Program-made: the position numbers and the translations under genes
Shown: positions 1 through 37,086 of the stretch, in pieces
Layout: the number at the start of each line of letters is the position of its first letter
Numbering within the stretch: position 1 is the stretch's first letter
The notes under the pieces: generated by a model
What the model saw: the letters and a program-made list of their open reading frames with translations, nothing else
Told to the model about the DNA's origin: nothing
Database searches by the model: none
Origin: a virus
Reading direction: 5' to 3' (one strand)
DNA length: 37,086 nt
Virus record (IMG/VR): IMGVR_UViG_3300032182_000533
Location: 1-37,086 of that record

Positions 1-957
1 CGTTGCTAAATCGCCAAATCTCTCACGATGCTTTCTAAGTGCCTTAGATGCATCTCGGAATTCTTTGGGACTTTCATAACCAGTTGGTTTAGATCCATCC
101 TTGATTGATGAACCTCTCCCTAAAGATTTTCTTTCAGATGATTGTGAAAGTTTAGTTTTATCTTTATATTGTGTTTTAATCTTTTCGTCAAGTTCTACTT
201 CTTCACCAACATGAACAACTGGTGCTCCTGGTGTTACTTCGATTCTTCTATAGTTAATAACTCTTGCACCTGGATAAATCTTGATAACCTCTGCTTCTAC
301 TTCAGATCTGCTTGGATAGTTTAATGATGGGAAGAACATTCTAACCATCAATGACTTACCTCTCCAAGTAAGAATCACTGCAACTAAATTGCCAGTTCTT
401 GCCTTCATTCTTACTGCTTCACTTACATCACCAGAATCCTCAGAATCATCATCGTCATCATCAGAAGTCATTCTGTCCCAAACTTTTCCACCATATTTGC
501 ACTCATCTCTACGTTCTTCTTTTTTGCACTTTTTACAATATTTTTTTTCTCCTTTGTGATCACTTTCTTCAAGATCTTCGTGCGCTTCTTCAGAATCTTC
601 CCATTTTTCTACATCACCTTTTTCACAAACACACTCTCTATGACCACATTCTCCACAAGCACCTTGCTCGGAAATCATTGGTTCTGGTTTGATCAGGTCA
701 ACTACCTGATACATTTCATTACCCTTTGCATCTTGAATAGAAAGATCTTCATTAAGATCGATTTCTGAAAGAATTTGATCTACAAGAGAAAAAGAATTGT
801 TCAAAGTTGGTTTCTGCCATTCAGGACCTTTTGCTTTTTTCTTAGCAACTGCCGCCTCATTCTCATTGGGAGACTTGGTCATGTTTCTTATCTTTTGATC
901 CTTTTGTGCTTTTCTATGAGCTTTCGGATCTATCTGAAAGGATTCGTTGGGGTTCAT
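1..957 (-). CDS. Acidic Cys-cluster protein downstream of gp16 (partial, 3' end outside window)
   Basis: The reading frame opens at ATG 957-955 and stays open for 319 codons to the window edge, so the C-terminus is missing. I do not recognise a named family. Visible parts: a basic N-terminus (residues 1-50), a segment around residues 55-95, and a cysteine cluster C101-x2-C104-x4-C109-x-C111 followed by C141-x2-C144-x8-C153, which could bind zinc. Next come an acidic run (about 165-176), a folded-looking segment (about 186-250, with MFFPSLNYPSR and KIYPGARV), and a charged Lys/Arg-rich tail. It lies 30 bases after gp16 on the same strand, where T4 has the large terminase gene 17. It lacks any visible terminase ATPase motif, so it is not gp17 itself. 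Similar proteins probably exist in other cyanophages, but I am inferring that. The start has no clear Shine-Dalgarno site. Confidence 0.75.
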   Translation of the reverse strand, partial: MNPNESFQIDPKAHRKAQKDQKIRNMTKSPNENEAAVAKKKAKGPEWQKPTLNNSFSLVDQILSEIDLNEDLSIQDAKGNEMYQVVDLIKPEPMISEQGACGECGHRECVCEKGDVEKWEDSEEAHEDLEESDHKGEKKYCKKCKKEERRDECKYGGKVWDRMTSDDDDDDSEDSGDVSEAVRMKARTGNLVAVILTWRGKSLMVRMFFPSLNYPSRSEVEAEVIKIYPGARVINYRRIEVTPGAPVVHVGEEVELDEKIKTQYKDKTKLSQSSERKSLGRGSSIKDGSKPTGYESPKEFRDASKALRKHRERFGDLAT

Positions 958-987
958 CTATTATGCCGCAGTATCTACGTTATACTT

Positions 988-1422
988 TTATTTAGTATCT
1001 GACTTGTTTTTCTGCTGTTTCATTGCCTTCACTAAGTCGGCAGTTGACCCTATGAACAATGCATTTGTAACATTTGAAGGTCCTGTATCTTTAATTTCTT
1101 CGATATCTTTTAACTTTTTCTGAATATCTAAAAGTTTTTCTGCCGCATCTGCAACAGTTTTAATAAGTTGCCCAGTGACTTCGTATGCTCTTGGAGATTC
1201 AGTTTCTTGTGCCATCTCCAAAGCGTCATTAATTGCTTCCTGACCCTTTTCAACAATCGAGTATATATTTGCTCTACTGTATTGGTAATCTTTTCTTATA
1301 TCCTTCTTAATATTTATTTCTTCATCTTCAACTTTAACGGGACTTAAAGATTCTACCTCAACTTCATGAGTAATCTCAGTACTTTCTATATTAAAAGTTT
1401 TATCTAGTTCGTTGTTATTCAT
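988..1422 (-). CDS. 16: Small terminase subunit gp16
   Basis: The 144-residue protein resembles T4 gp16 (164 residues), the small terminase that recognises the concatemeric genome and regulates the large terminase during packaging. Matching features are the acidic, variable N-terminus, the ESPR motif (residues 75-78, T4 DSPR) followed by a long helical stretch ending QKKLKDIEEI, and the NALFIGST segment (120-127), like T4 NATVFMGSPTEL. The central region (about 50-112) is predicted helical and coiled coil, as expected for the ring-forming core. The gene starts five bases after the gp15 stop, consistent with translation coupled to gp15. The last codons carry a CTAAATA box that may be a promoter for the next gene. 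The assignment rests on motif recall and on position after gp15. Confidence 0.88.
   Translation of the reverse strand: MNNNELDKTFNIESTEITHEVEVESLSPVKVEDEEINIKKDIRKDYQYSRANIYSIVEKGQEAINDALEMAQETESPRAYEVTGQLIKTVADAAEKLLDIQKKLKDIEEIKDTGPSNVTNALFIGSTADLVKAMKQQKNKSDTK
989..995 (-). promoter_or_regulatory. Possible weak late promoter before the Cys-cluster gene
   Basis: CTAAATA on the minus strand overlaps the gp16 stop codon, 31 bases before the next ATG. It differs from the AATAAATA boxes at two positions and could be chance. Confidence 0.3.
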
Positions 1423-1427
1423 AAGAT

Positions 1428-2450
1428 TTAAAATGGTTCCCTATCAACTCCAAATGGATCACCTGGTTCTATTAAATCATTATCTGCATCAACAACTTTG
1501 TAAACCGGAGAACCCGAAACATGAAGTTCAGATCTTGTAGTGAAACTTGCTCTTAATACAGTTACATAGTTATCAGGTTCATTTATATAGGTAATAATTA
1601 GTGACTCATCTCCAATACCTAGTATTGTATCTGTCGTTAACCCTTCTACAGTATCAAGATAAGCAACAGTATCCTCAAGTTTAAGATCCTTTACTAACTC
1701 TCCTTGAACTGTTTTACTGTAAGGTATTACTGCTGTTGGTTTTGCTACTATTGTTATATCTCTAAAGATTGCATCTGGATCGAAAGGATGGGCAGTGCTC
1801 CCAGCAAGGAATCCAATATACACTTCTCTAATAATACTATCAGTAATCTTTTGTTGAGGACCAAATAGATAAAGTTTTGCAGTAAAGTTAAGTGTATATA
1901 TTAGTGTTCTTCTAGATTCATAATTTCCTTCATAATCATCTTGAATTTGCAATCCATCTAACTGAAAAGGAACATCTTTTAATTCTTCTATTCCTGTATA
2001 TTTTATAGTTACTGTATATGCAGGTTGAAAATATGGTAATATTTGTTCTATTATTTGCCAGGCATCTTTTTCCAACTTTGTCATAATATTAAGTTGGATT
2101 GACATATTATATGGAACCGGCATATATGATCTAACGCAACCAAGGGGATTATCCGGATCAGTTACCGTAAAGTATTCGGTCGTAACTGCTTTTCTTTCTG
2201 GGTCATACGTTAAACCATTATATTCAAATGACATCATTGGTAATGTAATTTGAACTGGATTATTCAGATCATTAGGTGCTTCTTCTATTCTTGCTAAAAA
2301 TTTTGCACGGGGACCATATCTAATCGGAACTTTATTATTTTTAGTCACGACATTATTTGCATCAGTTTCTCTGATGTAAATGTTATTAAACAAAGTTGCA
2401 AATGCTACTATTGTTTTTCTTATATTTTCGTGGTAATAATATCCAAACAT
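1428..2450 (-). CDS. 15: Tail sheath stabiliser / tail completion protein gp15
   Basis: The 340-residue product starts MFGYYYHENIRKTIVAFATLFNNI, close to the T4 gp15 opening MFGYFYNSSFRRY. It keeps the signature EQILPYFQPAYTVTI (about residues 132-146; T4 EQILPYFQPHFNTTM). In T4, gp15 forms the hexameric ring that caps the tail tube and sheath and joins the tail to the neck. T4 gp15 is 272 residues, so this one is about 70 longer, mostly in its C-terminal third (residues 215-340). The gene directly abuts gp14: the gp14 TAA is immediately followed by this ATG. No strong ribosome binding site is visible, which fits coupled translation. Confidence 0.93.
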   Translation of the reverse strand: MFGYYYHENIRKTIVAFATLFNNIYIRETDANNVVTKNNKVPIRYGPRAKFLARIEEAPNDLNNPVQITLPMMSFEYNGLTYDPERKAVTTEYFTVTDPDNPLGCVRSYMPVPYNMSIQLNIMTKLEKDAWQIIEQILPYFQPAYTVTIKYTGIEELKDVPFQLDGLQIQDDYEGNYESRRTLIYTLNFTAKLYLFGPQQKITDSIIREVYIGFLAGSTAHPFDPDAIFRDITIVAKPTAVIPYSKTVQGELVKDLKLEDTVAYLDTVEGLTTDTILGIGDESLIITYINEPDNYVTVLRASFTTRSELHVSGSPVYKVVDADNDLIEPGDPFGVDREPF

Positions 2451-3926
2451 TTACGGAATACCAAATGGATTAGTTTCTGATTGATCTAGTATTTCAGCAC
2501 CCTCAGTTTGTATATCTAAATTATCACCTTGCTTATCTTCCTCGTTTTCTGGAGTACTTAAGGGAGTAAAAGATTGAGAATCTTCTAGATTATCTGTATT
2601 TATTATTCTGACTGGATATCTTGCACCTGACTCTTGTCCAACAAGAATATCCCCCGCAACAAAAGTTCCACTGAGAGATCCTACTTCAAGAATATAAGAC
2701 TTTACATTCCATCTCTTGACTCTTGCAGTTGTACTACTTATTGTTCCTACGATTACTTCATTAAATCTATACGTTCCTATTCCCGCATCAACTGGATCAC
2801 TGATCACCATAGTTGGAGCAGACTGATATCCAGATCCTGCATCTGTTATGTAAATAGCACTGATTGCTCCAGTAGGAGTAAGTCTAACAGTAGCAGCTGC
2901 AGATACAGTTGGATTTCCTCCAACAAATGTAACCGATGGTCTATTGACATATCCAGATCCTGGATTTGTTATTGTTACTATACCAACAACTCCATTAGAC
3001 AATGATGCAATACCAGTTGCACCTCTCCCCCCTCCTCCAGAAATAGAAACTGAAGGAGTAGTATCAATAGTATCTAAAGATGAAGAATCAGTTGGAGTTG
3101 AACTTAAATAACCACATCCAGGATCTATTAAATTAATTTCAGAAACTTTTGATAAATTTGTATTTGGTTCACAAAAATCTGGAAGGTTTTTTTGTAATAT
3201 TGCTGTTCCTATAGCTGTTATGCCACCAGAAGGTGCTTCTGATATGGAAACATCTGGATTTGAAGTATATCCATGACCCATATTTGTCACTTCTATTAAC
3301 CTAATACCACCAAAAGCACAATAACTTGTGACTGCTTCGGCAGTAATTCCAGCTCCAACCATTTGTAATGTCTGGATATATGATTGATCAATTAAGTTAT
3401 CATCAATGTAATCTATTCCAGTATCAAGAACCTCCCCAGACTCTGGTCTATAAAGTTCACATCTAAGTTCATAGACATAGTTCTTTCTGAGTTGATAAAA
3501 TGGTTTTTCATGCTCAACGAACTTAATCTCAAATAATCTATCTCCCAATGGGAACCAAATCAAATCTCCTTCTTTTGGTCTATCGGAAACTTTTATATCT
3601 GGAAGATTTTTAATCAATGGTGTGATATATGTTTCAAATCTTTCTCTAGAAATAACTAAAGTCAAATCATCCATATCTTGGAGACCAAACTTTGATAGTA
3701 TAGTTCCTTGTCCTCCATATCCTTCATAATCACTTACATATGCTTCAATAGGATATGCATTTTCAAATTCCGAATCTACAACTTCTCTAATAATAGTATC
3801 TTCTTTTAAGAAAAATCTTGGTATAAAATATACGTCAACACCATACATCCTCAACTGTTCGTTGACTAAATCCTGAATAAGACCCTGCTCTGATTTGCTG
3901 CCGTTGAGAAAAAATGGATTTAACAT
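2451..3926 (-). CDS. 14: Neck protein gp14 with an inserted Gly-Tyr repeat region
   Basis: Residues 1-190 resemble T4 gp14, a neck protein that with gp13 closes the filled head and accepts the tail. Matching segments are GVDVYFIPR (T4 GVECYYVPR), YEGYGGQG, the EGDLIWFPLGDRLFEIKFVE segment (T4 [20 protein letters not shown]) and PFYQL. T4 gp14 is 256 residues; this protein is 491. The extra length is mostly a glycine-rich insertion at about residues 210-379 with four Gly-x-Gly-Tyr units (MGHGY, PGCGY, PGSGY, AGSGY), followed by a short beta module (GDILVGQESGARYPV) and an acidic Gln/Glu-rich tail. The C-terminus ETNPFGIP recalls the T4 ending SSPFDNDFMD. The start is fixed by AGGA four bases upstream, inside the end of gp13. 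Confidence 0.92.
   Translation of the reverse strand: MLNPFFLNGSKSEQGLIQDLVNEQLRMYGVDVYFIPRFFLKEDTIIREVVDSEFENAYPIEAYVSDYEGYGGQGTILSKFGLQDMDDLTLVISRERFETYITPLIKNLPDIKVSDRPKEGDLIWFPLGDRLFEIKFVEHEKPFYQLRKNYVYELRCELYRPESGEVLDTGIDYIDDNLIDQSYIQTLQMVGAGITAEAVTSYCAFGGIRLIEVTNMGHGYTSNPDVSISEAPSGGITAIGTAILQKNLPDFCEPNTNLSKVSEINLIDPGCGYLSSTPTDSSSLDTIDTTPSVSISGGGGRGATGIASLSNGVVGIVTITNPGSGYVNRPSVTFVGGNPTVSAAATVRLTPTGAISAIYITDAGSGYQSAPTMVISDPVDAGIGTYRFNEVIVGTISSTTARVKRWNVKSYILEVGSLSGTFVAGDILVGQESGARYPVRIINTDNLEDSQSFTPLSTPENEEDKQGDNLDIQTEGAEILDQSETNPFGIP
2790..3300 (-). repeat. Gly-x-Gly-Tyr beta repeats inserted in gp14
   Basis: Within gp14 (about residues 210-379) a unit recurs with the form: short hydrophobic strand, [DN]xGxGY, 4-6 residues, PxVxI, then a Gly/Ala-rich turn. 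Four copies are visible (NMGHGYTSNPDVSIS, DPGCGYLSS, NPGSGYVNRPSVTF, DAGSGYQSAPTMVIS). The same unit occurs in the gp8, 2830-, 2757- and 3649-residue proteins of this window. Confidence 0.8.
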
Positions 3927-3927
3927 A

Positions 3928-4746
3928 TCATCCTATCATGTCTAGTGGTGGAAGTTCATATGTAGAAGACATCTTGTCCATAAGAGTATCTATTTCACGT
4001 TGAGCATCTTCATAAAGAGTTCTTCCGTTAAACTCAAGACCACCCGGAAGTCTAACTCCTTGAAACTTAATCAGATTTTGTCCCCATTGACGCTTTATTA
4101 ATGAAGTCGCATATTGCTTTAAAAAATTATCATTCCAAACTAATGAATAATCTGTGGGATTCATCAACCTATCGCAATCAATAATTAAGTAGTTTCCTGC
4201 AGAAAGTTGATTATAGTCAACATCCAAATATAATCTGCCTTGTCTTTTATTAAAACGAATCTGTTTTTGAGTCGTAAGAAGAAAATCGATATCGGAAAGA
4301 TATGATTTTGTCATTGCATATGTTAAAAGATCTAGAGAACCCCAATGATAAACATCATTTAAAAATAACTGGTATTTAACACTGAACATTCCTGAAGATA
4401 TGGAGTTTTCACCTTCAAACTTAAATATTCTTCTTACACCTAAAACATGGGAAGGTAAAGGAATATAATTTGAGTTTTCATGATAGTCATATGTGCTTTC
4501 TGAATATGTTGATATTCCTACACCAGAAGGCGGTCTCGCTAATCCTCTATCGATATCATCTTGTGTTACTTGGTATTTCAAAAATGTTGAGTATGAACCG
4601 TCATAACATCTTTCATTAAAAAGTTGTAAAGCATCATCTACAAGATCCTCGATCTGCTCCTCAGCAACATTGATTTCAAGAACAGGAGCACCAAGTTTTC
4701 TCAAACAATAATCAATAAATTCTTGTCTTGTAGATGGTTGTGCCAT
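3928..4746 (-). CDS. 13: Neck protein gp13
   Basis: The 272-residue product is very like T4 gp13 (309 residues), the neck protein that binds the portal vertex and, with gp14, completes the head for tail joining. RQEFIDYCLRKLGAPVLEINV at residues 7-27 is nearly the T4 sequence RQEFIDYCLRKIGEPVIQINV. Further matches are EEQIEDLVDDALQLF, SGMFSVKYQLFLNDVYH, RQGRLYLDVDY, KQYATSLIKRQWGQNLIKF and LPGGLEFNGR. It lacks the roughly 40-residue N-terminal extension of T4 gp13. It overlaps no gene but is one base from gp14. A late promoter box lies 24 bases before its start, so it probably leads a 13-14-15-16 transcript. Confidence 0.94.
   Translation of the reverse strand: MAQPSTRQEFIDYCLRKLGAPVLEINVAEEQIEDLVDDALQLFNERCYDGSYSTFLKYQVTQDDIDRGLARPPSGVGISTYSESTYDYHENSNYIPLPSHVLGVRRIFKFEGENSISSGMFSVKYQLFLNDVYHWGSLDLLTYAMTKSYLSDIDFLLTTQKQIRFNKRQGRLYLDVDYNQLSAGNYLIIDCDRLMNPTDYSLVWNDNFLKQYATSLIKRQWGQNLIKFQGVRLPGGLEFNGRTLYEDAQREIDTLMDKMSSTYELPPLDMIG
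3931..3934 (-). promoter_or_regulatory. Shine-Dalgarno site of gp14
   Basis: AGGA on the minus strand, four bases before the gp14 ATG, within the last codons of gp13 (ATG ATA GGA TGA). It is one of only two clear ribosome binding sites in the window and supports the chosen gp14 start. Confidence 0.6.
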
Positions 4747-4769
4747 GTGCTTTTATGGTTCTTATACTA

Positions 4770-5033
4770 CTATTTATTTTGCGACAAAGATCTTAACAAG
4801 TCTTTAATTTCATTTATATCATTTTTTATGTCATTGAGTTCTTCTTCAATAGACTCTGCTTTTTTTCTTTCGGATAGTATTTTTCTAGAATTGATAATGT
4901 AAGATTGATATTCAGAGTTATTCACGTTAATAATAGCTCCTGTTTCTTTCTCTCTTACGAGATTTGAATTTCCCTCAACTTTACTAAAAAGTTCATCATC
5001 ATTGTAGTATTCATCTAAATCATCTGTTTTCAT
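4770..5033 (-). CDS. Small acidic coiled-coil protein, unknown function
   Basis: This 87-residue protein is acidic at its N-terminus (KTDDLDEYYNDDELF). It contains the segment SNLVREKETGAIINVNNSEYQSYI (about residues 23-46), whose NLVR-x-x-x-TGAI-N pattern I associate with small conserved proteins of T4-like cyanophages; that link is recall, not a search. Residues about 52-85 form a heptad-like helix (RKKAESIEEELNDIKNDINEIKDLLRSL), so it may oligomerise. It lies where T4 has wac (fibritin, a long coiled coil) just before gp13, but at 87 residues it is far shorter and shares no visible fibritin features. The start follows an A-rich stretch without a Shine-Dalgarno site. Function is unknown. 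Confidence 0.75.
   Translation of the reverse strand: MKTDDLDEYYNDDELFSKVEGNSNLVREKETGAIINVNNSEYQSYIINSRKILSERKKAESIEEELNDIKNDINEIKDLLRSLSQNK
4771..4778 (-). promoter_or_regulatory. Putative T4-type late promoter upstream of gp13
   Basis: AATAAATA on the minus strand, 24 bases before the gp13 ATG and overlapping the last codons of the 87-residue gene. It fits the late promoter box (TATAAATA, relaxed to NATAAATA in cyanophages) that the gp55/gp33 system recognises. The spacing equals that at gp25. Confidence 0.55.
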
Positions 5034-5042
5034 TTTTTTTTA

Positions 5043-8000
5043 TTATAATGAAGGTTTGAGTGTAGCAATCGCTCTCAACTCTTTTACAAGAGGTGGTTCT
5101 GATTGATTTTTAGAAGCAAATATAATTTTGATTGCAAATCCTGTAAACTCTGGAAGATTATCAATAGTATATTCATAATCGGAATATTGTACATTTGAGT
5201 TTATGCTGACTTTATCGTCAGATGATCCATCATTTTTAGATGCATCAATAACTCTTTTTATTCCATTTGAATCTGTTTTGTAATTCAGATATCCTGGGAA
5301 TGGTTCAAAGTTTGTTTCTCCATCTGCTTCATCTTCTCTAAGTATTTTATAAAGAACTCTAATATCATTATTTTCAGTTCTAGAAGATTTTAAGAATAAC
5401 TTAATAGAGTTTGCTGGGAGTTTTAAGAGAATGGGTTTTGATATATAAACTGCTTCATGTTTTTCCTCCCCACCCCGTATATATTCAACGTCAGCAAAGG
5501 TTGAAGATTCTCCTACTCCTGCGGGAGCGTTAATTAGGTTAGATGTCAATATTGCTCCAGTTGTTATATCATCGATTATAGGAGAAACTCTACTGTCTTC
5601 TGTATTTAACTGGAACTCCATTGTTAAACTTCTATTTCCAGGAAAATCTTGCAAGTATTTTTCTTCATTAACTCTAGAAGCAAGCAATCTTGGATTATCA
5701 AAAAGAACTGGTTCATCTAAAGACATTTCAACATATCCAGCATCTTCAAATGATGATTCATTTCCATCTATACTTGTTCCAGTAATAGTTCTGAGTTTTG
5801 CTTGAATAGAAGTCTCTGAAGGTGTTATTGTTGCAAAGTTTGGAGTTATAATATCAAAGTTAACATTAGTTGAAACAAAAGTTCCAGCATCTCCCAACCC
5901 TTCATTAGTATTAAATACTAAATCAGAAGTAGCCGCTCTGTTTTTACCAATAGAATTTCCGTCATCATCGGTTGATCCAACTTCAATTGGAATATAGAAA
6001 GAGTTAAACTCTAATGGATGATAAGTTTCATCTAAAGAAGATAGTGAATGAATCTTATTAATTCTTCTAAGAGAAATACCATTAAACTGATATTTGTAAA
6101 CAGGGGTTCCGGCATCATAAGGTTGAGCCTCTCCGACAACTGCTCTTGTTATAGTTGGTGTTCCAGCGCCCAAACTTGTTGCTGAATAAGTTGTATATCC
6201 AACAACTTCATTTCCAATAATAATATAACCAGGGTTGTCTCCGTCAACTTGAATACCTTCAAAGGTTTCAAATCCAGCAGTGCTATCTAAGTTAATAACA
6301 CTCGTCTCAGTATTCGACAAATCAGTGCTTAAAACACTATTAGGTTCATCATCTTCTGGTCTTATATTACTAATCCTTACATAATTTTGCGTGGAATGCA
6401 TTCCGTGATTAATGGCTTCAATTTTCATATGTAACCCATCAAATTTTGGATCATTAAATATGCTTTCTGCTCTTGGGGGTTGATTAGTAATTGAGTTTAT
6501 TCCAACATAAGTGGATATACCACCGTTATTTGGGTCAGAGAAAAATACTATTCTACCAGTCTGATATTCTGCGCTATCACCTGCATTTGGACCCTTTCTA
6601 ACATTTTCAATGATTAAGGAATTTTTTAGTTTGACATTATCAACAGTTACTTGACCGCCAAATCCAACATCTTGTCCTATTGAAGGAATAGATAAAGCAT
6701 CTCCTTCAATATATCCAAAACCACCATTAATGATTGAAACATCGGATATAACTCCACCGGAAACAGTAATATTTGCTTTTGCACCTTGACCATCACCAGT
6801 TAATGTGATAAGATCATAACCGTTTCCATCGTTGTCAAATGTTCCATCGGTATATCCAGTTCCAACATTTGAAATAGTAACTCCAAGACCAGTAGTTATA
6901 CTTCCTCCTATAGAAACAAGTTTTCCTTGTGCATTATCTTCCTGTAAAATAGTGTAACCTTCTAATAAATCTGATCTTATGAAAGCATTATTATTTAATT
7001 TAATGACACTTCTCTTATCCAAAGTTGAAAGTTGATTTGGACCCAAAACAGACACTTTTTCATTCTTTAAACTTAATATAGGATTGTAATATCTTACAGT
7101 TCCACTGTCTACAAAATCAGCTCTGTAAAGTTTATACTTAAGATCCTCAAGTTGGGTTGGTGTCCAAGTTGATCCATTTTGTGACTTAAATAGACTTCCC
7201 AACGTTGGTTGAGATCCTACTTTAATATTGGTAAGAATGTCATTTTCTCCCAATCTTGAAATAAAGACTCTATAGTTTGAGCTATTTGACAGTAGTACTA
7301 CTGCATATTCTGCTGTAGTTTCACTTGCTATCGGAGCACCTCTAACTTCTTGTCCCTGTGGTCCAGCCAAGTAAACTGGAGAAGCAAATGTAAATCTTGT
7401 TGGAACGCTACCATCCACGGAAAGATTTATTTCATCTGGTGTAAGAGTTACTTCTGAGAATGGGAAAACTGTAGTTGTGGGAACACCATTTTCCATTGTG
7501 CGAAGCTGTAATGTAACTGGTATTCCAGATACATCTTTAGTCTCAAAATAAACATCTACTCCTGTTAAGAAAATACCAGTTTCATCTTTTACAAAGAAAG
7601 ATTGTGCTAGTGGATCCCTAACTTCCCATCTTCTTACGATTCTTCTACGTCTTCTACGAATACGTGTTCTTGTAACAGCAGTAGTATTAGTTCTTACATT
7701 TGTAACTGTTGTGGTGTTTATATTTCTAGCAGGTCTAATTCTAATGTTTCTTGTTGTAAGAATATTTCTTACAGTAACATTAGTTGTAGAGGTAGAAGTA
7801 AACTCCTCTTCTGCAGAACTTTCACTATCAACATTATCATCTCCTGATGCTGCTTCGGATAAAGATGGAACATCAATCAAAGTAAAAGTATTCTCTCCGT
7901 TATTCCATTTTGGATTTCCGGAAACTTTTGCATCTGGAACAAACAATGCACCGATTAATGAACCAGAGTTATCTGAAATTAATCTAACATTAGTAACTCT

Positions 8001-11000
8001 AGCAACTGCTCCAGAAACTTTTCCTATAAGTCTCATATTAACAGATACTTCACCATAGTAATCAGTTTCAGAAATTTGAGCAAGAGATTTAGTATCAACG
8101 TTTAAATAATCAGAAGCCTCAGTATAATCTTCGGGTGGAGCAGATTGGCGATATGGAATTGTAGTGAATACTTCTTCCGGTGCATTTACTAATCCCGATT
8201 TGTGATTTGGTTTACATAGTCTAAATCTAATCTTTTTACTCACAAACCCTGGATCACTTTCAACAAGCTCTCCAATCTGGAACTTACCTTGAATCATCTC
8301 GATTTCAAGAAGTTTTGGAACAACATAAGATTTAACATCTATTCCTTCAAAGAAAGAATAAAATCTTGTTCTCGGACGTAATCCTTTAGCTTCAAACTCT
8401 ATATTCCTAGATCTCAAGAATCTAGTTGGTTCTGTGAAGTTGCTTTCACTCTCCTCTACAGTAGTGTCTACTGTTATCTCTGGTGGTATTGTTGTTGTTA
8501 CTGTATTTGAAGTGGTTCTTACGGAAGTAGAAACAGTTCTTGATGTTCTCAATACATCTCTTCTAGCACCAGGACTAAACTCTAAGAAAACTGCTCTATT
8601 TCTTCCCCTACTTTGCACCTGTGTAATATAATTATTCGCAACATCTCTAGGAAGAACACTTCTAAGCCAATTAATATCTGCTCTAGTAAGTCTTTGTCTT
8701 ATTGCTCTAAAACGAACGACTTGTCTACCGTTTGTTCTTCTTATTTGTGCGGATAAGAATCTAGATCTTCTTCGGAATCTACGCCACCAAAAAGCTCTTC
8801 TACCTCTTCTTCTCCATCTCCTCCAAAGAGATCTTCTCCACCAACCCCTTCTTGCCCAAATCCACCTTCTTCTAAATATTCCTCTTTGTGTTACTACACG
8901 ATTACGGAATACAACTCTATTTCTTGTTACATTATTTACTCTAACTATATTTTCATCCGGTTCTCTAGGAAGAGTTTCTGTATTAGTTGCAAATGATCTA
9001 TTTACTTCTTCTCTCTCTTCAATCCAACTGTCAGAAGCGGGACTAAGCTGAATACTTCCTGTCCAATACTTTACAAGGAATGGAGTTACACTTTCAGTTC
9101 TTGTTGCGTAGGGTTGATTAAAATATTCTACATTTTCATAGTTTAAACTAATAAGATCTCCAGTTTTTTTAACATTCTCAGAACCAAGATTTTCTACAAA
9201 AGAATGATCTTTTGTGGGATCAAATTCTGTGGTTACTCCTGAAATAACTTCAGATCCCAACTGCATGTCTATGAATGTAGTATAATGAGTTGGTCTTAAA
9301 ACATTTTGCTCATCATCTATCGCTATCTTATAATTTGGATCATCCTCATCATGAAGGTCTGTATTACTAAAAGTATCAACAAAAAATCCACACTTTAATC
9401 TTTCGATTCCAGTTTCAGCGTCAATAAGTTTTAAGTTTTCAGTTTTAGTTTCTGCTGCATTAAGAATGGTAAACTCTTCAAGTTTTGTTATTCTATCATC
9501 AAGAGATGCAATGTCTTGCATCGTATATGTTTTATGAGTTTCAATGTCAACTTCAATGGATCTAACATCGAATACATATGGAGGTAAATTGATTGTTCCA
9601 ATAAGAAGAGAGTTATCTGGTTCTATTGGTTCTTTTGGATCTAAAGATGGTTCACCTTCGAGTACAGCAAATTCTCCATTAGGTTTTAAAACAATTTTAT
9701 CTATTCTACCGACATAATATTTGTAACAAACTTCTAGATTTTCTTCAGGTGCTAAAATATATTGAGAAGATTGACCTTTCGCTGAAAAATTTCTCTGTCC
9801 ATATTCAAATGGTGATTTTGTTAGATTATTTACATTGTAAGGACTCACTCTTGGTCTTATGTCAACATAATCAGTAAGTCTAATATCTTGGAATGAAGCA
9901 ATGTCATGCTTATAGTTTTCGTTTGGATAACTATTAACAGTATAAAACTCTCCGGTGTCTGTGGATTTTACCGAATAATTTTGAAATACTATTTTTAATT
10001 TTCTTTTTGGCGTTTCTGCACCATTTGATCTGATTATTCTAGAATAATCGTAGTAACCAGATCTTTGACCGTCATCAAACGAGTAGTTTTGCGTAATATT
10101 TTTATCACCAATAGAAATAGAATTGATTATAACTTGTGAGTTTGATTGTTTTCCTAATACAACTTCACCCTTTTCAAATACTCTTTGATTTACATAAACA
10201 AATTCAAGAATATCAGTATTTGTTTTTTTAACTAATACTGCAGTTGCTTTTGAATTCTGACCTTGAATCAACTCCCCTTCCAAGTAACCTGCATTTGTAT
10301 CTCCTATTAACTGAATATTAGGAAGCACTGCATCTGAAGTTGTACTTGATTCAAAAACACCAATAACTCTTACTACGTCGGGAACATTTAAGGAGATTGT
10401 CTTGTCCTGAACTCTAGTTCCATATGGCCTCCTATAAGTAAGTCCATCGTCTAAAGTTCCTTCACCAGTTCCTGATGATTTACGAGTAGAACCAGATATG
10501 TTAATAACAGAAGAGGAATTAAAAGTTTTTGTCTTAGAGTTTGGTTTTACATTTTTAACCGTTGCTATTACATCTGCTATTCCGTTTCCACTTTGAGGAC
10601 CATTCTGAAGATCTACAAAAATAGCTTTTTTACCTGAGTTTTCAATTCTAAATCTATCAAATCTTATAGTTTCTTTTTTTCCATCTACATATGTAATAAT
10701 GTATCTATCTTCATCAAAAGATGCAAATGTTATGTCTTCTTCTGTTGGATCAATTTCAATAGTTAACTCATTACTAATAACATCAGCTTCTTTAAATAAT
10801 CTTCTCTGATATATTTGATTATTTTCAAAATCAATTTCGGAAAGAACAGTATTATTAAACTTTGTTAATAAAGTCTCATCATCAAGAGAAGTATATACCG
10901 AGTTTGAGATTTTAGAAATATTTGTAATTATATCATTTTGTGTTGGATTGTTCACATCTAAGTATGCACTTCCATTAGCAAATCCAGGGACCGAAGATAT

Positions 11001-13535
11001 TCCAACGACTTCAAACGATTTTCCATTTGGATTTATACTTACAACTTTATTGTAGATTGGATCTAAAGATCCATCTATATTTTCTGGATATCTAGGACCT
11101 AAAATAGTATTCGTATATGTTATAATATCTCCAACTTTTAATCCTGTAGTTATATCTGTTGGTACTGAAGCGGATATTGTAGTTATTCCATTTGAGTTAA
11201 GATCGGGAGTAATATTAAATAAAGTTCCAGCAGGAGCCAAGAAAGATTTTCTATCCAGAATAACATCACCATTAAATGTGGAGATACCAATCTTTTCTGA
11301 GAATACTGACTTAACATCAGATAAGTCATATTCAATAACTTCTTTTATCAACCTTCCATTTTCAATGCCGTTTATAGAAACTTGTTCTCCCCTTAAAAAT
11401 TGACCATTTACTTCATATAACTTTACTTCATCGAGAACTGTTACATGTTCACCACCAACAGCGGAAATAACCCCTTTAAAGTTATCATCAGCTATTAATG
11501 TAGTTCCATCACTGTCAAGTAAACTAAAACTATTTGTATCAAAAACTTGATCTACTGTAAAAGACCTATTGAAATCATTGTTGTTAGTGTCTCTTATTAC
11601 AATTTGTTCACCTGCTTCGAGTCCATGTGCAGTTGAAAACACAGTAGCTGCAGTAGAAACTTGTGTAACAGTTCCTAAATCATCTATTTGATAACCGCCA
11701 AATGCATCTTCTACTGCTCCAACAACATCTGGTTGAGAACTTAATGTAATTTCAAATTCACCATAAGTTGTAATGCCTGCATTTGCTACTGTATATTTTC
11801 CTCCAGTTGGAAAATCTATTTCTGAGTAACCAGTTCCAGTTATAAAGATTTCGTCACCATTATCAATACCGTTATCAGCGGCAGACCCTAATGGACCAAG
11901 TCCAATTGTTGCAACACCGCTTACATTGTTACCCAATATTGCAAACTGTAATAAAATAGTGCTGATTCCTACAGCACCACCATTAAACTGAATTGTTTGT
12001 ATATCTGTTACTTCCGAAAATGTATTATAAACATGTCCACTTGCGGAACTTTTTTTTCCATCTATAAAAGATGGTCTTTCTACAACAATAGGTTTGGCAA
12101 ATTTTAAATCTACAAAAGTTTGAGTATCAAATAATCTTAAGTGCATACGACTTAAATCATCTTGATACTCACTTTCCGGAACATAATCATAAACTCTTGC
12201 TAAACCAATTGTAGTTCCTGAGGCGACGTGAGCGTCGTCTCCAATCCTGTCACTCATCAAACTAACAGTAGCATCTGTTGCTAATCCTACAGACGCAGAC
12301 CCAAATGTATTATTTAAAATATATAACGATCCTGCGTTAAAAGGAACTACTTCTTTTGTACAAGTATCAGAAGCTCGTGGTTTTGATGCATCTATTAATC
12401 TAGATGTGGTTGTTTCTACAGAAAATCCTTCAATATATGCTTTACCTGGACCTATTTGGTAAACTAATCTATCTTCCGATGGAGTATTTCCTGCAACCGT
12501 TGTTTGATCATTAAAAAATACTCCATCATTTAAGAAGCAATCATTAAGACTATCTTTAACATTAAGACTGAATGATTTTACGAAAAAGTCTCCACTTGTC
12601 TCTGCTATTGCTTTAGACGTTTCCGTTTTTGCTGTGTTTATTCTTTTTACATCTTCTGTGTTATTATCTGGGAATAGGGGTATTCCATCCACTACTCTCA
12701 TCAACTCGATAAAACTATTATTCTCATTAATATCTAAATCTTTTTTAGATAATAATAACTCTAGTTTTAATCTATCTGCTCCAGGTGCGGTAAAGTTTGA
12801 AAAGTTTCTAGCATTATCATATAAACTTTCATCCTCATCTGAAGTTACTATTCTTTCAATAATATCAAATCCAACTTTATAAGAAGGATTAGTGTCATAT
12901 TGAGATAATATTATTGTTTGTGTAGAAAAACTAGCAAAAATACCTCTAGTATAACAAACACCTTCAGTAATCGAAATAGCAGATCCCTTCCCTGCTGAGT
13001 TTACGGGTATGGTATTACATAATCCTTGATTTGCTTGAATAACAAATTTATTATTTTCTCCGTATGTTAAAGTGGTTGTTGATACTAAAGTTTCACCATC
13101 TTGGAATCTTTTTGTAGTTAAATCTTCTCCACCACTTTCAATGTATTTTACATATAAAGTATAGTTATTTCTTTCCGATTCAATATTAGTAATCAGATCA
13201 AAAACCTCTGCAGTTACACCACTAGTTAATCCTTTTAAAATTTTTCCTTTGATAGATTCAAAATACAGCGATACTGGAAGACCATTAAAACTTTGTTCTA
13301 TTTCAACAGAATATATTGGATTATCATAAACAAAAGATCCTGGAATGACAAGATCTCCCTCTTTAAAAAACTTGCTTCCAAACTGCTCAATCTGATTCTG
13401 CAATATTGATTGCGAAGTTGTTAACTCCCTTGCCTGAACAGGATATCCAGGTTTGAAAAGAACCCTATAATAATCTTTATCCTTATCAAAGTCGTCAAAG
13501 TATGGAGATACGTTAAAATTAGTTTCCTGTGGCAT
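5043..13535 (-). CDS. Giant DUF4815-type baseplate-associated virion protein (2830 aa)
   Basis: The N-terminus (NVSPYFDDFDKDKDYYRVLF, GYPVQARELTTSQSILQNQIE) matches the DUF4815 family of phage structural proteins. Other familiar segments: TYTMQDIASLDDRITKLEEF (about residue 1335), a Pro/Trp segment (PFLVKYWTGSIQLSPASDSW, about 1480-1500), RNIEFEAKGLRPRTRFYSFF (about 1710-1730), DPLAQSFFV with GIFLTGVDVYFETKD (about 1974-2000), and GSLFKSQNGSTWTPTQLEDL (about 2112-2131). Between these lie an Arg/Trp tract (1555-1593), a second Arg run (1956-1970), Gly-Tyr repeats (about 2215-2285) and beta-rich spacers. The gene occupies the place of T4 genes 9-12, so it probably forms peripheral baseplate or fibre-attachment structure; that is inference. 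Homologues I recall are usually about half this length. No signal peptide or membrane segment is seen. Confidence 0.85.
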   Translation of the reverse strand: MPQETNFNVSPYFDDFDKDKDYYRVLFKPGYPVQARELTTSQSILQNQIEQFGSKFFKEGDLVIPGSFVYDNPIYSVEIEQSFNGLPVSLYFESIKGKILKGLTSGVTAEVFDLITNIESERNNYTLYVKYIESGGEDLTTKRFQDGETLVSTTTLTYGENNKFVIQANQGLCNTIPVNSAGKGSAISITEGVCYTRGIFASFSTQTIILSQYDTNPSYKVGFDIIERIVTSDEDESLYDNARNFSNFTAPGADRLKLELLLSKKDLDINENNSFIELMRVVDGIPLFPDNNTEDVKRINTAKTETSKAIAETSGDFFVKSFSLNVKDSLNDCFLNDGVFFNDQTTVAGNTPSEDRLVYQIGPGKAYIEGFSVETTTSRLIDASKPRASDTCTKEVVPFNAGSLYILNNTFGSASVGLATDATVSLMSDRIGDDAHVASGTTIGLARVYDYVPESEYQDDLSRMHLRLFDTQTFVDLKFAKPIVVERPSFIDGKKSSASGHVYNTFSEVTDIQTIQFNGGAVGISTILLQFAILGNNVSGVATIGLGPLGSAADNGIDNGDEIFITGTGYSEIDFPTGGKYTVANAGITTYGEFEITLSSQPDVVGAVEDAFGGYQIDDLGTVTQVSTAATVFSTAHGLEAGEQIVIRDTNNNDFNRSFTVDQVFDTNSFSLLDSDGTTLIADDNFKGVISAVGGEHVTVLDEVKLYEVNGQFLRGEQVSINGIENGRLIKEVIEYDLSDVKSVFSEKIGISTFNGDVILDRKSFLAPAGTLFNITPDLNSNGITTISASVPTDITTGLKVGDIITYTNTILGPRYPENIDGSLDPIYNKVVSINPNGKSFEVVGISSVPGFANGSAYLDVNNPTQNDIITNISKISNSVYTSLDDETLLTKFNNTVLSEIDFENNQIYQRRLFKEADVISNELTIEIDPTEEDITFASFDEDRYIITYVDGKKETIRFDRFRIENSGKKAIFVDLQNGPQSGNGIADVIATVKNVKPNSKTKTFNSSSVINISGSTRKSSGTGEGTLDDGLTYRRPYGTRVQDKTISLNVPDVVRVIGVFESSTTSDAVLPNIQLIGDTNAGYLEGELIQGQNSKATAVLVKKTNTDILEFVYVNQRVFEKGEVVLGKQSNSQVIINSISIGDKNITQNYSFDDGQRSGYYDYSRIIRSNGAETPKRKLKIVFQNYSVKSTDTGEFYTVNSYPNENYKHDIASFQDIRLTDYVDIRPRVSPYNVNNLTKSPFEYGQRNFSAKGQSSQYILAPEENLEVCYKYYVGRIDKIVLKPNGEFAVLEGEPSLDPKEPIEPDNSLLIGTINLPPYVFDVRSIEVDIETHKTYTMQDIASLDDRITKLEEFTILNAAETKTENLKLIDAETGIERLKCGFFVDTFSNTDLHDEDDPNYKIAIDDEQNVLRPTHYTTFIDMQLGSEVISGVTTEFDPTKDHSFVENLGSENVKKTGDLISLNYENVEYFNQPYATRTESVTPFLVKYWTGSIQLSPASDSWIEEREEVNRSFATNTETLPREPDENIVRVNNVTRNRVVFRNRVVTQRGIFRRRWIWARRGWWRRSLWRRWRRRGRRAFWWRRFRRRSRFLSAQIRRTNGRQVVRFRAIRQRLTRADINWLRSVLPRDVANNYITQVQSRGRNRAVFLEFSPGARRDVLRTSRTVSTSVRTTSNTVTTTIPPEITVDTTVEESESNFTEPTRFLRSRNIEFEAKGLRPRTRFYSFFEGIDVKSYVVPKLLEIEMIQGKFQIGELVESDPGFVSKKIRFRLCKPNHKSGLVNAPEEVFTTIPYRQSAPPEDYTEASDYLNVDTKSLAQISETDYYGEVSVNMRLIGKVSGAVARVTNVRLISDNSGSLIGALFVPDAKVSGNPKWNNGENTFTLIDVPSLSEAASGDDNVDSESSAEEEFTSTSTTNVTVRNILTTRNIRIRPARNINTTTVTNVRTNTTAVTRTRIRRRRRRIVRRWEVRDPLAQSFFVKDETGIFLTGVDVYFETKDVSGIPVTLQLRTMENGVPTTTVFPFSEVTLTPDEINLSVDGSVPTRFTFASPVYLAGPQGQEVRGAPIASETTAEYAVVLLSNSSNYRVFISRLGENDILTNIKVGSQPTLGSLFKSQNGSTWTPTQLEDLKYKLYRADFVDSGTVRYYNPILSLKNEKVSVLGPNQLSTLDKRSVIKLNNNAFIRSDLLEGYTILQEDNAQGKLVSIGGSITTGLGVTISNVGTGYTDGTFDNDGNGYDLITLTGDGQGAKANITVSGGVISDVSIINGGFGYIEGDALSIPSIGQDVGFGGQVTVDNVKLKNSLIIENVRKGPNAGDSAEYQTGRIVFFSDPNNGGISTYVGINSITNQPPRAESIFNDPKFDGLHMKIEAINHGMHSTQNYVRISNIRPEDDEPNSVLSTDLSNTETSVINLDSTAGFETFEGIQVDGDNPGYIIIGNEVVGYTTYSATSLGAGTPTITRAVVGEAQPYDAGTPVYKYQFNGISLRRINKIHSLSSLDETYHPLEFNSFYIPIEVGSTDDDGNSIGKNRAATSDLVFNTNEGLGDAGTFVSTNVNFDIITPNFATITPSETSIQAKLRTITGTSIDGNESSFEDAGYVEMSLDEPVLFDNPRLLASRVNEEKYLQDFPGNRSLTMEFQLNTEDSRVSPIIDDITTGAILTSNLINAPAGVGESSTFADVEYIRGGEEKHEAVYISKPILLKLPANSIKLFLKSSRTENNDIRVLYKILREDEADGETNFEPFPGYLNYKTDSNGIKRVIDASKNDGSSDDKVSINSNVQYSDYEYTIDNLPEFTGFAIKIIFASKNQSEPPLVKELRAIATLKPSL
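7626..7670 (-). other. Second Arg-rich run (six consecutive Arg) before the DPLAQSFFV motif
   Basis: Residues 1956-1970 of the 2830-residue protein read RTRIRRRRRRIVRRW. The arginines use both CGT and AGA codons, so this is not a simple trinucleotide expansion. The run leads into the conserved DPLAQSFFV segment. Confidence 0.85.
8757..8873 (-). other. Arg/Trp tract in the 2830-residue protein
   Basis: Residues 1555-1593 contain 20 Arg and 8 Trp in 39 positions (for example ARRGWWRRSLWRRWRRRGRR). It is flanked by more ordinary but still Arg-rich sequence (QIRRTNGRQVVRFRAIRQRL downstream). The reading frame is open throughout, with AGA, AGG, CGT and CGA codons. Confidence 0.9.
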
Positions 13536-13546
13536 GACTTTTATTA

Positions 13547-15145
13547 TTAGAACTGAATAATGACTTTAATATCTTCTTTTTGATTTTTAGACCTTGTGAT
13601 AGGAGGTCTATTATCAATGTAAATTAAATCACCAGAATAAGATTGAACTTCTGGATTTGATAACCCATTTACAAATGGTTGACCCAAGTAATATGTCCTA
13701 TTATTTATTGCTGTACTTATACCGGGTTCTAAAACAGTTCCAAAGAAAGTATCTATCCCAACTGTTGAATCTGGAGATGATCCACTACGAATAGCGTCTA
13801 CTGATGGATATGATCTTATGTTTGTATTTCCTCCCGATTCAGGCGAAGATGTAAAATCATATTTTAAGTAACTATAAATTTCTTCATCTTGATTACCTTG
13901 AAAATCAAACCCATTTTGAGTTCTGTCCGACCAATACTTTAAAATACCAGTATTCCTATCGAAAGAAATAACTCTTGCTATTGCTGTTTTTCCGGCACCG
14001 ATAGTTTGAGTAATATATGTATCAGCGTTATAAGTTGCATCATTTATAACCAAAGGATCTAATTTTATTGCCCCAACAGCACTTGCTTTATCTTTTGTCA
14101 ATATTTCATTTGAGTTAAATGCTAAAGGGTTTGCTACTATCCCAATCTGAGATATTTCATTACCTACAATAAAATCTGGATCTTGGTCATCATTTTCAAT
14201 TCTGGAATAAATTAGAATACTTGTTGCTCCAAGTTCTCTGTAAATATCTGCCCCATGACCGCCTTTAGGGGGAATAACAACTTCAAATACTGGTTTTGTT
14301 GTATAGTTAAAAGAAGAAGCATCAACATCAACAGTTCCATAAGTATATCCACTTCCGCCATTTGAAACTGTTACACTTTCTACTTTGCTGTCATTATTAG
14401 TAACTATAGTAACTGTTCCATTTTGTCCATCACCATTTATTGGAATATTACTATATACCGTATTTGGTTGCCCTACGTCTACTCCTCTATTTTTGATTAT
14501 TACTGTTTTTAACTGTCCACCATCTGCAGCATTTTCTCTAACAGTTGCTACGTCAACATTGTCTTTCCAATTTCTAGGAACTGGTACATATTGTGTAGAA
14601 TCAAATTTTATAACATCACTAGCAGAAATAGTATACAAATATTTCCAAATATAACCATCTCCACTATTTCCTGCGGATCTTGGTTCTAAATCGGTAAATC
14701 GGGGTTCATCTAAAGATGGTTTTCCATTTGGATTTTCAGGATCTTCTCCATTTTCTAAACAAATATAAACTCTAAAATCGCTGTTTACAACATAATAATT
14801 TGAACTGTATAAACTAGTTGCCGATGTTTGATTAGATGTATTATCTCTATCAATGTTGTCTCGGTATCTATCAAATATAACACCAGAAATCCAGTCTATT
14901 TTTCTTACAACGTTTTTAACATCTTCATTACGAATTCGCTTTAATGCAATCATATTGTCCCAAACAATTCTTTCTTGTTGGAAACTGTCTTTTGGTGATG
15001 GTGGACTTTCGTCCCATGTTGAACTATAATCAAATGGATTAGGTAGTCCAACAAAAGCATAATAAGAATTTGATGGATCCGTTACCTTCTCCAAAAAACT
15101 ATTTGCGTTTAAAATTCTTAGTTGGTCGGTAATGATTGCAGCCAT
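13547..15145 (-). CDS. 8: Baseplate wedge protein gp8
   Basis: The 532-residue product keeps the hallmarks of T4 gp8 (334 residues), a dimeric component of each baseplate wedge. At about residues 158-172 it has SGDGYIWKYLYTISA (T4 PGDGYVWEYLFEIPP). Its end, GDLIYIDNRPPITRSKNQKE then DIKVIIQF, mirrors T4 GEMIYMENRPPIIMAMDQTE then EINILFTF. The N-terminal part also corresponds (YYAFVGLPNPF; WDNMIALKRI; YRVYICLEN-like). The roughly 200 extra residues lie between these landmarks (about 200-480) and include a Gly-Tyr unit (NGGSGYTYGTVDV), suggesting insertion of the same module seen elsewhere here. It follows the 2757-residue gene and has late promoter boxes upstream. The start lacks a clear Shine-Dalgarno site. 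Confidence 0.9.
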   Translation of the reverse strand: MAAIITDQLRILNANSFLEKVTDPSNSYYAFVGLPNPFDYSSTWDESPPSPKDSFQQERIVWDNMIALKRIRNEDVKNVVRKIDWISGVIFDRYRDNIDRDNTSNQTSATSLYSSNYYVVNSDFRVYICLENGEDPENPNGKPSLDEPRFTDLEPRSAGNSGDGYIWKYLYTISASDVIKFDSTQYVPVPRNWKDNVDVATVRENAADGGQLKTVIIKNRGVDVGQPNTVYSNIPINGDGQNGTVTIVTNNDSKVESVTVSNGGSGYTYGTVDVDASSFNYTTKPVFEVVIPPKGGHGADIYRELGATSILIYSRIENDDQDPDFIVGNEISQIGIVANPLAFNSNEILTKDKASAVGAIKLDPLVINDATYNADTYITQTIGAGKTAIARVISFDRNTGILKYWSDRTQNGFDFQGNQDEEIYSYLKYDFTSSPESGGNTNIRSYPSVDAIRSGSSPDSTVGIDTFFGTVLEPGISTAINNRTYYLGQPFVNGLSNPEVQSYSGDLIYIDNRPPITRSKNQKEDIKVIIQF

Positions 15146-15164
15146 CTTTACTGTTTTTTATATC

Positions 15165-15172
15165 TATTTATT
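15165..15172 (-). promoter_or_regulatory. Putative late promoter (proximal) upstream of gp8
   Basis: AATAAATA on the minus strand, 19 bases before the gp8 ATG, inside a 44-base intergenic gap. It is preceded by TTAT. It fits the relaxed T4 late promoter box. Confidence 0.5.
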
Positions 15173-15186
15173 ATAATAATTTGAAG

Positions 15187-15194
15187 TATTTATG
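15187..15194 (-). promoter_or_regulatory. Putative late promoter (distal) upstream of gp8
   Basis: CATAAATA on the minus strand, 41 bases before the gp8 ATG and overlapping the stop of the preceding gene. It is either a tandem late promoter with the box at 15165-15172 or a chance match in AT-rich DNA. Confidence 0.4.
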
Positions 15195-18100
15195 AGTTAG
15201 GGGTATACCCCTCAGATTTTAATGGATTTGTTCTAATTACTTTTGCTGTGGTTGTTATTCCTGGATTATTTTCATTAACAGTAGATCCATAGTCATCATA
15301 TAGTTCAAATGTTTTTCTAGTGGTTCTCTTGTAGTTAAATATTCTTCCCCAAGAATAATCTCCAAAATATCCATTGTAAGTATATCCAAACCCAACATTT
15401 CCATCAACTTCTCCAGCTGGTCCTCCACTTGGAATATCTATTTGGTTCCAACTTTCAACAGGGACAGTAACTTGTAAAACTTCAGTTCTGCCACTTCCAA
15501 CATTTAAACTGTATACTTCAGTTCTAGCAATACTAACTGATGAGACTTGATAGACACAATCTAAAAAGCTTGTTCCTATAAAATGATTTTGACCATTGTA
15601 TATATTCAATGATGTTATCCCATATCCAGTTAATCCAAGATTAGAGTTGTTTACACGGAAATAATCTCCTCTCTGCAGGGTACTCAGAACTTTTGGATCT
15701 GAAACTTGTATATTTCTTAAATAAGAATCATTTTCTATATAAAGTTCAAAAACAATACTATTTTCAAAAAGATCTGGAGTTGGATTTTTAAAGATATATG
15801 AAATTCCTGATCTATCATCAGATCCAGATATTTCACTTCCAGGAGCACCAACTATTATCACTTTACCAGTATCACTTATCTTGCATGATCTTCCAAAATC
15901 TGCATTAACTTCAATTGAGTTCGATCCCGATAACTTCTTAACTAACTTATGGTTCTTTCCAGTTCTCTTATACACATATGTTGCACCACAATCATTAAAA
16001 CCAAGAGCCGGATCATCTTTGGATCCAACAATTACTGTTCTACCATTACCTGAAATACTAACACTAGTATCAAGTGTTTGATCATCTAGCACTATAGTTT
16101 GATTAAGAATCCATTTTAATTTTACTTTATTAAAATCATAAATGTAAGCATATTGAGATCCAGCAAATCCTCCCTCAGAAATTACCATAGTTGTTCCTTG
16201 GAGTGAAATATCAACAGAATAACCAAATCCAAGACCTCTTACTAATGGCTCTTCAATTATAAATGTTTCCGTATATAATCCACTAGTAGCATTTTTTGAA
16301 TAAACATATACTTTATTATCTTGATATGATCCCACACATAATGTTTTACCAAACTCATCAAAAGAAACAGAACACCCAAATTTAGATCCAACAATCGCTT
16401 CAGAACCAGTAAATCTTTGTAATCTTAAGTATGTTCCTACACCAACAACTTCTCTTTCAAAAAGATATACATATCCTTCATTTTCTGACAATGCACCTGC
16501 AGATATTACCTTTCCATTTGTAGTTATATCAATAGAGTCTGCTAATACAGACGTTTCATTAACTATAACAGTAAATCCTATTCCAGATCTAGCATCAAAT
16601 GCATTTAATTGAGTGAAAGTATCTCCTGATCTTTCATAGACATGTAATACACCACCATTAGTAACACCTATTTCATCACTGGGAGCACCAACAGCGACAA
16701 TGGTTCCATCACCACTCATTCCAACCGATCCTCCATATGAATCTGTAGTATCTCCATCCGAAACTAATTGACTTAAAGTTGCAATTCCAGTAATCGTGTC
16801 AGTGTCGTAGTCATAGTCATAAACGTAAGCAAGTCCAGTGTTTCCTGACCCAATAAACTCATCAAAAGGAGCGCCAACTACAAAAGATGATCCAGTTTTA
16901 TTCATCGCAACAGAAAATCCAAAGTTATCTGCTGAGTCTGAAGCATATACTCCAGTTACGAGACCAACCTGTGTTATTGGTTCTGGAACTGCTCCTGTCG
17001 TCCCTATTCCTGTCAATACGCCAAAATCTCCATCATAAATTACATCTTCTATTCTCTCATACTTTGTTTTTGGAGGAGATATAAACACATTTGGAGCAAC
17101 GTCTGTATATCCATATCCTGGATTTGTCACAGTTATGCTAGTAACTCTTCCATCAGTTAAAGTTGCTTCAGCTTGTGCTCTTTGATTTGATGTTGTTCCT
17201 ATTCCAGTAAAGTTTGGATTTGATATTGAAACATCTGGAGTTTCTATGTAATTAAATCCAGGATAATCGATATTCACCGAAGCAACTCTAAGATTGTTGG
17301 ATAAAGTAGAAGTAGCACTAGCTGCTATTGCTACTCTTTCTTCAATAATAAAAACATCTCTTTGTGGTTCTTTATTTACTCCAACATCTTCATATTCATC
17401 GTTGCTATCAAAGAAAGTTCTAACATTGTCTAAGTAAATATCATTTTCAGTGCTTCCTATACCAACAGAACGCAATAAAGTTGTTTTTGGATAAATTTCG
17501 GGTTCATAAGGTTTTCTTGACTTTCCAACTACATTACCATCAATAATTTTGTCTACAAGTTGCTTACACCAAGTAACTGGTCTTTGTAACGTTTCATCTA
17601 AAGTTACTCCTGGTGTAGAGTACGTATTAGTTTCTAAAATATCAGTTGCAGTAATATCGGTTACAGTTCTAGGATCTTGCTGTAAAGAAATATCTTGACT
17701 ATTTACTGTAACGATATCACCAATTTTTATAGTTTCTAAAATATCTACAAATTGAGTATCAACTTCGGTTGTTCCAAAATAAAATACTATTACACATTTA
17801 TCTCCTTCATTAGGTGGCTCTACAAATGTTAATATACTTCCACCCTCAAACTTATATGCTTGATTTGGGACTTGGTATATATCATTTATAAACACTATTA
17901 AGTTATATTCTAACTCTAGTGGAGATCCAGGACGTGATCTTAAAGTAGTTTGTATTCCTCTTAAAAGTATCGGGAAATCTACTCTAGATCCGTTAAACAA
18001 TCTACTAATATCGTCAAATACTACTAAGTCTCCAAAAACTAAACCAGCAAATGAATCAGTAAATGTTTGATCAATCAAGACCTGAAACTCTTCAAATGTA

Positions 18101-21100
18101 TTTCCGGTAGTTACATCGTATGAATAAACTACACCAGTTGTTCCAATGCCAACATCATTGTAAGAATCAAACTGAGCGCCGACAAGTAAGTTATTGCCAT
18201 CACCGGATAAAGAAACAGAAGTTCCATAATTTGCATTAAGATTATTGGCATATACACCAGTTTTTATTCCAACATTTACATAATCAAGACCAAAATAGTT
18301 AGATGTTCTTCTTTCGTACAAATATACTACACCACTAGAATCCGGAGAACCTGGTTGTTCATCATCAATAGCACCAACAGCAATAATCCGCCCATCGTCA
18401 CTTATAGAAATAGATTCTCCAAATCTATCGCCAGTTTCTTCCGAGTATAACCCCTTCAAAACTTGAACTAGGTAAAAATTATTTCCATTTATTTTTTCAA
18501 AAACATATACTAATCCAGTTGTGGGAAGTCCAAGACCTGATTTATCATCTACTGCTCCAATAGCAATTATTTTTCCATTATTACTAACATCCACACTATA
18601 TCCAAATTTATCTCCAATTTTTAAGGTCGTTAATTTTGGAGATGTAATTATTCCAACTTGATTTATTGTCCCTAAATCTTTTTCGTAAACATAAACAAGA
18701 CCGAAATTATCATTTGGATCTGTAGTATCTTCATCAAATTGAGCACCAACAGCAATATAAGCTCCTTCTGGACTTATAGCAACTGAAGTTCCAAAATTAT
18801 CACTTGGGTCTACAGCAAGAGATCCCTCAATAATTCCTATTTGAATAAATTGAATCGGAGGTCCATCATCTCTCTCGTAAACATATAATAATCCAGAGTT
18901 TGTTGCATTTAAAGGTGCTTCATCTCCAATTGCTCCTACAAGTATTACATTACCATCTCTTGACATATCCACAGACCAACCAAAGCGATCTCCAGATCCG
19001 GAATAAAATCCACTTAATATTCCAACAGTATTAAATCCTACTGGAGGACCATCATCTCTATCATACAAGTAAACTTGACCAGATTGTATACCTACAGTAG
19101 GGTTCTCATCAAATGGAGCACCTACTACTATTTTTGATCCATCACCACTAATAGCGATAGAGAACCCGAAGTTATCATCTTGATTAGATGCGTAAGATCC
19201 AGTAATAATTCCAACTTCATTAAATGAATTTCCTACTCTGTCAAATGCATATACTATTCCAGAAGAACTTTCTGATCCGTCGATATTATCATAAGGTGCT
19301 CCAACAATAATTCTGGTTCCATCGGTATTATTATCAACTTTAAAACCAAACCTGTCGTTAATAGTTGTAGATAATGATCCTGTGAAAATTCCTATTGCAT
19401 TAGATACACCAGTAACTTGGAAAGTTGCAAATGTTGGTATTCCGGTTGGTCCACCGACAGGAACAGTCAAGATCTCACCTTGTCCATAAGAATAACCAGA
19501 TCTTGTTAACTCAAACTGTTCTATTTTTCCATCATTTCCAACAATTAAATCACCAATAGCGTAAGATCCAATTCCTTGAGGTGAATCATTAGAATAGATG
19601 AGATTTATATTATTGTATGATAAAGGACTATCAATATTTAAGTAAAAATCATCATATCTTATAATTTCTACTCTATCCTCTTGAAGTATATTTTCAGTAG
19701 TAATATTTTCCGAAAGATTTAAAGAAAACTCACCTACTTCTAAAATATTATATAATTTTTTACTGAAAATATAGTCCGGGAACCTTACGAAATCAGTATA
19801 TGTATTAATTCCAGATGTATCTGATATTTCAACAATACTTTGTCCAGTAAGGGCAGTTTCTCTTGCGTTTATATTTTTAATTACATTGTATTGTGTAAAT
19901 CCTATTCCAGTGTTTGTTATAACAGGTTCTTTTACTTTACCGTCATATATTGTAGAGAATCCTATTAATACTGATTGTTCTCCTTGTGTTACATTTCTAA
20001 CTTCCCCACCACCAAGATAAGTATGCGGTCTTACAGTTTTTCCGGTATTTAAAATAAATGTGCTATCGGAAAGTTTTTCAATTACTTCAAACTCAAATCC
20101 AAATCTTCCAGATGGTAGTAAAATAGTTGCAAGGACAAAATCACCAGACGATCCATTTATAATATTTACTGGAGAAGGAACAGAATTTTCATCAACATTT
20201 ATTGTAAATCCTTCCGTAGAACCGTTATATGAAACTGGAGTGTCAATAACAGTATAGTTAAATCCATCTAACTCCGTTCCGGTATTTCTTATTAAGACTA
20301 AATCACCGATATTAAGTTCAGTTTCTTCATCACCTACATTAGTAAATGTAACTATCCCTGAGGTGTACCTAGTTTGACCTGTAGAGGATTTTACTGCCTG
20401 TGTGATAGCACTATCGAAAGTATGAGGATAAACGTCTCCAGGTTGACTATAACCAACGTATACGACTATCTTATCGTTATCCGGTACGTCTAAAACTTCT
20501 ATAAGTCTATTATATGCATAATCGCCTTCTCTTGGATATGAGGATGGATCTGGACCAAGAGTACATGTAAAAGATAATCCTTCTTCTTCTAAAAATACAA
20601 AATCTCCAGTAACAACTTTAATAGGATATGGTGTTTCGGTGTTAACGCCAACAAAACTGTGCAGTCCAGTGGATCCATTACCATCCCCAGCATTAAACTC
20701 AAATGTATTTCCGGTAACATTACTTATTGTGAGCAATGTGTCATATGCTGGATCCGGATCACCATCGCCAGCAACTGGTCTCGGATAATACGTTACACCA
20801 GAACCTTCAGTACAACTAAATCCAAGAGATTCGGGTGCTAATAATATTTTATCTCCATTTGTAAGTCCTGTAGTGTCTAAAACAAAAATAGTAGTGAGAC
20901 CAGCAGAAGTTCCATTTGGAGTATATTGAGCATCAGTAACGGAATACGCTAATCCCGCTTGTAATTCATGATCGGATGCAAATGTTATCGTCGAAATACC
21001 GCTTGCCGCATCATATGTAGCATCAATAACTTCCGGTAAAATGCCTAAAGTTGATGCATTTACTCTCTCAAAGGTATGAACAGAGTCATTTTCTCCTGCT

Positions 21101-23463
21101 GCACCAACATTAACAACTACTGATGTGGCAGTAGTGCTTAAGATTTCATAGTTTCTCTTATAGTTTGCATCATTAGGTCCCGGATAATAAGACGTTGTAG
21201 CATTTAAATCCAACTCACAGCTAAAACCAAGTGCTTCTGGTTCAATATAAAATCTGTCTGAACTGAATGTGTGAACTCCTACAAAAACTGTTGCTATTCC
21301 ACTTACTGGATCATAAATGGCATCATATACGCTGCGTTGTTCGTTAATAGATTCATCAACAACAATGTCATCAATCAACTGTCTTCTGTTTACAGAAAGA
21401 CCTTGAGGATTAAAAGCTCCTCCACTATCACAAACGTATTTAAAGTTTCTCAGATCTACAAAGTCACCCTCTAAAAAGTTGAGTCCAGGTGCAGTTATTG
21501 TAGTTAATCCAGTTTTTTCATCATAATCTGCTACAGTAGCATTATATGCCTTTACAGTATCAACATATATGTTTGCAAATCCTAGATTTGGATTTTCTAC
21601 TTTTAAGAAAACATTGTCCTGTACTGATGTTGAAGTTATTCCCGGTTTTAAAGTACTAACAACAACAGAAGAGTTATCAGCAAATGAATTTAAAGTTAAA
21701 GCATCTATTGTAAATGTTCTAAGTACATCATCTACCGCTATTATCTCTACATTTATAGCTGCATTGGTTACTGTCAAATAATATGTGGGATTTCCTGCAT
21801 CTGTACTAATTCCAAGGGTATCAAAAACATTAATTTTATCCGTCCCTATACCAGCAGGTTCTGTTGATGCAGTATCTCCAAAAAATTCATAACTGGAAAA
21901 CTGCGAAACTTGATCCCAAGCATCAGTTCCATTAGCAATATCCACAAATGTATCACCGATTGATACTACTCTTGTATTGTTTACAGTTGAGTTTAGATTA
22001 ATTCCAATACTATCTTCAACCGAAAGGGTGATAATGGTGTTTCCCGAAGAAGATAGTAAGTTAAGTTTATCAAACAAACCATCAACATCATTAATAAAAA
22101 ATCTATTTGATGGTGCTTCTGTTGGATAAGTTATTTTTGAGGTTAACGTTAAAACTTCAGGTGCTCTATACCCGGATCCAGTATATCCAATAGATATTTC
22201 TGATATAGTTCCTGCGGCAGAAACAGTTGCAGTTCCACCAGCAGCAACAAGTGGTTGATATCCATATCCTTCATTATTTCCGATGGATACTATTATTCCA
22301 CCTCTAGGTATTGATGCGGTATTAATATCTTCGGGATTTGAATTTACATTTCCAGTAAATCTAATCGTTGTAACCCCAGCACTTTCTCCGAGACCATAAT
22401 CTATAAAATCTGGAGTTTGAAAAACATTATTAATAAGGACTAACGCATTCCCTGTAGAAAATCCAGTAACATTATCGCCTTGATTTTTTAAAACTGCCTG
22501 AGTGCTTATTCCTAAAAATTGGTTAGAGATATCATCCAGTAAAAAGTTTCTTTCATATGGACCTATTGTAGTATCTTCAAATCCTGATCTTAAAAATACT
22601 CTTCCATTAAAAGTTGAAAACGTTTCTAATCCAACATAATCCCTATCCAATGGATCAGTTCTAGTAAAATCTGTGGTTGGACTTTTATCAAATGGAGGAA
22701 CAGGAAAGTAAATAATATTATCTACAATTTGATATGCTCCAGTTTGCTTTACAACTGGATCACCGGCAAGATGGTCTTCTAAGTTTGATCCTAATATCGG
22801 TCTTCTAACAACAAATGTTGTACTATTGCCAGCACCAACGAACTCGATTTTCATGAGTTCATTTCCAATTCTAATTAAATCACCAGTGAAAAACGAGGTA
22901 ACACCAACAACAACTGCTAAATCACTAGCACCGGAAAAATCTTCCAGTAAAGAAGTTTGTATTTGAGTATCAATTGACGGAGTTTGTATTACATTATCAA
23001 TTGTTATTAAACTTCTAGTATTTGGTTTTTCGCCAATAAATTTATGAGACGCTCCAATTCCAGCTCTTGCTATATCAAATACTTTTGGGATTCTTTGTAG
23101 TGCATCTTCTCTTGTTTCTGCCAACTGTAGAAACTGATTATCTGGAGCAACTGCAAAAAGAGTTCTTGGCAACCTCGAAGTGATTCCAACATTAACGACA
23201 TTAGTTTCAGCAATTCCAATGGCATTTGAATTGCCTTCTGTCGCATTGAGGAAATCTGGGAACTGATACTCTAATTGTTCTCCGGTTTTGAAAAAATGAT
23301 TTGGTAAGCGAATTCTGTTATTTGTGCTATCTACAACAAAGTTATTTCCACCATCAAATAGTCTATTAAAAATAGTATCTCCTTTGTGCCTCAGTTCAGC
23401 ACTAAGTTGAACATCAAATAACCTTCCGATAAAAAACCCAGTACCAGCGTTAATAATTCCCAT
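15190..23463 (-). CDS. Giant virion protein with two seven-blade FG-GAP-type arrays (2757 aa)
   Basis: I do not recognise a T4 gene product over the full length. Visible parts in order: an N-terminal region (1-about 400) with two 'xINNVxQTP' type segments (IDNVIQTPSIDT, LINNVFQTPDFID); Gly-Tyr units near 390-440; a Cys-containing repeat region (about 670-1030); seven FG-GAP-like units (about 1360-1783); a linker (about 1785-2165) with VFINDIYQVPNQAYKFEGGS and two more Gly-Tyr units; a second set of seven FG-GAP-like units (about 2165-2560); and a C-terminal domain containing YFGDYSWGRIFNYKRTTRKTF. FG-GAP units are beta-propeller blades in integrins and in many secreted adhesins. The gene sits between gp7-like and gp8 genes, so a baseplate location and a role in binding or spacing are inferred. 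It starts 19 bases after the previous stop; no strong ribosome binding site is seen. Confidence 0.85.
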   Translation of the reverse strand: MGIINAGTGFFIGRLFDVQLSAELRHKGDTIFNRLFDGGNNFVVDSTNNRIRLPNHFFKTGEQLEYQFPDFLNATEGNSNAIGIAETNVVNVGITSRLPRTLFAVAPDNQFLQLAETREDALQRIPKVFDIARAGIGASHKFIGEKPNTRSLITIDNVIQTPSIDTQIQTSLLEDFSGASDLAVVVGVTSFFTGDLIRIGNELMKIEFVGAGNSTTFVVRRPILGSNLEDHLAGDPVVKQTGAYQIVDNIIYFPVPPFDKSPTTDFTRTDPLDRDYVGLETFSTFNGRVFLRSGFEDTTIGPYERNFLLDDISNQFLGISTQAVLKNQGDNVTGFSTGNALVLINNVFQTPDFIDYGLGESAGVTTIRFTGNVNSNPEDINTASIPRGGIIVSIGNNEGYGYQPLVAAGGTATVSAAGTISEISIGYTGSGYRAPEVLTLTSKITYPTEAPSNRFFINDVDGLFDKLNLLSSSGNTIITLSVEDSIGINLNSTVNNTRVVSIGDTFVDIANGTDAWDQVSQFSSYEFFGDTASTEPAGIGTDKINVFDTLGISTDAGNPTYYLTVTNAAINVEIIAVDDVLRTFTIDALTLNSFADNSSVVVSTLKPGITSTSVQDNVFLKVENPNLGFANIYVDTVKAYNATVADYDEKTGLTTITAPGLNFLEGDFVDLRNFKYVCDSGGAFNPQGLSVNRRQLIDDIVVDESINEQRSVYDAIYDPVSGIATVFVGVHTFSSDRFYIEPEALGFSCELDLNATTSYYPGPNDANYKRNYEILSTTATSVVVNVGAAGENDSVHTFERVNASTLGILPEVIDATYDAASGISTITFASDHELQAGLAYSVTDAQYTPNGTSAGLTTIFVLDTTGLTNGDKILLAPESLGFSCTEGSGVTYYPRPVAGDGDPDPAYDTLLTISNVTGNTFEFNAGDGNGSTGLHSFVGVNTETPYPIKVVTGDFVFLEEEGLSFTCTLGPDPSSYPREGDYAYNRLIEVLDVPDNDKIVVYVGYSQPGDVYPHTFDSAITQAVKSSTGQTRYTSGIVTFTNVGDEETELNIGDLVLIRNTGTELDGFNYTVIDTPVSYNGSTEGFTINVDENSVPSPVNIINGSSGDFVLATILLPSGRFGFEFEVIEKLSDSTFILNTGKTVRPHTYLGGGEVRNVTQGEQSVLIGFSTIYDGKVKEPVITNTGIGFTQYNVIKNINARETALTGQSIVEISDTSGINTYTDFVRFPDYIFSKKLYNILEVGEFSLNLSENITTENILQEDRVEIIRYDDFYLNIDSPLSYNNINLIYSNDSPQGIGSYAIGDLIVGNDGKIEQFELTRSGYSYGQGEILTVPVGGPTGIPTFATFQVTGVSNAIGIFTGSLSTTINDRFGFKVDNNTDGTRIIVGAPYDNIDGSESSSGIVYAFDRVGNSFNEVGIITGSYASNQDDNFGFSIAISGDGSKIVVGAPFDENPTVGIQSGQVYLYDRDDGPPVGFNTVGILSGFYSGSGDRFGWSVDMSRDGNVILVGAIGDEAPLNATNSGLLYVYERDDGPPIQFIQIGIIEGSLAVDPSDNFGTSVAISPEGAYIAVGAQFDEDTTDPNDNFGLVYVYEKDLGTINQVGIITSPKLTTLKIGDKFGYSVDVSNNGKIIAIGAVDDKSGLGLPTTGLVYVFEKINGNNFYLVQVLKGLYSEETGDRFGESISISDDGRIIAVGAIDDEQPGSPDSSGVVYLYERRTSNYFGLDYVNVGIKTGVYANNLNANYGTSVSLSGDGNNLLVGAQFDSYNDVGIGTTGVVYSYDVTTGNTFEEFQVLIDQTFTDSFAGLVFGDLVVFDDISRLFNGSRVDFPILLRGIQTTLRSRPGSPLELEYNLIVFINDIYQVPNQAYKFEGGSILTFVEPPNEGDKCVIVFYFGTTEVDTQFVDILETIKIGDIVTVNSQDISLQQDPRTVTDITATDILETNTYSTPGVTLDETLQRPVTWCKQLVDKIIDGNVVGKSRKPYEPEIYPKTTLLRSVGIGSTENDIYLDNVRTFFDSNDEYEDVGVNKEPQRDVFIIEERVAIAASATSTLSNNLRVASVNIDYPGFNYIETPDVSISNPNFTGIGTTSNQRAQAEATLTDGRVTSITVTNPGYGYTDVAPNVFISPPKTKYERIEDVIYDGDFGVLTGIGTTGAVPEPITQVGLVTGVYASDSADNFGFSVAMNKTGSSFVVGAPFDEFIGSGNTGLAYVYDYDYDTDTITGIATLSQLVSDGDTTDSYGGSVGMSGDGTIVAVGAPSDEIGVTNGGVLHVYERSGDTFTQLNAFDARSGIGFTVIVNETSVLADSIDITTNGKVISAGALSENEGYVYLFEREVVGVGTYLRLQRFTGSEAIVGSKFGCSVSFDEFGKTLCVGSYQDNKVYVYSKNATSGLYTETFIIEEPLVRGLGFGYSVDISLQGTTMVISEGGFAGSQYAYIYDFNKVKLKWILNQTIVLDDQTLDTSVSISGNGRTVIVGSKDDPALGFNDCGATYVYKRTGKNHKLVKKLSGSNSIEVNADFGRSCKISDTGKVIIVGAPGSEISGSDDRSGISYIFKNPTPDLFENSIVFELYIENDSYLRNIQVSDPKVLSTLQRGDYFRVNNSNLGLTGYGITSLNIYNGQNHFIGTSFLDCVYQVSSVSIARTEVYSLNVGSGRTEVLQVTVPVESWNQIDIPSGGPAGEVDGNVGFGYTYNGYFGDYSWGRIFNYKRTTRKTFELYDDYGSTVNENNPGITTTAKVIRTNPLKSEGYTPNS
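15784..16970 (-). repeat. Second array of seven FG-GAP-like blades
   Basis: About residues 2165-2560 of the 2757-residue protein. Seven units of roughly 55 residues follow the pattern xxFGxSVxxSxxGxxxxVGAPxDE...GxxYVYxRx. Clear copies begin ADNFGFSVAMNKTG, TDSYGGSVGMSGDG, GSKFGCSVSFDEFG, LGFGYSVDISLQG and ADFGRSCKISDTG. Two units are degenerate (VLADSIDITTNG, DTSVSISGNG). The typical integrin calcium loop (DxDxDGxxD) is not kept, so this is closer to the FG-GAP_2 type. Confidence 0.8.
18115..19385 (-). repeat. First array of seven FG-GAP-like blades
   Basis: About residues 1360-1783 of the 2757-residue protein. Seven units of about 60 residues: NDRFGFKVDNNTDG, DDNFGFSIAISGDG, GDRFGWSVDMSRDG, SDNFGTSVAISPEG, GDKFGYSVDVSNNG, GDRFGESISISDDG and NANYGTSVSLSGDG, each followed by xxxVGAxxDE and GxVYxYxR. 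Seven blades equal one closed propeller of the usual size. Confidence 0.88.
20380..21450 (-). repeat. Cys-containing tandem repeats (LGFSC type)
   Basis: About residues 670-1030 of the 2757-residue protein. Three clear copies run: [DE]xxxL[GS]F[ST]C, 8-10 residues, YPxP or YPRE, Asp/Tyr-rich stretch, ILxVxxxTxxVxVG, then HTF or HSF. They start near EALGFSCELD, ESLGFSCTEG and EGLSFTCTLG. A more diverged element (FKYVCDSGGAFN) precedes them. I recall similar repeats from other cyanophage giant proteins. Confidence 0.72.
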
Positions 23464-23482
23464 TTATCTTGTTTTATTTGTT

Positions 23483-26400
23483 TTAGAAACGACCAACGTT
23501 TATTTGGAATCCACGTATTTCTACAGTTGTTAAGGGTGCTGGAACAAACTCTAAGTTTGTGTTTGATCCCACCAAAGATGTCCTAAAAGATCCTATACCT
23601 GACTCTCCAAATACATTAGATGGTGCTGGTATAGTAAGAGTTCCAAATTCAGAAATATATGAGTTAATTTGATCATTTATAATCTGTATCTCACTAACTC
23701 TATATTCTCTATTTATTGGTCTATTTGTATTGATACCAGTGAAACCAAGAATAGTTTCCTCATCATTTGTTATATCATTTATGAATAATGCAAATGGTTG
23801 AGTGCCCTCAAACTTCCATAAGTCTGCACCTCCAGCTAAATCTGCAGCAGTTCCACTTACATTTGTACCCCAAGCATTAAATCCATTATCACCATCTCTA
23901 GAGACTTGTGTAGGAGCTTGTAGCGTTCCTCCAACTAATACATGTGTTTCGCCTATCTGCCATGCGGCACCATCCCAATATGAAACTACTATAGTAGTGT
24001 CTCCATATGGAGCAGCTATTTGATAATCTGATAATGTATTACCCCAAGAATAGGTATCAGTAATATAATCTTGTAGTATACCTTGAATACAATCACTACC
24101 CGATCCATCAGATCTTTGTAATGCTACTACTGGTTCGGTGCTGTAAGCACCAGCAGTCGATATTCCTAAAATTGGATTTCCATCAAAGTTTCCATAAGCA
24201 GTAGCACGTCTTTCCGTACTGGGAGATGCTGCTGAATAAACATAATACTTATAGCTTGTTGACCCTATCCCGGTTACAGAAGGTGCTATTACAGAGTTAT
24301 CATTTGATCCTGGTCCTTGAGTTGTCATTACGACAGGTTGATCCGATTCAAAATAAACCCATCCATCTCTTACCGAAGAAGTTAGTATACCTGCGGTATA
24401 CTTATCAAGCGACAATGTATCTGAAGATATTCCAAGAATTCCATTTGGATCTTCATCATATTGATTAATAACAGCATCCTCAAATGGAGCATAAACGTAG
24501 TATGTAGAAATTCCAGATGGATCTCCTCTATCTTCAACATACACACCAAATGTTGTTCCTGCATAGGAAACTGGAGCAGTTTTCCAATGTGCTCCTTGTT
24601 CTAAGAAATGAACTGCTTTAGTTGCATAATATCTAAATCCACTAGTAAATCCAACTGATCCCCTTTCAGGTTGATTTCCTGTAGTAAGAATAACTTCTTT
24701 GTAACCAAGGGTATTAATACCAACGATTTCAGTTTCAGGATAAATTGCGGAATAGTTCACCGTAGCATCATCAAATGCATACCAATCAGATATTCCATGA
24801 TCTCTGTCACCATAACTTATTGGAATTGGTGATCCTGTTTGTATTCCAGTAACATAAGGAACTATATAAGAGCACTTATATTGAGTCGTGTAATTAGTTA
24901 CTTGTATTGGTTCTGGTATCTCAGTTCCTATTCCAGACGCTTGGAATGATTGAACATTTCCCGTTTCGTAAGATAATGATCCGGTAACAGTTTTTTCGGT
25001 TCCTGCAATAGATACAGTTATTGTTTTTATATCATAATCATCAGTTAACTCTTCATATGGTGTTGCTATAATATCAGTTTGACCATCAGGAAGAACATTT
25101 ACACTATAAGAAACTATACCAGTTACTGCTTCATTAGACCCACCAGAAGTAGTTAATTCTCCATATTCAATAATTTCTGCGTTTCCATAATCATCTTTAA
25201 TAACAGTTATTTCATTTACTTGATAATAATTTGTTGTTGCAGATCCAGTTTGAACTATAATTTTAGATGCGGCATAAGTAGCACCAATTCCTATTATTGT
25301 ATTACCAACTCCCGCGAAAGAACCACTCGTAAGAACCCCGACCTGATTGTATATTCTAGCAATATCACCAAACTCCAAATCTTCAGTATCTTCTGGATCG
25401 TCTGTCATTTCTAAAATAATATAGTCAATCAAGAAGTTATTAATATCGGCTTTTTCTGGGAAAAATACTATATTTTGCTGACTACCAATGATTTCGGCAT
25501 CAAAAAATGCAAGATCATAGTTTGTTTCTACTCTTCCATACCTGTTAGTGAAAATACTAGGATCTTCTACATCATCATCACTGTTATGCACAGAAACCAA
25601 AATACTTGTTTGCTTATCAGTTGAAAATCTTCTATCTTGCACAAAGAAGAAAAACTTTCTAGTTCTGATGTCAAGATCGGATCTTGATACAATAGAAAAT
25701 GGTGTTTCTCTTGGTAAAGCATTAAAGTTTTTACTAATGTCATCAATATTCAGTACTCTATTTCCTCTAGACTCAATATAATCTTGAAGTATCACATTTC
25801 CAAATATTAACTCATTTGATTTTATTGGGTTTAAAGAAAAAGTAGTTTCCCTAACAAGATCAAAGTCATAATAACAGTTCATACTAACTTCAGATATAAT
25901 ATCTCCTATACCAAAAGAAATACCAGTGTCTTGTGATGTGGATATTCCACTGTATTGAATAGGCAAAGATTCGACTTCAAGTTCAGAAAATCTTTTAAAT
26001 CCTGCCGTATGGTTTAATGATCCAACAGCATCATCCCATATTCCAATAGGAACCTTAGACTTTAATGAGTACGAAAAATATTGATAGTAGTCACTATCAT
26101 TGGTTCTCTGTAGATCTTGATTTAATTTTCCTGTGTCAGAATTCCATCCTTTATTAACAACAGATGTACTTCCGGTTTTATAACCAGCATCAAATTCTAA
26201 CTTAGTGAGTAAGTTTGCTTTTGTTTTTGATGTTTGACCGATTATTTGGTCTCCTTCACCAAAAATAATTCTCTCAGCAATTTTTATATAGTCATTAGAG
26301 TTGTCCCATTGTTCGACAGTTCCAACTGAAGTCCCTGAACGGGTAACTAATTCTTCATCAATAATAAAATCATTTTTTTGCAGTTCTACTTCATAAGTTG

Positions 26401-29400
26401 GGAAAAACTTTACAGGCACAACCCTAGCAGATTGTGACACAATAGAATCCACACTATACTCATCACTTCCAGGAGCACCAAAAATAACCTCATCTGGAAT
26501 ATAACCTTTAAAGTCTAATGTAATAGATCCCGAAGAACCGCCAATGTTTGGATCTCTTCTAACTACTCTAAAAAATGCATAGTTATAGTTCTCAGAGTTG
26601 AATCCAGGACTAGTTCCTCCCGATGTTTCTTCTAAAGTTATAACATCTTCAATAAAAACAAAATCACCAAGTTCAAAAGGAAAATCAAATATACTACTGT
26701 ATTCTGTACCTAAGAAAACTTGAATTGTAGTTAAGTTACTAAATGGCAAACTATCTGGTAAAGTAAAATCATTTTCTTCTGCATCATCAGGAAGTTCAGC
26801 ATTGTCTGAAGCAGCAACAACTTCATTACTATCAGAATTATTTGCAATATCTAAAACTATTGGATTTGAAATATTTAAAAGTAAAGGAATACCATTTGTA
26901 TTATTTACTGGGACCAATCTTGGTACAATATTAGAAAGATTCTTTGTATTTCTAAGAATAGTAACAAAGTTATCTCCCAAGTCGTACTGAAGAACAACAT
27001 CATCGATTACCAAATCAGTTTTATTGTCTATAACTGCTATATTTGGTGCTTGTAAATAGTTTTTTCCATTATTAACAATGGAAATCTGTTTAAATGAATA
27101 CAGAGGTTCTACCTTGTAAATTGTTGGGAGACTAGCAATAGGTCTGATACTCAAATCGGAAGAATAATCAAATCCAATATCTTTTATGTTTACTGTTTTA
27201 ATTTCACCAATATTTGTACTGTTAGCACTTACAATACCTCCAGTTCCGGAATCACTAATTAAATTTGTTTCAGATGGAAGTTTGTAAAAATACCTCCCTT
27301 TATTTTTAACTGTTGCTTTATCTATTGGACCTAAAGCACTTTTAGATGAGGTTTTGTAAGTTATTACAGAATTATCGAGAGTATATAAGTCTCTTTCTGG
27401 ATCTACGGGTATTTGATATTTAAACTCTGAAAATAAAAATGGAGGTAAAGATGGATCTCTTTCAATCGGATCGAATATTTTATACTCACCATCATAACCA
27501 CTATTGACAACAGAAAGAATATTATTATTTTTTTGCTCAGTATCAATGGATATTAGTAACTTACTTTGTGGTATTGAATTAACATCAAGAGAGTTTAACT
27601 TATAATAAAGATTTTTAGGAGTATCTTCAGTAATTTTTACAGAAACTTTAGCAGAAGCATTAACTCCTATTTGACCAACTTTTGTTACATCAAACTGATT
27701 AGTATTTTTTGATGATATAAATGGGTGATTAAAGTTAGAATCTACAAATAGTTTAAAGTCAAATGCAGGAACACGTAAAGTTGAGTTTCCTTGAGTAAAT
27801 GACAATGTTTCGCTGGATAAATCAAATATTATAGTTTGACCAACTATTGCAGTTATTGGTGGGTTTATTGAATAAAATGTTCCATCAGTTGCACTGCCCA
27901 AATTTACAAACTTTGGAAACTCTTTTTTACTTTCATATAAAGTTTCAGACAAGGCAAAATCATTTCTTCCAATAGCAACAACGTAATAAATCTCATTATC
28001 AGATAAACCTATTATTGGATTTGATGAACGATATATTATTTTATCTCCTGTTTGATAATTATGATCATTAATTGTAAACGTATTGTTTGATAAATTTACA
28101 TCTGTATCAACAAAAGATTTTGGATTTGCTACTAAAAGTCGTGCGTTGTCATTATATTCTATAACGACGGTTTTTATATCATCTGGTTTTACTTTTATGT
28201 CTATCAAATCATTCGTTGTTAATCCATGAGAAGAAGCTGTTGATACCGTTACAATATTTTGAGAAACTTTTGCAGATAAAATATCACCTCTTAAAGTAGT
28301 TAGTTTATGGTTATCTCCATCTACGTATTTAAAAAATAACAATGGATCACTATTATCACTCAAATCTTCAACATTTCTATATGCCCCAAGACTACCAGTA
28401 GTTCCCAGTCCAACAAAAACTGTTGATAAACCTATTAAATTATCAGATAGTTTTACAACTTTTACTCTTGAAGGTAAATCAAAAGTATTAATTCCATCTG
28501 TAGATACAATTATTACTGGAGATGTTGTGTTACTATAATCTAAAACTTCGTTAGTTTTGAATCCATGATTTGGTAAATATATTGATTTTGTTGGAATATT
28601 TAAAAAAGATCCATCAATAGTTGGATATTTGAAATATATTGTACTTGTTATTCCTGGACCAGAAGTAGTTCCGACCCCAACAGATTCTTTAGCATCAAAA
28701 TAATAATCATAATTTGACTCAAGATTGTAATAAGTTTGTATTCCTAGATTTACATTAAACTTTCTAGATTTTTCTGTTAATCTTGTTCCTACGTTAAGAG
28801 TGCCTGGCGATTGAACTCCATTAGTCTCTCTATTAACTCTTATTAATTTAGAATTTTGATTTACATTTAATATTTTAATATTTTCTCCTGAAGGTAGAGA
28901 GTAAACATCATTTTCTCTTATCGATGGATAAGTTAAGTCACCAGAAACTTCAAAATAAGTAGTTATTCCAGTTACTCCACTTATTGGAACTTCTTTTGTT
29001 AAGAAAAGATTATTATTGAAAAAGTATATATCCTTGAATGTAATTCTTTCTATAGGAGTTGTTATTGAAACAACATCTCCAGTATTATATCCATGTGGTT
29101 CATTTGTAAATCCTATTAAATCGGTCCCATTGTCATTTTTTATAAACTCAACATTTTCAAAAGAAGACCTTGCTATTGAAACCGTTCTAACATCTTCTCC
29201 AACAATAGAAGAAACTACTGCTGTAGCGTCTTGACCTATAACATCACCGTTTTTAAAACTAATTTTATCGTTTACTTTATAGTTATTACCACTAACTACA
29301 ACATCAACAGATTGTATTTCTCCAAATGTTGCATATTTAACTTCACTAACTGGATCTTTAATTTTATTTGGTTGTAACAAATATTTGTAAAAACTTTCTT

Positions 29401-32400
29401 TAGTATCTTTTAACTTATAGGGATGTGTATTTCTATACCATCCTGTTTTATTAATATCGATATCATTTTGATTTGAATCTCTATCAAAGTTAAAATCTAT
29501 AGGTTTGGACTTAAATACATTTCCAATAACATATGGGAACTGTGGAGGATAACCTTTACCTTCGATTAAATTAGAACTAGTGTCTAGTGTACAAAAATAT
29601 GCATAAACTCCCTCTGGATAATCTGGAGTTATGCAAAATCTTCCATTACTTTCATCAAGATCGCCTTCGTTTGCTTCATTATATTCGTAATCTTCAACAA
29701 AAAACCCATTTGGATATTGTACAAAAGATGGACCTTCTTCTCTTTCAGTACCTGGTTTTATTTTATATCCACTTTTTAGTGCTTTTACAGTACCACTAGT
29801 TCCATTTGCAAATCCATATGGTCCATATATTGGATTTCCATCATAAGCCCATCCAACAATAGGAGAATGAGTTTTTATTACATTTCTATCAATATCAAAA
29901 TCTAAAACAGCACTATTATTCTGATCTATTCTATAAAGAACTTGTCTAAGTTGATCTGGAAGATATATGTGAGTATATTCAATTCCATATCTATCATTTA
30001 ATCCACCATACAAGATTCCGCCATCAGCAGTTTCCCTAAAAGTATCTCTATATCTTCTCAATAAGTTTAAGTTCCAAGATTTTATTGAAGAAAATACTCG
30101 TAGTCCCTCTCCAGTATCAATAATATCAATTTTTGTATTTTCAATAGTATATCCAGTACCTGAATAAATTATTCTAATTTCTGTAATTTTTCCATCTTTT
30201 AATACTGGTGTCAATACAGCTCCAATTCCATCCCCTCTTACAACTATATCAGGAACGGAAAAATAATTTTTACCTTGATTGAGTATTAAAACTTGTTCTA
30301 TAGAACCAGTGCTTGAAATAATTGGAAGAACTGACCCAAGTTCTCCTTTTCTAACAGAAACCTCTGGTTGTCTCGAATAGTTTATGATTTCTGATGTTCC
30401 ATATTTATCTCCTTTTTCAGAAACAAATATGTTTTCTATAGAACCTCTAAAAATTGGTTGAACTTTAGCATTTAAATCTTGCTGACCGGAAGTAGAAACT
30501 CCAATAAATCCAGTAATAGAAACATCTATTGGCTCATAGTTAAAGAAGTGTTTTCCAGTTCCTGAGCTAGTTATATTTACATATTGTTCTATAGTAAAAA
30601 AGAAATCTTTTGGATTTTCTCCACCGCTATTAACATTAGAAAGTTTAAATGTATCATTATCAATCTTAGTGACATAATAAGGAGAACGTTCTACTATTCC
30701 ACCTATTGGAGTTCCATCACTATAATGTATTATTAATTCTCCACTATTAAAACCATGATTAACTACTTTAATCTCGTTAGTTACTACATTTACATTAATT
30801 GCATCTGTAGATACCAATTTATTTTGATATCCCGATCCCGGAGAAATAATATTAATAGATCCAATCTTTGATTTATTTTTTACAGATTTAAATCCATGTA
30901 TTCCTAAAGATGTTGATGATATTTGTATTGTGTTGATTCCGGAAACAGCATCTTCTATAGATTTAAATAACTTTATATTAAATGAATCAACTACATTAAC
31001 TACGTATCTACTTTGTGGTTGAAGACCTTGTATTACTTGGTTAGGAGCATTTTCATAAGTAACTTCCTCAAAGTTTTCAAAATTATGATATGTACTAAAA
31101 CCAATAATATTATCGGTAAGATTCAAACTACTTGATGATGGTATAAACTCTGCAGTATATGAAAATGATTCCATAATGGGTTCTGCAATAGCCCCTTGAC
31201 CATTTCCACCATTTATGAAGATTTTAGGTGTTCCCACATAGTTAAATCCTTGATATAAAATATCAAGTCGCTTCAAATTTCCTACTACATTTGGATATAT
31301 AACACATCCACTTCCAATATTTCCAAGTGTTATAGAATCTGTTCCTATTCTTGCTTCAAATCCACCTGTTCCGCCTATATCTAAAGAAGTTCCTCCTTCT
31401 CCACCAAGACTCAATATTAAATTGTTTATTCTTACTATAGATCCTCCAGTTTGATTTACAAATAATTGCTTATTTCCAAGTACCAATGTTTTTCCATCAA
31501 TAACAATTGGTGTTCCTCCAACACCACCATATGTTATTGGGTTGACGTTAGAAGTTACTCCAAATTTAATAGGTTGTCCCGAAAAAGTAACTAATGTTCC
31601 CCTATCTGAAGAATATGAAAGTTTTGCTCCACCAAAATCATTAAGACTTAACTCTGGTGCGTGTATTACATCATAGTCTCGTCCGGGTGCGACAGCAATA
31701 ACCTCTTCGATTGGACCATAAAAAATATTATCACTAGATTTATAGTTTAATAGTTCTACGCCATTAAGAAAAATACCATTTGCACCGCTTCTAGTTTTTT
31801 CTTTTTTGGTGTCTAGAACTGGATCAGACAGTTTTCTGATAATATTTTGAGGACCTAACAACTGTGGGTTAAGATTTTCAGTTGAGTCAAAATCAACTAT
31901 TGAAAACTCAAAATATTGTAAAGAATAGTCTCCTTCTCTCGCAAAAGGTATAGAAGGATCGTCAGGTAAAACTAAACTAACATATTTTTCATTTAAAATA
32001 TTTGATCTGCTACTTGCTAGTTTTAGTCCATATGGATCACCAGATCCTCTAAATTCTTTAACATAGTAAATACCATCCGGAATTGGTGCGATACTAGGAT
32101 TTAAGTTTCTAAGAACTACCTCATCCCCAGTATAAAAACTATGTCTTAGTGCTTGATCACCTGTTCCACTATCAACAAATACTGTAATATATGAGTAATC
32201 TATATCACCATCTGTAAACAATATATCATTTTTTTGAAGTCCATCTGGACTTATTACACCAAAGTTATATTTACCGATTAAAGATCCATCCCTAACATCT
32301 ATACTGGAAGAGTAAGATGGTAGAGATGGGGAAGAAATATAAGTCTCATTATTTTTATTATCAATGTAAGTGTTTAAAACATTTACACTAAAAATATTCA

Positions 32401-34432
32401 GTTCTGGATACTCATTAATAGAGCACTTAGTAATAGTCTTCGTTAATGTTTTTCCTACTATTTCAGGAACACTGTTATCAGTTAATGGTGTTCCAAATGA
32501 TTCACTTAACTGAACCAACAAAGTTTTTTTGTTTAAAACTGATGTTATTGTTGCGGTTAAATCGGAAACTTCATCAAAAAGAAATAAATCACCTTTATAA
32601 AAATTATGATCATCTTTAAATGATATTCTATAAATGTTATTGAATATATCTTCAATAAAAGCACTATCTACTACATAAGAAACTGGAATGTTATATATCC
32701 AATTGTTATTTTTCCTTTCTACGGAATCAAGGCCAAGAGATCTTACTTTAATTCTATTTCCAGCTTCATAAAGAAAAGTTTGTTCTTGTTGTTCAAACTC
32801 AGAAAGAACTCCAGTTATTCTTACTTTTACTATATTTCCATCATCACCAAATCCGTAAGCAAATGCAGGTGAATATACTTCACTATTAGTATAAATTGTT
32901 GAATCTATATTATCAATAAGATTACCTATTGTTTTGCATTTTAAAAACTGAGTAGAAGTTTTTTCTTGGTATGATATATTGTACTCAAGTGTTGTCTTGG
33001 TAAATGGATCAACTGTTTTAACAATTAACTCACCGGAATTTGGAAATCCTATGGTGCTATCAACATCAATAAAAGTTGATCCAGATTCTATTAGTTGTAT
33101 TGATTGAGTTTTAGGATGAATAGAAAACTCACTAAACAAAGTTCCTCTAAAGTTTATATCTCTTTCATATCCATCATCAATACTTACAATATAATAAGTT
33201 CTATCGTCTCTTGCTATTCTTTCTACCAAAGAGACTGTTCCTCTAGCACTGGTTATAAACCCGAAATCGTCTTGGAATAATGTTTTATTATCCAGTTCTT
33301 CGGGATTACCTTCTAACGCCTCAACAACAAGATCTTTAAGAACTCGATAATCTGCGTTTGATGGTTCTATTAGGTAATCTCTCGGTTTAATTACTTTTAC
33401 TTTTTCGCCATAAAGAGCGTTGAATAATATTCTAAATGAAGTATTTGTACCTTTAGATGAATAAAAATCCTTTGATTGTTTGATAAAAACTTCTTGGTTT
33501 AAATCGGTATTTAAGTCCCTATCTTCAAATCCAGGGAGATAAAGATATTTTATTTTTTTTAAAAATTCCTTTAAAAATATAGAACTTAAATTTCTAACTT
33601 CAGATCTATTAAAATGCTCTTTGGACTCCGTATCGGAAAAAGTTAACTCATCATTTTTTTCGGTTAACTCAGTTATTCCAGAAAATCCTCTAGAACAATC
33701 TTTTAATAAGTATGATGGATATGAAACATTATCAATAACAATATCTTCACTTTCTTCAAGTTCTTTGTATAGTATGACTTCATCATCAATCTGAACTAAT
33801 CCATATGTTAAGGGTAATGATTTTATACTATTGTCTTTTGTATAGATTAAAATTTCGTCACTGTCAATATTAATATTACTTTTAACAGTCTGACCAACTA
33901 CTCCGTTTGGAAAAATATCTTCCTGTCCCGGAGATGGTATTTGCTTATCTGTTATTCCTTCTCCACTTCCAAGACAAAAAAACTGTGTTTCATCTATAAC
34001 GGAGATAGAAAATCTAACTCCCCTAAAAGGAAGATTGCTATCTAATGTAATTAAATCTACAGGAGGCGGACTTATTCGTGGATCTGGTAATAAATCCACT
34101 AAATCACCGTCAACAAAATTATGGGGCGTGGAAGTTGTTATTTTTATTAATGCCTCTCCATCAAGTAGAGTTGCATTTGGACCTGTTGATATTTTTTGTA
34201 TTTCTACAATATCAACAGTAGTATTATAAAGATAAAAAGTATCAACAACTTTATCAAGATTTTCTACCTTAACGTAGTTATTAATGTTACTAAGTAAATC
34301 ATTAGCACCAAAAGGTATTTCTGTGCTTTTATAATACTCCTTTAAAAAATCAATTAATAATGGATATTCAACTCGTATAAATTCAGGGACCTGATACTGA
34401 AGTATAGAGCTAACTTTTACATTCGTTTCCAT
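23483..34432 (-). CDS. 7: Giant gp7-like baseplate wedge protein (3649 aa)
   Basis: The N-terminal 450 residues resemble the C-terminal part of T4 gp7 (about residues 690-950 of 1032). The opening LQYQVPEFIRVEYPLLIDFLKEYY fits T4 LLQDSNFEAFCEAYIQYL. VFIKQSKDFYSSKGTNTSFR then ILFNALYGEKVKV (D322 begins the DFYSSKG motif) fits T4 FFESRSYDFYSTKGIEASYK then FLFKVLYNEEVEI. It also follows gp6, as gene 7 does in T4. T4 gp7 initiates wedge assembly by binding gp10 and gp8. Beyond residue 450 the protein is new relative to T4: repeated HGFxTGDxVxY...YYV units, Gly-Tyr units, a YHYH-type domain (about 1510-1625), and a C-terminal adhesin-like segment (about 3150-3649). The gene starts one base after the gp6 stop. 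The gp7 identity applies to the N-terminal part only. Confidence 0.8.
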   Translation of the reverse strand: METNVKVSSILQYQVPEFIRVEYPLLIDFLKEYYKSTEIPFGANDLLSNINNYVKVENLDKVVDTFYLYNTTVDIVEIQKISTGPNATLLDGEALIKITTSTPHNFVDGDLVDLLPDPRISPPPVDLITLDSNLPFRGVRFSISVIDETQFFCLGSGEGITDKQIPSPGQEDIFPNGVVGQTVKSNINIDSDEILIYTKDNSIKSLPLTYGLVQIDDEVILYKELEESEDIVIDNVSYPSYLLKDCSRGFSGITELTEKNDELTFSDTESKEHFNRSEVRNLSSIFLKEFLKKIKYLYLPGFEDRDLNTDLNQEVFIKQSKDFYSSKGTNTSFRILFNALYGEKVKVIKPRDYLIEPSNADYRVLKDLVVEALEGNPEELDNKTLFQDDFGFITSARGTVSLVERIARDDRTYYIVSIDDGYERDINFRGTLFSEFSIHPKTQSIQLIESGSTFIDVDSTIGFPNSGELIVKTVDPFTKTTLEYNISYQEKTSTQFLKCKTIGNLIDNIDSTIYTNSEVYSPAFAYGFGDDGNIVKVRITGVLSEFEQQEQTFLYEAGNRIKVRSLGLDSVERKNNNWIYNIPVSYVVDSAFIEDIFNNIYRISFKDDHNFYKGDLFLFDEVSDLTATITSVLNKKTLLVQLSESFGTPLTDNSVPEIVGKTLTKTITKCSINEYPELNIFSVNVLNTYIDNKNNETYISSPSLPSYSSSIDVRDGSLIGKYNFGVISPDGLQKNDILFTDGDIDYSYITVFVDSGTGDQALRHSFYTGDEVVLRNLNPSIAPIPDGIYYVKEFRGSGDPYGLKLASSRSNILNEKYVSLVLPDDPSIPFAREGDYSLQYFEFSIVDFDSTENLNPQLLGPQNIIRKLSDPVLDTKKEKTRSGANGIFLNGVELLNYKSSDNIFYGPIEEVIAVAPGRDYDVIHAPELSLNDFGGAKLSYSSDRGTLVTFSGQPIKFGVTSNVNPITYGGVGGTPIVIDGKTLVLGNKQLFVNQTGGSIVRINNLILSLGGEGGTSLDIGGTGGFEARIGTDSITLGNIGSGCVIYPNVVGNLKRLDILYQGFNYVGTPKIFINGGNGQGAIAEPIMESFSYTAEFIPSSSSLNLTDNIIGFSTYHNFENFEEVTYENAPNQVIQGLQPQSRYVVNVVDSFNIKLFKSIEDAVSGINTIQISSTSLGIHGFKSVKNKSKIGSINIISPGSGYQNKLVSTDAINVNVVTNEIKVVNHGFNSGELIIHYSDGTPIGGIVERSPYYVTKIDNDTFKLSNVNSGGENPKDFFFTIEQYVNITSSGTGKHFFNYEPIDVSITGFIGVSTSGQQDLNAKVQPIFRGSIENIFVSEKGDKYGTSEIINYSRQPEVSVRKGELGSVLPIISSTGSIEQVLILNQGKNYFSVPDIVVRGDGIGAVLTPVLKDGKITEIRIIYSGTGYTIENTKIDIIDTGEGLRVFSSIKSWNLNLLRRYRDTFRETADGGILYGGLNDRYGIEYTHIYLPDQLRQVLYRIDQNNSAVLDFDIDRNVIKTHSPIVGWAYDGNPIYGPYGFANGTSGTVKALKSGYKIKPGTEREEGPSFVQYPNGFFVEDYEYNEANEGDLDESNGRFCITPDYPEGVYAYFCTLDTSSNLIEGKGYPPQFPYVIGNVFKSKPIDFNFDRDSNQNDIDINKTGWYRNTHPYKLKDTKESFYKYLLQPNKIKDPVSEVKYATFGEIQSVDVVVSGNNYKVNDKISFKNGDVIGQDATAVVSSIVGEDVRTVSIARSSFENVEFIKNDNGTDLIGFTNEPHGYNTGDVVSITTPIERITFKDIYFFNNNLFLTKEVPISGVTGITTYFEVSGDLTYPSIRENDVYSLPSGENIKILNVNQNSKLIRVNRETNGVQSPGTLNVGTRLTEKSRKFNVNLGIQTYYNLESNYDYYFDAKESVGVGTTSGPGITSTIYFKYPTIDGSFLNIPTKSIYLPNHGFKTNEVLDYSNTTSPVIIVSTDGINTFDLPSRVKVVKLSDNLIGLSTVFVGLGTTGSLGAYRNVEDLSDNSDPLLFFKYVDGDNHKLTTLRGDILSAKVSQNIVTVSTASSHGLTTNDLIDIKVKPDDIKTVVIEYNDNARLLVANPKSFVDTDVNLSNNTFTINDHNYQTGDKIIYRSSNPIIGLSDNEIYYVVAIGRNDFALSETLYESKKEFPKFVNLGSATDGTFYSINPPITAIVGQTIIFDLSSETLSFTQGNSTLRVPAFDFKLFVDSNFNHPFISSKNTNQFDVTKVGQIGVNASAKVSVKITEDTPKNLYYKLNSLDVNSIPQSKLLISIDTEQKNNNILSVVNSGYDGEYKIFDPIERDPSLPPFLFSEFKYQIPVDPERDLYTLDNSVITYKTSSKSALGPIDKATVKNKGRYFYKLPSETNLISDSGTGGIVSANSTNIGEIKTVNIKDIGFDYSSDLSIRPIASLPTIYKVEPLYSFKQISIVNNGKNYLQAPNIAVIDNKTDLVIDDVVLQYDLGDNFVTILRNTKNLSNIVPRLVPVNNTNGIPLLLNISNPIVLDIANNSDSNEVVAASDNAELPDDAEENDFTLPDSLPFSNLTTIQVFLGTEYSSIFDFPFELGDFVFIEDVITLEETSGGTSPGFNSENYNYAFFRVVRRDPNIGGSSGSITLDFKGYIPDEVIFGAPGSDEYSVDSIVSQSARVVPVKFFPTYEVELQKNDFIIDEELVTRSGTSVGTVEQWDNSNDYIKIAERIIFGEGDQIIGQTSKTKANLLTKLEFDAGYKTGSTSVVNKGWNSDTGKLNQDLQRTNDSDYYQYFSYSLKSKVPIGIWDDAVGSLNHTAGFKRFSELEVESLPIQYSGISTSQDTGISFGIGDIISEVSMNCYYDFDLVRETTFSLNPIKSNELIFGNVILQDYIESRGNRVLNIDDISKNFNALPRETPFSIVSRSDLDIRTRKFFFFVQDRRFSTDKQTSILVSVHNSDDDVEDPSIFTNRYGRVETNYDLAFFDAEIIGSQQNIVFFPEKADINNFLIDYIILEMTDDPEDTEDLEFGDIARIYNQVGVLTSGSFAGVGNTIIGIGATYAASKIIVQTGSATTNYYQVNEITVIKDDYGNAEIIEYGELTTSGGSNEAVTGIVSYSVNVLPDGQTDIIATPYEELTDDYDIKTITVSIAGTEKTVTGSLSYETGNVQSFQASGIGTEIPEPIQVTNYTTQYKCSYIVPYVTGIQTGSPIPISYGDRDHGISDWYAFDDATVNYSAIYPETEIVGINTLGYKEVILTTGNQPERGSVGFTSGFRYYATKAVHFLEQGAHWKTAPVSYAGTTFGVYVEDRGDPSGISTYYVYAPFEDAVINQYDEDPNGILGISSDTLSLDKYTAGILTSSVRDGWVYFESDQPVVMTTQGPGSNDNSVIAPSVTGIGSTSYKYYVYSAASPSTERRATAYGNFDGNPILGISTAGAYSTEPVVALQRSDGSGSDCIQGILQDYITDTYSWGNTLSDYQIAAPYGDTTIVVSYWDGAAWQIGETHVLVGGTLQAPTQVSRDGDNGFNAWGTNVSGTAADLAGGADLWKFEGTQPFALFINDITNDEETILGFTGINTNRPINREYRVSEIQIINDQINSYISEFGTLTIPAPSNVFGESGIGSFRTSLVGSNTNLEFVPAPLTTVEIRGFQINVGRF
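27960..32160 (-). repeat. Dispersed HGFxTGDxVxY...YYV repeats in the gp7-like protein
   Basis: At least six units are visible within these bounds and one more near 34100-34170. Examples: RHSFYTGDEVVLRNL...GIYYVKEF (about 32030-32160), NHGFNSGELIIHYSDG...SPYYVTKI (about 30670-30780), PHGYNTGDVVSI (about 29075-29105), NHGFKTNEVLDYSN (about 28540-28580), SHGLTTNDLIDI (about 28200-28250) and DHNYQTGDKIIYRSS...IYYVVAI (about 27960-28085). Each begins with a strand, an HG-turn, TGD, a strand, a proline-rich loop, then YYV and an FxLx strand. They are spread along the chain rather than in strict tandem. Confidence 0.75.
29560..29900 (-). other. YHYH-type domain within the gp7-like protein
   Basis: About residues 1510-1625: THSPIVGWAYDGNPIYGPYG, later LDESNGRFCITPDYPEGVYAYF. 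These are the two signature segments of the YHYH domain family, found mainly in secreted bacterial proteins of uncertain function and, as I recall, in cyanophage structural proteins. The tyrosines and the DGxPIYG and YPEG motifs are intact. Confidence 0.78.
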
Positions 34433-34433
34433 A

Positions 34434-36329
34434 TTAATTTCTTACTAATTTTGTCTTGTCGGAGTAGTTAGATGATGGTTTAAATAATGTTCCAGATAAA
34501 TCTGCTCCGGAACTAATAGTATCTGGTACTACATTCACTATTGAAGAATTAACATCAAGTTGTAAATATAAATCCTGTAATCCAATAATGTCATTAGATT
34601 TTGGTCTTGCAGATATTTCAACAACATTCTCACTTGAAATAGTTTTAGCTGTTTGAATAATATTTAGTGGATATAAAATAACCTCACCTTTAACATAGTC
34701 TATAGATCCTGCATTCCTTCTAACTATTAAAATATCACCTTCACTGCTTAACTTAAAGAGAACTAAAACTCCAGTTTTTAAATCTTTGTTTGGTCTATCA
34801 GTTATATAAACAGTATCAGAAACACCAGCAATTCTAAATCCTGATGATTTTATATTATTACCTTCTGAACATTCAATAAAAAACTCATTTCCAAAACAAA
34901 TTTCATATCCAGCAAACTCATTGAGTGCAGCCCTAATATCTCTTCTAATCACAATACTTGTAACATTAGAAGTTACTGAAGAACTAGATTGATCAATAAC
35001 ATTTAAAAACTTACTATATTTAAATCTTGCACCATATTGATTTAAATCAGAAGATTTTGAATATTTTGTAATACTATCAGTTACTAGTTTTGATACCTTT
35101 GTAGCACTTCCTATTTGTGCTGTGTTATAGTAAACGTTTGTTTCATATTCAACATAAAGATATTTAAGATCCAATATTTCAACAACTATTCCAGCAACAG
35201 TGTATCGTCTTAACTTTTCTACAATATCTCTTTTTACAAAAGCTGGTATAAACTGACCGTTTTGCGGTTTGATAGTTATGAAAACTTTTCCATATTGAGG
35301 TGGATCTAAAGTTTCACCACCAAAAACTGATATAGATTCTGTTTCAGCATATATTTGAGGAACAAGAACTTCGTAATCGGTAGCAGTTACTGCTCTATAT
35401 TGTGATGCATATACTTTAGGAGCATAATTTCTTATGGAGTTTACACTTTCAATTTCTTTTGCATTTCTAGATACCCCATCAGTTGTAACTACAGAAAATC
35501 CTTCAGTAATTATTTCATCATTATTTGTAAAAGTTCTCCCAGAGTAAGAAAAAGAAGAAACGCCATTTGCATCTTCTCCATTTGAGATGCAATAAGATAT
35601 TTCTACTATATTTTTGTTATCCAACTTTCTCCCAAATACTCCATCACCAAAAATTATTTCATATCTTTGATCTGAAATCTCTTGAATAAAATATATTTTT
35701 GAATCAGATTTTACATCAAAAAGACTGTCCGCTAGATTATATTTTTGAACATTGTCTCTATTTTCATTATCCCTAACAAAGACTGATATTGTAGAAATAT
35801 CAATATTTGAGTTATCAAGAATAAATCTTTGATTTGGATTTTTTAAATCAACAGTGAAATTTTGTGTAAGTAAGGTTCCCTCAACAACTTCAATAGATTT
35901 AAATGTTCCGGCATCTTCAATAACAGGAACTATAACGTCATCGAGAACATTATATGAAAATCCACCTCCAGTAGCACATAATCCCTTTCTTAAAGTTAAT
36001 GTAACTGGTCTTTGTGCTAAATCGGAAGTATCTATACTAAAACTTATATTTGCTCTTGCACAAGTTCTAGATCTTGGGACATATCCAATATTTCTAGCTA
36101 AAGAAACAACATTTTCTCTCAAAGTTGCACTGTCAATAAAAACTTCGTTGCTAATCATGTTAGCATTATACGAAGTTAAGTAAGTATTATAGGCAAGAAT
36201 TTCTATAACAGTAGAAAGTGCAGATCCTTCAAAATCATAATCAGTAAACTCTGAATTTGATCTTAAGTAATCTTTAATCGATGTTTTTATCTGATCAAAG
36301 TCTATATTTGAGAAATTTACTAATGCCAT
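34434..36329 (-). CDS. 6: Baseplate wedge protein gp6
   Basis: The 631-residue product is close in length to T4 gp6 (660), which forms the inner baseplate ring and links the wedges; it is related to the gpJ protein of P2-like phages. Matching segments: IKDYLRSNSEFTDYDFEGSA (T4 IEWLNGQNEFLDYDFEGSR), the following ILAYNTYLTSYNANM (T4 LLAYNTLYIQQFGNA), SLARNIGYVPRS (T4 QAAQDNGYLPTS), ISNGEDANGVSSFSYS (T4 STNGADANGAVGFSYA) and AVTATDYEVLV at about residues 312-322 (T4 CVTATDYDTFV). It directly abuts gp25: TAA of gp25 is immediately followed by this ATG, with no strong ribosome binding site, which suggests coupled translation. Confidence 0.96.
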   Translation of the reverse strand: MALVNFSNIDFDQIKTSIKDYLRSNSEFTDYDFEGSALSTVIEILAYNTYLTSYNANMISNEVFIDSATLRENVVSLARNIGYVPRSRTCARANISFSIDTSDLAQRPVTLTLRKGLCATGGGFSYNVLDDVIVPVIEDAGTFKSIEVVEGTLLTQNFTVDLKNPNQRFILDNSNIDISTISVFVRDNENRDNVQKYNLADSLFDVKSDSKIYFIQEISDQRYEIIFGDGVFGRKLDNKNIVEISYCISNGEDANGVSSFSYSGRTFTNNDEIITEGFSVVTTDGVSRNAKEIESVNSIRNYAPKVYASQYRAVTATDYEVLVPQIYAETESISVFGGETLDPPQYGKVFITIKPQNGQFIPAFVKRDIVEKLRRYTVAGIVVEILDLKYLYVEYETNVYYNTAQIGSATKVSKLVTDSITKYSKSSDLNQYGARFKYSKFLNVIDQSSSSVTSNVTSIVIRRDIRAALNEFAGYEICFGNEFFIECSEGNNIKSSGFRIAGVSDTVYITDRPNKDLKTGVLVLFKLSSEGDILIVRRNAGSIDYVKGEVILYPLNIIQTAKTISSENVVEISARPKSNDIIGLQDLYLQLDVNSSIVNVVPDTISSGADLSGTLFKPSSNYSDKTKLVRN

Positions 36330-36731
36330 TTATCTAGTTGGCTGAAGTGCGAATGTTAAAATTTGAGGTTGTTCTGGAATACCTATGATTTTATACTCTA
36401 TTGTTACGTTAAACTCTAAATTTTCAAAATCATTAGAAACTAAAACATTTTCAACTTCAATTCTTGGTTCATAACGTATTAATGTCTCTTCAATTTGATT
36501 TTTTATCTCATTTGCGGTTAAAAGGTCAAATTGCTCAAAAGTTACTCTTTGGACATCAGTTCCGAGGTCCGGATTAAAAAATCTTTCCCCCGGATATGTT
36601 GAAATCAAATTTCTTACCGATTTTGCAATAGCTCCCGCATTTGTGAGAGTCAAAAGATCACTGTTTATGGGACTTGCCTTAAAAGAAAGACTAATATCTT
36701 TAAACTTTTTACTTATCCTCTCTAAGGGCAT
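36330..36731 (-). CDS. 25: Baseplate wedge protein gp25
   Basis: The 133-residue product matches the gpW/gp25 family in length (T4 gp25 is 132) and in motif: LISTYPGERFFNPDLGTDVQ at residues 42-61 carries the family GER-x-F-x-P-x-x-G signature. In contractile tails gp25 binds the core bundle of gp6 and gp53 and is thought to nucleate sheath assembly. It forms a pair with gp6 downstream. In T4 gene 25 is apart from gene 6, whereas the 25-6 pairing seen here is the arrangement I recall for cyanophages. A late promoter box lies 24 bases upstream of the ATG. Confidence 0.96.
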   Translation of the reverse strand: MPLERISKKFKDISLSFKASPINSDLLTLTNAGAIAKSVRNLISTYPGERFFNPDLGTDVQRVTFEQFDLLTANEIKNQIEETLIRYEPRIEVENVLVSNDFENLEFNVTIEYKIIGIPEQPQILTFALQPTR

Positions 36732-36755
36732 CTATTTACACTGATATTCTTACGT

Positions 36756-36763
36756 TATTTATT
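36756..36763 (-). promoter_or_regulatory. Putative T4-type late promoter upstream of gp25
   Basis: AATAAATA on the minus strand in the 47-base gap before gp25, 24 bases from the ATG. It has the same sequence and spacing as the box before gp13. It probably starts the gp25-gp6-gp7-like transcript. Confidence 0.58.
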
Positions 36764-36778
36764 AAAGTTTAAAGAGAT

Positions 36779-37063
36779 TCACCCAAAAAGTGGTTCTGTA
36801 CCATATTCCCAATCATCATAATCGTCATCATTACGAATTTTTTCGTGTAAATCCTTAGCTTTCTTGAATTTATGCAAATTTTTGCGATTTTTTTCGTGAT
36901 CAAGCTCTCTTAAGAGGATTTGATGCTGATCATTTGCCAAATTATCTAAAAAATCGTGGTTTGGTGTCATTTTTGCCTCCCAATTGTAGTCTGTTACTAA
37001 ATGTATCGTGCCAAATTCAGATTTCATGATTCCAACATTACGATCTACTGGTGAATTTGCCAT
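36779..37063 (-). CDS. Small basic/acidic hypothetical protein upstream of gp25
   Basis: This 94-residue protein is of unknown family. It has a short N-terminal segment (MANSPVDRNVGIMKSEFG), a probable helix rich in Asp/His/Gln (FLDNLANDQHQILLRELDHE), a Lys-rich helix (NRKNLHKFKKAKDLHEKI) and an acidic aromatic tail (DDDYDDWEYGTEPLFG). No catalytic or metal motif is evident and there is no signal peptide. The start is supported by AGGAG four bases upstream. It precedes gp25 on the same strand, so it may be a small virion or assembly factor, but nothing in the sequence shows this. Confidence 0.72.
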   Translation of the reverse strand: MANSPVDRNVGIMKSEFGTIHLVTDYNWEAKMTPNHDFLDNLANDQHQILLRELDHEKNRKNLHKFKKAKDLHEKIRNDDDYDDWEYGTEPLFG

Positions 37064-37067
37064 TTTT

Positions 37068-37072
37068 CTCCT
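37068..37072 (-). promoter_or_regulatory. Shine-Dalgarno site of the 94-residue gene
   Basis: AGGAG on the minus strand, four bases before the ATG at 37063. It is the strongest ribosome binding site in the window. Confidence 0.65.
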
Positions 37073-37086
37073 GATTTTGTTAAAAT

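Follow-up and report, generated by a model that had tools for sequence, protein, structure and literature searches.

In a 37,086-nucleotide stretch of viral DNA (IMG/VR record IMGVR_UViG_3300032182_000533, positions 1 to 37,086; hereafter the window), a tract dominated by arginine and tryptophan in a predicted baseplate protein and a second Arg-rich run of the same protein behaved as one electrostatic unit in evolution. The two distant segments share a charge-tuned surface, which is partly balanced by acidic segments of the protein. The protein itself is in a known family, and with the inserted domain bearing an Arg/Trp surface it is a new variant. The following features were delineated.

5043..13535, minus strand: DUF4815 (PF16075 / phrog_358) baseplate-region protein of 2830 aa that bears the tract, identified by profile matches and gene order.
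8757..8873, minus strand: Arg/Trp tract RRRWIWARRGWWRRSLWRRWRRRGRRAFWWRRFRRRSRF, aa 1555-1593 of ORF 13535..5043, in-frame translation.
8466..9008, minus strand: region 1, aa 1510-1690, net charge +35.
8568..8882, minus strand: inserted alpha/beta domain, aa about 1552-1656, from alignment A7 and an AF2 model of the homologue L029.

The 2830-aa protein matched the DUF4815 (PF16075) profile (E 2.8e-48; 165 bits, cut-off 30) and phrog_358 (E 0). DUF4815 proteins were present in more than 1,500 phage records, and neither Pfam nor PHROGs gives the family a functional name. The gene was placed between gp8 and gp13 in a T4-like baseplate wedge cluster with the order gp25-gp6-gp7-gp8-DUF4815 protein-small ORF-gp13-gp14-gp15, which was the same in phage B23, and its neighbours matched baseplate wedge, head-closure, sheath-stabiliser and small terminase PHROGs. 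This place is comparable to that of T4 gp10, which lies between gp8 and gp13 in the T4 gene order. When the PDB was searched by profile (E ≤ 0.01), no T4 protein came up; the sole match was the DUF4815 protein of Staphylococcus phage phi812 (PDB 9euf, 9eui, 9euj; profile E 8.7e-70; Foldseek E 1.2e-14), the only solved DUF4815 relative in the profile and Foldseek searches. The N-terminal, helix and DPLAQSF-domain blocks of the two proteins were homologous, and by this homology to a baseplate protein the window protein is probably a virion baseplate component. Unlike the window protein, the phi812 protein has 1152 aa and contains neither the inserted domain nor Arg/Trp tracts. The region from W1504 to R1708 is an insertion relative to phi812, in which residues about 624-677 match about 170 residues of the window protein. 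A literature search for a paper on the structure of DUF4815 found none.

The nearest isolate homologue was gp260 (QGT54874.1; 51%) of Synechococcus phage B23, a Kyanoviridae phage. It shares the gene order and the inserted domain, but has no Arg/Trp tract, and the net charge of its region 1 is −4 as opposed to +35 in the window. A further homologue, L037 (52% identical around the tract), is located on a 258-kb contig on which a gene for a photosystem reaction centre was present, and this supports cyanobacteria as the predicted hosts of the group.

Translated in frame, the 39 residues of 8757-8873 comprised 20 Arg and 8 Trp, exactly as counted in the original prediction, and no Lys, Asp or Glu. 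With 28 of the 39 residues being Arg or Trp, these two amino acids dominate the tract, and aa 1555-1593 was the top Arg+Trp window across the whole protein. Given R at 5.5% and W at 0.5% in the protein as a whole, the binomial chance that a 39-residue window has such an Arg content was approximately 1e-15, and that for such a Trp content 2e-11. The motifs WWRR, RRW and FWWRRF were present. Lys was absent from the entire region 1 in the window, L013 and L014. The Arg codons (15 AGA, 3 AGG, 1 CGT and 1 CGA) were used roughly according to the gene-wide preference (AGA 125/155). No tandem repeat was found in the tract, so a simple repeat expansion, against which the mixed codons had been taken to argue, was rejected.

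Weaker Arg/Trp tracts occurred at the equivalent position in four viral contigs, which were 82% (L013), 76% (L014) and 69% (L017/L036) identical to the window over aa 1340-2000. Region 1 held 46 Arg in the window, 26 in L013, 37 in L014 and 24 in L017/L036; Trp numbered 9 in the window and 8 in L013, L014 and L017/L036. The tract is lineage-specific, since the sister group L018/L099 (the next relatives) and B23 lacked it. A tblastn search of 50,697 phage records with aa 1510-1690 of the window gave no match at E ≤ 0.1, and a tblastn-type search with a homologue's version of the inserted region found B23 alone. When viral-contig DNA was scanned for similar Arg/Trp patterns, the matches listed were almost only short open frames. 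The sole long ORF with a comparable window among the matches listed (L238) was the L013 sequence itself, so that none of the other long viral ORFs among them had a comparable tract.

Within the 55 tract codons, the sister pair L096/L097 differed by 13 synonymous and 3 nonsynonymous changes (pN/pS 0.06), and the tract of this pair is, as judged from these counts, under strong purifying selection. Between more distant members, the pN/pS of the tract was higher (window-L013 0.25/0.45, window-L014 0.41/0.54). Of 78 comparisons at conserved Arg positions, 22 showed a change of codon. The tract is a real, selected coding sequence and a feature at the level of amino acids.

The anchors bordering the tract region were conserved, up to W1504 on one side and from R1708 (RSRNIEF) on the other. 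The tract itself had been described as lying between otherwise conserved segments, but it sits where the protein is least conserved and rich in indels. There, a compact inserted domain of about 105 residues was recognized, of which the tract forms the N-terminal part and the C-terminal half is conserved in the B23-like group. This domain was the fastest-evolving part of the surrounding protein segment, and charge was most labile there. In the AF2 model of L029 (domain core pLDDT about 80-90), a helix was followed by three to four strands, a pair of helices and one more strand; the alignment puts the tract in place of the initial helix (from the invariant W1558) and of the first strands. The tract is therefore predicted to be part of a folded domain, occupying its first helix and part of its sheet, and not the simple loop that had been suggested, although its own predicted structure is of low confidence. 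A single-chain AF2 model of aa 1340-2180 was of moderate quality (mean pLDDT 66), with block means of 34-57 in the tract, 32-43 around the second Arg run and 35-42 in acidic segment b (see below). The inserted domain had no significant match in Pfam, PDB or BFVD, and a known domain or fold was rejected on these grounds. An amphipathic helix was also rejected, as the hydrophobic moment of the tract at 100 degrees was below that of 98% of shuffles. What stood of the original prediction was a real, non-repeat feature shared by close homologues; the loop between conserved segments was not borne out, and homologues outside one lineage were without the tract.

Four further segments of the protein were delineated.

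7623..7667, minus strand: second Arg-rich run TRIRRRRRRIVRRWE, aa 1957-1971, directly before the conserved DPLAQSF motif.
7659..7820, minus strand: predicted long beta hairpin leading into the second Arg run, aa 1906-1959, AF2, moderate to low confidence.
9546..9668, minus strand: acidic segment a, aa 1290-1330, charge anticorrelated with that of regions 1 and 2.
9276..9398, minus strand: acidic segment b NTDLHDEDDPNYKIAIDDE, aa 1380-1420, charge anticorrelated with that of regions 1 and 2.

In a set of 78 homologues, region 1 (aa 1510-1690) and region 2 (aa 1900-1973) had correlated net charges (independent-contrast r = 0.69, n = 77; 0 of 10,000 sign flips as extreme), also without the window clade (r = 0.63, n = 72). 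The charge of the two regions showed no relation to that of the rest of the segment. When 435 pairs of 40-residue windows were compared, 1560-1599 and 1940-1979 formed the strongest pair (r = 0.66; background 0.03 ± 0.19). The summed charge of regions 1 and 2 was negatively correlated with that of 1380-1419 (r = −0.61; family-wise p 0.0002, or 0.005 without the window clade) and 1290-1329 (r = −0.55; family-wise p 0.0014, or 0.018 without the window clade). When the strongly basic sequences and L011 were all removed, the acidic signal became weaker (family-wise p 0.03-0.07). The regions were chosen after the data had been seen, a concern that the window-pair and family-wise controls reduce but do not remove.

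Both regions were basic in at least three separate lineages (the window clade, L027/L050 and L066), and the neighbours of L027/L050 and of L066 were not basic in both. L027/L050 (match 3001-5040), an independent relative, carried a basic Arg/Lys/His/Cys/Trp stretch RRWPKRICFRKKRSRHNHNRKRRIWCHRR in the inserted region and an Arg/Pro-rich second run. L066 (match 3001-4737), from a group with a shorter region 1, had the Arg/Thr-rich sequences RTRTRTRVDSRRIGRTTTRGPRRSRGR and SSRTRQRARTTFRDRTTVQRRW in the two regions.

The inserted domain accordingly had its surface charge tuned jointly with other protein segments, and this surface became strongly basic in at least three lineages. Since the charge of the domain evolved in step with other parts of the protein, a tuned sticky surface for baseplate packing or host touch is suggested. 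The covariation favours packing between proteins no less than the contact with membrane, lipopolysaccharide or DNA that had been envisaged. This singles out definite residues for inspection in a baseplate structure and offers a testable idea on baseplate cohesion or cell contact.

We tentatively hypothesize, at slightly less than even chances, that the tract acts as an electrostatic latch in which the Arg/Trp face packs against acidic surfaces in the assembled baseplate. The tract turns one face of the inserted domain strongly basic and aromatic, and the two Arg regions would lie side by side. In the outer baseplate, they could then be joined by salt bridges and Arg-Trp stacking to acidic surfaces on their own subunit or on a neighbouring one, which would keep the inserted domain in place before contraction, and the excess positive charge may meet the anionic outer membrane after the baseplate opens. 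The acidic change was small compared with the gain of about +45 in regions 1 and 2; a further anionic partner is therefore likely, with most of the charge meeting something else, and the outer membrane is the obvious candidate. Several points speak against a latch, this imbalance among them. The proximity of the segments is conjectural: the models cover single chains and are poor in the tract, around the second Arg run and in acidic segment b. A shared response to the environment might also account for the covariation, and the acidic signal weakens without the strongly basic sequences and L011. Judged from the protein sequences, the tract may form a charge-tuned surface packed against acidic protein surfaces and possibly exposed to the host envelope later; direct lipopolysaccharide or membrane binding is putative.

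Alternatively, the Arg/Trp surface might be exposed at the baseplate rim and serve as a host-envelope anchor, binding lipid A or core phosphates and the outer-membrane interface during adsorption or after opening. We regard this as somewhat unlikely. The WWRR, RRW and FWWRRF composition resembles that of Arg/Trp-rich antimicrobial peptides, the rapid evolution and labile charge of the inserted domain and the gene position between gp8 and gp13 are in line with an anchor, and Arg stands where relatives have neutral polar residues, a pattern that fits surface positions. In addition, no acidic partner tract of matching strength was found in the neighbouring genes, and gp8 showed no clear change between basic and non-basic relatives. 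However, an anchor gives no reason to expect that charge covaries with the protein's own acidic segments, the tract is predicted to lie within a folded domain, and it has no amphipathic-helix periodicity. If the tract did bind the envelope, this would be a new kind of baseplate-membrane contact.

Indolicidin, tritrpticin and peptides of the RRWWRF type are Arg/Trp-rich antimicrobial peptides, which the tract resembles in composition and motifs. Unlike them, it is not a short free peptide but is internal to the 2830-aa ORF, within a predicted folded domain of a putative virion protein; it might conceivably be released by processing. It is unlikely, though conceivable, that the DUF4815 protein of a contractile phage baseplate displays an antimicrobial-peptide-like multivalent Arg/Trp surface, held by the protein's own acidic segments before contraction and then released to grip or perturb the cyanobacterial outer membrane.

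Near-neutral drift, by which a single lineage would gather Arg, encoded by the preferred codon AGA, on a surface that tolerates it and has no specific partner, is improbable. It would fit a lineage-specific and very variable region, the predominance of the common codon AGA and the raised pN/pS between distant members. Against it stand the strong purifying selection in L096/L097, the charge covariation on the tree, the basic character of both regions in three or more lineages, the enrichment of Trp as well as Arg, and the absence of Lys from region 1 of the window, L013 and L014.

A nucleic-acid-binding tract, for example for DNA contact in ejection or packaging, is very improbable: Arg richness alone argues for it, while the gene context is that of a peripheral baseplate wedge and no relative of a nucleic-acid-binding fold was found. 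There is almost no chance that the tract is an artefact of frame or assembly, with an acidic Gly-rich stretch being misread. In favour of it, the +1 frame stays open over 49 codons of the tract and is Glu/Gly-rich, and most WWRR-like DNA among the matches listed in the pattern scan lay in short open frames, many evidently out-of-frame Gly-rich sequence. But AGA and TGG codons automatically keep the +1 frame open, both flanks continue in frame and can be aligned, the same reading was given by four independent contigs, and substitutions relative to L013 (10/11/17 by codon position) favoured the third position of frame 0; with the pN/pS of 0.06, the frame error that had been considered as a way to refute the tract was ruled out. 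A diversity-generating retroelement was rejected, as six related and perhaps fragmentary contigs contained no reverse transcriptase (RVT_1), and the window contained no second copy of the tract.

Other features of the window were also noted. The 87-aa small ORF adjoining the DUF4815 gene (4770-5033) matched phrog_473, a virion structural protein. The gp7-like baseplate wedge initiator (15190-34432) was split into two huge ORFs of 3649 and 2757 aa, which matched successive parts of one family (phrog_2885), and the second also bore FG-GAP repeats; it was split likewise in B23, with shorter ORFs. A minus-strand ORF truncated at the window end (1-957) contained a Cys-rich acidic stretch GACGECGHRECVCEKGDVEKWEDSEEAHEDLEESD, and at the equivalent place B23 encoded gp266, an unannotated protein.

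Follow-up and report, generated by a model that had tools for sequence, protein, structure and literature searches.

A 37,086-base IMG/VR virus record, analysed over its whole length (hereafter the window), encodes a 2757-aa protein with two blocks of FG-GAP-type repeats. The locus raises the question whether these blocks are two closed domains of a virion protein, as a first-pass annotation had proposed, and, if so, how such domains came to lie there and what they might do.

Gene order and the carrier protein

The minus strand of the window encodes, in order, gp25, the baseplate wedge protein gp6 (34434..36329, assigned by phrog_219 and the Gp6-like Pfam family), a 3649-aa protein (23483..34432), the 2757-aa protein holding both repeat blocks (15190..23463), the baseplate wedge protein gp8 (13547..15145; phrog_438, and Pfam Phage-Gp8 with E 2.9e-15), and a 2830-aa protein, followed by two neck proteins (head-tail adaptor and head closure), a tail sheath stabilizer, and the small terminase. 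This is the gene order of a T4-type tail and neck, and the source is a marine T4-like virus of bacteria. The closest named relatives of its gp6 are marine cyanophages, at ~55% identity; psbA, an indicator of the host, was found in none of seven related contigs, each of which is possibly a fragment. The 2830-aa protein that follows gp8 (5043-13535) matches DUF4815 and phrog_358.

The 3649-aa and 2757-aa proteins correspond to the N- and C-terminal halves of a split gp7-like wedge protein. Both match the baseplate wedge subunit family phrog_2885 (E 0 and E 2.6e-211, respectively), the N-terminal half covering profile positions 74-2743 and the C-terminal half those from 2929 onward. Jointly, the two proteins align end to end with gp111 of the Synechococcus phage Bellamy (4067 aa), annotated as the baseplate wedge initiator, gp7; the N-terminal half is collinear with its residues 3-2881 and the C-terminal half with residues 2972-4065. 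Collinear homology with this Kyanoviridae gp7-like family and the gene order gp25-gp6-gp7-gp8 assign the 2757-aa protein to the baseplate, and by the same homology the propeller protein is predicted to be part of the virion, in agreement with the first-pass annotation. The name gp7 itself rests on gene order and the annotation of the Bellamy record, since a sequence match to T4 gp7 was not found: searches of PDB sequences up to E 1 yielded no match for Bellamy gp111 or the N-terminal half, and only an insignificant one for the C-terminal half. The N-terminal half also includes, at residues 1520-1618, a YHYH domain (Pfam PF14240, E 6e-25) inside the baseplate protein.

Repeat number and predicted fold

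A unit profile was built from the seven units of block 1 alone and run on the whole 2757-aa protein. It recovered 14 units in two sets of seven, which span residues 1360-1797 and 2169-2571; the real block 2 scored 151.9 bits with this profile, versus 8.3 bits for the best of 1000 shuffles of that block. The Pfam family FG-GAP_2 (PF14312) matches the whole protein with an E-value of 1.4e-53 and 179.3 bits, against a curated cut-off of 23, and the blocks taken alone score 156.4 (block 1) and 70.7 (block 2). Counted as FG-GAP_2 units, the two sets of seven occupy residues 1361-1795 and 2170-2567, with ~370 residues between them. Self-similarity computed without any motif has a period of ~62 residues in both blocks, which none of the shuffles reached (0/200). 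No such peak was seen in the neighbouring region A or in residues 458-1277, and the linker between the blocks is borderline (7/200 shuffles).

Thus, repeat detection bears out the original total of 7+7, which had been reached by counting FGxSVxxSxDG units, but the exact consensus miscounts block 2, where two units (at ~2310 and ~2466) lack the FG pair and three units are weak. Since FGxSVxxSxDG is not matched by all units, the count of seven for block 2 depends on the profile together with the orthologues and the structure model. Scans of viral contigs revealed eight contigs with the same arrangement, including two near-identical copies (L017 and L018). Seven units make up block 1 in all carriers (seven distinct orthologues) and block 2 in all carriers having it (four distinct orthologues), although in one contig (L027) its seventh unit is visible only with a refined profile. 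The orthologous propellers have the same positions and counts and are 37-65% identical to those of the window. A sample of 80 bacterial loci with FG-GAP_2 arrays served as a yardstick; exactly seven units were found in 46 of the 66 complete arrays, and fourteen in 7 more. Seven is the family norm, which supports a closed ring and at the same time makes the number unremarkable. Hence, the earlier argument from the number seven to two domains stands for separate closed domains, whereas 7+7 is the FG-GAP_2 expectation and no special signal.

Based on the unit profile, fold matches, and insertion borders, propeller 1, with seven FG-GAP_2 blades, was delimited to residues ~1350-1797 (18073..19416, minus strand), and propeller 2, with seven more divergent blades, to residues ~2160-2571 (15751..16986, minus strand). 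Positions 15784-19385, originally proposed for the arrays, thus mark the right region with slightly too narrow limits; the spacer measures ~365-375 aa, near the ~380 residues first estimated.

AlphaFold models, one per block, were obtained from alignments of 13 sequences. In both of them, seven four-stranded blades are predicted, and the strand preceding blade one completes the last blade; ring closure was deduced from the order of the strands and the fold matches rather than from coordinates. The pLDDT values are mostly 65-95 in the propeller regions, whereas the surrounding scaffold is poorly modelled (<50 over most of the linker). Among PDB structures, integrin alpha heads are the top fold matches of both propeller 1 (model residues 73-513; Z 34.3-36.6, rmsd 2.9-3.5) and propeller 2 (model residues 376-786; Z 33.7-36.2), with matches spanning ~350-385 residues. 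A seven-bladed WD40 protein is nearly as good (Z 33.8-34.5), and when PDB sequences were searched with the profile of propeller 1, only marginal matches to integrin alpha-E (E 0.007) were obtained. The predicted structures agree with the description of the FG-GAP_2 family as a closed propeller, usually of seven blades. The proposal of two separate closed seven-blade domains is therefore upheld by the models, both of which close, match integrin heads with Z >33, and show seven blades each and no open solenoid. As far as the architecture alone is concerned, the blocks are almost certainly two closed seven-bladed FG-GAP_2 beta-propellers, each present as a whole-domain insertion. A loose or open array with an accidental seven is scarcely credible: the three weak units of block 2 and the two units without the FG pair would fit it, but the count of seven recurs in all distinct orthologues of both blocks and is the modal one among the complete bacterial arrays, and both AlphaFold models close into propellers. 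Open solenoids and chance repeats were rejected on the strength of the shuffles, bacterial counts, fold matches, and autocorrelation.

The propeller of alpha-integrins is defined by seven four-stranded blades, an FG-GAP/Cage motif in each of them, and the calcium motif DxDxDG in several (PMC3192720). Judging by strand order and fold matches, both predicted propellers have seven four-stranded blades. The FG-GAP/Cage motif (aromatic-G, 13-20 residues, P, 2-15 residues, G) occurs at three places per block, not at seven, and DxDxDG was found in neither propeller, a lone Dx[DN]xDG being located at residue 1377. The description "integrin-like" given to the arrays at first thus fits the fold and not the mechanism, because the integrin calcium motif is absent. 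The phage propellers resemble the N-terminal beta-propeller of alpha-integrins in their seven-bladed fold (Z 33.7-36.6) and in the cage-like FG...GAP spacing of some blades, but differ from it in the missing calcium motif, in sequence (~15-24% identity), and in having neither an I domain nor a known partner chain.

Insertion borders and history

Gap lengths between conserved anchors of the gp7 scaffold were compared between carriers and distinct propeller-less relatives. Anchor B (residues 1278-1350; 19414..19632, minus strand), located just before propeller 1, and the C-terminal anchor D (residues 2574-2753; 15205..15744, minus strand), located after propeller 2, were defined by alignments with Bellamy and the relatives. 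Anchor C, between the propellers (residues 1792-2156; 16996..18090, minus strand), was defined by the Bellamy alignment; it is 40% identical to Bellamy residues 3521-3888 and 63-78% identical inside the propeller clade. The B-C gap is 433-445 aa long in the carriers versus -4 to 1 aa in 80 distinct relatives, and the C-D gap 410-425 versus 11-16 aa in 81 distinct relatives, corresponding to insertions of ~440 aa (propeller 1) and ~415 aa (propeller 2). Each propeller is a precise whole-domain insertion at a loop site of the wedge protein. In three close relatives (L016, L021, and L131), propeller 1 is kept and propeller 2 is missing.

A third insertion (residues 458-1277; 19633..22092, minus strand) is ~820 aa long (~600 aa in L021), with 31-33 residues in its place in most propeller-less relatives; at this size it is specific to the propeller clade. 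It weakly resembles phrog_17885 (tail fiber) and phrog_3442 and matches no Pfam family. The two halves of the gp7-like protein are encoded by open reading frames 19 bases apart (23463-23483), and the identical split was observed in every propeller carrier whose contig covers the junction (6/6). A tie between the split and the propellers was considered and found weak, since five relatives without propellers (L156, L160, L231, L232, and L252) are split as well.

In the tree of the conserved inter-propeller segment (anchor C), the carriers are monophyletic (support 0.999). In the tree with 42 bacterial arrays, phage propellers 1 and 2 form a single clade (0.976) and group by insertion site, with support of 1.0 for propellers 1 and 0.873 for propellers 2. 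As the carriers constitute a single clade and each propeller is the nearest kin of the other, a single capture of a propeller module with subsequent duplication is most likely. The clade ancestor would have captured the module, a duplication would have followed, and some members would have lost the second copy or never have acquired it. The propeller 2 copies of L017 and L019 have higher scores with propellers 1 than with the other propellers 2, and given these scores, separate gains of the second copy may be an alternative to one duplication with losses. A named bacterial donor was considered and rejected, since the best bacterial arrays are ~25-35% identical and are spread over many phyla. 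A viral scan by exact patterns with propeller 2 alone retrieved no relatives, the orthologues having come by other routes.

Possible roles and related systems

By analogy with other propellers, the two domains are likely to provide extra binding surfaces, with the host surface or neighbouring tail parts as the ligand. VCBS-like propellers, the group to which FG-GAP belongs, usually have carbohydrates as their ligands, and also proteins (PMC9218822). In passages of PMC4901313, a five-bladed propeller of the phage phi11 baseplate is the proposed receptor site. T4 gp7 is part of the outer baseplate pins (PMC3004832), so the discs would be expected at the periphery if the name gp7 is right. A propeller has its N and C termini close together (velcro closure), so that each disc could bud from the wedge scaffold and leave it undisturbed; two discs would thereby be added to the periphery of the baseplate, with their loops as the binding surfaces. 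The ligand would most probably be a host-surface glycan or protein during attachment, and less probably another tail part. Neither propeller is required for the baseplate, since propeller 2 is missing in three relatives and both are missing in most gp7 relatives. The architecture and an accessory binding role, taken jointly, are somewhat better than an even proposition.

The best-surviving competitor, which we consider possible but not probable, is a structural role with no host contact, the propellers acting as rigid spacers, stabilising or enlarging the wedge through internal contacts, or offering docking sites for fibres and other baseplate proteins. It agrees with the position of the propellers within a wedge scaffold protein adjoining gp6 and gp8 and with the use of the same fold in integrins, where it serves protein-protein docking. 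The dN/dS values are 0.13-0.35 for the propellers, 0.04-0.18 for anchors A, B, and C, and 0.18-0.20 for anchor D; the propellers diverge faster than anchors A, B, and C, yet are under purifying selection, a pattern that also counts in favour of a binding role. Loop variation in propeller 1 differs little by face (0.49-0.50 versus 0.54-0.58), the faces being too even for one to stand out as a rapidly changing binding face, and neither a binding-site signature nor a DxDxDG metal site was found in the propellers, which counts against a binding role. Purifying selection and the lack of strong loop hypervariability speak for the structural role, whereas the faster change of the propellers relative to the scaffold and the presence or absence of propeller 2 among close relatives point to an accessory part and not a load-bearing one.

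An enzymatic function, e.g., on a surface polysaccharide, like that of propeller-fold tailspike sialidases, is highly improbable: propeller enzymes do occur in phage tails (endosialidases, in passages of PMC4901313), but the sequence matches here are to FG-GAP_2 and to no glycosidase or lyase family, and the best fold matches are integrin heads and the WD40 protein. As an elaboration of the binding role, the pair might constitute a host-binding device, i.e., an integrin-fold adhesion module of bacterial origin, duplicated and mounted on a contractile-tail wedge; we regard this as unlikely. If true, the baseplate would grip the cell surface independently of the tail fibres, and the second disc would be gained or lost with host changes.

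Both the fold and the repeat family have been described before, and database records already contain large phage proteins with FG-GAP_2 arrays; what is new here is the paired, exactly bordered propeller insertion in a wedge protein. A paper joining FG-GAP, phage, and baseplate was not found in the literature searched, with most subscription journals outside the search. Bacterial PF14312 propellers share the repeat family, the usual count of seven, and in some arrays 14 units, whereas here two arrays stand apart within a baseplate protein, with conserved phage scaffold between them. Bellamy gp111 shares the scaffold over its full length and the location between gp6 and gp8, but is encoded by one unsplit gene, has neither propeller, and shows no Pfam match in its C-terminal part. 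The receptor-binding protein of phi11 likewise places propeller domains around a phage baseplate, but it is a separate homotrimeric protein of a siphophage with five blades, and the passages of PMC4901313 do not mention FG-GAP repeats. In the present locus, the insertion of whole domains and their probable duplication within one gene can be followed cleanly in a tail baseplate, and the big wedge protein of T4-like marine phages is shown to accommodate large accessory domains. With the states of none, one, and two propellers all preserved with exact borders, function could be tested across relatives differing by one disc.

FG-GAP_2 arrays also occur in very large proteins of phages S-MbCM25 (S-MbCM25_079, 7022 aa, located between gp6 and gp9/gp7) and C48C1, but these are only 24-29% identical to the propeller protein here. 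Outside the repeats, the 2757-aa protein has short weak matches to S-MbCM25_079 and none to the C48C1 proteins. Given this identity and the near-absent similarity outside the repeats, these arrays are probably independent captures, that of S-MbCM25 apparently a separate one in the same gene neighbourhood. In the Synechococcus phage S-MbCM25 record (L004:654-21722), the 7022-aa structural protein between gp6 and gp9 has ~5-7 FG-GAP_2 units. Among viral proteins, the fold matches include predicted FG-GAP proteins from both phages and giant viruses. Several FG-GAP-like arrays were observed in large hypothetical proteins of the Sinorhizobium jumbo phage Phosso (L005, L007; seven places in one record), and in viral contigs L008-L013, open frames carry 14-19 FG-GAP_2-like units arranged in several blocks.
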